The notes under the pieces were generated by a model. That model did no database searches and was not told the DNA's origin. It worked only from the letters and a program-made list of their open reading frames with translations. A program made the position numbers and the translations under genes. Source: Sipunculus nudus (Eukaryota; Annelida; Sipuncula; Golfingiida; Sipunculidae). From it: 64,000 nucleotides of DNA. Shown piece after piece: positions 1 to 64,000 of the stretch. Each line of letters opens with the position of its first letter. Position 1 is the stretch's first letter. Location: NCBI GenBank assembly GCA_026874595.1, contig CM049317.1, forward strand, positions 33,408,901-33,472,900, given 5' to 3'.

Positions 1-117
1 ACATAATTTTTTTTTAAATAGCATTCTCTCGTGAGGTCAGTCTTTGTCTTTTTGTGGAATTTGAGTTCAAGAAAATAATATGTTATACAGTATCTCTAAA
101 TATTTAGGAATTTTTAG

Positions 118-1431
118 TGCCATCGGTATTTTACTGGGCGGATTGGTCATCATGGCGTGGATGTACAGAACAACAGTTATTTAGGCATAGCATTATGAAA
201 ATGACAGATAAAAGTCTCACATTAACTAACAAGATACAATGGGACAGTCACAGATATGATGGCCTGTTCATTCAGAAGATGTCCAGAGCAAACACATCTG
301 TTCAGTTAAAGAATTTGACGCCAACACTGTTGCATGTTGAAAGAACGGCCGAATACAGAAATTTCACCCATTAAGGGAGATTGCCAGGTGGCGCCTTGCA
401 TGTCGCTTCAACAGGAGCCCAGAAACACGGGGATTAAAATAAGAGTGAGTAATTGAATTATCACTAATTGACGTGTTCGGTATACAGAAGGTCGTAGACT
501 CGTGAAATTTGATAATTAAAAAAAGGAAGATGCCGAGTAATTTAAGTTTCTCAATGAAGAGATTGTGTATATATGATAAAATAAAGATCATAAGGGGTCA
601 GATACTCTTCATAAATGAAATATAGAGGACTTAAATACTCTTACACATCCGATTCAAAACTACTATTTAATAATGATTTTTTGTTTTTGATTTGAGATGC
701 ACAATATACATTAGAAATTTCTTTCATAAAAAAGTGTTACTGCCCACCTGGATTTGATCATGAGTTTCCTCGGGGTCGCTGGTACAAGAATTCAACATTG
801 GGCGCTTCCTATTACGAAATATCTACATTAAGTTTGAAATGGGCATTTGCAAAAACCTGCGTGCGACGTCAAAAGGAAATCTTCTGAGCATTGAATCTCG
901 TGAGGAACAGAGGCACATAGAAGAAATTTTAGACACAGGTGCTGATGGTATTTCAAATTCCGATTTACAGAAATTATTATGGCAGAAGTTTAACAAATTC
1001 GATTTATGCAGCACCTAAAGAAATATCACTGTCTGTATAATGTAATTTTGCAAGGGGTCTAACGTCAACTACTATCGATAATGCATTCTCTTATCTTAAA
1101 TACCTGAGGGTTATCAGACCATAAAGTCATTTTATGTTTTCTAGATAATCCTATCTGATTAGAAATGTAAATCTTGTCAATCAGGGGTGTATGAATACTG
1201 GACGTCCGGAAACGACCGAGAATCGAAGGAACATGGACATTGGACGCCACTGGTGAACCGTTTAGATACGACAATTGACACAAAGGGGAACCGAATAACC
1301 ACAGAACTCATGATATCGGAGACGAAGACGGACTTGCCCTTTCGTATGGTTACCGGTACAAATGGAATGACATGTCTGTTCTGAAAATGTTGTTGTTTTT
1401 CTGTGAAAGGCCTGCCATTACAAGGCAGTGA
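118..1431 (+). pseudogene. Secreted C-type lectin, inactivated duplicate (5' truncated by window)
   Basis: This is the decayed sister of the intact lectin at 4641-6529. Homologous exons are 118-444 (N-terminal domain), 735-947 (first half of the CTLD) and 1185-1431 (second half); the signal-peptide exon would lie left of the window. Compared with the intact copy, exon 118-444 has two in-frame stops (a GAA codon became TAA after the NFTH sequon, and another TAA lies near the donor). Exon 735-947 lacks two bases just after the acceptor and one base near 865, and one CTLD cysteine changed from TGT to TAT. The last exon lacks one base near 1223, and the Trp codon before the EPN motif is now TGA. 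Splice sites are still recognisable. Several independent lesions make it a clear pseudogene, although the EPN and WND coding segments can still be followed in the correct frames. Confidence 0.9.
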
Positions 1432-2881
1432 TGTAATACTAACGTATCTGAGCTACAGTTTTGTTGAATTGAATCTCATTCTACCTTTTGGAAGACCAAT
1501 GAAAAGTCCGAGGGCATCTGGTCGGAAAATAGAATCAGCAGTAATTTAATTAAATCGACATATGGTTTAGTAGGCAAATCGGAGTTTGTGAAATGCGTTT
1601 ACATTATCGCTTGAAGTTGGAATCAGTGTGAAATATCAATATTACGCAATCAAACATGCTATATGAGTAAACGTAGATCCTTTTATTAAACGTTTAATTT
1701 AAGTGGATTATTTGCAACACAGTTCTATATTTTTCATGTTTACAATGTAGATCAAATAGTGGATAAGGGTAATGCCAGTTTTCATCGCATTCAAAGTATT
1801 TGTGTTGTTTGACTGCTAACAAGTATTTATCCTTCGCATGGTTAGAACCATATTGTAATATGGTGTTTGCATAAAACTGGGATATCATATTAAGGTATGC
1901 ATTTAGGATATATATGTATCCAAAGATTTAAGAAATCAAAGTCCAAAGCTAAGTCTTTCATCTCCCTTTACTCACATTGGAAAAACTATCATCAGAATCC
2001 AGCTTACGATTCTATCACTTCTCTTTGAAGCTTTTGACCTCAACTGATCAAGGAAAAAGCCGATCTAAGAGTATAATATCCAAGAGAAGCATTGCCCTTG
2101 TTAAGGAAGGAAACTTGTTTTAATAGTAGGTGTTTTGATGGGCACGTTTTAATATTGGGGGCCTATATATACAATTTTAAAAGAGAAATATGGATCGTTA
2201 AACTGATTTTACACAATCGGATATTCACTTTATTCCGTAAATCGAATGTATTTAGTGGATATTTGATGCATTACAACATGTAAAATGTCGGTTGAACATG
2301 AACAAATGTATTTTTACTAGAGTCTGTAATTAGTGCAATATAGAATACATAGATTGTTTCTGAAGCTTTCCCAGATTTCCTTTGATTTTTCATGATTACC
2401 AATAAAAAGCTGGGATTATGTATCGTAATTAGTTATCATGTAAGTAACCATATTGTTATGACTTTATTTACTATCTTGTTAAACTTTCACTTATTCTTAG
2501 ATTTCTGTCAAGCATGTATTAAATGAGCTTTATATTGGAATATATCATCAAACGTATGGTTATAATTGTTTATATCTAGTTCAAAGCACAATTTTATGCT
2601 GAGACTATGTTGTTTTTACAAATGAGTATGGCTTCCTTTAAGACTGTCTTTATATTATATGAAAATATAATGCTTTATTTAGAGGTAAGCTGTTTTGAGG
2701 GTGTAATATGTAGGGGGTCCAAAAAAAGACGCCCTTGTAAAAGTTAAGTTGCGGATGATGAATTGAACAAATAAACAAGCCATAACTATTTGTTTTGTTT
2801 GTTTTTTAATATTTTATTGTCCATCTTCAAAACTAGGTAAACTAGGTGTATTAACATTTGGAGAATTCCATTCCGGTTTCC

Positions 2882-3170
2882 GACTACGTGACAGAGAGGG
2901 GACTGTCACACGCTACCTTTCTGATTATATCTTGTTGATAACCAGTCCCCGTAACTACTGTACCTGCGAGCCCTCCGCGTGTAATTGCCCATTGCTTTGT
3001 CATACCAGCGAAGTACCCCGAAAGGAGCATTGTTTGAGAGTGTAACACGGCCATTGAGAATTTAGGCTACAGAGCGCTAACCCTGATTGGGACTAGCTTA
3101 GAGTCGCATCCCTGGAGCACCAGAAACCGGTATTTCTTTATCGCAAACTGCTTTTTCACTGAACACGTAC
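2882..3170. other. GC-rich conserved block with competing hairpins (copy 1 of 3)
   Basis: A GC-richer segment in AT-rich surroundings, repeated at 8010-8300 and 9496-9786. It starts with GTGACAG, an 8-base loop and CTGTCAC (a perfect 7-bp stem). The overlapping GGGGACTG can instead pair with CAGTCCCC about 40 bases downstream (perfect 8-bp stem). The two foldings exclude each other. No protein or RNA family is recognised. Confidence 0.5.
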
Positions 3171-3770
3171 CAAAAGTAGTCACATTTTCCGACATCCCAT
3201 AATAGTTAGTTTAGAAGTTAGTCTAATATTTATTTTCTTTAAATGAAAGCGATACCTCTGGATCATAATTGGTAAATTTTTAACAACTAGGAAGTAACCT
3301 AGACACTGCGTGATAGATTAACATAAACATTAGCCTAGTGATAATGCATAAATATCTCGATTATTTTAATGTCAATCAGAAGCCAGAATCTGTTGACATG
3401 TATTTGTTTCCAGAATAGTAAAGCTACATCCAAACAAAGGCAAAATACAGTGCAATATACAGTGGATCCAAGTTGCAATAATGGCTTATCACTTTGATCC
3501 AATAGCTTAACAAAAATCAAATGATGTGATTTAAATAAAACGTGCAGGAAAAAAGTATGTAAATTACATGTATGCTATCCGTTGACAGTTCTCCGTTTAT
3601 CTTAAAAAGAAAGAACGGCATTGTGTCACTTTCATCCTGGATTGACAAGCAGATAAAAGGGGTATTCACTGTATGCATATAATAGTTCCCACTCACTGAA
3701 GAAAAATTAAATATTCGCAGTCTTTGTTAGCTAGATTTCGAGGCTAGCTATTCGATAACATTTTTTTTTT

Positions 3771-4640
3771 GTTACGTAATTGGAGTGGTAAATTTAAATG
3801 CAAGCTGTACATGTCACAATAAAAATAAACTAATTTGTCTATGTACACAAGTTGAATAAAAGTTTACCTGCTTGACACAATAGGTATGTATAATACAATA
3901 AATCACCGTGTCATGTTTTCGTTCCCGTGGATTCAATATGAAGAAGGGCATTTTGAAATAGACGTGACACATCTCTCTCACTTATCATGATCTCGGAAAT
4001 TTGTTCGGTCTCTCTGAGCGTTTAGCTCACACCTAGTCTATGTGGGCTATGAGAGACATGCGTGTGGTTCTATATGTCAACCAAAACTTACAGCTCGAAG
4101 CTCATTTCAGTTCTGTTTCACATGTTTCTTGCTCTGCAAGAGGATGGAAAATGAAGTGTAAATATAATTCATTAGTCAAGGTCACATTAATGATTTTATC
4201 TGTATGTTTTGATCAAGGAAACAATTAAAGTATATTTGTTTATATAACGATCGATGGTATTTCTGCTAGTTTCCAATATCTTATTCCACAACGCAATATG
4301 ATTGAGAATATTTGAGAAAAATCAATAGATGGAATTACCAAAACAGCGAAACTGCCCATGAAAGTAAAAATATATGTATTTAATAACATTTCAAATGTAT
4401 TATTTTAATGATCCGTCTATATACAGAATGGTTATTTCCTATTTTCTGCGTTGGTCTGTTTTTTTTCTTAATATCATTGAGGCTTCTCGCAGATACTTAG
4501 AGCAGATTAAAATTTGAATGTATTTTTTTAAACTAACAAATAGATACTTAATGTATCAGTTATATATCTCTGGTGTCTAAATGCCATTCTGTTTTGTAGC
4601 ATACCTTCTGGCAGAGCTATAATAACTTCATTCAACAATC
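3771..4640. other. Intergenic, no gene seen
   Basis: AT-rich sequence between the duplicated block and the first exon of the intact lectin. I see no exon-like ORF with splice signals. Any promoter of the lectin gene would be here, but no convincing TATA box can be placed. Confidence 0.5.
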
Positions 4641-6529
4641 ATGATACCAAATCAAAATATTCTCATATTCATCAGTTTGTTTCACGCAGATTCAATCGTG
4701 ATGTGTTTAGAATTGCGAAAAGCTATTTCAGGTAATCTACCTGATCTTTTCTAGGGCATTCGAAGAGGATAACATTGATAATTTTCTATGCAGCGTTTCT
4801 GATATTAGTCATTTGTTGTTGTATATATTTATCTTATTTGTGGCTGGTAAAAATAACTTGTAAAAAATGTTTATTACCAAACAAATTCAATTCAAATTTT
4901 CGCGAATTTTGCTCTGAAAATTTGCAATTTGAATTGACATTCATGTGAATATATTATGTAAAAATATGGCATTTAAAAGTGCATGTCATTATGACACTAA
5001 TTTGTGTTATTAAAAGAAATGCACAACTAGTTTGACCATGGATCCGTTGTTATTGTAGGGTCTGATTGATACTTATTTTTTTTTAAATAACATTCTCTCG
5101 AGAGGTCAGTCTTTGTCTTTTTGTGAAATTTGTTTTCGCAAAAATAATGTGTTATACAGTATCTCTAAGTATTTATGGATTTGTAGTGCCATCGGTATTT
5201 TACTGGGCGGATTGGTCACCATGGCGGGGATGTACAGAACAACAGTTATCTAGGCATCGCATTATGAAAATGACGCATACAAGTCTCATATTAACTAACA
5301 AGATACAATGGGAGAGTCACAGATGTGATGGCCTGTTCATTCAGGAGATGTCCAGAGCAAACACATCTGTTCAGTTAAAGAATTTGACGCCAACACCGTT
5401 GCATGTTGAAAGCACGGCTCAAATCAGAAATTTCACCCATGAATGGATATCGCCAGGTGGCGCATTGCATGTCGCTTCAACAGGAGCCCAGAAACACGCG
5501 GATGAAAATAAGAGTGAGTTATTGAATTATCACTAATTGACGTGTTCGGTATAAAGAATGTCGTGGACTCGTTAAATTTGATAATTAAAAAAGCAAGATG
5601 TCTCGATAAAAATGTCGAGTAAATGAAGTTTCCTGATGAAGAGATTGTGTATATATGATAACAAAAATATCGTAAGGGGTCAAATAATCTTCATAAATGA
5701 AATATGAAGGACTTAAATACTCTTACACAACCGATTCAAAATTACTACTAAATACTGTATTTTCTTTGTTTTTGGTGTGAGATGCACAATATACAATAGA
5801 AATTTCTTTCATAAAAAAAGGGGTTAACTGCCCACCTCGATTTGATCATGAGTTTCCTCGTGGTCGCCAGTACATGAATACAACATGGGGCGCTTCCTGT
5901 TACGAAATATCTACATTAAGCTTGAAATGGGCATTTGCAAAATCCGTGTGCGAAAAGTCAAAAGGAAATCTTCTGAGCATTGAATCTCCTGAGGAACAGA
6001 GGCACATAGAAGGAATTTTAGACTCAAGTGCTGATGGTATTTCAAATTTTGATACTCAGAAACTATTATGGCAAAAGTTTGACAAATCCCATTTATGCAG
6101 CACCTAAAGAAATATCGCTGTCTGTATAATGTAATTTTGCAAGGTGTTTAACGTCAACTTTTATCAGTAATGCATTCGCTGATCTAAGTTAGAACATAAA
6201 ATAAAGATTATCAAACCACAAAGTCATTTTATGCTTTCTAGATAATCCTATCAGATTAGAAATGTAAATCTTGTCAATCAGGGGTGTATGGATACTGGAC
6301 GTCTGGAACCGACCAAGAATCAGAAGGAACATGGAAATGGGACGCCACTGGTGAACAGTTTAGATACGACAATTGGCACGAAGGGGAACCGAATAACCGC
6401 AGAACGCATGATATCGGAGATGAAGACGGACTTGCCCTTACGTATGGTTACCGGTACAAATGGAATGACATGTCTGTTCTGAACATGTTGCTGTTTATCT
6501 GTGAAAGGCCTGCCATTACAAGGCAGTGA
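4641..6529 (+). CDS. Secreted C-type lectin, four exons, intact
   Basis: Model: exon 1 4641-4731 (ATG, hydrophobic signal peptide), exon 2 5187-5513, exon 3 5821-6036, exon 4 6282-6529 (TGA). All three introns are GT/AG and phase 1, and the joined length is 882 bp, an exact 293-residue frame. Exon 2 encodes a ~108-residue N-terminal domain starting FYWADWSPWRGC, weakly like a thrombospondin type-1 repeat opening, with three N-glycosylation sequons (NTS, NLT, NFT). Exons 3-4 encode a long-form CTLD: an early CP, then CY, SVCEK, the LLSIES strand, YWTSG, EPN (mannose-type calcium-site motif), WND and terminal FICE. A secreted calcium-dependent sugar-binding role follows from the family. Unusually, both partners of the inner CTLD disulfide are missing: EDG replaces EDC and no Cys follows WND. 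The exon 3 donor (GTATTT) is weak and was chosen for phase agreement. Exon 1 is predicted from the signal peptide and donor alone. Confidence 0.8.
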
Positions 6530-8920
6530 TGAAATACAAACGTATTTGACCTACAGTTTTGTTGAATCTTATGAATCTTATTCTACCTTTTGGAAAACCT
6601 ATGAAAAGTCCTGTGGCATCTGTCCGGAAAATTCAATCAGCTGTAATTTAATTAAATCGACATATGGTGTTGTAGGCAAATGAGCTGTTTGTAAAATGCG
6701 TTTACATTATCGCTTGAAGTTGGAATCAGTGTGAAACATAAATATTACGCATTCACAATAACATGCTATATGAGTAAACGTAGATCCATTTATTAAACGT
6801 TTAATTTAAGTGGATTATTTGCAACACGGTTCTATATTTGTTCATGTTTGCAATGTAGATCAAATAGTGGATAAGGGTAATGGCAGTTTTCATCGCATTT
6901 AAAGTATGTGTGCTGTTTGACTGCTGACAAGTATTTATCCTTCGCATTAGGAACCATATTGTAATATGGTGTTTGCATAAAACTGGGTTATCATATTATG
7001 TTATGTATTTAGGATAAATATGTATCCAAGGTAACCATTGATTTAAAAAATCAAATTAAATATGACAAAGTCCAAAGTTAAGTCTTTCATCTTCCTGTAC
7101 TCACATGGGCAAAACTATCATCAGAATACAGCTTACGATTCTATCATTTCTCTTTGAAGCTTTGGACCTTAAAACTGATAAAGGCAAAAAGCCGATCGAG
7201 AAAGTAAAATATCCAAGTGAAGCATTGTTCCTTGTTAAGGATGGAAACTTGTTTTAATAGTAGGTGTTTTGATGGGCACGTTTTAATATTGGGGCCTATA
7301 TATTCAAGTTTAAAAGAGAAATATGGATGGTTAAACTGATTTTTCACAATTGGATATTCCCTTTATCCCATAAATCGAATATATTTAGTGGATATTTAAT
7401 ACATTACAACATGTAAAAGTCGGTTGAACATGAAAAAATGTATTTTTCCTAGAGTCTGTAATTAGTGCAATATAGAATACATAGATTGTTTCTGAAGATA
7501 TTCCAGATTTCCCTTTATTTACCATGATTACCATAAAATGCTTGGATTATGTATCGTGACCAGTTATCATGTAAGTAACCATATTGTTATGACTTTATTT
7601 ACTATCTTGTAAAATTTTCACTTATTCTTAGATTTCTGTCAAGCATGTATTAAATGAGCTTTATTTTGGAATATATCATCAAACGTATGGTTATTATTGT
7701 ATATATCTAGTTCAAAGCACGATTTGATGTTGAGGCTATGTTGCTTTTTCAAATGAGTTTGGCTTCTTTATATTATATGAAAATATAATGCTTTATTTAG
7801 ACGTAACATGTTTTGAGGGTGTAATATGTAGGGGGTCCAAAAAATACGCAATTGTAAAAGTTAGGTTGTATTGAGTTCTGTGCGGATGATGAATTAAACA
7901 AATAAACAAGCCATAACTATTTGTTTATTTCTTTAAATATTTTATTGTCCATCTTCAAAACTAGGTAAACTAAGTGTATGAACATTTGCAGAATTCCATT
8001 TCGGTTTCCGACTACGTGACAGAGAGGGGACTGTCACACGCTACCTATCTGATTATATCCTGTTGATAACCAGTCCCCGTAACAACTGTACCTGCGAGCC
8101 CTCCGCGTGCAATTGCCAATTGCTTTGTCATACCAGCGAAGTACCCCGAAAGGAGCATTGCTTGAGAGTGAAACACGGCCATTGAGAATTTAGGCTACAG
8201 AGCGCTAACCCTGATTGGGACTAGCTTAGAGTCGCAACCCCGGAGCACTAGAAGCCGGTATTTCTTTATCGCAAACTGCTTTTTCACTGAACACATACCA
8301 AAAATAGTCACATTTTCGACATCCCATAATAGTTAGTTTAGAAGTTAGTCTAATATTTATTTTCTTTAAATGAAAGCGATACCTCTGGATCATAATTGGT
8401 AAATTTTTAACAAATAGGAAGTAATCTAGCCACTGCGTGTTAGATTAACATAAACATCAGCCTGGTGATAATGCATAAATATCTCGATTTTTTTAATGTC
8501 AATCAGAGGCCAGATTTGTTGAAATGCATTTGTTTCCAGAATGGTAAAGCTCTATCAAAACAAAGGCAAAACTGTTAATATACAGTGAATCAAATATCTA
8601 TATATATACAAGGTGCAATAATAGCTTATCACTTTGGTACAATCGCTAAACGAAAATCAAATGACCTGTTTCAAATAAAACGTGCAAGAAATAAAAATAA
8701 GTAAATTACATGTATGCTATTTGTTGACAGTTCCCCAATTATCTTAAAAAAGAAAGTAAGGCATTCTGTCATTTTGATCCTGGTTTGACAAGCAGATAAA
8801 AGGGATATTCTCTGTACGCATATAATAGTTCCCACTCACTAAAGAAAACAAAAATATTCGCAGTCTCTGTGAGCTAGATTTCGAGGTCAGCTATGCGATA
8901 ACGATTTTTTTGTTATGTGT
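5070..8920. repeat. Segmental duplication, downstream unit
   Basis: Second copy of the block at 1-3770, carrying exons 2-4 of the intact lectin and its 3' flank. The flank 6530-8000 shows no other gene; short ORFs there are not matched by open frames in the sister copy. Similarity ends near 8920, just after a TTTCGAGG motif shared by both copies. Confidence 0.85.
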
Positions 8921-9496
8921 TTGTCAACTGAAACAAAAAACCGGCTGGCAGGTTATGCTTAAATCATTTTCTGTTTCATGGGTCACTAGAAAAAGAAGTA
9001 CACGTGTGGTTTACCAGTTCTTACCACTTATAAACTTCCATCTAGATAAGTGTTTGCCAAACATAATAATGTAAAACTTAATCCAAGACACGCTCTGAGA
9101 ATAGCAAATTAATTGCTTTTTATTCATATAACACGGAATATTTTATATCATTATTTATTTTTTTTTTATTGCAAACTGTATAAACTATTTAGCTGCACCA
9201 GGGCGAATTTCCCTTATTACACTTATGACAAACAAAATAATGTAAAACTTATGTGTTAGAGCCAAAACACGCTCTATAAATAGCATAGTAATTTGTTTGC
9301 ACTCATATAATACGCAATACCTTATTTCAATATTTATTTATTTTTAATTGCAAACTGTATAAACTATTAACTGCACCGGTGGTGAATTTTTCCTACGGTT
9401 ATGATCACTCTGTATAACTGCAACAGTACCTTTTTACTTGAAGAAGCACACTAAATCATGTTTCGTTATGAAACCGCGTGTTAATTTGGCAAAGAG
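8011..9496. repeat. Tandem duplication, left 1,486-bp copy
   Basis: Nearly identical to 9497-10982. Only a handful of substitutions and one short poly-T difference are visible by eye, so the duplication is young. The left edge, internal junction and right edge share GACT, consistent with a microhomology-mediated or replication-slippage event. It holds the GC-rich hairpin block and two ~170-bp internal repeats (about 9058-9225 and 9228-9398) but no gene. Confidence 0.9.
9058..9398. repeat. Nested ~170-bp tandem pair
   Basis: Two imperfect copies in tandem, each containing AATAATGTAAAACTTA, an ACACGCTCT motif and TTGCAAACTGTATAAACTAT followed by CTGCACC. Because this lies inside the 1,486-bp duplication, the pair recurs at about 10545-10885. 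Confidence 0.75.
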
Positions 9497-10982
9497 ACTA
9501 CGTGACAGAGAGGGGACTGTCACACGCTACCTATCTGATTATATCCTGTTGATAACCAGTCCCCGTAACAACTGTACCTGCGAGCCCTCCGCGTGTAATT
9601 GCCCATTGCTTTGTCATAAGAGCGAAGTACCCCGAAAGGAGCATTGCTTGAGAGTGAAACACGGCCATTGAGAATTTAGGCTACAGAGCGCTAACCCTGA
9701 TTGGGACTAGCTTAGAGTCGCAACCCCGGAGCACTAGAAGCCGGTATTTCTTTATCGCAAACTGCTTTTTCACTGAACACATACCAAAAATAGTCACATT
9801 TTCGACATCCCATAATAGTTAGTTTAGAAGTTAGTCTAATATTTATTTTCTTTAAATGAAAGCGATACCTCTGGATCATAATTGGTAAATTTTTAACAAA
9901 TAGGAAGTAATCTAGCCACTGCGTGTTAGATTAACATAAACATCAGCCTGGTGATAATGCATAAATATCTCGATTTTTTTAATGTCAATCAGAGGCCAGA
10001 TTTGTTGAAATGCATTTGTTTCCAGAATGGTAAAGCTCTATCAAAACAAAGGCAAAACTGTTAATATACAGTGAATCAAATATCTATATATATACAAGGT
10101 GCAATAATAGCTTATCACTTTGGTACAATCGCTAAACGAAAATCAAATGACCTGTTTCAAATAAAACGTGCAAGAAATAAAAATAAGTAAATTACATGTA
10201 TGCTATTTGTTGACAGTTCCCCAATTATCTTAAAAAAGAAAGTAAGGCATTCTGTCATTTTGATCCTGGTTTGACAAGCAGATAAAAGGGGTATTCTCTG
10301 TACGCATATAATAGTTCCCACTCACTAAAGAAAACAAAAATATTCGCAGTCTCTGTGAGTTAGATTTCGAGGTCAGCTATGCGATTACGATTTTTTTGTT
10401 ATGTGTTTGTCAACTGAAACAAAAAACCGGCTGGCAGGTTATGCTTAAATCATTTTCTGTTTCATGGGTCACTAGAAAAAGAAGTACACGTGTGGTTTAC
10501 CAGTTCTTACCACTTATAAACTTCCATCTAGATAAGTGTTTGCCAAACATAATAATGTAAAACTTAATCCAAGACACGCTCTGAGAATAGCAAATTAATT
10601 GCTTTTTATTCATATAACACGGAATATCTTATATCATTATTTATTTTTTTTTTAATTGCAAACTGTATAAACTATTTAGCTGCACCAGGGCGAATTTCCC
10701 TTATTACACTTATGACAAACAAAATAATGTAAAACTTATGTGTAAGAGCCAAGACACGCTCTATAAATAGCATAGTAATTTGTTTGCACTCATATAATAC
10801 GCAATACCTTATTTCAATATTTATTTATTTTTAATTGCAAACTGTATAAACTATTAACTGCACCGGTGGTGAATTTTTCCTACGGTTATGATCACTCTGT
10901 ATAACTGCAACAGTACCTTTTTACTTGAAGAAACACACTAAATCATGTTTCGTTATGAAACCGCGTGTTAATTTGGCAAAGA
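9497..10982. repeat. Tandem duplication, right 1,486-bp copy
   Basis: Right copy of the tandem pair; see the left copy for edges. An open frame crosses the GC-rich block near 9438-9671, but its start depends on the duplication junction and the paralogous block at 2882 carries a stop in this frame, so I do not call it a gene. Confidence 0.9.
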
Positions 10983-11220
10983 GACTTCTTTCGTAAGACG
11001 AAAAACACAGTTTTGCATTTTTAGACATAAAGGGTTTACCTTCACGTGTGTCTTATGTCTGTTGTATCTGAATAAAATAATGCAAGCTTCGTCCAATATT
11101 ATTATTTTTTAATACCGCCATTCATCAAACAGGACCAATGTTTTATTGTTAAATAAAGCTCCATTTTTTTTTTATACAGATAGCCATTTTGAGAAGGAAC
11201 ACCTCAGAATTGTCCAGAAA

Positions 11221-12723
11221 ATGCACACGATCTTAAATTTGATTATCCTCTGAACCACCTACTACGCTGCATATGTAGAAGCGACAGACATACCACATCA
11301 AACAAGTACGTGTTTTATAGATCACTTATGATCAAGTTACATATTCAGATATAATCAAAAGGCTCATTTTTTAACACGAGCAAATGCGTATGAACTTGTA
11401 CCTTTAGAATGCACCGGCTGTTGTACATTAGACATTTTTGTATAGAATAGTCAGTATCTCAAAGATAATACCTTTATTAGAAATTCAGAATTATCTGTTT
11501 CATTATAAAGTATTACAATATTCAAAACATCTTGTAGCGATATATTACTGCCTCCGATGTCCTTTCTCTATATTTTAGCCACCAAAGGTTTAATATATGA
11601 ATTTTGGCCATCGTGGGACCGTTGCAAGCAGGGGTTGAAGCCAAGACATCGGTCTAGTCGCTAGGTGGCCTTAAATGGTCATCATCTGTCTGTGCAGATA
11701 GAGTATCGTATCTGTATTGATCCTCCCGTAAACCAATCAACACGGCAGTATTGGAGAAATACAGAACCTTGCTGACAAAGTAAAACTGTACAAATCTCAT
11801 TAAAGAATATCATAGAAAAAACATTATACAGGAATCAGCATTAACTCCAGAGCACATATTACCTGAAAATCATATTTTGTGCGAGCTTTCATTGTGAATT
11901 AATTTAATGGTACGTATATCACGCAGCCTCTGATTATGCTCCGGAACTAGTGACCGCTTCCTTTGGGGACATCCTTTCGAGAAAGGTTGGAACTCATCGT
12001 GTTATGGTTTATGGATACCTGGATCTCATTCATAACAGCAAAAGCGCATTGCGATCACCTCAACAGTAAACTTGTCAGCAAAGAATCAGGGGAAATGCAG
12101 ATGCATATTGATCGCTTATTCAAGAAATATGGAAAACGTCAGTTTGCTTTGCAAATATGGCTTATCAATTGTATACAGAAGGGTCTGTATTAACACGTTA
12201 TAAGCGCGTTTAAATACTTGTTTGCGGCAAAGGCCATTATAAATGAGCCGGAATTTAGTAATGAAATCCGATATTAGAACATGGTTTAAACCAAATTACA
12301 AAGTCCTGTTATTTTCCATATAAATGCCTTCTTTTTATAGCACTGAGTATAATATCGACTTATATATAGGAAGTGGTTATCAGAGAGCGATAAGAAACAT
12401 ACCTGGAAACGACATGTTTTACATGTCCTATCTACCTTTGTCTTTTTTTATTTTTATCAGGTGCATTTCAGTTCTGCACATCAAGATTCGATGAAACAGA
12501 AGAAGGCCACTAGGAATTGACAGCAACCGGTGAAGCTTTATATTACACCAACTGGGCTTCAAACCAACCCGACAACACTCACTATATTCCAGAAAATGAC
12601 CTTGTCCTTTCACCCGGTGTGTGGATTGACTTTGCGATAACAGTACAGTGCTGTTACATCTGTGAAAGGAATTTCGCTGCAAATATGATAGCAAGAGAGA
12701 GAAAAATTCTCTATTGCACATAA
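11221..12723 (+). pseudogene. Secreted C-type lectin, diverged pseudogene
   Basis: A third member of the same lectin family with the same exon layout. Exon 1 (11221-11305) has an ATG, a hydrophobic stretch, an in-frame TGA after ten codons and a good GTACGT donor. Exon 2 starts at 11579 with EFWPSWDRC, matching YWADWSPWRGC of the intact gene, and hits TAG at 11662-11664. Exon 3 (11927-12137) holds the CTLD start (GWNSSCYG) and AKAHCDHLNSKLVS in different frames, so at least one indel lies between them. Exon 4 (12461-12723) has TAG where the family has Trp, then TATGEALYY, a QPD motif (galactose-type in known CTLDs), WID in place of WND, and YICERN. Intron phases are all 1 where they can be checked. 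Four separate lesions show that it cannot make a full protein. Confidence 0.85.
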
Positions 12724-13607
12724 AAGAAGTAGAGACAATTTTAACTTAATATCTTACACACTATATTTCTATGATCAATAGGGACATTAAATACGCTATA
12801 ACATGAGATATTTATTGCTGTGTAAAGTTTAATTTATGATCGAGCATTACGCGTTTTACGTGTAGTGGAGCTACAACTGGACTTCGAAGTTAATCCTGTT
12901 CGGTCTTAGTTGTTCTCTTATTCTCTATCTGATCTGAGAGTACTGGACTTGCTCATTTACTTGCTAACTACATTCTTCCTTCTATTTGTTGAATGAATGG
13001 TGAAAATCTAATGTCAACTACTCCTACGCCGAAATTTCGAAGCAATGACTACGGAGGACCATTACTTCTAACAGACGGGCGTGTGAATATCAATGGAAAC
13101 ATCATTTTAGACACAGGTCAATCATAGTAATGCCACACAGGCATCCAACCAGATGCCATGGCCGTATAAGATACTCATTGGGGCCAACTTAAACGGCTCT
13201 AGCAGCTTTACAACCAAACTGTAAATCTACTCACAACCAAATCTATAAATAACCCGTCATCTTTGAATGACTTGAAAAATAAGAAAGCCACACGTTTTAT
13301 AGTTGAAACGGATCGTAGCCAAGGGACACCGAGACGACAAACTGGAAGTTTCTGATAGATTTAAAGTCCAATCAGTGTATACACTAATCTCGGTTTAATA
13401 ACAGCATTCTGATTGAACTTTTAGCCATCCCTGTCTGTACATTTATGTATATTTTCCAAATACGTTTCGGCTATTCAACTGTATATTCAGTTATTTATAC
13501 GGCCGATCAAGGCATATGAGGTAGCTGTCTGCTTTGGTGGTTACTGTTATCTATGTAGCATATATTTATACATATATATATATATAAACTTCTAAAGGGT
13601 ATTATCC
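12724..13607. other. Intergenic, no gene seen
   Basis: AT-rich sequence with no exon-like frame or recognised repeat, ending in a short TATATA run just before the solo LTR. Confidence 0.5.
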
Positions 13608-13612
13608 GTGAC

Positions 13613-14395
13613 CGTTACAGGTGCCCTTTTTATTGTGTGACACGGGCGTAACTCGTGTTGTAGCTCCCGTGTCTGGCCGCATATTGCACTCTCAGTTTAA
13701 TCCGTACTGGTTGAACTCTCGTTGTCATGCTGGCTTGGGGCTTTCTCGCCTGGCTGAGCCGGGGCGAGCTCACGTGCGGACCCTGGAATGTAATGTTTTT
13801 CTAGATGATTCCTGTAACGCGTTTACCGTGTATTATGTTAGATTCTTCGATTGTTCGAGAAATAGAAGCTCCTCAGCTTGAGGTGAAAAGTTATGTAAAG
13901 GGGCTGTGTTTTAGAACGGAGAGAGAGGTGAGAGAATATTCCAGCGGAAACGGACGTGCGAGACCTATCCGATTATCCGGTAATTTCAGGGATTCTACTA
14001 TTACTACCTCTATATAATTTGGTGCTGCCTGCTTCAAGTTTACTTTCTGGATTGTTACAAGACCTTTACATTGGACTGCTATTCTCCGGGAAGTTTGTGT
14101 GGACTTTTCATCCGGCATTTACATTTAAAAGGACTTATCGTTATGACAGTGGTGGTATCCAGGTACTGTGCACTTTGTTTATTTTACTGTGTGATTGTAT
14201 TTATTTGCTCTTATACTGTGTCATTGTATTGATTTAGTGTCTTTTAATGTTAGGGTTGTTTAAAGAATCAATTTTAGTTATTTGTTAAAAAAAAACGCTG
14301 CCTAGTGTTACAGAATCTGAATTTGCTTGTTATCTCCTTGACAAAATTTATGTTCATCACGCATGCGTGATCTGATGATATAAGGTTCCGTAACA
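13613..14395 (+). mobile_element. Solo LTR of an LTR retrotransposon
   Basis: A 783-bp element beginning CGTTACAGG (one change from the family's TGTTACAG) and ending CCGTAACA, flanked on both sides by the 5-bp target duplication GTGAC (13608-13612 and 14396-14400). Shared blocks, including GGGGCTGTGTTTTAGA and GTGGTGGTATCCAGGTACT, match the reverse-oriented LTR at 27687-28548. Absence of internal sequence with an intact target duplication indicates LTR-LTR recombination. Open frames inside it are not coding. Confidence 0.85.
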
Positions 14396-14499
14396 GTGAC
14401 CTACAACCTATTCTTTATTCAGATGGCAGTTTAAATCCCCTTTTTCCCTTTTTCCCAAATAACCGATACTTTAATTTAAACAATCCAGCAACTAACACA

Positions 14500-15010
<511 letters not shown>

Positions 15011-15425
15011 ACTGAAACTCGTTGACCAGTTTGATTGCATAACTAATAATAAGACTAAGACGGGATATTGGCTACATGACACACTACATGTATTGAAGCG
15101 ACCGGACATTAGAGGCACCCACTGACCCTTCCATAGCGATATTGACGTGGCGTCACTCCAAGAGTAACTTGGCACATTATCGCCACATATGATTCACATT
15201 ATAGTGAGACATCTCTCAAGCTTACAAGCATTGGTCATATCCATAGTTGCCGTCTATATAAATTTTAATGTTCTATCACTCACGCGCCATTTGCGCCCTA
15301 AGCATTATGGTTAATTGTAACACTAAGGGTCAGAGGGCAGAAACAATATATTGACCTATGCACCGGAAATTATGTACCACTGTACACAACATACTAAATT
15401 ATGGGTAACAGAACAACAACCTGAC

Positions 15426-15428
<3 letters not shown>

Positions 15429-15500
<72 letters not shown>
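15429..15500. repeat. (AT)n microsatellite
   Basis: About 70 bp of uninterrupted AT dinucleotide. Downstream (15530-15590) is ACCTGATGAAGGAACC, AGGAAAGTCGTGCAACC and a short tail, which may be the 3' end of the Penelope-like element. Confidence 0.98.
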
Positions 15501-15504
<4 letters not shown>

Positions 15505-15616
15505 CGTTAATAAATTTACTCCATTTATCCCTCACCTGATGAAGGAACCTGTGAGCTCAGGAAAGTCGTGCAACCTATTTAAATGTTAGTCGAAACTAAG
15601 GCGTCACCTCTCATTT

Positions 15617-15619
<3 letters not shown>

Positions 15620-15690
<71 letters not shown>

Positions 15691-15695
15691 TATAC
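15620..15695. repeat. Compound (CT)n-(AT)n microsatellite
   Basis: About 34 bp of CT dinucleotide passing directly into about 40 bp of AT dinucleotide with an ATACAT interruption. Confidence 0.97.
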
Positions 15696-15704
15696 AGATG
15701 TATG

Positions 15705-15895
15705 AATAGTCATGCTCGTTCATTGAATATATATGGGAATGATCTACCCAGAAAAGTTGGTTCACTGCCGGTAGGAATCGAACCCATGATTTTTCTATTT
15801 CCGGTGGGGCCGCCTTAACCACTGGGCTACGACAGATCCCTAGTCCCTCTGTGTACATTTTTATAGGAACCAGAGAAGTACCGTGACGTCATAGT
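15705..15895 (-). mobile_element. tRNA-derived SINE, copy 1
   Basis: On the minus strand it shows an RNA polymerase III A box (GTAGCCCAGTGGTTAAGG) and a B box (GGGTTCGATTCC) about 30 bp apart, as in tRNA-derived SINEs. The same unit recurs at 16040-16215, including ~60 bp upstream of the A box with TCCTATAAAA and a TGACGTCA-type motif, and a shared GCAGTGAACC downstream. Length is about 180 bp. Exact ends are uncertain. Confidence 0.7.
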
Positions 15896-15971
15896 CTCAC
15901 CCACTGTAGGTGTCGGCACGGCGATTTTGCATGCAACAGGGAGAAATGATAGCTTTATATGGTGTGCGCAT

Positions 15972-15974
15972 ATG

Positions 15975-16020
<46 letters not shown>
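15972..16020. repeat. (AT)n microsatellite
   Basis: About 48 bp of AT dinucleotide separating the two SINE copies. It is followed by the direct repeat TGGAATAGCCATCC in two copies. Confidence 0.97.
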
Positions 16021-16024
<4 letters not shown>

Positions 16025-16039
16025 ATAGCCATCCTGGAA

Positions 16040-16215
16040 TAGCCATCCTGGTCCATTGTATATAGTTGGAATTGGTAAACACAGAAAAGTCGGTTCACTG
16101 CCGGTGGGAATTGAACCCTAATCTTTCGATTTCACCACTTGGCTAAGACGGATTCCCCGCCCCTCGGTGTGTTTGCATACTTTTATAGGAACCAGCGAAG
16201 TGACGTCACGGTAGT
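16040..16215 (-). mobile_element. tRNA-derived SINE, copy 2
   Basis: Same family and orientation as copy 1, with a degraded A box (TTAGCCAAGTGGTGAAA) and B box (GGGTTCAATTCC). A (TG)n run at 16219-16240 follows. The adjacent 16241-17145 shows no gene; a GGATGGACAGACAGA motif near 16860 is typical of the dispersed repeats seen elsewhere in the window. Confidence 0.65.
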
Positions 16216-17147
16216 GTATATGTGTGTGTGTGTGTGTGTTGGCTGTGGAAACCTCCAATCATGATGTCAATTGAACTTACTCAGCTGAACAGGTCGACTT
16301 TGATAGTAAGTAAACTAGGTGAACAATAAAATTATATTTTGTCCCCGTTGGATTGCTCAATGAAGCGGATCCTGGTACTCCACCAAAGTCATGATAGACG
16401 TCACAGTGACTCACCCTTGGGGTTCCAAGACATTTACCCACAACCATTTTGAATTTATCGTTATCTAAATATAGTTCTATAGTTATGTAGAGCATATTCT
16501 CTCCGATGGTTATAATGTTTTACTAAGTTAAGGCTTCTGAGGTTATGAAGAATTAAAATATGTGTCTGTATACCCTAACTCATCACCGCCATTTCTGTTG
16601 AATTCTCCTTAGGAAACTCATCATTTGCCCTGTCAAAAGATCAACCCATGCCGATCCAAAAATTAAAAACACTTCAAATAAAGTAAAATAAATAAAAAAT
16701 GCACAAAAATAGAAAAACTACATATGGAGACTCAATATTGATATAGTCTTTTCCATAACTCGAACTATAGGTCACAGTGACCAAACTTTTAGCATCATCA
16801 CATAACCTGTCAATAGCTATCAGCATGTGAAGTGTAAACTTCCTGACCCTTCCGACAGACGGATGGACAGACAGAAAAACCAACGGGAAGAAGACAATCC
16901 CTTACAGTAACATGGGCTAATAAAAACAATAATAATCAATAAATAAGTATCATGTAATCATATCACAAATTAAGGTTGCAGCAAATAGTATAAAAGATAT
17001 ATATTTTTTTAATTTGTGGATGAATGCATTCATCAGCATTTCTCATGAAATGTAAGGTATTATAGCATAAAGATTGGTGCCATAGAACCTATTTGTCGTA
17101 AAGAACTCTCAACATTATTTTTCTCTCGTTAAGGGTTTTTAGCTCAG

Positions 17148-19572
17148 CTGACTTTCAGTCATGCTGGGCTATAGCGATGGGTCTTTGTCCGGCGTCCTTC
17201 CGTCTGTCCGTCCGGCCGTCCGTCCGGCCGTTAGCAGGGCACAAATCGTTACCGTAGGGGCTAGGGCCATGAACCCCATGCAGTCTTAGAGATTATAAAA
17301 AGATCTCCTTGCAAACCTGAAATTTTGTCACTGCAACCTATATTATCGAATTTATGGGGTGTGTTTGCACCCCCCAGAAATAACTCTTTGAGACAAAATT
17401 TTCATCCCAAACCTTCCATCTTTCACATACAGCTCACCTACCAAAAGGGGAAGAACCATAATTTTTTTTAGGTCAAAAGGTAAAAGGTCAAGGTCACAGG
17501 AGCCTCTTTTTTGAAAAGACTGTGGATGCATTTTAAGCCAACCCTTTCATCCCGATTCTTTGATCTTTCACATATAGCTCACCTACTAAGTTGAAGAAGA
17601 ATCCTATATATATTGAGGTCACAAGGTCAAAGGTCAGGGTCACAGGATCCACTTCTTTGAAAAGGTAGTGGACACATTTCAAGCTAGACTTTTCATTTCA
17701 AACCTTCCAGCACTGATATCGCTTCTCTGCCAACAGGGGAAAAGACCTGTTGATTTTGAGGTCAAAGGTCAAGTTCACAGCACCCACTTCTTGTGTGGAG
17801 TCATTTTCAGGCAAACTTTTCAATCTGTACCTTCCATCTGTCATATATGGCTTACCTACCAATAAGGGAAGAAGCCTATTGATGTTGAGGTCAAAAAGTC
17901 AAAGGTCAAGGTCACAATATTTAATCGTTCTAAATGCTTGTGAGCATATTTCAAGTGTAACTGTTCAACCCAAACCTTCAGTCTTTCACATATGCCACAT
18001 CTATGCATCACTCAGTTTGACTCAAACTTCATATTTATGGGTCTTTTTGCTTGAATAAATAACATTGATTTTGGGGTCAGCTGGTCAGCAGGTTAAAGGT
18101 TGCAGGTCAAAGTTATTCACCCATTGGTTGCCAAGTAATTACACCAGATTTAAGTTGTCAGCAGTTACCCATTATTTAGAAAGAATCCAGTTGATATATG
18201 GGCAAAAGGCCAAGGTCATAGGTCAGGGATGTTCACAATTACTTATTTTATAGACCATCTCTATTTTTCTTGTATATATAACCATCCCACTCCAGCTGGT
18301 ACATCTCCCTGTGTGGCTGTAATTGTGAGTGACACTGGTGACATATGACTCCCTTTTGTATCAGCCTATTAAGTGATAAGACTCAGTGATAAGTACCCCG
18401 TTACTTCATAACAAAAACACTGTTGTCAGAATGCTTCAGCCAGGCATTAAGACTATGAGAGTATAGTATTAAGGTTTAGCTACTGATTTATAAGATGATG
18501 GGAACCTTTTGCAGTTTATTTTATGGAATCCTAGCAATAAACTTAGTTTCCTAGATATCTGAATATTTTAATATATATCACCACATATAAAAGCAAGTGT
18601 TTGTTCTCATAATATGTGGATGTGTACCTTGATTTAGGATGGATTTTTGTTTTATTTCAAGACTCTTAGTCATGCTTTCTGCATTTCTTTTCTTTCAGGT
18701 TTGGCAGTTTACCTACCCTGCTGACCCCATTGAAAAGCAGAGTGATAATATAAAATATTGAACTTACACTTTTTACAATTGCATATCTATAATTCTGATA
18801 TGAGGGCCTGGACATGCCTTTTGAATTATTTTGGGCATTTATTACTGGATAATTTGCCCCAAGTTTGGTCTCTTATTGGAGAATGTGGGATATCAAATGT
18901 CATACTTGTCAGAAATCCATTATGTCTGCCAGTTAGCCACCTTAGAAATTCTTTCTTCAGGGAAGTTTCAGTAATTTTCTTTTAATGTTTGGTCCAATTT
19001 AGAGAATGTTTGTTGTCTGATTTCAGACTTGTCAGAAGTCCAATATGGCCACCAGGCAACCATCTTTTAATTCCTTTTGATCATATTATCTCAAGAACAG
19101 TTAAAGTGAATGCAGTTGGATGTATATTTATGTAATCTTGTAAAGGATTGGGTCAAATATTTCTGAATAAATATTACCATCATTTATAAAAGTGCAGTAC
19201 AGTTGGCTTGCATTGAATAAAAATTCATACAGAAGCACCTGTTTCTCAATAATTCTTGCATGTATTTCCTTGATTTTTGCTATATATTTTGATCTTATAT
19301 TTGCCCTTTGTGGTGTTCCTTTTGAGACTGACAGGTTTCAAGCAAGCTGTTGGAATAGTTCCTGATAGCTTAACAATCATGCATTTTCCTCAGACCATCA
19401 ATTCACTGTGTTTTAACCAGACATAGGTGATATATATTTCTATTGTCATAGAAAATTTTCAACAAATTGGCAAATTGGTTCTTCAAAATTTGACTGGAAG
19501 TTGTGAATCTCAGTCCATGATGTCACAGGTCATGCTTGGCAGCTGAGCGTCATGACCCATGGGTCACTTGTT
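17148..19572. repeat. Long dispersed repeat (AGCTCAGCTGA ... CCCATGGG ends)
   Basis: A ~2.4-kb block starting TTTTTAGCTCAGCTGACT and ending ATGACCCATGGGTCACTTG. The left half repeats blocks of 'TTTCACATATAGCTCACCTACC' type spaced 120-150 bp apart, each followed by GAGGTCAAAGGTCAAGGTCAC. The same termini in reverse order bound 53008-55357. Open frames inside are short and repeat-derived. The class is not established. Confidence 0.65.
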
Positions 19573-20852
19573 TAATCAATATAATGAAACATGGGTATTA
19601 AAATAAAAGTTTTATTGGAATTACTTTCGTACCGTTTCATTGATGGTATCTTAAATGTGAAGGTAAACATTTATTTTTATACCAGGGTTTATCATATAAA
19701 ATCTGAAAGCAAACATAATGGTAGATGTGTTTCTAAACTAACACGTTACATACACACACAGGTCAAATAAGTGTTTCCTAATATTGGAGCTTTAAAAAAA
19801 TGGTCGCAGTTTTTAAGAGAAATAATTTAAGTAAAATATTATAAAAAAATAAACGAACAAAAAGTGTCATCTTGCTTTGAATTAGAGCCTATCAGTCTCA
19901 AAAGAGTAGTTTATAAGTTTAACAAACAACGTTGTGTTCTATTAATTGTCATTTGTAGATTAGTTGATATCTGTGTCTTATTTACAGTACGAAAACCTAA
20001 ACGCCGAGCAGAACCGAATTGATTCTTTTCATGGTATTATGCGGCTAACATTAGCACTCTTAATGCCACTCGCAAAAAGGTCTGTTGACACGAAATGACA
20101 AGAACACTAAGTATAAAGAGGCTGTCACCGTGTACTTTAGTGTAATCCTTTCACAAAGGGTTCATATGTCGATATATATGCAACGAAAGAATAGAGTCCC
20201 TTTGTCCCTGCATGAAAGAGTACGTTTATATTGTGGGCCCGCGTTTATATTTTCGGGTAGACACATGTAGCCAAGATAATAGGTAAATATGTTAGGTATG
20301 CAATGTTTATAGAGCTTTATGTCTGAAAGTGCTCACGTTCAAAGTGTTATGTTCCTGGGAGAGTAGAATGTGAACCCTAGAACGTGCAGGAATGACAGGT
20401 GACACATGTATGTGTCTGTATTTATCTATCTGTTGTGTTTTTACGAATACACATTTCTCAGAACAGAACCTTGTCTGAGGTATCCCCCCCCCCCAACTTA
20501 AATACACATCAAGTGGCTCCAACAACCGTGGGTTCCAACTAGATACATAAACCTAATAAAAAGCCAAGCTAGAAAAAGCATTATACCCTGAATAGATATT
20601 CTGACAAAATAAAGAATATATTTATAACTTTTAATCATATTCTAAAACTCTTTAAAATTTGATTCCCCGAGAGGTATTTGTAGCTCCAGTCCGATCATCA
20701 GACTTTCTTTAAAGTCTAAAACATATATACAGACACCTTTCTAATGTGGTATCATGATAATAGATCTAGCTTATGTCAAAATGTCTAGCGAATTTTCCTC
20801 GTTATTAAGAATAATTCAAATAAACAGCTCCGATAAAGCTCAGAACACCAAG
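19573..20852. other. Intergenic, no gene seen
   Basis: AT-rich, with a poly-C run near 20484-20494 and no recognisable exon. It is the 3' flank of the receptor gene on the minus strand. Confidence 0.5.
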
Positions 20853-20858
20853 TTTATT
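20853..20858 (-). promoter_or_regulatory. Candidate polyadenylation signal AATAAA
   Basis: AATAAA on the minus strand about 170 bases after the stop codon of the CTLD receptor at 21026. The position fits a short 3' UTR. No transcript evidence is available. Confidence 0.4.
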
Positions 20859-21025
20859 AAAGCATAGTTAGAAATGATGCATTCACAAAATAACATCCGG
20901 CGTTAATGTATCATTCATATGACCAATAACATCTTGCGTTTATATATTTCCTAGAACCGCATACGGATATGCCTATATATGTTATTTGTGGGAAAGTTTC
21001 GTATTCGATGACACTGTATTGTGTG

Positions 21026-24000
21026 CTATGTATTATAGATGTCATTGTCAACCATGATGGTTACGGACTCCTCGTCTACATCAACATCAAGCTGACTTTC
21101 GTTCTTATGTATCTGTTGATTCTGAGATATGAGAAGATTATAATAGTCAGCATTATCAGTATTCGAATTCACATCTTCCCGAGTGAAGGCTTCAACTGCA
21201 TACGCGTACATGCTGTCTGAAGTGTTTCCAGTTGCCGTGACCTCGGACCTTTCATCCGTTTTCTTCGGGACGGCATATACGAACGCTCCTGCACCATCTG
21301 TACTGGAATCGAGTATATTATTTGGATTAATTTGTATATTCTCGTTGTGTTCTTCAGCACTCTCTGGCATGACGTGGTCAGATACCGACTGATTCTTATT
21401 CTTTGGTTGGTTTTTCCTCTCACTATTGAGCAAGGAATAAAGTATGCTCATCTCCCCGGCTCCCTCCGTGACCATACCAACGGTAGGCTTCACATCCCTG
21501 ACTGTAGATCTCAGTACGTCTCTTTCCGATTTGTTTAAACCTTCTGGTAAAATATTATGCATATGATCTTTCATAAAGTTCGATAAATTAATACAGTCCG
21601 CAGTTTCATAAATATGTTTGTCAAAACGTTGAGTCATGCCAGTGGGGTGTCCGCTTCCGGCCAATGTAGTGTAATCGACGTCGTCAATTTCACTGTACAC
21701 ATTATCGGACTGGTTAGGATGATCTATTCCAGTTGTACATGAAAACTTAACGCTTACATTTTCAGCACGATAGCCTTTATCAGTCATCCTGCGTCGTTTT
21801 TGCCAGCTACAATAAAATATATTTAAATACAATTAATCAACTTAATTAAATATAAATTTATATAAATTATGAATTAATTTTTAAGTACATTAAAGACATT
21901 GAAATATAAATCTGTAGATATGGGAGAGCGAAAAAGATAATTAGGCACTTTGAATTATATTTTCATACTGACATACAGGGGGATGTTGATAATAACAAGA
22001 TTGGTTATGTTTTTAGATGAATTTTGCAAAAAAATCTTACCACACAATAAGCACAAGTAGAGCTGCAAGAATAATCAGGCCAGTCACGCTTCCTATGCCT
22101 GCCACCATGGGAAGAGTATTTCCATCATTACCTATGAATGCAAATAAAAATGAACGTTTTGGAATATTGCTTCAAACACCGCGAAATTACGTTATAAACA
22201 CAAACACTTAATAACTTTAATTATAACAACCTAAAATGCATACAATAAAAAAACAATACTTTTTTAAAGCGTTCGGAAGAACAGAAAAGAAGTATATTCT
22301 TCAAAAATATCCACAAGTAAATTTAAAATTTTACTTCACCTGCTGACGACTTCATGTCAGATGGCACTGATGAGCCGGTGTCAGTTGTTCGTGTGGTTGA
22401 AAAAACACCGACTCCGTAAGAAATTGAAACAAAGGTCTCCTCAGATGAAAGTTTTTCATGGAAACTGTTAGTCCTCTCTGTGGGTTCGTTATCTAATTGC
22501 AAGTCAATTGTTAATTTTTGTTGTTGTTCTAGATTACAAAAGAAAGTAACTATTTTATTATACACTTTTATACATACGCAGCATCCGTATAACGAAAGTC
22601 ATATTAAGAAGAGGGAGGTATAATGCATTACCAAAAACCCTAAGAAGTTTGGACAACTATAGAAATTTCTTCAACGGAACTTATAGCAGACCTGATTCAC
22701 AGATAAAGGCATCTGCTAATCCTTGGCAACGTTCGGATGTCCAATCTGAGTCCTGATCTAACAAGATACAACGGTCATGCAGAGCTACCTTTGCTGTGGC
22801 ATCTTTCCAAAATCCACTTTCAACGTCTTTCCTAGAGAACTCTTTAAAAGTTACAAAAGAGTTTTTTAACATGCCATCAACATTTATATTCCATGGCAAA
22901 TGAGTCGGGCTAAACATACAATTTCTTTTCAAGGAAAAAAAATCGTTTAAATGTACAACTTGATTTTATTTTTACAGGGCTCTTATTGAGATCTACATTG
23001 ACACCATTATTTTCTTAACATGTGCGTAGTTTATATGCGGGCGAAATCGCTTAACGTTAATAAGAACTTACCGTCATGCCAAGTCCACCTTCTACTAGAC
23101 CCAAAGACCCATAATATGGTCTGCCTGGAATCCAGCGCAATTTTGTGCATAACATTTCTGAGGTTCCTAAAGTCTTCGTTTTGAGGAAACGAAGCCAGGA
23201 CCGAATTTCGCGTAGTATCTAAATTTGAACATTTGCTCACTGCCGCTTCCCAGGTAACACTTCGTTTGATATAGCTGAGACACTTCTCCGTTGATGTCAT
23301 CTCGAACTCATTTTTACCACATCGCCAGTCTTGGTGAGGTTTATCTGTTGACAAAATTGTTATTTACTATTGTTGAGTGAAATGCATGCAAGAATAGGCG
23401 TTTTGATTGTTACCATAAATCTGTTCAATTTATTTATATTATCAAACAATGATGACAAGCTTTAATATAAAAAAGATATTTCCAGATAGTTAACTGAAAA
23501 TTCTTCTCACGTTAAGATACATCATATGAAACATTTAAGATACAACCTTCGGCTATTAGTGGGCAGATGTATTTAATGACAACAAAAACTTACCGAGAGT
23601 ACAGAGGGGGTAATGGTGTGCCGTACATAGTTCGTCTTTAAGTTTCGTTAGATTAGATAGCCAGCTCCTTGTTACAGTAAGGCAAAACGATAGGCCGAGT
23701 CCATGTTCACGTCCAGTTGGATGCTGTGCTTTCCAAGTAAGTTTGTCTGGAACTATTGGGTGAGACTTATTTAACTTTGCTAGAAATATATATGTGCAAA
23801 GATATATTGAAGGACACTCGGTGATATGTACAACATATTAGTTCCAAATTCACAAGGTAAGACATTAAGTAAGATTCCAAATGGAAACAACAATTGTATG
23901 ATCTGGCGTTACCGACAAAGTTGATATATTCCGATTTTTTCCATCTTTTTATAGTCTTATGTTAAAGAACTCCAGTTCAGGAAGATAAAAAAAAATAAAA

Positions 24001-27000
24001 TAAAACAAGGTCACTTATAAGTATATCGAGCTCATATCATAAGTGATTATATCATGCAGGGTCCATTTAATTATTAAAAATAGATCTTATTTCCTCACAA
24101 TTTGCGTTTGTCATATATATCGCCACATTTTGGTAATCTGCTCCAGACATCATCTCCCAACGAGGAACGCACGTCCCTGGTCCACTCATACTACGATTTT
24201 CGAAATCATTTCTGCAACAACAGCTGCCTGCATTACCCTCCTGCAAGGATAATATTAAAGGGCTTGGGTTTTTAAACGTTTTTGAACAGTGAATTGAATG
24301 CGTTTTGACCAATAACGTATGCTGTTCGTGCTAGATGACGACCACCAACAATATACCCGGGACGTTTTTTTTCAACGCCATGTAACCATCCATCCTCAAA
24401 TAATACAACCACTTCCTTTGCCGCTCCTTCAGTCAAACCAATGTAGGGAGCCTTTGTTTATATAAACGTTTATATCAGTTAGCAGTAAGCGCAGGAAAAA
24501 AAACAACTGGTTAAGTTGGAATTTGACTTGCCAAATAAAAAAAAACCAGAAACATGTTAATTATTAGATTGGATTCCATAAGAAAGTATTCTAGGCCAAT
24601 AGAATCACTGAAAGTGTAGCTATTATAGTAAGAATGCCATATCATAACCAAAAGGTGGTTCCCATGATGATGATCATATCACCAAATAGTTAACAAAATT
24701 ATATTGGAAAGAGCAATGGTTCGTAATAAGGTCCTCTTTTCTTTCATGTACAACGGTTAACATATTGTTTATAACGATATCGTATCTAATTTACAAAACC
24801 TTATGTTCGGTATTTTAAACAGGTATACATATAAACTTGGATGTATATCATTGTATGCTCCATCGGAGAATTACCTGTTGGTTTTGGGCTAAAATTTCAG
24901 GAAACTGGGCCCTCTTTTGGACACTTGTGATAATGCTAAATGAGTGCAAATGACGACTTTAAAGAATAAATGAAATCAAGATATTTTTCGAATATATAAT
25001 AATTTATCTTAGTCGAATCAAACAATTGAAAACTACATGTAGAAAATGAACTTGTTACAATAATATTAAATTAATAATAATAATAATAATTATTATTATT
25101 ATTATTAAAACAGTAAAAATTAATAAAAAATGTGGTCAGAGGCAACAACTTCCGCCACGATCCAAATCAGTTTACAAAGCAAAATTTGAGTTGTCGCTGT
25201 TCAACATTTAAAACCATTTATTAGCTTAAAAAACACGGACTATGGGCCTTGACAGCGACCAAAGAAAAGCAGTGTCAGAATGGAAAGGAAGCATTTGAAT
25301 GAAAATACATATATAACGGTGATCCGTATAACTTTTTATAGGTTTCTATAAGTGTAACCTAAACCCTCCACACAGAATATCATCAAAATCGTTTTGATAT
25401 TGCACATAGAAAACCAAACGTTCGAGGATTAAACATAAAAGATCTCACCATCTTGTGGACGTATGATTATAATGATAATCGTAGAATAAATACATGTTTC
25501 TCACAGTTTAATTGACATTTATTCATTTGTATTGTTTATTTTTGTTTTAATCTCCTATTTTGTTACACTAGTAAACTTGTAATCACGATAATTAATTCCT
25601 TCTGTTGAAACATAATTATAAAAAAAAAAAAATTGAAGATCAAAACGAAATCCGAATGAAAATGGCTTTTTTTCTGGACACGTAAATCGCAAGTAAACGA
25701 GTAAACAGTCCAACCGCAATGCATACTGAAAAATGACCAGCCTGCAACCTGACGGCACCCGTATTAATGAAAAACACCTCATTACAGTGCAATTTCTAAA
25801 ACTGAACATTCATAATTAAGTGCAGTTAATTGAGCTGAACATCCTCAGTGACTGGCAAGAATAATACAAACACAAATATCCCTTACCAAGTGAATTGAGA
25901 AGTACTTAAAAGACTGTCAACGTGTTTTGCAAGCCTGGATAGACCAGACCCGCCTACACCCTAGCTCTTTAGCTCCAAGTCTCTCTGCATAGCAGCCTTG
26001 ATAGTAGATTCCATCATGGTGCATATCTAGGGAAAGGTATATTTAAAGTAGGTTGAATGGAGAAATGTAATATATGTAGAGAATGACAGAGCGGGAGAGA
26101 AATACGCAAAATAAGACGAAACGCCGGTTGCACCTTTCTAGACTTAAACATGTACAGAGGAAACTGAATAAATGGGTAGTGGTCACCGCTTACCTCTGTT
26201 GACCCAATTCCAGTATAATGGCCCGGTTCTACCACCTATCCACGTTCGCATTACACCAGCTTGTTGTATTAGTCTATGAAGGACTGAGTGGGACTGGAAA
26301 GAGGTGTCCCACACAAGTTTGGCTTTTTTCTCACTGCATGCTTCATGTGCCTCAGTCCAAGTCATGCTGCCATGATACAGACAGTACTGCATATCTAAAT
26401 GTAAATAACATTAGTGTAACATTACTTTTGTGAATAAAAAATACGTTGCACCGTATATACAAACATACATACATACATTTATGGGGCCTGGACATCTGAG
26501 TGGTAAAACGCTCGGCCCTCTTCGGCCAAGGACGGTGGTTTTCCCCGATTCCGACTACCGAGTGCGAACATCCCAGCCATACAAAGTGCCTCGTATTATT
26601 ATAACTATTTGTATAATCCATGTAAAAGTTTATAAATGGGAAATCAATGTTTAGACCACTTCACATTTTACACATATATAAACATATTTTGAAATTAGAC
26701 AGTTATAGTTTAATTAATATTTATAAAGGTTCAAAACTAGGAAGTCGTACAAAGATCATATATATAGAATAGTTCTGAAATAAATACATGCAACCACTCC
26801 AATAACCTTTTCACATTTATTACTTGCAAATGTGTGGACCCAGATGTTCCCCAGCCCTTAAAACCTGGTCCATTCCTAGTTATAATATTTATGTTATATT
26901 TGTGCCGAATGATATGATTATAAATACTACCATCCATTTTGAACTATGGCTTGCCCTGTTGCATATAGAACAAAATATTAATGTAAACACTTTGTTACAG

Positions 27001-29425
27001 AACTTAATATCAACAGATCACCTAGATTATAAATTTGGTTATGGAAATAAAAAAAATCAGATTCCGTAACACTAGGCAGGGTGAAATGTCTAGGGGAATG
27101 AATAAAGAAGTCAGTGTTTTTTAGTTAACAACTAATTATAATTTATTCTTAAAACAACCCTAACATTACAATACACTAAATCAATCCTTTTGTTTTTCTA
27201 ATTCTAACTCTTTTAATCTTTCATGTTCTTCCCTCTCTAACTGTTTGTAATGCTAGCTCATGTTGCATTTCTAACTTTTTAAATTCGAACTGCATACCAA
27301 GGCTGTCATTTTTTATTTTTTTTCACTTCACTCTCTTCCTTAAACCTTTGCTAACTAGATCTTGCATGATTTTAGCAATGATAGCAGGCTTTCTCTAAGT
27401 TTTTTTTTCACACTGAGCCCTAAGTGTTGTCCCAAACGCAACAACTCATCTGTTGACAACTGTTTTAGTTGATCAGGGTCGGGATCTTCAACAAATGTCT
27501 CAGGTTTGAAATATGCCATGTTAAGATGTTAAAACAAAAACAAAAAAACACTGAGATAAATCCTGCAAACTATGTATTGTATACAATGTGTAATCTTGTA
27601 TACAATATATGTTAAACAATGTGTCTAGGTCAAGGTCTAATAAAGTTTCAAAACTCTTAAGCTTCCCGGACGAGCCCCCAATTTTATGTTACGGAACCTT
27701 ATATCAACATATCACGTAGTCGTGACGAGCATAAATTTTATTATGGAGATAAAAAAATCAGATCATGTTACTAATCAGCGTGAAATGTCTAGGGGAATGA
27801 AAAAAGAAGACAGTGTTTTTTTGTTAACAAATAATTATAATTTATTCTTAAATCAACCCTTACATTACAATATATCAAATCAATTACATAGTATAACAAC
27901 AGTACAACAACAAATCAATACAATTACACAGTATAATAAATATTGTGTATAGTACCTGGATACCACCACTGTAACAGCGACAACAAGTCCTTTAAGGCAT
28001 ATTATCCAGATGATCAGTTAACATAAATCTTCTCAGAGAATAAAAGTCCAATTCAATCACAAAATCATTCTGTTGTAATCCAAAAGTGAAATTCTTATAA
28101 TAATCCCGATGCCAAACTGGAGACAGGCCGCACTAAATCTGCTTAGAGTTCGTAGAATCCCTGAAACTACTGTAATTATCGGATAGTTCCCAAAACTGAC
28201 TCACGATCTTCCGGCCCGCTGGAATATTTCTCCATTCTCTATTCTCTCCGTCTCTAAAACACAGCCCCCTATTTATAACTTTTCATCCGAAAATTCTAGA
28301 AAATTCTTTTTCACGAACAATCCAAAAGAACCTAACAGTACATAATACACACGCCAAAAGAACATTACAAGACATGAGCTCATAGAGCGCGACCAGCCGA
28401 GAAAGTTCCAGATTAGTACTGTTTCTATGCACGCCAAGGTCACACGTGGGCCGGCCCGGGTCGCGTGTTTCCCATGGCAACGGACAAAGCTAACGCTACA
28501 CAGACACATGTAAGACTGCTGCACACAATAAAAGAGACATCTGTAACAACTTATATTCTGAAGTTGTCTTGCCACTCATGTGAATATAATTAGGATTGTA
28601 GAATTGTGCTTAGGTATATATGTAATGAAGCGTTTTGTATCTGCCATCCTGTGAATTTTAGGCGACTGATCGCAACCGTCAACTTGGGGCAGATCGACGA
28701 TAAACGGCGACTCATCAACCCCTCCAATCCAACCCTAAATCCTGCATTTGACGACATTATGTACAACCGGTTACAAAAAAAAAAAAACACCGATATGATA
28801 AACCTACGCAAGGTGAATGGCTACCAGCGACCCGATCGTTTCGGATAAGGACGGCTAAGCTGCGATGACATCAACGACCACACAAACGACAAGTTTTGAT
28901 CACACTGGCGACAATCTACGACAACCGAATCACGCTACAAGCAAGACCACGCTTCGACTCGAACAGCGATATGGCGAGAATAGTTGATTGCATTTATTAA
29001 AATTCGGGATCAGGATCAAGATTTGGCATGGAGCAACGTGTTCTTTCTTTAAGAAGAAGACACCTTTCATTATCAGTGTCACGGGAGGGTGGAGTGGAGT
29101 CAAAGAAAAGCTCAGTGCAGTTGAACCTTTTCAAAAATCCAGCAGTACCTGGTTGGAGGCTATAAGTCTCAAGGTGATTTAAGAGACTTGCCCCACCATA
29201 CAGTCGACACTCTGGCAATCATGTGGCGATAGCTGGGTAGAATTTCTAAATGATATCCTAATATGAGTGGTCTTATTACATTATCAGAGATGTACAACTA
29301 AATCAAAGAAATCAGGAAAAAAACTTACCGTTATTAAGTCGACATATTTCAGTCGAATCAATCCTCAATGCCTTGATAAATATATAAATAATCAAGAAAT
29401 CCCTACTGATATTCCCTGATTTCAT
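21026..29425 (-). CDS. Transmembrane receptor: two CTLDs, Ser/Thr stalk, ITIM-bearing tail
   Basis: Minus-strand model in transcript order: 29425-29329 (ATG, signal peptide), 26394-26194 and 23779-23594 (CTLD1), 23344-23072 and 22924-22692 (CTLD2), 22528-22340 (Ser/Thr-rich stalk), 22131-22041 (transmembrane helix, VAGIGSVTGLIILAALLVLI), 21806-21026 (cytoplasmic tail). All junctions are GT/AG and phases agree (1,1,1,-,1,1,2), except between 23072 and 22924, where the frame is off by one base. CTLD1 has CLYHGSMTWTEAHEAC, TWIGG and YPLCT; CTLD2 has EKCLSYI, SKCSN, WHDG, DRCILL and FICES. Neither has EPN/QPD or WND, so classical calcium-dependent sugar binding is unlikely and a protein or other ligand is inferred. 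After CWQKRRRM the tail carries consensus ITIMs VDYTTL and ILYSLL plus VYSEI, IYETA, VYAVP, DYYNLL and terminal DIYNT. Role inferred: immune-type surface receptor with inhibitory or adaptor signalling. Intron 1 contains an LTR element. Confidence 0.8.
24100..24460 (-). other. Possible unassigned exon pair inside the receptor's third intron region
   Basis: On the minus strand, an open stretch reading IGLTEGAAKEVVVLFEDGW (about 24450-24320) and another after a TTATCCTTGCAG acceptor (about 24240-24100, several Cys) lie between the two exons of CTLD1. The first faintly resembles a CTLD core. Their frames do not join the phase-1 pattern of the receptor, so they may be decayed exons of a duplicated domain or chance. 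Confidence 0.2.
25072..25106. repeat. (AAT)n-(ATT)n palindromic microsatellite
   Basis: AAT units change into ATT units in the middle, giving a perfect inverted repeat able to form a long hairpin. It is intronic to the receptor gene. Confidence 0.9.
26480..26580 (+). mobile_element. Degraded tRNA-SINE-like fragment
   Basis: CATCTGAGTGGTAAAACGC resembles an A-box region and a decayed CCCCGATTCC-type segment follows at B-box distance, as in tRNA-derived SINEs. It lacks an intact B box, so the call is tentative. Confidence 0.4.
26993..27187 (-). repeat. Truncated 3' LTR
   Basis: About 195 bp matching the last part of the 5' LTR, including GAAATGTCTAGGGGAATGAA and the terminal CTGTAACA. It abuts gag-derived sequence because of an internal deletion. 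Confidence 0.8.
27355..27519 (-). pseudogene. gag-like ORF fragment of the LTR element
   Basis: The first ATG after the primer site (27519) opens a 54-codon frame, acidic and then Lys-rich, ending at TAG 27355-27357. The following ~170 bp still reads as charged, Glu/Lys-rich peptide in other frames before the LTR remnant begins. Position suggests a gag start; no nucleocapsid or other gag motif is left to confirm it. Confidence 0.5.
27664..27680 (-). other. Primer-binding site, tRNA-Pro type
   Basis: The minus strand reads TGGGGGCTCGTCCGGGA six bases inside the 5' LTR edge. This 17-mer is the well-known complement of the tRNA-Pro 3' end used as minus-strand primer by some retroelements, and it fixes the polarity of the element. 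Confidence 0.85.
27687..28548 (-). repeat. 5' LTR with TATA box
   Basis: 862-bp LTR bounded by TGTTACAG and CCGTAACA. TATAAATAG (28277-28269) followed by GGGGGCTGTG is the likely core promoter; the solo LTR keeps the GGGGCTGTG part. Open frames here are not genes. Confidence 0.8.
28620..28848 (+). other. Unassigned open frame with NPAF motif
   Basis: An open frame ending TAA at 28846-28848, with PSNPTLNPAFDDI and a basic end. NPxF-type motifs occur in receptor tails, but there is no partner exon and no clear family. It may be a decayed terminal exon or chance. Confidence 0.2.
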
Positions 29426-29608
29426 TATGCGTTTGTCGCACTTACCAAGGCGAAGACAGATAAGCTACCTTGTTTAAGACACCAGTGGAAGTAGATACTT
29501 CCTTGTTCAGTGACTCGTCGGGCGTGACGAGTTAGTCGCACTAGTAATAACAACATAACAAATACCCTGTATAAATAGATCAACGGGCTTGTGTATACAC
29601 CAAATAGT

Positions 29609-29672
29609 TCATGAGAAGGTTTAACCTGCGCTCCCCTTCAATGAGCATAGGCTGAAAGCGCAAGGGTGAGGT
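29609..29672 (+). other. Imperfect hairpin
   Basis: GTTTAACCTGCGCT faces AGCGCAAGGGTGAGGTTAAGC around a short loop, giving an imperfect ~25-bp stem. Otherwise 29426-31040 shows no gene. Confidence 0.3.
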
Positions 29673-31042
29673 TAAGCAACAGAATATCTGCCATTTGTTG
29701 GGAAATAGGTTGTGTGTCATGATAACCACATGTCTTTAATACCCCAGAAGTTCCATTTTTTTAGATAATATATTAAAATAAATGTTGAGTATTATTTTTG
29801 TATGGATATTGTTTGATTATAATAAATCTGATTATTTTGATTATGATTATTATGATTATATTTATCAATATACTAAATACGCATTTGGGTTTTTCTACAC
29901 AAAGGTTTAACTGCTTCTGCTCTGATTTGGCCTTCGAAGTTTATCTCACGTATCGTCAGTGTGCTCTTCTAAGACAAGTTTGTTTTATTAAACGCGATTA
30001 TGCCCTATTAAGCTTCATAATCAATAATGTTTATATTCCCCCAATACGTGCTCCCTTTTCTTTTGTGCTTTTAGGTCCTCCACGCCTGTCCTTTTATTGG
30101 GAGACGCCTTTGGGATTTTTTTCCATTTCGACCTCACTGGCCACAGGGCGTTTTGTGCAATTCTAAACAAAGACCATAAGAGTCCACTTTCAGTGCGAGG
30201 GCTTTTCAATTTGGTAAACGCTACGACCAGTTTCAAGACCACCGTTTGACTTGTTATGGGTGAGAGGTATGTTGAATTCTATACATTCATAAATAGCTTT
30301 CCATAATCACCATGGTTATAATAGTTCATCCAGTTTAAGGGTTCCGGGCGTAGCCGCCAGAGGAGGTCTTAGGTTGGCATGCCCCCATCCCCACTCGTCG
30401 CATCCAGTTCTCCCCGTCTTCCAGAATTTCACTTAGTCTAAACTTGATTAAAATTTCTAAAGCTCCATTATGAAATTTCTGTAACTGATATCCGCAGGTT
30501 TGGTAATTATTTCTGCATTTCATTAGGTATGATCATGCCAATAGTACATTTTTAATTATTCATATTTTAAAACATGAATGCGTTGTGTCGAATGAATATG
30601 AAGTGAATTATATATTTTTTTTATCATACCCAACCAATTGATAACTGAAAACATATTTTTCAATTTATATGCAAATTATTTTTCATAAACTTTCACTTTT
30701 CTGTATACAATCGGCATCACTCTTGCAATGATGACGTCGTGTCCATGATGTTTAACAGAGGAAGAAACTGTTATAACGCAAAATTCGTATGCACTGTATT
30801 AGCCTCTGCGTAACAGTCTCTGCATAAAGCACATAATCAAAATATGCGACATTCATACCCTAACAGCTCATTGCAAGACCATTTATCATATTAAACCTTG
30901 ATCTTTCAACGGATGCATCAAGTTATTTTTGTTGTTGTTATTGTTTTTATAATTATACTAATTGTTATTATTGTCAATATTGTTAAGTAGTATTAGAAGA
31001 ATGAATAATTAAAGGCCAAAAACAAATACCAATATTAAAATA

Positions 31043-32341
31043 CAGTGAAAACTGGTCTAACGGACACCTCACTTAGGCGGACAACTGGCTAAAACGGACA
31101 AGATGGTTAAGTCCCTTCAAAATTCCCTATATGTTATGTATAAGCGGAACCTCTGTAAGGCGGACACCTCACTACTGCGGACAACGGACAGCAGATTTCA
31201 ACTCAAACCAACATTCCAAGAGTAAATAAACCTGACAAATGCGGACACGATACGCCACCTTCGACGGACTCTGATCACTCGCCCCGGGCAACATCAAAGA
31301 CCACCTGTACTGTTGTTGTGTCTGGGACTTGAAAACAAAGGATTATGCAATCCCCAGCTGTTACCTTAATGAGTGTCCGTGCTCATGTCACGAAGTGATG
31401 TGCTCCTTAGTTAAACACAGCAAATATAAAGCGATAAACATCGTGTGACTTTATTTCACGGTTAATCATTCACACGATGCGAAGCTGCACATTTTCGCTC
31501 GACCGCGGGGTCATTAAATTGATTAAACGGCTACCGATTACCTATGCGTCCCCGATCTCACAACGCAGTATCTAACTGTAAAATTAGCCACTTTGTTATA
31601 GCAGGCTGTTTGATATTAATTTATCGGTTTTGCTCAGTATATCTCAAACTGATCTGCTCAGTGTCAAACATCTGCTCGCTCCGTAGCTGTTTGTACCATC
31701 CCACCGGGCACAAGCTCCTCGGGGTTGGTTTAATCTCGGGTGCCTTCAACATTAAAGCAAATCAAACCAAACAACCATCATCAAATAAAGTTTGTTTAGG
31801 CTAAAGCTGTACATTCATGTATAAAAACGAATGTTCCCAGGTTCCCAACCGTTACAATCTTCCCATTATCAATAGCGTCATTATCTTTGAGATTATCGCA
31901 TTTGGACAGCTGAACAAAGACAGTTTTATGCAATGCCGCAAGGTGGCACCACACGTACTCCTGGGCGGGAGCTTATGCTATCTGATAACGTCAAGCTTAT
32001 TCGACTGAGTGAATCAGCAAAAAAGAGCGTACGCGAGTATATGAACATTGTTTTCACGGATGTCTTCATAGCCTTTTCTCCTTATATTGTTCACTACTTG
32101 AGATAAGTAAAAATAATCACAGTTTGTATATGAATATTGAATGTAGGATGTGTGAATGAATATGTATTACATTTACATGAAATCTGATATAATACAATAA
32201 ACACGTCCTTGTAGCTGTTCGTTGTCTATATTTATAATCCCTCCGTAATCAACTAAGGTAAATCTGTCTAAAAAGGACACCTCACTATTAAGGACAAAAT
32301 GACTGAGTCCCTTGACTGTCCGCTTTAGACAGGTTTCACTG
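31043..32341. mobile_element. Tigger/pogo-like DNA transposon, non-autonomous
   Basis: Ends CAGTGAAAACTGGTCTAACG and, in reverse, CAGTGAAACCTGTCTAAAGC, followed on both sides by repeated GCGGACA-type words; flanked by TA on each side (31041-31042 and 32342-32343). TA targets and CAGTG ends fit the Tigger/pogo branch of the mariner superfamily. The 1.3-kb interior shows no transposase frame with a recognisable DDE pattern; the longest open frames (31544-31804, 31817-32008) look unrelated. Confidence 0.75.
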
Positions 32342-32985
32342 TATAAAAAAATGGTTATGATCATATTACAATACAGAATTTTATGTATTCCTTACACTAT
32401 TGTTAAGTAAATAACTTACATTCGATCAATACCAACAGAAGATTAACGTAATTAACGTAAAGGGCAAATTTAAACTGAGGTTCATGTCTCTGTTTTTTTT
32501 TTTTTTTTTTGCTTTAATGAAACAATATTTATAACACACAAACGAGAGTAATCGTTCCATAGTGCCTAATATAATTAATTGAAGAACCAAAATGATATAA
32601 CAAGAGATGCTGTCTCTATGATGTTAGATTAAGCGCAAAGATTATTTGTCGTCTTTGTGAAACAGTTGATTTGATTAGTACTGTCATAACCTATTGATTG
32701 CATACTGCGATTGTGAAAATGAGAGAAAGGAAGGGCGAAAGAAAGAACTAGTGAAGGGAAGAGTGAAAGGAAGAAAGAGTTGAAGAAAGAAAGAAATGAG
32801 TATAACGGCTTATTATTCTCAGTGACGTTTGATTGGAAGCAATCGATTGGTTCAACTCAGTTAAATATATATTTTTACATCACTTCTATGAAAATCTGAG
32901 TTGTTTCCTATATACGATAAAAGAGAATAGTATTATTTTTAAGTAAAAAATTTCCTATATACTTCCTATATACGAACGCCCACGT
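32342..32985. other. Intergenic, no gene seen
   Basis: AT-rich, with a poly-T run near 32490-32510 and a purine-rich GAAAG/GAAGG stretch at 32722-32800. No exon is evident. Confidence 0.5.
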
Positions 32986-32989
32986 TCAT

Positions 32990-33180
32990 GAATCGGAGGG
33001 TTTCCAGGGGCTCGAAGCAGACCTTGGGGCCAACACCCTCTGGGCCGAGTTTCTCTGGAGCCAAGCGTCTATTTGGGCCGAATGTTGTTAAGGCCGAGTG
33101 CCGTTGGGGCCGAATGTTTCCGGGCCGAGTATCTCCTCGAACGAAATTTCCCGTTACCGCCTGTGGACCTATAAATCTTT
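32990..33180. repeat. Imperfect short tandem array of GGGGCCGA words
   Basis: The phrase (G)GGGCCGAATGTT / GGGCCGAGTATCTC recurs every 20-25 bp for about seven units (TTGGGGCC, TGGGCCGAGT, TTGGGCCGAATG, AAGGCCGAGTG, TTGGGGCCGAATG, CGGGCCGAGTAT). It is GC-rich in AT-rich surroundings and leaves both strands open in several frames, so the ORFs there are not reliable. Confidence 0.65.
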
Positions 33181-33397
33181 CACCAGATGTTGCGGACCAC
33201 ATGGCGTCCGGCAACAACAGGGGCGTCAATATAGGGGGGATGGGGGTATATATAACCCCCCCCCCCACTTTTTGGCAAGGTGGGGATGGCCAATGTAATC
33301 ATCACCCCCACTTTTCAGAGAATTATATTATAATATTGCAAATGAACTAAATTTGTAAATAGAATTAAAGACTTTGGATCCATTTACTAAAAAAGGA

Positions 33398-33483
33398 TGT
33401 ATCTTAACCTTGCTTTGAATTACAAAATAACTTTCTATGTTGTATCTAAACCTTGCTTTGAATTACAAAATAACTTTCTATTA
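33398..33483. repeat. 43-bp tandem pair
   Basis: Two adjacent copies containing ACCTTGCTTTGAATTACAAA and ATAACTTTCTAT, nearly identical. (AT)n follows at 33517-33565. Confidence 0.85.
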
Positions 33484-33511
33484 AAATATAATTATTTGAA
33501 ATATGATTAAG

Positions 33512-33516
<5 letters not shown>

Positions 33517-33565
<49 letters not shown>
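33517..33565. repeat. (AT)n microsatellite
   Basis: About 48 bp of AT dinucleotide. Confidence 0.97.
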
Positions 33566-33568
<3 letters not shown>

Positions 33569-34142
33569 GAATATGTGACTCAGAGACGCTGAAAAAAGGG
33601 ATATGTGTGTGTGTATATATACATATACAAAGTCATCCCCCCCCACCCTGGAAGAAAAATTGACGCCACTGGGCAACAATCACCAGATTGAGCTTCCAGT
33701 TACAATGTGTCTTGCTTAATAATGCATATATGCTACCCCACGATTACAACCAACATTTTCCAAAAAAAGTTCTACACCTGGGGGGGGGGGGGGGTAACCC
33801 CCTGCCAATGCCTCCATCCCAAGCTTTTTTCTTATGCTGCGAAGACCTGATTTATGCTACGTGTCTCCTGATTTTTTGTTACATTTTTGGAAAGATGATC
33901 AATAGTTGACCGGACGCACTTAGACATGGTGTCAGAATTTATAAATGACTCAAACTGTAAACAGCCGAAACACCGATTGGCTAGTGGCAGGTCGGCCCTT
34001 AAGAAATGTTAAGTTATTTTATAACAATTTTATGCAATTAACCACGCACTGTCGGTGTATGAAAGCCTATCTAATATCCAGCAGTTGCATTGCAGATTGC
34101 GGCAACAGAAAGAGTTATAAATTCGCTTGGGGTATTAACTTG

Positions 34143-34281
34143 CAGGCGCTGATCTAGGATTTTTTTTTTTTTTGCAGGGGGGGGGGGGGGTTAACAGGTG
34201 TCATGCATAACAATTTTCAAAGAGGTAGTTAGTTAAGAGGAGGGACAACCCCCCCCCCCCCCCCCCCTGGATCCGCGCCTG
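34143..34281. mobile_element. Small inverted-repeat element (MITE-like), 139 bp
   Basis: Ends CAGGCGCTGATCTAGGA and, in reverse, CAGGCGCGGATCCAGG. The interior has long poly-T/poly-G on one side and poly-C on the other, so it can fold back. Flanking ACTTG and ACTCG may be a 5-bp target duplication with one change. Related ends occur at 43051-43256. Confidence 0.6.
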
Positions 34282-34469
34282 ACTCGGCAAGCGATCAGGG
34301 TCTGATATGGGTCTGATGATGTGAAAACCCGCTAGATCGCGCTGCATCCGTAAGTTATGCATATAGAAAGCAGATTACATCTAAGTCTGCATTTACTTTC
34401 GCCTCAACATTGCTAGTGTTAATTTGCATTTTTCTGTATCAACTTACAACGCATTGCAATCGATTTACC

Positions 34470-34853
34470 ATGACATTCCAAGAATACACATCGTATGCTC
34501 CACATTACTCAAAACTGGCGGCGCGAGACCGTGTTTCTGAAGTTTACTGGATGTGTCGGCATAGACCTGTCCATGTCCCTGTGTATTCATACTTTGACCA
34601 GCAACTTACAGGCAGTAAGCCTATTGATTCATATTTTATAAACATGGATCTAGGAACATCCAAGAAGTTTTACTCTATGGTTAAAATTAAAATTAGATAT
34701 TCTATCACTATTTCACGATTTGCATTTGAAGCAATATTTGGGGAATTTGGCTTTGATCAAACCCGGCATCTGTTGTCCAACAGAAGACAACACCCTAACC
34801 ACGACGCAATATATGCTCTAGCCCATGTTGGAATCAACTCGCTGTCAAAGTAA
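34470..34853 (+). CDS. Unassigned single-frame ORF, 127 residues
   Basis: From ATG 34470 (MTFQEYTSYAPHYSK) to TAA the frame is open with fairly balanced amino-acid use, rich in Tyr, Arg and His, and no low-complexity tract. I recognise no domain, signal peptide or membrane segment. There are no clear splice signals and no duplicate in the window. It could be a fragment of a mobile-element gene or a short intronless gene. The frame is also open upstream to 34410. Confidence 0.3.
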   Translation: MTFQEYTSYAPHYSKLAARDRVSEVYWMCRHRPVHVPVYSYFDQQLTGSKPIDSYFINMDLGTSKKFYSMVKIKIRYSITISRFAFEAIFGEFGFDQTRHLLSNRRQHPNHDAIYALAHVGINSLSK

Positions 34854-35676
34854 CCACCGACCGGTGACCTACCGGTGTGTTTTTACCCCGTATTTAACGT
34901 TTAAATCACAGTTTTTATTTTATGGCTCTATAGTGAAACTTTGAATGCACTCACAGGGCACAGACCTCCGCCAAGACAGATCAATACCCTCATATGGCAT
35001 TGTCAGAAATGTAGCATTTTGCTTAAACACATCCTGAATCCTATCTAATCAATTGTTCCTCGTATCACGAAGAGCTTTAGTAAAAACTTTATCAAGATCC
35101 GTTAATACCATGTTTGTGAGTAATATTGCTAACAGACAAACATAGAGACAAACAAACCAAAAACATAACCTCCTTGTCGAGGGTGACAACAAAGCATCAT
35201 AATAGTATCCCAATGAACATTATTTTGTTGTGGTAAGTCTTGATCTATTATTATATATAATTCAGTCTGTCTCTCAAACACACACATATAAACATAAAGA
35301 GAAGATGAAAGTGAAAAAAGTAGCGAAGGGAAATATGAAAGTTGGTACCAGGTGATACCGTCACAGGCCTAGAACACACAGCCCAAATGTAAATACTTCC
35401 TGCAAATACAAATTTGTCAAAAGTGACTGTGATTTATTAAATTATCGTATCCATCCTAAGCCAATATACAGTGGACCTTATAACAACTGAAATATTCCCT
35501 TGGACGACAAACCTTCGGTATGTGGGCCGTCCCTACCAAACCGCTTTATCGTCTTTATCGCATATGAGGAATAATCTTTGAGCAGATGACGACGAATCGG
35601 TAAATGTGTAATTAAAGTGTTCTTCTTGAAGCTTTTTCCATAGAAATTTCCGACATTAAGTTTATTTTGTAATGTA

Positions 35677-35677
<1 letters not shown>

Positions 35678-35727
<50 letters not shown>
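35678..35727. repeat. (AT)n microsatellite
   Basis: About 49 bp of AT dinucleotide. The surrounding 34860-36440 shows no convincing gene. Confidence 0.97.
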
Positions 35728-35730
<3 letters not shown>

Positions 35731-36451
35731 AACACAGGCATTCCTGTCACAACAGGGCACGAGACTTCTGCGAGTTATAAAAGCTATCAATACCTGTCAC
35801 ATGTTATGTTGATTGACTCGTGAGTTATATGTCGACAAGGGCCCCGAGCCAAAAATAAAGACAAACATCACGACGTTGACCTGACCTTCTGATAAGTTGG
35901 TAAACAAACAGACACGTGGCTCTGATGAAGAGTAATTCTCACTCAAGCCCGTTAAGGGAATATTTCATACCTGTACAATACACATATAATTATATTAATG
36001 ATTAGAATATATAACAAGAGATAAAACAAATCACAATACATAAATATAGTAGTATGAATAATTAGAATATATAAAAATGAGATTTTATAATACATAAAAT
36101 TCAAAACGAAAATCAGTCTATGAGACCGGCTGAAGATAAGCACAGAAATGGCACTTTATGAAAACTTATCATGATACAGATTGACTCCATAATGTATTAT
36201 ACATATGATTTTCCAGCATACTGGTGGCGTATACATCAACGCCTCTCAAACACCCCCAATCGCCACACTTTGAATCGTCAAAGTAATCCTGTTAAAATGT
36301 TCAATATTTGTACCATCTACCTTATCTAGATGTACTAGATTAGCATAAGCATAAACAATTTTTATGACTCATTCTCCTTCAGTGAATGATCCCTCTGTTC
36401 TTTTATTCGGTAGGGCCACCAGTTACTGTTGTATCATGGATTGTTGGCAAT

Positions 36452-36944
36452 TCATCGCTTTTGACTCTTCAAAACCACCCTTGTGTTCATGTCCGAATAA
36501 TCATTTAAGGCATTGTCTGAAGAATGAGTTGATGCGTCTTTCCTTCGATCTTTTTTCTTAACTGGCACTGAGTACAGTTCATGTTCTTTAATCCAATGTT
36601 CTGTAGTAACCATTAATGCAGAAAATACTGTCTGTTAAAATACATTACCACAGTCCGTTAGACAAGGTTTTCTGTCAACATGGCATCCAAGTAATTCATC
36701 GCTATACCTCCCTGTTTCTGTTGTATTAGTGGATGAACTTGTAACGCAACCATGATCCATAATTAAACTGGCAATGTTTATTGTCTGGTAATCTTGGACA
36801 TTTGACCTCCTTGCCCCGAGAATTGTTATATATAATCCAGCTATTATTGAACCTGATACGCTCTATTTGGTGCGAACATTCATATTGGTGTGTTGGTGTA
36901 TCACCACAAGCTTTATTGTCAGAATAATCATTTGGATAACTCAT
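36452..36944 (-). pseudogene. Cysteine-rich two-exon gene fragment, apparently frameshifted
   Basis: Minus strand. Exon A 36944-36649 reads MSYPNDYSDNKACGD, HQYECSHQIERIRF and EVKCPRLPDNKHCQF in one frame, then DHGCVTSSSTNTTETG and GCHVDRKPCLTDCG in another, so one indel seems to lie near 36760. An 87-bp GT/AG intron (phase 1) leads to exon B 36561-36452, a Lys/Arg-rich segment (KKKDRRKD), ALNDYSDM and a TGA stop. Regular cysteines and sequons suggest an extracellular domain, while exon B looks like a basic cytoplasmic segment. No transmembrane helix lies between them. The family is not recognised. It lies just downstream of the second tyrosine-tail gene on the same strand. Confidence 0.35.
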
Positions 36945-37170
36945 TGTGGGTTTTTTTCGTAAAGCATGGAGTGTCTACCTCTTTGTGTTTATCAGTACTA
37001 ATGTTGTTTTTTACTCATGCTCAAGGGTAAACATATACTTGGCCCTGTTATGTAATTGACAATAAACGTACTGTCAAGATAGCATTAATTATTTCACACA
37101 TAAGGTAATCCTTCTAAAAGACAAACGAAATATTTACATTTTATGATATTTTTTGTTGATCATTACATTA

Positions 37171-37385
37171 AAGGGGCCGAATCACATATAAAGCATGTTT
37201 TTTAACACGTAAAATGGCATTTTCCCTTTGAAATAATTCTGTACCTCCCAAATTATCGCCTTGAAACCGATTGCAATCTCCTGTAAACGAGTGTTAAAAC
37301 AGTGAACCGGGCGCTATCACAGATGTCAACATAAACTCAGTGCTAGGGGCCGTGTGTATCGCGAAGCCACAACACGTATCAATCA
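37171..37385. repeat. Dispersed repeat, copy 1
   Basis: Matches 44066-44255 over about 200 bp: CCAATCAC/CGAATCAC, ATATAAAGCATGTT, CCCTTTGAAATAATT, and the C(G/T)GGCGC(T/G)ATC region near 37310. No coding potential. The class is unknown. Confidence 0.6.
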
Positions 37386-37654
37386 TGAGATGCCCTCACT
37401 GACTTGACCAAAAAATCTAATACATGTTCCCGGTTTCTATTATAGGACTGAGAGTGGCCTGTTAGTATATATGCACAGATCTGCGTTAAACATATGCATA
37501 GTCAAATATACAGATTTGAGGAAGCAGTATGTATACTAACATATAATAACACTGCTTTTGAACAGAGAAAACATCATAAACATTCGGTATATATATATTA
37601 TCTCGCATCAAATTAAAATAGTTACGGAAACATTTTGCTCAAGAGAAAATATTG

Positions 37655-37728
37655 GGTCGATCCTGGATTCGAACCCCTATTGGTTGGGCACATGTCTGGC
37701 GTTCAACCGCTTCGCAACAGCTAGAAAA
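37655..37728 (-). mobile_element. tRNA-like element (SINE head or tRNA-derived)
   Basis: On the minus strand an A-box-like TAGCTGTTGCGAAGCGGTTG and a strong B box (GGGGTTCGAATCC) are spaced as in a tRNA. The outer arms do not pair well enough for a functional tRNA and no anticodon arm can be defended, so a SINE head is more likely. Confidence 0.5.
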
Positions 37729-37788
37729 AAGCAAGCTTCTTTAGCGAGATGGTTCGGTCCGCTTTTATCTACACCCCGTATCAATATG

Positions 37789-37794
37789 TTTATT
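37789..37794 (-). promoter_or_regulatory. Candidate polyadenylation signal AATAAA
   Basis: AATAAA on the minus strand 44 bases beyond the stop codon of the tail exon at 37838; spacing is plausible for a compact 3' UTR. Confidence 0.4.
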
Positions 37795-37837
37795 TCATAC
37801 GCTGAACTAATCCAGTTCGATGACTATATTTTGTGCC

Positions 37838-38350
37838 TTAAGTATTATAGATGTCATTATCAACACCTGTGGTCGCGTCATCTATATCATCGGATGTACT
37901 TGCTTCCTTATTTCTCTGCTGGCTTTGTGATATAATAATATTATAATAGTCAGCGTTATCAGTATTTCCGTTCACGTTATCGTCATGGAACCCTTCGTTT
38001 GCAAATGCGTACACGCTCTCTGGAGTATTTCTATCTGTTGCGACCTCTGACCTTTCAGGCGGTTTCTTTGGCACGGCATAAACCACCATTCCTGCACACT
38101 CTGTAATCTGGTCGCAGGTTTGACCAGGATTCGGCTGACTCTTCTCTTTGTGTTTTTCAGCACTCTTTGTCATAACGGGTTTTGATTCCGATTGATTTTG
38201 CTCTGACCGATTTTTCCTCTCTTTCTTAGGCACCGCATAAAGAATGCTAACGTCTCCCTTGGTCTCTGTGACGGGATTCAGGGTAGGCCTCAAATCAGTG
38301 TATTTTGTTGATTCCTGTAATCCTCTACCAGGATTGTCATAACTCTTACC
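37838..38350 (-). CDS. Tyrosine-motif cytoplasmic tail, last exon of a second receptor (5' exons not found)
   Basis: Minus-strand exon of 171 codons after a TTGTTTGCAG acceptor, ending TAG. Its C-terminal two-thirds is paralogous to the tail of the CTLD receptor at 21026: SILYAVPKK, VVYAVPKKPPERSEV, ESVYAFA, NTDNADYYNIIIS and VDNDIYNT align in order with SILYSLL, FVYAVPKKTDERSEV, DSMYAYA, NTDNADYYNLLIS and VDNDIYNT. Additional motifs are SYDNP and KYTDL. YAVP and YDNP are YxxP and YxN types that in other animals bind Crk-like and Grb2-like SH2 domains; the classical ITIM of the first gene is replaced by YAVP. The membrane and extracellular exons should lie upstream (higher coordinates), but a satellite begins about ten bases from the acceptor and I find no CTLD exon beyond it, so the gene may be partial or have a long intron. 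Confidence 0.65.
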   Translation of the reverse strand, partial: GKSYDNPGRGLQESTKYTDLRPTLNPVTETKGDVSILYAVPKKERKNRSEQNQSESKPVMTKSAEKHKEKSQPNPGQTCDQITECAGMVVYAVPKKPPERSEVATDRNTPESVYAFANEGFHDDNVNGNTDNADYYNIIISQSQQRNKEASTSDDIDDATTGVDNDIYNT

Positions 38351-38360
38351 CTGCAAACAA

Positions 38361-40660
38361 TAATGCGTTCTAAAAACGTCCTCACAACGTTTTAGTTAGG
38401 TTCGGATAACATTATTTTGAAACGTTCTGTGCACGCAAAAATGTATGGTTTTATGTACGGACTGTGAACGTAAAATCAGACGTTCGTTGCCGTTGTTTTT
38501 ATTACGTGTTTGCAACGTTTTATCAAGTCGTTGTAGTTATGTTAAGAATACGTCTAATAAACGTTTGCTCCTAGTACAATGCTAACGTGTTAGCAACATT
38601 TCTGTTAAAACGTTCTGTGCACGCAAAAATGTATGGTTTTATGTACGGTTTGTGAACGTAAAATCAAACGTTCGTTGTCGTAGGTTTTATAACGTGTTTG
38701 CAACGGTCATCAAGTCGTTGTAGTAATGTTAGGAAAACGTCTGATAAATGTTCGCTGTTAGTATAATGCCAACGTGTAAGCAACATTTCTGTTAAAACGT
38801 TCTGTGCACGCAAAAATGTATGGTTTTGTGTACGGACTTTGAACATAAAATCAAACGTTCGTTGTCGTAGTTTTTATAACGTGTTTGCAACGGTGATCAA
38901 GTCGTTGTAATTATGTTAAGAATACGCCTTATAAACGTTTGCTATAAGTATAATGCTAATGTGTAAGCAATATTTCTGTTAAAACGTTCTGTGCACGCAA
39001 AAATGTATGGTTTTATGTACGGACTGTGAACGTAAAATCAAACGTTCGTTGTCGTTGTATTTATACGTGTTTGCAACGGTCATCAAGTCGTTGTAGTAAT
39101 GTTAGGAAAACGTCTCATAAACGTTTGCTCCTAGTACAATGCTAATGTGTAAGCAACATTTCTGTTAAAACGTTTTGTGCACGCAAAAAAGTATGGTTTT
39201 ATGTACGGTTTGTGAACGTAAAATCAAACGTTCGTTGTCGTAGTTTTTATAACGTGTTTGCAACGGTCATCAAGTCGTTTTAGTAATGTTAGGAAAACGT
39301 CTGATAAACGTTCGCTATTAGTATAATGCTAACGTGTAAGCAACATTTCTGTTAAAACGTTCTGTGCACGCAAAAATGTATGGTTTTGTGTACGGACTTT
39401 GAACATAAAATCAAACGTTCGTTGTCGTGGTTTTCAGTACGTGTTTGCAACGGTCATCAAGTCGTTGTAATTATGTTAAGAATACGCCTTATAAACGTTT
39501 GCTATAAGTATAATGCTAATGTGTAAGCAACATTTATGTTAAAACGTTCTGTGCACGCAAAAATGTATGGTTTTGTGTACGGACTTTGAACATAAAATCA
39601 AACGTTCGTTGTCGTGGTTTTCAGTACGTGTTTGCAACGGTCATCAAGTCGTTGTAGTAATGTTAGGAAAACATCTCATAAACGTTTGCTGTTAGTATAA
39701 TGCTAACGTGTAAGCAACATTTCTGTTAAAACGTTTTGTGCACGCAAAAATGTATGGTTTTGTGTACGGACTTAGAACATAAAATAAAACGTTTGTTGTC
39801 GTTGTTTTTATTACGTTTTTGCAACGTTTCATCAAGTCGTTGTAGTTACGTTAAGAATACGTGTCATAAACGTTTGGTCTTTGTATAATGCTAACGTGTA
39901 GGAAACATTTCCGTTAAAACGTTTTGTGCACGCAAAAATGTATGGTTTTATGTACGGACTTTGAACGCGAAGCCAAACGTTCTTTGTTGCGTTTTTATAA
40001 CGTGTCCGCAATGTTTCATATAATCGTTGCAGTAATGTTGGGAATACGTGTAACCAACGTTTGCTCTTAGTTATAATGATAACATGTAAGCAACGTTTCT
40101 GTTAAAACGTTCTTAGCACATACAAATGTATGGTTTTTTTTTGTACGGACTTTGAATGTAAAACCAAACGTCCTTTGTCATCGTTTTTATTACGTGCCTG
40201 CAATGTTTCATTATATCATTGTAGTTATGTTTGGAATACGTCTCACCGACGTTTGTTCTTAGGTATAATGATAACATGTTAGAAACGTTTCTGTTAGAAC
40301 GTTCTTAGCACATACTAATGTATGGTTTTATGTACGGACTTTGATCGTAAACCCTAACGTTCTTCATAGTTTTTATTTCTTGTATGAAAAATTTCACTTT
40401 ATCTTTGTAGATACGCTGGGAATGTCTCATACATATTTGCTCTTAGCTTAATAAAGTGTTAGCAACATTTTTGATAACGTTCTTTGGTCACATAAATGTG
40501 GTTTTATCTACGGTATATTTAACGTAAGATAACACCTTCTTTGTCGACGATTTTCTCATGAATCTACAACGTTTCACAATGTTGTTGCAGTTACGTTGGG
40601 AATACATCCCATCAATGTTTGCTCCTAAGTATAATGATAACATATTAACGATATTCTTAA
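38361..40660. repeat. 187-bp satellite, about 12 monomers, partly in a three-monomer order
   Basis: The anchor AACGTTCTGTGCACGC (or close variants) occurs at 38421, 38609, 38796, 38983, 39169, 39356, 39543, 39730, 39918, 40106, 40298 and 40476, spacing 186-188 bp for the first ten. Monomers are full of AACGTT/ACGT words. Variant words (GTACGGACTGTGAACG, GTACGGTTTGTGAACG, GTACGGACTTTGAACAT) appear in the order A-B-C-A-B-C and then C-like copies; the last three monomers are more diverged. It abuts the splice acceptor of the tail exon at 38350. Open frames inside are not genes. Confidence 0.92.
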
Positions 40661-41395
40661 AACATAAAAAATGTATTGCTAAGGTACAAAAATACCGGAA
40701 AAGGGGAAAGTGCTCAATGCCTGTATACTCGATTTATCCTAATATTTGTTCACTGGAATAAGTCCATTGAAAAATTGTCTATATCAAGTTAACATTAATT
40801 CTGTTAAACAGTTTCGAGTATTTTAACCAATATCTTGATGATTCAACAAGTTATCAACATGTTGACAATTCTTATGATCTGTCACCGACCGTGTGAACCG
40901 GCATGATTAATCCACATACATTAATACATTTTAAAAGAAAGTACATTGTACTTTATTTATACAGCACAGAGTAGGCTTTCATATAACTGGCAATACTTCA
41001 GCTTCTGATTAGACCGCAGGTGTATTTTCCATTTCAGTCTGTGGAAGACATTTTCAATGAAGTGTTAAAATTGATGAGTGCATGTGCATAGCTTTAATCA
41101 TAAATCTGACCATGACACTGGTTTCCTGTCATATCTATTGTTTTCCGGCAAAAAATAGGAGATCATCCATTTGTCAAATCCATTTACCAACAGAAAGGTA
41201 CCAACCAAACGTTCTCTTCATGTATTCAACAAAATACTAAAAGACATTAAAATTATTTATTTATTTTACAACAGAGTCAGAGTACTTGTAGTACTCTCAG
41301 AGTTCAAGTATTTCTGTGTGATACCACTCTTGGTCCCTCTCAGCCTTTCTTCTTTCAGGTTTTACACGGCCTGTAAAAGAAAAGTAAGTTAATTG

Positions 41396-41455
<60 letters not shown>

Positions 41456-43050
41456 TATATGTTCAATTACTTTAAATCGACTTCATCTATTTTGTATTCA
41501 GTAATTTTATAAGAGCATTGTTAAAGTTGCTCGTACTCTTCAAGTATTGGGAACAATTCAAATCCTATTTTTATATATATTTATAGTCCAATACTTATTT
41601 AATGGCAGGAAAACATAGCATTCCTGCAAACTGTCTTACAGGACCCCCTTCCCCTTTATTCATGCATTACGACATACAGCGAACAACTATAGGTGTTTCT
41701 ACACTGCAAAAGTCACCCAGGCATCATTCCAGCTGACTGATATATTGGTACTGGCTACAATATTTTTCATACTGGTTGTCTTGAGGAACTCTACAAATTC
41801 TGTAAAATAAGCCAAAAAGGCCATAGTGACCTTATCACCCATGTGGTGATCCAATGATTACAATTAGTGCCCTGCAATACATCCAAATTCCACAGGTTGA
41901 GTGAATGAAAATTTGTAACAGAAATTTAAACACATGGATCTCAACTTGTAATTAATGGATTAGTAATTTCAATGAGTTAATACTATTCTGTCCAAAAAGT
42001 GTGAAATGGGCAAAATGATAATTTAAAAAAAAATTGATATGGTCAATCTCTACCAAGGTCTGAAAAAAGAATGTCCGAGGTTAAAACCCATTGATTAACC
42101 ATTAAGTACTATATAATATATGCTGAAACTTCAATTGCTTTTTCCGTTTGTGTTTTTTTACAAAACAAATGACGCTCATGGTTCATGACACTCAGCATGG
42201 TGACATGCTGACAATATGTCCATGCACAGGCAACAAATTAAGATAATATAGGTGGTATCATCATTCATGCATATTAGCATAAGTTCATCAAGACTCATTA
42301 GCACACCAAATTTGATGAAAATCCATCCAGCCATTTATGAGGAATCCGGCAATTTGTGTGTAATTTGCATTATTTCTGGGTGCTCAAACATGCTCCGCAA
42401 CTCTTCACAGTGACCTGATATTAGCATGACGCTACATCCCCATTAAAAATCTTGGACAAAATTCTGTGTTCCTCCCACCCTACTGCTACTTAATAGGCCA
42501 TCATTGAGGTAATCAGTTGATACAGACCTGATCAGCAGTGTGATAATGATCCCAGTGGGGAGCCATTAATCACTGCCGAACTACTTTTTTTGGTTTGGGG
42601 TGGGGGGTTGAAAGGGACGGGGAGAAAAGCTTGTCAATTTTGCTTCATAAAGTTTTATGGAATACAAATGGGGGAAAATATTTTTGATCAAGACATGCTC
42701 AGGAGTCACAGAGTTTATTGTTTAGAGCAAGGGAAATAGAATGTGTTCCTAAAAGAAACAGTGTGGGTATCTAGATAGTGTAGAAAAACATGACTACATG
42801 GGACAATTATGATTGCACAAACTGGTCCCACAAATCATGCCAAACAGTGACAACTTTTGGAAAGAGGAAATACTGTGCACAATGCTTGAAATGACTTGGA
42901 TCATGTTTACGACACGTGGTTGCATTTTTAAATCAATGTCAACCCAATATGCATGGTATAGGTCGACTACAATGAGACCTAAATTATTTAGGTATGTTCG
43001 GAATAGAGACTTAATTTGGATCTATAATGTCCTCAGTCAGCTTTATTTCC
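40661..43050. other. Noncoding, repeat-like, with (AT)n at 41398-41460
   Basis: No exon with convincing splice signals is seen on either strand. A broken (AT)n microsatellite occupies 41398-41460, and a GGGGTGGGGGGTT run lies near 42598. Confidence 0.45.
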
Positions 43051-43256
43051 CAGGAGCGGATCAATGGGGAGGGTCCAGGGGGGCCCGGACCCCCCCCCCC
43101 CCTTTTCCAGCCATCGCAACCTTTTTTTAAGGGTTTCCGACCTATTTTTGCGGCCTGGACCCCCCCTTTTTCGCACCTGGGGACCTTTTTTTTAGCTTTT
43201 GTCATTTGTCCTCTTGTGTTGGACCCCTCCTTTTCCTAAATCCTGGATCCGCCCCT
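43051..43256. mobile_element. Small inverted-repeat element (MITE-like), 206 bp
   Basis: Ends CAGGAGCGGATC and, in reverse, CAGGGGCGGATCCAGGAT. The interior has poly-C on the plus strand and GGTCC/GGACC words. It is a relative of the 34143-34281 element by end sequence. Open frames on both strands here come from the homopolymer tracts. Confidence 0.65.
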
Positions 43257-44065
43257 GTTTCTTAGGTAAGAAGGAGGAGATTATGATACAGGCAGGACCA
43301 TAATGGATTATAGGGAGTTTATGTTGATATGGCATCAGATGAAGTATTAATAGTAAAACTATAGTGTTTTGTAGTTGTATTTTTGTATGTTTGTGTCTGA
43401 ATTATGAGAATGAAAGCGAGGTAGTTAATGTTTAAGTTAGTACTTTGCAATGATGCAACAAATATATTCTAATTATGAGTTGTCTCAATGATATTAACTG
43501 ATTATGTGTGTAAGCTGACACTGTATAAATGAATCTATAATAATAGTCAACGCAAAGTGTTGTGTTAATTCAAACAACAATGTTGTTCTTTATTTCTTTT
43601 AAACTATATTTATCGCAATTTTAGAAGTTTTCATCCTATATCCCTGATTTCAAAAGTGCTAGAATATAGTACATAGTGTTTTACTGTATAATAATTTTAG
43701 GTTTACACTTTACAAATGTACTTAGCTTATCAATTTCATATAGTATTGATTTTTTACGAGCCAATGTTTATCAGCTGAATAATTATATGCACAAGATACA
43801 TACTTATTTATTAAAGGGTGTGCTATCATGATTCTTTAGGTCTTTAGTGAAAAGTGATGCTCTTATGTATTAGAATATTTTAAATTAAATTTATAACAAT
43901 TCTTTAAGTTCTAGATCTTTGCAAGTGCTTGAATATAATATCTGTGACAGTGCTTCAATGTAGTTATAACTATTTTTCTGTGAGATTTATGTATATTTAT
44001 GTATTAATGTGTGTCTGCCTCATGATTGTGAATTATGACTATTAAAATGGTTTCGTTCAGTGTTA
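43257..44065. other. Noncoding, no gene seen
   Basis: AT-rich, without recognisable exons or repeats. Confidence 0.45.
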
Positions 44066-44820
44066 AGGGTGCCCAATCACCTATAAAGCATGTTGAATTT
44101 ACATGAAAAATAGCTTCCTCCCTTTAAAATAATTGTATTACATGTTCCCCCTGCCCTGAGACAATTTGCCTAAAAACAGTGGACTGGGCGCGATCGAAGG
44201 TGTCAACAAGAACATAGTGCGTTGAACTCTGTGCATAGCTGAGCCACGGCTTTCTCAGGAGAACTTTTGAGAAACCCTCAGAATGTCAAGTAAGAAGATT
44301 CTATGTCCAATGGTTATGAATTGTGCCCTGCTTTGGTATCAAATTTTCAATTATTCTGGGGTGAGCTTATAAGCCCCAAAGCAAGGAGAATATATGTAAC
44401 TGAGACCTAATTTCTAGTTTGCAAGGAGAGTTTTTCATCAACCTCCCTGGATGTCAGGTAAGAAGATTCTAGGACCAACGGTTACGATTTGTGCCCTGGT
44501 AACGGATGACCACATATTTAAAGGTGTCAAAATAGAGAAAAAATGTGTTAAAATTAGAAAAAAAAATACAAGTGGCGCCACCAGTCTGCAGGAAATGATG
44601 AAACACTCCATGTTCAATATGCATGCAAAGAATCATGGTGATCAATGCATTAGTTGTTCAGATACTGGTGCTTTTGTATCAAATTTTTAATATTCTGGGG
44701 GTGCTTCTGACCTGGGCATAGCTCATAGGATATGGACAACAGTGACCTAGTTTCAGGTTTCAAAGGAGACTTTTCATGGACTTCCCAGGATGTCAAGTAA
44801 AATATTCTAGTTCAAGTAGT
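44066..44820. repeat. Mosaic of dispersed repeats
   Basis: 44066-44255 matches 37171-37385. Then three related segments follow (about 44258, 44430 and 44766), each with TTTT(C/G)A...CTC/CCC...GATGTCA(A/G)GTAA and GGTTATGA/GGTTACGA. 44597-44705 matches 50077-50180 (AATCATGGTGATCAATGCAT). No gene. Confidence 0.6.
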
Positions 44821-44867
44821 TATGATTTCCCGGCTGTACATTTTCCATGCTGCACCATGGACAGCTC

Positions 44868-45022
44868 GGAAACTGTCATGGAACGCATGGAAAAACATGG
44901 ATTTCCATGGAAAATAAGGAGCTTTCCATGCTTTTCAGTACATGATAGAAAATTTCCATGGACATAACCATGGAAAGGAAATTCAATATACATGGACATT
45001 CATGGAATCACATGGAAAAGTA
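44868..45022. repeat. Cluster of CATGGA / TCCATG words
   Basis: More than ten CATGGA or TCCATG hexamers, several joined as the palindrome TTCCATGGAA, lie within about 155 bp without a fixed period. A 51-53-bp tandem repeat (GACTTAGAAAATTTTCAGCA) follows at 45074-45200 in about 2.5 copies. Confidence 0.75.
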
Positions 45023-45589
45023 TGGAAAAGTGACAACTTAGAATATTTTTGCACAGCTTCACCATAGATGTTTGGACTTAGAAAATTTTCAGCATGGACA
45101 TACTGGCAAATCTCCCTATGCATTCAGGACTTAGAAAATTTTCAGCATGGAAATACTGGCAGATCTCTATGCATTCAGTACTTAGGAAATTTTCAGCATT
45201 GAATGTGCTCCACGTGCATGTTATGTCAAATACAATCATGATGACTTATATTATGAGTTAGTATTCAACTACTTGGTTCATTGAAGTTCAAATACTGATC
45301 AATTTGCAAACAATTCAAATGATCACAAGAAAAACGATCTTAAATATCTATTTTTGTAATAGTTCACAGCAAAAGGTCACATATATTCAAATGTATTACA
45401 AATTTTGTTTTTGTCTATATTCTGTAATGATACATACATACCAGAATTTGACTCAAATGTTTATGATGCATTTAAATGCAAATGCTATGTTTCTTTTTTT
45501 TAATGCAAATGCTTTATATATAATTATTAGTCACTGTATTTAAATGTATATGCAAATGTACTCAGATATTTTCAAATGCAAATACAACT

Positions 45590-46250
45590 AAAAAATGTCC
45601 ACAGGACTGTATCCCCTGCCGAACGTGACAGTGAGAAATGTGTACAGACACCATACCACACACACCCTCACAGACACAGTCACAGAACTGACCGAGAACA
45701 GTTTGTTCAGGCTTAATCAGAGAAGCTAAAACGGGAAAATGACTTACAGGATGCACCTGTAATAAGAAGTAGATCCCAGTCAAAATTTATGAGAAATAGT
45801 GTCGCATGTGAAATATAAAAAAAAAATTGTATAAAACAATTCATGACCAAAGCACCAAAAACGTGCATAAATCGCACTGAAAGTTTTCGCGGCAACACCA
45901 CAAAGTAGCCTTGTGACCTCTGACCTCATTAAATATGCGGGGATATTGCCCATAATCAAACTCGGGTGAGATAATCTATTGTTTAGTGGTACTATGAGTT
46001 TCGTGAAAATCATCAAAGCCTTGGTAGGTTGTCATGGCGACACAAAGTTAACAGCCGGCAGATGGGTGGACGGAGGGACTTTATGTATGCCATAAAAAGT
46101 CACGTCCTAAATGGGCAAATAAAAAAAATCCAAAAATCATTCAAGTGTGACCAAAACCTAATCACTCTGGAGACCCATAAGATGCACCTACTACCACAAT
46201 TAGAAGTACATCTGAGTAAGTCTTTTCGAAAATTATGTTGCATATGATAT
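45590..46250. repeat. Dispersed repeat, copy 1
   Basis: Shares AGGCTTAATCAGAGAA, GTGACCTCTGACCTCATTAA, AATCAAACTCGGGTGAGAT and a C(T/A)CTAGAGACCCATA-type region with 58850-59520. It belongs to an unclassified family; open frames in it are chance. Confidence 0.6.
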
Positions 46251-46899
46251 GTTAAATTTTCCATTAAAAAAAATCATTAAAAATTAAAAAATTTCTCTCT
46301 AGTGTGACCTACTACAATTTAAAGCAGATCCAAGTAAAACTTTTTTAGACATCGTGTGGCATAAAATTGTTAAGAGACAGGCAGACGGACGGAGCTGATC
46401 ACTATATCCCCAATTCTGCCGGGTCGGGGGATAATTACACAATCAGTCATTGCATTAGATATGTATTCATATCTTTGAAATGCAAATGCAATATTTTTAG
46501 GGCATTTAAACTGAATCCCGTGGATACTTCAGTTGGCCCCTTTACATGAATAAAAGTCTTGACAAACAAAACTGAAAAGAAAGTAGTACAACAAAAGGAG
46601 ATGATCGTAACATAATTGTTCTGTATATCATATGGTTAATAAATCGGCATATTGATATGGCCTATGTGCCAAATCATTTTTTTAAATCAAACTGACGAAA
46701 TTTTTGGCGGTATGACGCCAGTTTCTGTTCGTTCTGGTTTTTTTTCAATAAAAAAGTCATGAACTGATAATTTAAATAAAATGTAATATAAAATATGTTC
46801 CAACAAGTTCCGCACGAATATTGCTTTGACATTCCTAAACACTTCTAAAAATCAATTGTTTCTCCGTTTGTTAATCTGAATAAAGATACAAGAAAGCCG

Positions 46900-48388
46900 C
46901 GCCAAAGTGTACATTTTTTCGTGGTACTGTACATAACTATGCGTATTGTCAGTTTATAATCGTTCGACAGATGTCAGTTTCAGAAATTACCAAGCTTAAT
47001 GTCAGGAAAAATATATCTCACATAATCGATAACGGAGACTAAACTTGCATTTCAAGCGGGTCTGGCATGTTTTGCAACTTGCTTTTTAACGGCGGGAATT
47101 AATGTCATCAAACTGCCGAAATCGTCGGTCTTTACTCTGACAAACGGACCCCGCGTGATCATGAAAAGGGTCACCGATGTCATGGGGCGATTGAGGCTTG
47201 CACATGCGAATATTCTGCGGTCAACGTATAAAGTTCTTAATTATAATTTGACCTGCGTGTTTCGCCATTGAACATAACAAAATACCCACATATTTACACA
47301 AGTTTCAGCTGGAGAATCACGCCAAAGTGAAAGTGAAAGTCCCTTTCAGCAGGTCTGGCTGTTCCATCATGCATTCAAGGCGTACAGCTGTTAACATGAT
47401 TTCTATCAAAACACCGGGAGGTTGATCAGTGCAAGTAACGGCACGGCTTTTATTACAACTGATGGTCACTCTTAGACAGTACGCGTCTTCTAATTCAAGT
47501 ACCGGTACCCGCGTAACCCTGGATTTTCAGACAATCGTATCAGACCAGAAAAATGTAAGAAAGCTAAGAATATCAGGAGAGCGATTATTTGCTTTTCTTT
47601 TAAAGGTCTGTTTCGGGGGGGGGGGGGGGGGCGTTGGCACGCGGGAGCGATCGCTTGCCTCAAAACGTCAAAATCCTGTCATACAAAAAAAAGAATTTGC
47701 AGATTACTTTAAACGAAAAATCAAGCCGGAGACAAAAATCTCAACCGGCCGGGTTTTCTTCAACACGGATTTTTTAAAGGATGTTCTCACTGAGTGAAAT
47801 CATATCTGTATAAGTTTATTCCTTAGACAGTAGGTCTTAATGTTTATTTTAAGGAGACTTCTCTTCATTTTAATGAATTATCTTAAAACAACGTATGTCG
47901 TTACCTGTGGAATAAAACAGCACGATCCATTTCTAATTTTTTTCTTGAAGAGGTTACTACATTAAAACAGATTATACCATGCAGCACAGAATTTCAGTTT
48001 TAGCACTGACTAAAACATCTGAACTACAGAAATCCCTTACATGAGCAATGTTTACACAGTGTGCTGCGTATGAGTTACTAACAGGCAGTGACGTTTCCAT
48101 GCGTCAGCCTATTTTCTGTCACTTGATCCCAGCTTTGTTTGGCGCGCAGTTTGAAACACAGTTTGAGAGGCGAGAGATAGTCAACACGCACTGCTGACCG
48201 GTATGAAGCTGTTCGCGCTGATCGTGTGACGTGTGGATTAATGATGACCCCATCACTGGCAATGTTATTAACATGAACTGAAAAACTGAACCAAGATAAG
48301 CCTTAGAGGATTACATGGAAGGAAAAGAAGTTATTGCCAAATGCCAAGGGTTTCGGGACAACATGTGATGTCATTTGGAAGATCGGAG
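46900..48388 (+). promoter_or_regulatory. Candidate promoter region
   Basis: Less repetitive and richer in CpG than its surroundings. It contains an AAAGTGAAAGTGAAAG tandem IRF/ISRE-type site (47325-47340), a GGCGGGAA E2F-like word near 47093, and at 48138-48155 TTTGGCGC followed by TTTGAA with exactly four bases between GGCGC and TTTGAA. The last is the E2F/CDE-CHR arrangement of cell-cycle promoters. A short ORF with a strong splice donor follows at 48341-48388. A poly-G run at 47617-47631 interrupts the region. Motif-based only. Confidence 0.35.
48341..48388 (+). CDS. Possible first coding exon
   Basis: ATG followed by 15 codons (MPRVSGQHVMSFGRSE) ending at GAG before GTAAGT, a consensus donor. 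It lies about 190 bp downstream of the E2F/CHR-like pair. Several upstream ATGs (48203, 48241, 48315) open short frames that stop, so the start is uncertain, and no downstream exon is found before 64000. Confidence 0.25.
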
Positions 48389-48482
48389 GTAAGTCAAATT
48401 CACTCCCGCTTAACCGTTTCATCCGATGTATCAGTGTTTCTGAATATAAAGAAAATCCATTTTGATAACAAAATAGAGCCAA

Positions 48483-48485
<3 letters not shown>

Positions 48486-48537
<52 letters not shown>
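48486..48537. repeat. (AT)n microsatellite
   Basis: About 52 bp of AT dinucleotide followed by a short (GT)n run. Confidence 0.97.
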
Positions 48538-48539
<2 letters not shown>

Positions 48540-48686
48540 GGTTGTGTGTGTGTGTAAAGGGTTATTTCAAATTCGCCATTCTTCCTGTGACGTAAACTTT
48601 GTCACCAAGACAAAATATACGGGGCGCTGCATCATGTTACATTTAATACACCTGCTGTTCACACACACAAAACCTCACACGCACAC

Positions 48687-48689
<3 letters not shown>

Positions 48690-48749
<60 letters not shown>
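48690..48749. repeat. (AT)n microsatellite
   Basis: About 60 bp of AT dinucleotide preceded by a CACACACA-rich stretch; with the array at 48486 it brackets ~150 bp. Confidence 0.97.
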
Positions 48750-48751
<2 letters not shown>

Positions 48752-48789
48752 GTGTAAGCGTTATGTGTGAGCTGTCACTGAACGCCAGA

Positions 48790-50060
48790 CGACCGACCTA
48801 ATTCCTCGGGGTACGTATCATTCAACGGGGCCTTTGTGCCCCGTTTGTAGCACGAAGGTTATCGTTTCACTCCTCGGCGGCGATATCATATTATCATGCA
48901 GATGAAAATTTCATTTACGGAGCCTGTCTCACTGTAGCGATACCGGGGGTCTGCAGATGTAGAATGCAGATATTAATTCAGAGACACACTGCCTGTTGTA
49001 AATCTTTACCAAAATAGTTATAACTTTAAAAAAATACAAGCCCTATACTTCGGAACGATGACCGACACACATGTACATACGCTGATAACTATAAAATAAT
49101 ATATATTTGTTGCATGGTACCAGTAATAACTGGTACAGTAGCGGGTGGAGGACTCCGATCCCGGCACCAAGAACATATGCGCGAGAAATTATCATCTGTC
49201 AAAACATATTGCTAGTAAACATATTTTTGCAAGTAAAATGAGACTATACTGGGTTACCCCCTTATACCATTACACCATATGTATCCATAGCAACGTGGTA
49301 TTATTTATGAAGACGTGTGTTTGTTTAGTCATTTGCAAGTATAACAATTTTATTCGACCTTTTAATTGTGAAGTAGCAAATCGATTTTTGATCTGAATTA
49401 AAATTATATTACTTCCCAAGTATACTTTTGAGCATTTTATGTTCGGTTTTTCTCAAGAATATACCTAAACCATATGCATAATAAAAAATAATTTATAAAA
49501 AAAGTTCTATAGGAGCAAACTGAAAATATAATTAACCAAAGCGGAATTCTTGTGATTTTTTTTTTAATATGTGCCGTATATGCGAGTCTTGTCTTCGTGT
49601 GTCATAGATTTTAGGCCTGCGTGAGAGCGTGGTCTTATTTGAAACTGCCGTGGCATGCAGAAGAAAAAATTTAAATAAACTCCCCCTGAAGTAAACTTAT
49701 GTACTAATTAAATACATGTATACTTTAATGACATGTCTGTACACCGGTCAACATACCGGTATTTTCAAAATGAAACTAGCCTTTCTTTTCATTGATGCAT
49801 CTTCCTTCACCGTATACGGTCATTTTGAAGTCAGGCAGACGAGCGCGGGATCGAATAGCGTACTCATGCTGTTAGATAATACAAAGTTCATGATCTGCAT
49901 GACTGACATATATAAACAAGTTTCGTTAGTGAAACACGTAATTTCAATGCTCACGAATAAGTTTTATCTAAAACTCTACCGGTAAAAGGTACGTCAATGT
50001 ATTTGCACCAGGTCGACTTAATTGAGACGACGTCTGAAATACAGACAGATGACTGCATCT
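48790..50060. other. No gene seen
   Basis: Relatively unique sequence without convincing exons; the ORF at 49716-49985 has no recognisable domain or splice signals. Confidence 0.4.
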
Positions 50061-50424
50061 TTAAATAAACAGTTGAAACACTCCATGATGAAGATGCATG
50101 CACAGAATCATGGTGATCAATGCATTAGTGTTCAGATACTGGAGCTTTTGTATCACATTTTTTTATTATTCGGGGGGGGGGGGGGGGGGGGGTTATGATT
50201 CCTCATGACCTCAGATTCAATAAAGTTCTTACATAAGTAAGTAAATAATAAAATCCATGTCAACCCAAACTGGAGTTACCACCCTGAAACAAATTTTTGG
50301 AAGGACAAACATGGTGATTACTGTAGGGCAGCCAGATGAAACCAAAGTTACTGTAATTATTGACCTGATTGTGTCAATACATTTTTTATTTTCAAAATAA
50401 AAGAAATGCATTAAAAACAAAAAA

Positions 50425-52650
50425 CTAGATGTGTTGGAACGACACGAATGCCCCCACCTGGGGCAAATTAGAAACATTTGTTAAATTTTGTAAAATTTTT
50501 TAAGTTCAGGAGGTGTTGTATGGTCAAAAGTAGGTCAACAAGGGCAAAATGCAAACTGGATCTGTAAAGGGTCATTATCAAGCAACACATCAAAAATCAG
50601 GCCAGTATCTGCAGGCATTGTGAAAAAAAGTCCATATATGTGCATTTTTCATGAAAATTTCTGTCTTTCATGAAATTTTCTATGTTCAGGATCTGTCATA
50701 TGGTGAAAAACAGGTTAACTTGGACGAAACGCGAACTCGACCTGTAAGTGGTCATTATGCACCCACAGACCAAACATTAGGCCAGTATCTGTAAGCATTG
50801 CATTGCGAAACTAGAATATTAGCAAAAGTTGATAATCATTTAAAAATTTAAATTTGAGAGGTATATACCATGTTTCATAACAATCCACCAAATGCTTCCT
50901 AAGAAATAAGCTCCTAAGTTTTGTTCTATACTAAGCTCTGTGACCTTGAAAAGTAGGTTAAGATCACCTATCTTTGAACTTGACCAAGATTTTGTAAATA
51001 AAATGAAGTTCCTGTGTTGAATACCTTTGGAGATATCCTGCACAAAAGGCCAAAATTGAAAAAATCCGATAAAATTTCATTAAAAAATCAGAAATTGCAG
51101 GTGGCGCCACCAAAATTGTGCAGCACATACAGAGACCATCAGTCCCAATGATCATAGTAAGTTTTGTGAAAATTCACACAATGGTTCCTGAGATTTAAAC
51201 TTCTGAGTGTTTTTCTATAATGAGCTCTAAAATGTAGAAAAATGGGTCAAGGTCACCCATCTTCGAACTTGACCGAGATTTTATCGATATACATCTTCAC
51301 TGATGAAATAAAATTCCAACGGTGAATCCTTTTAGAGATATCCCGCTCACAAGGTAAAAGTTAACAGACGTGGAACGGACGGATGGACAGACACCGGACA
51401 GACAGATGGACGGACAGACAGATGGACAGCTTTGGTGACGACAATAGCCCATCAGCCTATGAGCTGAGGGCTAAAAACGGCTGTACATGTGTATTTGTCA
51501 TGAAAATTTCTATTTTTCATGAATATTTCTATGTTCAAGAGCCGTAAAACGGTCAAATGTAGGTCAACCGGGACGAAACGTGAACTCGATCTGTAACTGG
51601 TCATTATCTGCCCACACACCAAAAATCAGGCCAATATCTGCAGGCATTGCGAAAAAGAGTCCGTACATGTGTATTTGTCATGAAAATTTCTATTTTTCAT
51701 GAAATTTTCTAAGTTTACGGGCCGTAAAACGGTCAAAAGTAGGTCAACCGGGACGAAACGCGAACTCAATCTGTAACTGGTCATTATCTGCCCACACACA
51801 AAAAATCAGGCCAATATCTGCAGGCATTGCGAAAAAAAGTCCGTACATGTGTATTTGTCATGAGAATTTCTATTTTTAATGAAATTTTCTAAGTTTAGGA
51901 GCCGTAAAACGGTCAAAAGTAGGTCAACCAGGACGAAACGCGAACTCGATCTGTAACTGGTCATTATCTGCCCACACACTAAAAATCAGGAGAATATGTG
52001 CAGGCATTGCGAAAAAAAGTCCGTACATGTGTATTTGTCATGAAAATTTCTATTTTTCATGAAATTTTCTAAGTTTACGGGCCGTAAAACGGTCAAAAGT
52101 AGGTCAACCGGGACGAAACGCGAACTCCATCTGCAACTGGTCAATATCTGCCCACACACCAAAATTCAGGCCAATATCTGCAGGCATTGCGAAAAAAAAG
52201 TCCGTACATGTGTATTTGTCATGAGAATTTCTATTTTTAATGAAATTTTCTAAGTTTAGGAGCCGTAAAACAGTCAAAAGTAGGTCAACCGGGACGAAAT
52301 GCAAACTCGATCTGTAACTGGTCATCATCTGCCCACACACCAAAAATCAGGAGAATATGTGCAGGCACTGCGAAAAAAAGGCCGTACATGTGTATTTTTG
52401 TCATGAAAATTTCTATTTTTCATGAAATTTTCTAAGTTTAGGAGCCATAAAAAGGTCAAAAGTACGTCAACCGGGACGAAACGCGAACTCGATCTGTAAC
52501 TGGTCATAATCTGCCCACACACCAAAAATCAGGCCAATATCTGCAGGCATTGCGAAAAAAAATCCGTACAACTGTTTGATTTCGGAATGACGGAATGACG
52601 GACATGGGTAAAACTATATGCCCCGGCCACTTTGTGGCGGGGGCATAAAA
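50425..52650. mobile_element. Dispersed element with GGGGGCAT-type ends and internal 180-bp array
   Basis: Left end ACTAGATGTGTTGGAACGAC followed by ATGCCCCCACC; right end TATGCCCCGGCCACTTTG then GGGGGCATAAAAA. Inside are diverged 180-bp units (50450-50810), a nested block (about 50812-51476, ending GAGCTGAGGGCTAAAAA and containing GGTGGCGCCACC), and six regular 180-bp units. No transposase is visible; class unknown. Confidence 0.55.
51481..52570. repeat. 180-bp tandem array, six units
   Basis: The anchor ACATGTGTATTTGTCATG (or close variants) starts at 51485, 51665, 51845, 52025, 52206 and 52386, a strikingly constant spacing of 180-181 bp. Each unit carries GGTCAACCGGGACGAAACGC, CTGCCCACACAC and CAGGCATTGCGAAAAA. 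Minus-strand open frames of 60-80 codons recur because 180 is a multiple of three; they are broken by stops and by the 181-bp units. Confidence 0.92.
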
Positions 52651-52689
52651 ATACAGGCGGCAACACCTGTCCTCAGTAGAGGAAGAAAC

Positions 52690-53370
52690 AGTCAAGATAA
52701 AAATCTCTCAGCTGAGTTTTGGAAAATTATTTCTTTGGGTTTTTTTTCATATATATTAGCATTTGTAAAACTAAGAGGAAAAGGCCCTGCTAAGATGAAA
52801 CCTTATAAATTATAGAATATGGACATGAGCAAAGCATAATAATAAACATTAATTTATCAACTGAGATAAAATGCTGTAAAAATTTGGTATAAATTGCATA
52901 TGCACTGTTTAATAAATGAAACTTGAGGCTTGAAACCATTAAATGATGCAACAAGGAATAAATAGGCCTAAGTGTTATATGAAAGGATACAGTTCATAGA
53001 CAAACAATTAAGGGACCCATGGGTCACATCACTCAGCTGAATTTTGGAAAATATTACCAAATGCAAAATAAATTTTGGTTTTTGATATATATATTAGCAG
53101 TTGATAAGCTATGAGTAAATGGCCCTGCTGAAATGAAACTTTTTTTTTTTTTAAATTACAGAATAACTGACTTGAGCCAAAGTTTAATAATAAACATTAA
53201 TATATACTGAGATAAATTGCTGTAAAAATTTAAATGAGCATGAACAAAATTTAATAAGTATGTTTAAACAAGCCAATTAGGTATATATAAATTGCATTTG
53301 CACTGTGTTATAAACAAAACTGTTTAATGATGCAATAAGGCAAACATGGGCCTAAATGTTATATGAAAGG
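52690..53370. repeat. Tandemly placed ~330-bp duplicate pair
   Basis: 52690-53000 and 53030-53370 share CTCAGCTGA(G/A)TTTTGGAAAA, GGCCCTGCT(A/G), AATAATAAACATTAAT, AAATTGCAT and GTTATATGAAAGGATACA. The second copy begins with AGGGACCCATGGGTCACATC, the family's end motif. Confidence 0.7.
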
Positions 53371-53818
53371 ATACATTTCATAAACGAAAGATGTGTGAAT
53401 TTTATTAAATTTTATTTATCTTATTAAGGTTTCAATAGTTAAATAAATGGCAATATGAGCTAAAAATTAATACCACGAATATTTGCCCAATATTTCTGAT
53501 TTACAGTGTTATTCATATCAAAGCCCTGCCAACTTAATATATTAGAGCTATGAATGAAGTGCTACAAAGTATTTATATCTTATTTAATCTTAAATGTCAA
53601 TGATCACTCACACTAGATCCAAATATTTTATCACATTTGAATGTTAGGATTCAAATCCTGAATTTTTTTTAAATTCAAAATTGGTCAAGTTTCAACAAAA
53701 AATTGAATTTAGCATTGAAATTATGAGTCATCTTCTTTATAATCCTGCTGGTTGCTCAAAAAATGTGATATTTTAAGATTTGTCTTGTTTATTGAACAGG
53801 CATGTCAACAGGATAGGG

Positions 53819-53859
<41 letters not shown>

Positions 53860-55357
53860 CTCTTTGTGGTAGTTACTCCAGACAGCCTGATCAAGACAGA
53901 TGAGCTGAGGAGTGAAGCAGTTACATAACACTGCATACCACTGGCTTGATGTAAACAAATGACCCATGGGTCATGGCACTTAGCTTTTATTTTTGATCAT
54001 AAGATATGATTTGGAAGAAGGATAAGACAAATGTTAGTTTTGTGTTGTAATATATGCTGATTTATAAGGATGATGGCATTTAACTGAAGTTATGTAAAGA
54101 TCTTGATAAAATCCTTGGAGAGGGAAGAGGGCTGGTGTCATTTATATTATTTACATTTGGAAAAAGAGTGCTATTGTCACACAGGTTTTGACTTGGCCTA
54201 ATAATTTTATCTACATTGCAGCAGAAGTATGGAAAAAAAAAATGTCCACTATAAGTAATGTTAACTATCATGCTTTTAACAACGTCCGAGTTTACAGTTA
54301 TTCAATAATTACAGGTTACCTATGCCCAAGAGTAGCACTAGCACAAATGATATAAGAGTTTAACTATTTATTAAAAACTAGAATACGGGTAGTCGACAAG
54401 CAACTATGTATATCCGCCAAAATCAGAGTAGGAGGGGTTAAGTGACGCATGGATTGAGTGGCAAATTTAAGGGGAAATAGAGTTACATGTATTACATATT
54501 AGAATGGATGTCTGCCACATAAACATGATTGTAGGTGGTGCCACCTGTTATTTGAACGAGAAACTATTCAGGATGTATACGCATGCCGAATTCCAGGTGA
54601 ATTAGTCAAACAACTGCAGAGATATGAGTGATTTTAACCCAAGGCAGATGAACAGATGGACACTGTGCAAACATGGTTGCAGGTGGCGCCACTATTTTTT
54701 GTGTATGTTATAAAGCTATCCAAGCCCTACATTTGTACAAAATTTTTTTCCTGATCGGTCAAACGGTTCCCAAGATATGTGGGTTTATGTGTGGAAACAA
54801 ACGGAAGCTGGGCAGAGAGGAAAGGTCAGAGGTCAAGGCCAATTGGTTAGGCACCAGTTCACTTGTGACCCGATAATTGGTGCAAGTTTTGGAAAAATCT
54901 GTCCAATAGTCTCACAGTAGTTCTCCGGAAACAAATGTGGCGGCGGCAGAACCCGGTCAAAAACATAGTATCCACAAAACTTTGTTTTGGCGGATACAAT
55001 TATATAATAAAGATCTAATTTCTGGCATGTACATAGGAACTATATAGTGGAATATTTATGGTAAATATGAGGAAAACCAGATAAGTGGTTTTGATATTAG
55101 GCAGTCCTGAAGTGTGAAAATAGGTCTTTAATAAAAAATTGAGGTTTTTCCTTAATTTCTCAAAGGAACAAAGTTGCAAAGACCCAGTTTTCAGCTTGGT
55201 AGTAGATCTTGAGGACATCTAGTATTATGCAGAATTTTGGATTCCCAGGTCTTACGGTTTCAAAACGTGCAACATCTATGGACGGACAGACGGACGGTCA
55301 GACAGTGGACCACGACTATAGCTCAGATGACTAACAGTCAGCTGAGCTAAAAAAACA
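53008..55357. repeat. CCCATGGG-ended dispersed repeats, nested
   Basis: Starts AAGGGACCCATGGGTCAC and reaches ACTAACAGTCAGCTGAGCT at 55330-55350. A further internal start (ATGACCCATGGGTCATGGC near 53960) and a second end (55850-55870) show nested or composite copies; 53400-53800 matches 55880-56220. A (GA)n microsatellite lies at 53820-53857. The family matches 17148-19572 in reverse orientation by its ends. Confidence 0.6.
53820..53857. repeat. (GA)n microsatellite
   Basis: About 38 bp of uninterrupted GA dinucleotide. Confidence 0.97.
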
Positions 55358-55871
55358 TTTCATGGCCAAGGTTGATTTTTATATTTATGCAAATAAATTA
55401 AAAATATTGCAAAATTCAGTTTTAATAAAGTCATTTCCATTTTTCATGGTTAGTGAGTAAATATATTTCCTTATTTTTTTACAAAGTGCATTATGTGTGG
55501 GCCCATGACTTAAAAAATATAAAGCAATACTGACATAATATCTGGTATGATTAGAGGAAATATATAGAGGAACATGAAATATGATCAAAAACAGATCAGT
55601 GGTTTTTATATCAGGCAGCCTTGAATTAAGTGCAACAATGGGTTTTTAATGGAAAAATGAGGTTTTTCCTTAATATCTCAAAGGAATGAATGTCATAGTG
55701 ACTCGATATTGGATATGTTAGGAGATTTTTTAGACATCTAACTGTATGCCAAATTTTGGATTCATAGGTCCAAGAGTTTTAAATTATGCCGTGTTCATGG
55801 CCAGATGGCCAGACAGATGGACAAGGGACCATGACTATAGCTCAGATGACTAACAGTCAGCTGAGCTAAAA

Positions 55872-58849
55872 ATGTGTGTATGTAATCAAGTTTTCAATAT
55901 TTAAATATAAGGCCATATGAGCGAAAAAATTAATCCCATATTCCTGATTAACTAAGTAAATAATAGTTTTATTCATATCAAGGGCCAGTTGAACCTTAAG
56001 AGAAATGAATGAAATGTAAATAAAGAATTATCTCTCACTAAATCTTAAAATATGTCGGTGAGCACTTACATAAGTTTTTAATATTTTATCACATTTGAAT
56101 ATTAGGATTCAAATCCTGCAAATTTTTCAAGTCTCAACAAAAAAATTAATACAGAAATTATAAGAATATTCATCTTGTTTATTAGTCCTGTGTATTGAAC
56201 GGGTGTGTTGGGGGAGGAGAAGTACCAAGCATGTGCGAAAATGTTCAGTTTTAACCCGGCACATTGGTAAAACCCTTGGCATGTTTGTTGAATTTATGAC
56301 GGCATGAATACAAGCATGGCTCGTACAGGTTACAATAGGCAGGCAGCTTGCATACAATACAGGAAATGACCCGTGTCCATGGAGACAGTGTTTCAGTTTG
56401 GGTTGTGAGCTCACATGTATACTACTGTTTTAATTCATCATTCTTAGCATGATATTGAGATTATGGGCAGAACGTTTACCACAATATGAATGCAACCTCA
56501 TGCAAGACCACTGCGATGCATTCCTTGATATCACTTGTATCACAACTTACCAGCCCAATTATCCAATTGCCTACTGAGGCTGGTTGTCACGGCTAGGAAA
56601 ATGATGGCAACCACTAATTTGCATCTTAGAGAATTTTATGCAATAAAAGTGTCAATGTACACGATCTCTGATATAATACTGCTGAGTAAGATATTCTTCC
56701 TTAGGTCCTGAAACTGCAAAAATATTTTATCCAGACATGAATGTATGGTTCCCCTGTCATACTGCTGGACAAAAACATTGTACCCTAGAAGGTATCAATT
56801 TTTTTTTTTTTTTTTTTTGGGGGGGGGACCTGATCTATTCTGTTGCACTGATATTGTAGTAATTAGATATTCAACCATGATACAGAGGGATTGACCAATA
56901 CTCTTGGTTAGTAGATGTTGTTAGAAAGTATACTAAAACAGCTAATGATCAGTCTGGTTTATGTTAAGTGGTGAGGTATTTGCTTCTTCAAAAGCACATG
57001 CAAAAAGAATCACATATCATGCACCCTGGCTTGTGGAAACTGTGGGGGCTCTAGCTGCATATAAGGTTGCCAGTGGTCAGGGAAAGGAAAGGGAAAATAT
57101 TATGTTTTCTAGGGCAGGGAAATGTCATGGAATTTAAAAAAAAAGTAATTGGATTTTCTGATGATTGTATGCAAGGGAGAAGTCGGAATTTTAATGGCTT
57201 ATATGGCAACTGCAGTTGATTATCCAACAGGAAGACCTTTTCATCTCATGAGCCAGGATTCAATAATTTCATACTACATTTTCATTTTCCTTTCAAATAT
57301 TGTTGTGTTATGTAAGTAGATTAAATCTTAAATCCCTTTGATTTTTGAACATACATATTGACTGATGATGCAGAGCATGGATACACAAAATGTATGCATA
57401 TAGCACCAACCATCAATGAACGGTCACCTGTTTCTTAGCAGTAATATAGAACTAATATTTAGTACTAGTAAAACATTTTATGCAAGGACATGAATCTGAC
57501 CAGGTAACAAACTAGAAAGGCAGAACACAGTGCAGTTACACTGATCCATAGAAGTCATTCGTTGTTATTGTATGATAAATTTATAAACATGATTTATGCT
57601 AGATAACAAAGTGAATCTTTTTTTAAATGATACATTGTCATTCCAAATTTCTAGTTTCAGATTGCTTTGCTTTACAGTTACAATTTTTCAAATAAACATT
57701 TGGTTTGTGTTAGCAGTAGAATGACATTTCCTAGAGGGAATTTAAATTTTGTTGGTTAGTTTATCCCTGAAAATCAACTAAAAGTCCAGGAACAGTCAGG
57801 TAAAAGTCCAAGATTTTTTTCAGAGTTGACTGCTGGTAACCCTGTGAATAACTCACACAGACACTTTGTGATAAGAATCGAAAGAGGATGTCTAATTTAA
57901 ATTGTAATCATTACACATCTGCATGATTTTACTGATATGGTGATTAAAACAAGGGACCTGTTGGTCATTGTGCTATGCTAAAAATGACCTTAAAGGAAAA
58001 AACTAAAATAAAAACTAATGGAGATAAAGTCTGAGAGGAAAAGGTAGTATAAGGTGGGTATTGGTTAATATGATAGATTTGTACTGACAAGTAAGAAAAT
58101 TGTTGCAAATAATACTATGTGATCTGACCATGTGTCTTCTAATGATGAAACTGAAACATTGTAAGCAGTTTTAAACATAAGATACATACCAACACCATGA
58201 TCAGTGGTTGACTCCTTGATAAGTTGTTGACAGCTCAGCAGGTGACACGTGTGTTCAATTAAATTCTAATTTTTTTCTACACCTTTTTTTTCAGTATTAT
58301 ATATTTTTTTTCAAATAACTAACAGCCCCAGTCCCCAGATGCAAGGTAGGGGTTTTCAATGGCGCTAAATGGTGGGAGTTACAACATCTCTGAATGTACT
58401 TATGGGATATAAAATTTAATTCAACAGTTAGTACAGGAAAAACAGTTGATCCATGATTACTGAATATAAAAATGGGTAGACTGACAGGGGAGACAAACAA
58501 GGCTGATCACTTTATTTCAAATTTGTCTGAGGCAGGAAAATAATGAATGTGCATTAGATCCTCACTTATTACTTTATCAATTTTCTTTGTTTCATCATTT
58601 TGATTTTCGTACATTTACAATATATCATATATATCAGGATCTATAAGTCAATTCAAATTTCTCAATATCATCATCATTTATCCTTAATTTTGGTAATATA
58701 ACATCACATTATGCACACAGGTGGATTTAATTTTTTTTTAATGTTAACTTGGTTAAATTATTCAAGTGGAAATTAGTGTCTTTAAAGTGCCACAATAGCA
58801 CAACATGGCATCTTGTGGATTACATTTGCGATGAAATAACTTTAGTTTT
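55872..58849. other. Repeat-like noncoding sequence, no gene seen
   Basis: 55880-56220 matches 53400-53800. Poly-T/poly-G near 56796-56827. AAGGGACCTGTTGGTCATTG near 57953 looks like another degraded element end. No exon is supported. Confidence 0.45.
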
Positions 58850-59520
58850 GGAAATACAGTTCAAACAATAACAACTAGAAAACACACACTCACAGTCACA
58901 AAATTGTTCAAAAACACTTTGTGCAGGCTTAATCAGAGAACCTAATCTGCTGAACTCTGACCTCATGAAATATGCTTGAATTTTTATGAGAATGAAATTC
59001 AAGTGGGAAACTCTATTAGTGTTTATGTTTATAGTGTTTCATGAAAATCCATAAGAATTTTGGTAAGTCACAATGGTGCCACCAAAGTTTGGTGTCCTAA
59101 TTTAATATGCGTGGATTTGGCTGGGAATAAAAATTAGGTGAGATATTTAATTGATTAATATTTCTGCTGAGATTGACAAAAATCCATCATATTCCTACTA
59201 AGTTATCACGGCAACCCTTCAAAATAGCTCTGTGACCTCTGACCTCATTAAATATGTGGCCGGGGATTTGCCCTTAATCAAACTCGGGTGAGATTGGTTA
59301 ATAGTTATGGTTAGTTTCTTGAAAATCCATCAAAGCCCTTGTCAGTTTTCGTGCTATTCCAATAATCCCAGGAAAACTTTTTAGTGTAACATATGAAATG
59401 TAAAAATTTTGTATAAAAAGATTTTAAAAATAAAAAAAATCATCCAAGTATGACCAAAACCTTATCAGCTCTAGAAACCCATACGATGCACCTGCTACAA
59501 CAATTAGGAGTAGATCTGAG
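58850..59520. repeat. Dispersed repeat, copy 2
   Basis: Second copy of the family at 45590-46250, in the same orientation, with the same order of shared words (AGGCTTAATCAGAGAA, TGACCTCATTAAATATG, AATCAAACTCGGGTGAGAT). Confidence 0.6.
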
Positions 59521-59607
59521 TAAAAATTGAGATATCTTAGGCATAAAAAAATAAAAGGTAAGGTTCTCAAGCACCGCCCGCGTCAATTTTAATACCTGGC
59601 ATCAAAC

Positions 59608-62600
59608 ATTTTTATTGCTTGCCGGAAATCTTTGATTTCGGCAAGCATGTTCGTCAGTTGCGTATGTCTGTTTGTCTCTTTGGATGTTTGTTGCTTGCCG
59701 GAAATCTTCGAACTTACAGGGATGATGAAAAACATAATTTCTAGGTGCCCTATTGTTTTTGGTTAAAATAGGTCAAAGGTCAAGGTCACGACAGGTATGG
59801 TTAACGGTTTTTGCACTATAACTTCGCCATAAATCCGCTTCTGCAATAGCTCATTTTTTTCGTCATCACCTGGCCTTTCTTTTGACATGTAGCTTACCGT
59901 AAAATCTCCACTTAAAACCGCACTTCCGATTAAAACCGCACCCAGACTTCGCCGAAATTCCAGGCGAGACACCGCGAGGGGCTCAAATACTGAAAACCTC
60001 CCTTTAAAACCGCACCAATTTTCGCTACGGAATGATTTGACAAAAGACACAATCAAGCTATCATCTAGAAATGAACACGCGAAGGTTGCGGCTCGGCCAT
60101 TCCTGTCCACTTTTAAATTCCTTGGGCATTTTATTCAAACACATCATAAGACTTTTTTTTGCAGGGACACTCAAGCATGAAGTTTGGGAAGACGCAAGGG
60201 CCGGTGAACCTCTGCCTGTTTATACAGATTTTATATTCCGTGCCGTATTCTTGTTTGCTACTGATTTGTCATTATATTTTGGAAAAAAATATTCTGCTGA
60301 TCCATTTCAAGTCACTGTATATTTTAATTCTAGAAGTAATATTTTGAAATCTTAACTTTTAATGAAAATTCCATTTTCTGGAATTACTCGGAAGATTCAA
60401 ATCATTTTCATACCGGTTACTTCGGTATTATCATCGTCACATCGTACGTTGACATCGCTCCATGTTACAATTTGCTGGTTCGTTTGAAAACATCGCTGGT
60501 CACCTTAACTGAATAACAAATTAACTGAAGTTACCTTGTCGAGATACGCACGTATAGGAAACATGACGCTTGAAAACGAGTGATTTTAAGGTAAAATTAA
60601 AGTGGTCAGTCGGGGTAAGCAAGTTTTTTTCCTGAAGAAAGTTTCCGTGTGGGGAGCCATTTTGTCAAGGCAGTGTTCGCGCAAGGCACGCTGGGACGAA
60701 ATAGGTGGCTGTTCTGTTTACCACCCACCGCGTACAGCCGTTCAAAATATTCTTAGCAGAATACCGGGGCGTTTCAGTACATGGCGGCACTCAAACTTGA
60801 TTTTAAAACGATCGTCTGCCATTGTGTGACTCTTTACGATGTCAGCTTTTTATTTATTTTACGTTTTAAACAAATAATCATTCCTAAATAATGCCGCAAA
60901 TGGGTTTATAGTAGGCTTTTATTTCAATTTTGCTTGACCATGCCCAACGAAGTGGGCCGCTGTTAGCCCTAGCATCCGTCCTCTCTTACTACGCTACGCT
61001 GTGCGAGAGCCCTTGAAGATGATTTGAGGAAACTGGAGACATTCCACATGACAATTAAATTCTTATATTTCGTCTGAAAATGTCAAATTCGTTAAGAAAT
61101 AAAGATATTCTTATCAAATACGCATATAACATTCCACTTAGACAGTGTTTGTCCACTTTAAATGTTGATTAGAAGAATATGTATTATCCTAATAAACGGT
61201 GATACACGGGGAACGATGTCTGCTCTGGGTTTTCCCTCCAGCCACGGCTGGCCGGCAGCCGCCTGTGTAACCAGTGGTAACGGGCCTTGTTGGCTCAGCG
61301 AGCAAAGGTCACGCATTTCATTGTTTCAGATTCTGAGACAGTTTCAAGCGCAAGGATTGCAAAGTTTTAAAAGTGAGTCTTGTTCACATACTAAAACAAT
61401 ATTTAGCTGAATTTCGTGGTCATTCGAATAAAGTACTATATCTCCCTTAGATTACTTAAAGTTTCCTTTTCATAAACGCACTATTTGATTTTACACGATT
61501 TTTTTCCGACAAGGGTTTGAAGTTCTCCAGTTTACTCTGAAGCTTTTTATGCGGCGGTATCCAGAGTCCTTGATACCCCCGCATTTAATGCAGTTAGGCC
61601 GTTGTGTGTTACAGCAGGGTTGTTGTAAACGTATTATTTGGTAACAATTACCAAGATTTTATAACAAGTTATATATCACACGAAAACTAGTCAGCAATAT
61701 TTTAATTTATAAATAACAAATAATCGTAAATAATACATTAACACACGGCTCCCATGCATGCGAGACTGCTGCTAAGAACGGCCTTCGAAAGTTGCAATAT
61801 TATCGCCCACTCGCCGGCTCAAAAACGATGACTGTCAGGAAGATATTCAGGAAATCCTTCTAGTATAAACCGCACAGTGCTTTCAGGAAATCAACCTGAT
61901 TTCAAGATTTTGAATTTCTTGATTAAACCGCGGTTTTAAGTGGAGATTTTACGGTACTTAAATTTGCTGTTACCATGGTTACGAAATTTTGGGGAGAAAT
62001 CATGGAATTTGTGATATTTTTCAAATTTGCAGCAATCGTACTGATTCTGAGATATTTTATGTAACACAAGAATATCTCGAAATTGTTTTTTCAGATTTTG
62101 GAAATGGCCGCCAGGGGGCGTTGCAGATGAAAAAACATGAACATTTGTTTTGGTGCTATACCTCCAGAACTATTAAACATTGGGCCATTTCCATCACAGC
62201 ACCTTCAACTGGGGTCCATGGGCTTATTTTTGCGCATAGGTGCCAAAGTGCGCTATTGCCAGATTTCTCTACTTTTGGGGTAAAACTTTTGAATTTTGAA
62301 AATATGCAGTTTTCAGCTTCTAATTCTGTCAGTTTTTATGCTGGAGAGGTCAATTTTTTTGCATCTTGTAGCCCTTGGTGAGTTCTCGGTGATCCAATCA
62401 AAAATCTTGCAAAATCTCGCACCGTTTCTCGTCAAACGAGAGTCTTCGAGATTTCATTAAATATGACCTACAGGTTGCATTTTTTTAACAATGGCTTTGA
62501 AATTTATATATTTTGTGTTATTTTATAAATATCTCGAAATCAGTTTTTCATTTTTTGGAAATAGCCACCAGGGGGCTAGGTACCTGAAACACTGTAACAT

Positions 62601-62900
62601 ATCATTTTTCTGCAATATCTCAAAAAATATTAAACGTGACACCATTTTTTTTGTGGTATCTGAAACTAGGAACATTGGCTAATTCCTCCGCACATGTAGC
62701 TTTGTACTGCCGTTACCATGGTTACCAAATTTTGGGGTAAAACGTGACAACTTGAAAATACAAAGTTTACCTGCTTCTATCTCTGTTGATATTTGCCATA
62801 GAAAGGTCTGGTTTCCGGCGTTAGACAGCATCCGTCTAGTTCTTAGTCATTCAATCGCAAGTCTCGTCATATCTCGCACCGTTTCTCGTGAAACGAGAAC
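59608..62900. repeat. Hairpin-headed dispersed repeat, copy A (split by a DNA transposon)
   Basis: Starts TTTTTATTGCTTGCCGG with the hairpin 59617-59646, then ATTGTTTTTGGTTAAAATAG and GGTCAAAGGTCAAGGTCAC. The sequence is interrupted by the element at 59897-61954 and resumes with GCTGTTACCATGGTTACG and GGCCGCCAGGGGGCGTTGC. The same order is found uninterrupted in copy B. A diverged internal repeat lies at 62480-62760. Confidence 0.75.
59897..61954. mobile_element. 2.06-kb DNA transposon with 25-bp perfect terminal inverted repeats
   Basis: Left end CCGTAAAATCTCCACTTAAA, continuing to AACCGC, and right end its exact reverse complement, both next to TA, suggesting a TA target. AAAACCGCAC words repeat just inside the left end. 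Interior frames (60071-60355, 60602-60829, 61162-61410) show no DDE transposase, so it is non-autonomous or decayed. Its insertion into a dispersed repeat that is intact at 63183-64000 confirms mobility. Confidence 0.85.
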
Positions 62901-63182
62901 ACGTGACCATTCAAAGAAATGCCTATAATTCTGTCATTTTTTACGCCACAGACACATGGTCTGCAGCGCCGGATAGCGTCGGACACTCGCAGTCACATTC
63001 CGGGGTCGCATTGTAAGTCTCGTCAAATCTCGCGCCGTGTTTCACCAAACCACGAAGTCACCTGCCGTCGCCGCAAGTGCCGGCAGGGTCCCTACGGTGG
63101 GCGGCCGGCGTGTGCAGCGGTGCGTGACGGCCTTTCCGGGCCCTGTCAATTATCATACATGTTGGAGGCACAGTCACAACTT

Positions 63183-64000
63183 TATTGCTTGCCGGAAATC
63201 TTCGATTTCGGCAAGCATATTGCTCAGTTGCGTATGTCTGTTTGTCTGTTTGTTGCTTGCCGGAATCAAAGATTTCGGCAAGCATATTACTCAGTTGCGT
63301 ATGTCTGTTTGTTGCTTGCCGGAAATCTTCGATTTTCGCAAGCTGGTTGGTCAGTCGCGGATGTCTGTTTGTCTGTTTGTTGCTTGCCGGAATCAGAGAT
63401 TTCGACAAGTATGTTGATCAGTTCCGTTTGTTTGTTTGTCTGTATGTCCCCGCTCTACAGGCCACAATTTTGCACCAATCGTCCTGAAACTTATAGATAG
63501 AGTGTATAATCGGTTCTTCTCGGAGCCTATTGTTTTTGGTCATGATCGGTCAAGGGTCAAGGTCAGGGTCACCAAAAAGCTCAAAAACGGTTTTTTCTTC
63601 ATACCTTCGTCAAAAAGAGCCGTAGGCACCTAATCGATAGCCCGTTTTATTTGCCACTGCATGGCCACTTCCAACACTGCAAAATTGCCTCATTTCGCTG
63701 TTACCATGGTTACGCAATTTTGGGGAGAAATCATGGAATTTCGTGATATTTTTCAAATTTGCAGCAATTTTACTGATTCTGAGATATTTTATGTAACATA
63801 AGAATATCTCGAAACGGGTTTTTCAGATTTTGGAAATGGCCGCCAGGGGGCGTTGCAGAAGAAAAAAAATGAACATTTGTTTTGGTGCTATACCTCCAGA
63901 ACTATTAAACATTGGGCCATTTCCATCACAGCACCTTAAACTAGGGTCCATGGGCTTATTTTTGCGCATAGGTGCCAAAGTGCGCTATTGCCAGATTTCT
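63183..64000. repeat. Hairpin-headed dispersed repeat, copy B (runs off the window)
   Basis: Uninterrupted relative of copy A; 63700-64000 is nearly identical to 61965-62275, including GGCCGCCAGGGGGCG. Begins with four hairpins in tandem. Open frames of 100-190 codons at 62919-63500 arise from these repeats on both strands and are not supported as genes. Confidence 0.8.
63187..63410. repeat. Tandem array of four GCTTGCCGG hairpins
   Basis: Hairpins at 63187-63216, 63255-63283, 63314-63343 and 63382-63410, each GCTTGCCGGAAATC or GCTTGCCGGAATC facing GATTTCGGCAAGC with a 2-4 base loop, separated by TCAGTTGCGTATGTCTGTTT. Spacing is 68, 59 and 68 bp. Copy A of the repeat has one full and one half hairpin. 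Confidence 0.88.

Follow-up and report, generated by a model that had tools for sequence, protein, structure and literature searches.

Bivalves are described as having about 200 to 500 CTL genes (PMC10140915), and the transmembrane oyster CTLs with described signalling are activating (PMC13027682, PMC12842671). Two of these, the single-CTLD receptors CgCLec-TM1 and CgCLec-HTM, are reported to carry hemITAM tails and to act via Syk and ERK on IL-17 (PMC13027682; PMC12842671). Clam mannose receptors are listed with 1 to 14 CTLDs (PMC12321717), and oyster CgIgIT2 is presented as an Ig receptor with an ITAM (PMC11999971). The vertebrate CTL receptors with an ITIM include DCIR, MICL and CLEC-12B, and some ITIM receptors are stated to activate (PMC10008955). 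Judged by title and the start of the abstract, and among the literature matches listed, no molluscan CTLD receptor with an ITIM was recognised. The gene discussed here lies on the minus strand of a 64-kb stretch of DNA, referred to below as the window. Its best reading, to which we assign a probability of about 0.55, is that of a type I CTLD receptor with a tail that would dock SH2 proteins. Such a receptor could be activating, inhibitory or phagocytic.

The first-pass annotation had proposed eight minus-strand exons with matched phases, and this model could be rebuilt between positions 29425 and 21026 (Table 1). All introns are of the GT-AG type, the join phases are 1,1,1,1,1,1,2, and the spliced frame encodes 655 amino acids with no internal stop. 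The eight exons are confirmed as real sequence features. A codon-usage test, trained on few exons and scored against 1000 intron segments (with the training exons 4, 5 and 8 left out when they were scored themselves), backs exons 2, 4, 5, 6 and 8, for which a fraction of 0 to 0.003 of the intron segments score as high. Exon 3 is a borderline case (0.036), and exon 7 (0.109) and exon 1 (0.359) receive no support. Since three stretches outside the eight-exon model pass as well (0.026, 0.027 and 0.000), it discriminates poorly. For the candidate exon 1 and the proposed join within CTLD1, the support comes from phases and from profile scores. No Rfam families or tRNAs were found in the window.

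Table 1. Features of the receptor gene and of its surroundings, in window coordinates.
Feature	Position	Strand	Description
Exon 1	29329..29425	-	Start codon and signal-peptide-like leader; donor G/GTAAGT, phase 1; codon usage without support
Exon 2	26194..26394	-	N-terminal half of CTLD1; alone 25.4 bits against Lectin_C, profile 2-59 of 107
Exon 3	23594..23779	-	C-terminal half of CTLD1; join with exon 2 gives 34.6 bits against Lectin_C, profile 2-105
Exon 4	23072..23344	-	N-terminal part of CTLD2; weak matches to LY75/PLA2R CTLDs, E 0.08-0.09; presumed second Lectin_C stretch
Exon 5	22692..22841	-	C-terminal part of CTLD2, last residues FICES; 41.8 bits when placed behind exon 2
Exon 6	22340..22528	-	Stalk; codon usage exceeds all 1000 intron segments
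Exon 7	22041..22131	-	Transmembrane helix; donor phase 2
Exon 8	21026..21806	-	Cytoplasmic tail, 11 tyrosines, stop TAG; relative at 37838-38350
AATAAA signal	20853..20858	-	Begins 168 nt past the stop
Exon-like stretch outside the earlier model	25887..26026	-	Good acceptor, phase-1 entry, in-frame TGA 25919-25917, GTAAGG at 25886 in phase 0
Related tail	37838..38350	-	Open frame without ITIM; 53% identical across 156 aligned positions; immediately preceded by an acceptor-like tttgcag in phase 0

The signal peptide that had been claimed corresponds to a hydrophobic leader, with a 10-residue core that scores 2.5 and is signal-peptide-like by hydropathy. Counting both strands of the window, there are five leader candidates, of which exon 1 alone ends in G/GTAAG in phase 1. 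The stalk and transmembrane helix of the earlier model also hold, with a single helix at residues 378-396, where the best 19-residue hydropathy is 2.81 and KRRR follows directly. No further 19-residue window exceeds 1.6 elsewhere in the 655-residue protein, leader included. Two Pfam matches below their own cut-offs, CD34_antigen (0.011) and MLANA (0.086), both fall on the membrane segment. The topology is probably type I and single-pass.

The Pfam Lectin_C search that had been proposed as a check matched the whole spliced protein with an E-value of 3.2e-13 and 50.8 bits, above the curated cut-off of 22.6. Two stretches of the protein pass an E-value of 1 individually; the best is CTLD1 (residues 42-159), and the second is taken to be CTLD2. 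CTLD1 is split by a 2.4 kb intron between exons 2 and 3. Adding 23779-23594 to exon 2 raises the Lectin_C score from 25.4 to 34.6 bits over nearly the full profile, and the three other stretches joined behind exon 2 gain at most 0.5 bits. The stretch from 26026 (24.8 bits), 24457-24272 (24.5 bits) and 24240-24067 (25.9 bits) were rejected as parts of CTLD1. Of the four stretches tried between exons 2 and 4, 23779-23594 thus fits best as the second half of CTLD1, and the gain is modest; the C-terminal half of CTLD2, if it were placed behind exon 2, would give a higher score (41.8 bits). Against the PDB, the joined CTLD1 matches 28 sequences up to an E-value of 1, led by a mannose-receptor-like IgY receptor (9.8e-06) and followed by CLEC2D (0.0042) and CD69 (0.0077). 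These matches end by residue 78 of 129, and therefore leave the C-terminal half of CTLD1 unbacked. For a CTLD1 variant with the stop-containing stretch, the top PDB match is CLEC10A (0.0054), and the aligned parts lie almost all in the N-terminal half. By eye, a phase-1 intron cuts both CTLDs two or three residues after the WxW motif.

CTLD2 is less secure than CTLD1. Of the two CTLDs that had been claimed, the first is complete across its join, but the second is less firm, as it has no match to Lectin_C up to an E-value of 1 when searched alone, and a phmmer search of the PDB finds LY75 and PLA2R weakly (E 0.08-0.09). Compared with the CTLD1 part (33.6 bits), the whole protein gains 17 bits (50.8 bits), a surplus that we ascribe to CTLD2; perhaps the filters of HMMER are the cause of its being missed when alone. 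A MAFFT alignment of the C-terminal halves of the CTLDs was of low quality and was left out of account. The motif search agrees with the earlier statement that both domains are devoid of EPN, QPD and WND. NK-type CTLDs are likewise without the usual sugar ligands. The label "NK-type", which had been given to the CTLDs of the gene, is loose, since in vertebrates the NK receptors with a CTLD have a type II topology and the receptor described here appears to be type I. The data support a predicted type I transmembrane receptor that has two CTLDs and lacks the canonical calcium/sugar motifs.

Other CTLDs are encoded on the plus strand of the window. The one at about 5826-6517 has both EPN and WND, in contrast to the receptor CTLDs, which have none of the sugar motifs; it reaches 52.3 bits against Lectin_C as a rough two-piece join with unchecked splice sites. 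Together with 696-1428 (+), it forms a tandem duplication with an offset of about 5.1 kb. The first of the two copies appears degenerate, and when part of it was roughly joined, Pfam gave no match. Further CTLD pieces with a QPD motif (TNWASNQPDN...) were seen by eye at 11954-12720 (+), and their rough join has no Pfam match either.

The receptor introns also contain other open stretches. In intron 1, at 27071-27884 (-), there is a retroelement-like insert with a direct repeat of 115 nt, whose copies are 90% identical and lie 699 apart. A gag-like open frame was noticed by eye between the repeats; its only Pfam match is AvrM_N (0.025), below the cut-off. The intron before exon 3 harbours two open stretches at 24457-24067 (-), the second of which, EGNAGSCCCRNDFENRS..., has a good acceptor, phase 0, its own stop and exon-like codon usage. 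For 24457-24272 and 24240-24067, there is no Pfam match above the curated cut-off, and the PDB matches are weak and unrelated (best E 0.063).

The cytoplasmic tail comprises 260 residues, among them 11 tyrosines, 43 acidic and 24 basic residues. All of the motifs previously named in it could be located, namely VDYTTL, ILYSLL, VYSEI, VYAVP, DYYNLL and the terminal DIYNT. The tail has no match to the ITAM (YxxL/I-x(6-12)-YxxL/I), ITSM, NPxY or YxxM patterns, and no relatives of it were found in the PDB.

The window contains a related tail, likewise on the minus strand and some 8.4 kb upstream of the receptor gene's start codon. The entry phases differ, with phase 0 for the acceptor of the related tail and phase 2 for exon 8. 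Over the 153 codons that can be compared from DVKPT on, dS is 0.77 and dN is 0.35, and the resulting dN/dS of 0.45 (bootstrap 0.28-0.69) implies that selection has preserved the shared part of the tail in one copy or in both. The tail may have been constrained since the duplication, although the ratio may reflect one lineage only. YAVP, DYYN and VDNDIYNT are conserved between both tails. Of 7 tyrosine positions, 6 are kept, compared to 76 of 145 for other residues (152 pairs, one fewer than the codons above because of a difference at the edge), but with a one-sided P of 0.08-0.09, tyrosine conservation alone is not significant. None of the eight tyrosines of the related tail is in an ITIM, and a hemITAM-like acidic YxxL is absent from it. 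The ILYSLL of exon 8 is replaced by ILYAVP in the related tail, where YAVPKK occurs twice; in this comparison of two sequences, the ITIM-like ILYSLL site may be the derived one. For roughly the first hundred residues of the receptor tail, VDYTTL included, the related tail has no counterpart.

The related tail may be a fragment, because a CTLD or transmembrane exon was not recognised for it: inspection by eye of the minus-strand ORFs of at least 38 codons at 38.3-64 kb, and tblastn, gave no convincing candidate. Alternatively, it may belong to a gene with missed exons. Searches with the alignment of the tails yielded 149 pattern matches in genome contigs and 145 in viral contigs, none of which was confirmed, in collections that are both unsuited to animal genes. 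Directly upstream of the related tail, there is a tandem repeat array with a period of about 187 bp (38412-40394); another array, with a period of about 180 bp, is located at 51473-52675. A possible last exon of another gene, GRVKPERRKAERDQEWYHTEILEL followed by a stop and preceded by an acceptor-like site, is seen at 41300-41370 (-).

According to the preferred reading, the leader would take the two tandem CTLDs to the outside, as the sequence models suggest. In view of the missing EPN/QPD and WND ligands for calcium-dependent sugar binding, the CTLDs most likely bind protein, or else glycan in an unusual manner. Clustering by the ligand would then cause a Src-type kinase to phosphorylate the tail, and the phosphorylated tyrosines would dock several SH2 proteins. 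The putative docking sites that are retained in the related tail are YAVP, DYYN[LI] and the C-terminal DIYNT, and not the ITIM-like ones. We are inclined to see a tail that docks various partners rather than a receptor devoted to inhibition. The SH2 preferences of YxxP and YxN come from vertebrates, and the favoured motifs are not in excess over shuffles of the tail (P 0.29 for YxxP, 0.68 for YxN and 0.07 for YxxPhi). The sequence itself establishes the exon anatomy, the domain matches, the helix, the missing motifs and the constraint on the shared tail; what we infer beyond this is the type I topology of the receptor, its expression, immune role, ligand, SH2 docking and signalling sign.

The gene had originally been interpreted as an ITIM-bearing inhibitory receptor, in which phosphorylated VDYTTL and ILYSLL would recruit an SHP-type phosphatase and damp immune-cell activation. 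Both sites are matches to [ILVS]xYxx[LIV] and fit the (I/V/L/S)xYxx(L/V) consensus as given in PMC10008955, and the two matches compare with a mean of 0.49 in shuffles, or 0.31 if only I, L or V is allowed at position -2. However, two or more matches also arise in 8.1% of the shuffles (P 0.081), or in 3.7% with the pattern that omits Ser (P 0.037), and the two tyrosines are 78 residues apart. Moreover, neither site has an ITIM equivalent among the tyrosines of the related tail. The consensus matches stand, but beyond them the inhibitory reading is not supported. VDYTTL fits a hemITAM equally well. ITIMs were set aside as the defining feature of the receptor because they are backed neither by the shuffles nor by the relative, and a dedicated inhibitory function appears quite improbable. 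An activating receptor similar to oyster CgCLec-TM1/HTM, in which the acidic YxxL in EIDDVDYTTL would recruit Syk, is also unlikely. It would have a molluscan precedent (PMC13027682), the hemITAM of Dectin-1 is described as coming after a tri-acidic DEDG (PMC11624271), and the single hemITAM-like site of the tail has a shuffle P of 0.034. Yet this value is similar to that for the ITIM, and the pattern (at least three acidic residues among the five that precede Y) was set after the site had been seen. The related tail is without such a site, and without a counterpart to the part of the tail that bears VDYTTL.

A different kind of alternative concerns the gene model itself. Two genes may have been merged, or one gene may give rise to two products. 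One of them would be short and secreted, encoded by 29425-29329 and 26394-26194 with a stop at 25917, and the other would be a receptor that starts further downstream. The stretch 26026-25917, with its good acceptor, matching entry phase, stop and exon-like codon usage (0.026), would be suitable for the end of the short protein. In contrast to 23779-23594, which completes the profile, it adds nothing to the Lectin_C match, however, and the GTAAGG at 25886, being in phase 0, is out of step with the exon that follows. From 21000 to 38000, the minus strand has no second leader exon of the kind sought. The stretch 25887-26026 has no Pfam match; it is possibly a truncating alternative exon, a relic, or a product of chance, and a division of the gene into two products seems rather doubtful. 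On the more speculative side, the type I receptor with a multi-tyrosine docking tail could belong to a lineage-specific invertebrate CTLD receptor family. In such a family, one shared and selectively kept tail (YAVP, DYYN, terminal DIYNT) would gain or lose ITIM- or hemITAM-like sites from one duplicate to the next, which would give neighbouring paralogues opposite signs, as in the vertebrate paired NK receptors. We regard this scenario as a long shot.

Like oyster CgCLec-TM1 and CgCLec-HTM, the receptor combines a CTLD on the outside with a transmembrane helix and a tyrosine-motif tail, and the transmembrane domain of HTM is described as C-terminal (PMC13027682, PMC12842671). By their descriptions, the oyster proteins have a carbohydrate recognition domain, bind LPS and bacteria, and are activating (PMC13027682, PMC12842671), whereas the receptor described here has two CTLDs, both lacking EPN/QPD/WND, and 11 tyrosines in a tail of 260 residues. 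The mannose receptor family (MR, LY75, PLA2R; clam RpMR, PMC12321717) is similar in being type I with tandem CTLDs. The likeness is also apparent in the PDB matches, of CTLD1 to the IgY receptor (9.8e-06) and, weakly, of CTLD2 to LY75 and PLA2R. Unlike in this family, cysteine-rich and FNII domains were not found, Lectin_C alone being above the Pfam cut-off. Moreover, there are two CTLDs instead of the eight of MR, and the tail is long, not short as reported for the mannose receptor family (PMC12321717). With the molluscan CgIgIT2, the receptor shares a transmembrane architecture and a tyrosine-motif tail, but not the five Ig domains or the ITAM given for that protein, to which the tail has no match (PMC11999971). 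With DCIR, MICL and CLEC-12B, it shares the CTLD and an ITIM-consensus match in the tail (PMC10008955). Unlike in those receptors, the ITIMs are not present in its single relative. DCIR, MICL and CLEC-12B are type II proteins whose N-terminal tail is short. In such an animal, tyrosine-tailed lectin receptors are thus an already known kind of protein, of which the gene would encode a variant, distinguished by the lack of sugar motifs in its two CTLDs and by a multi-tyrosine tail that is long and constrained. With a relative nearby, this two-CTLD receptor offers a concrete starting point for the question of whether lectin receptors in such animals come in activating and inhibitory pairs.
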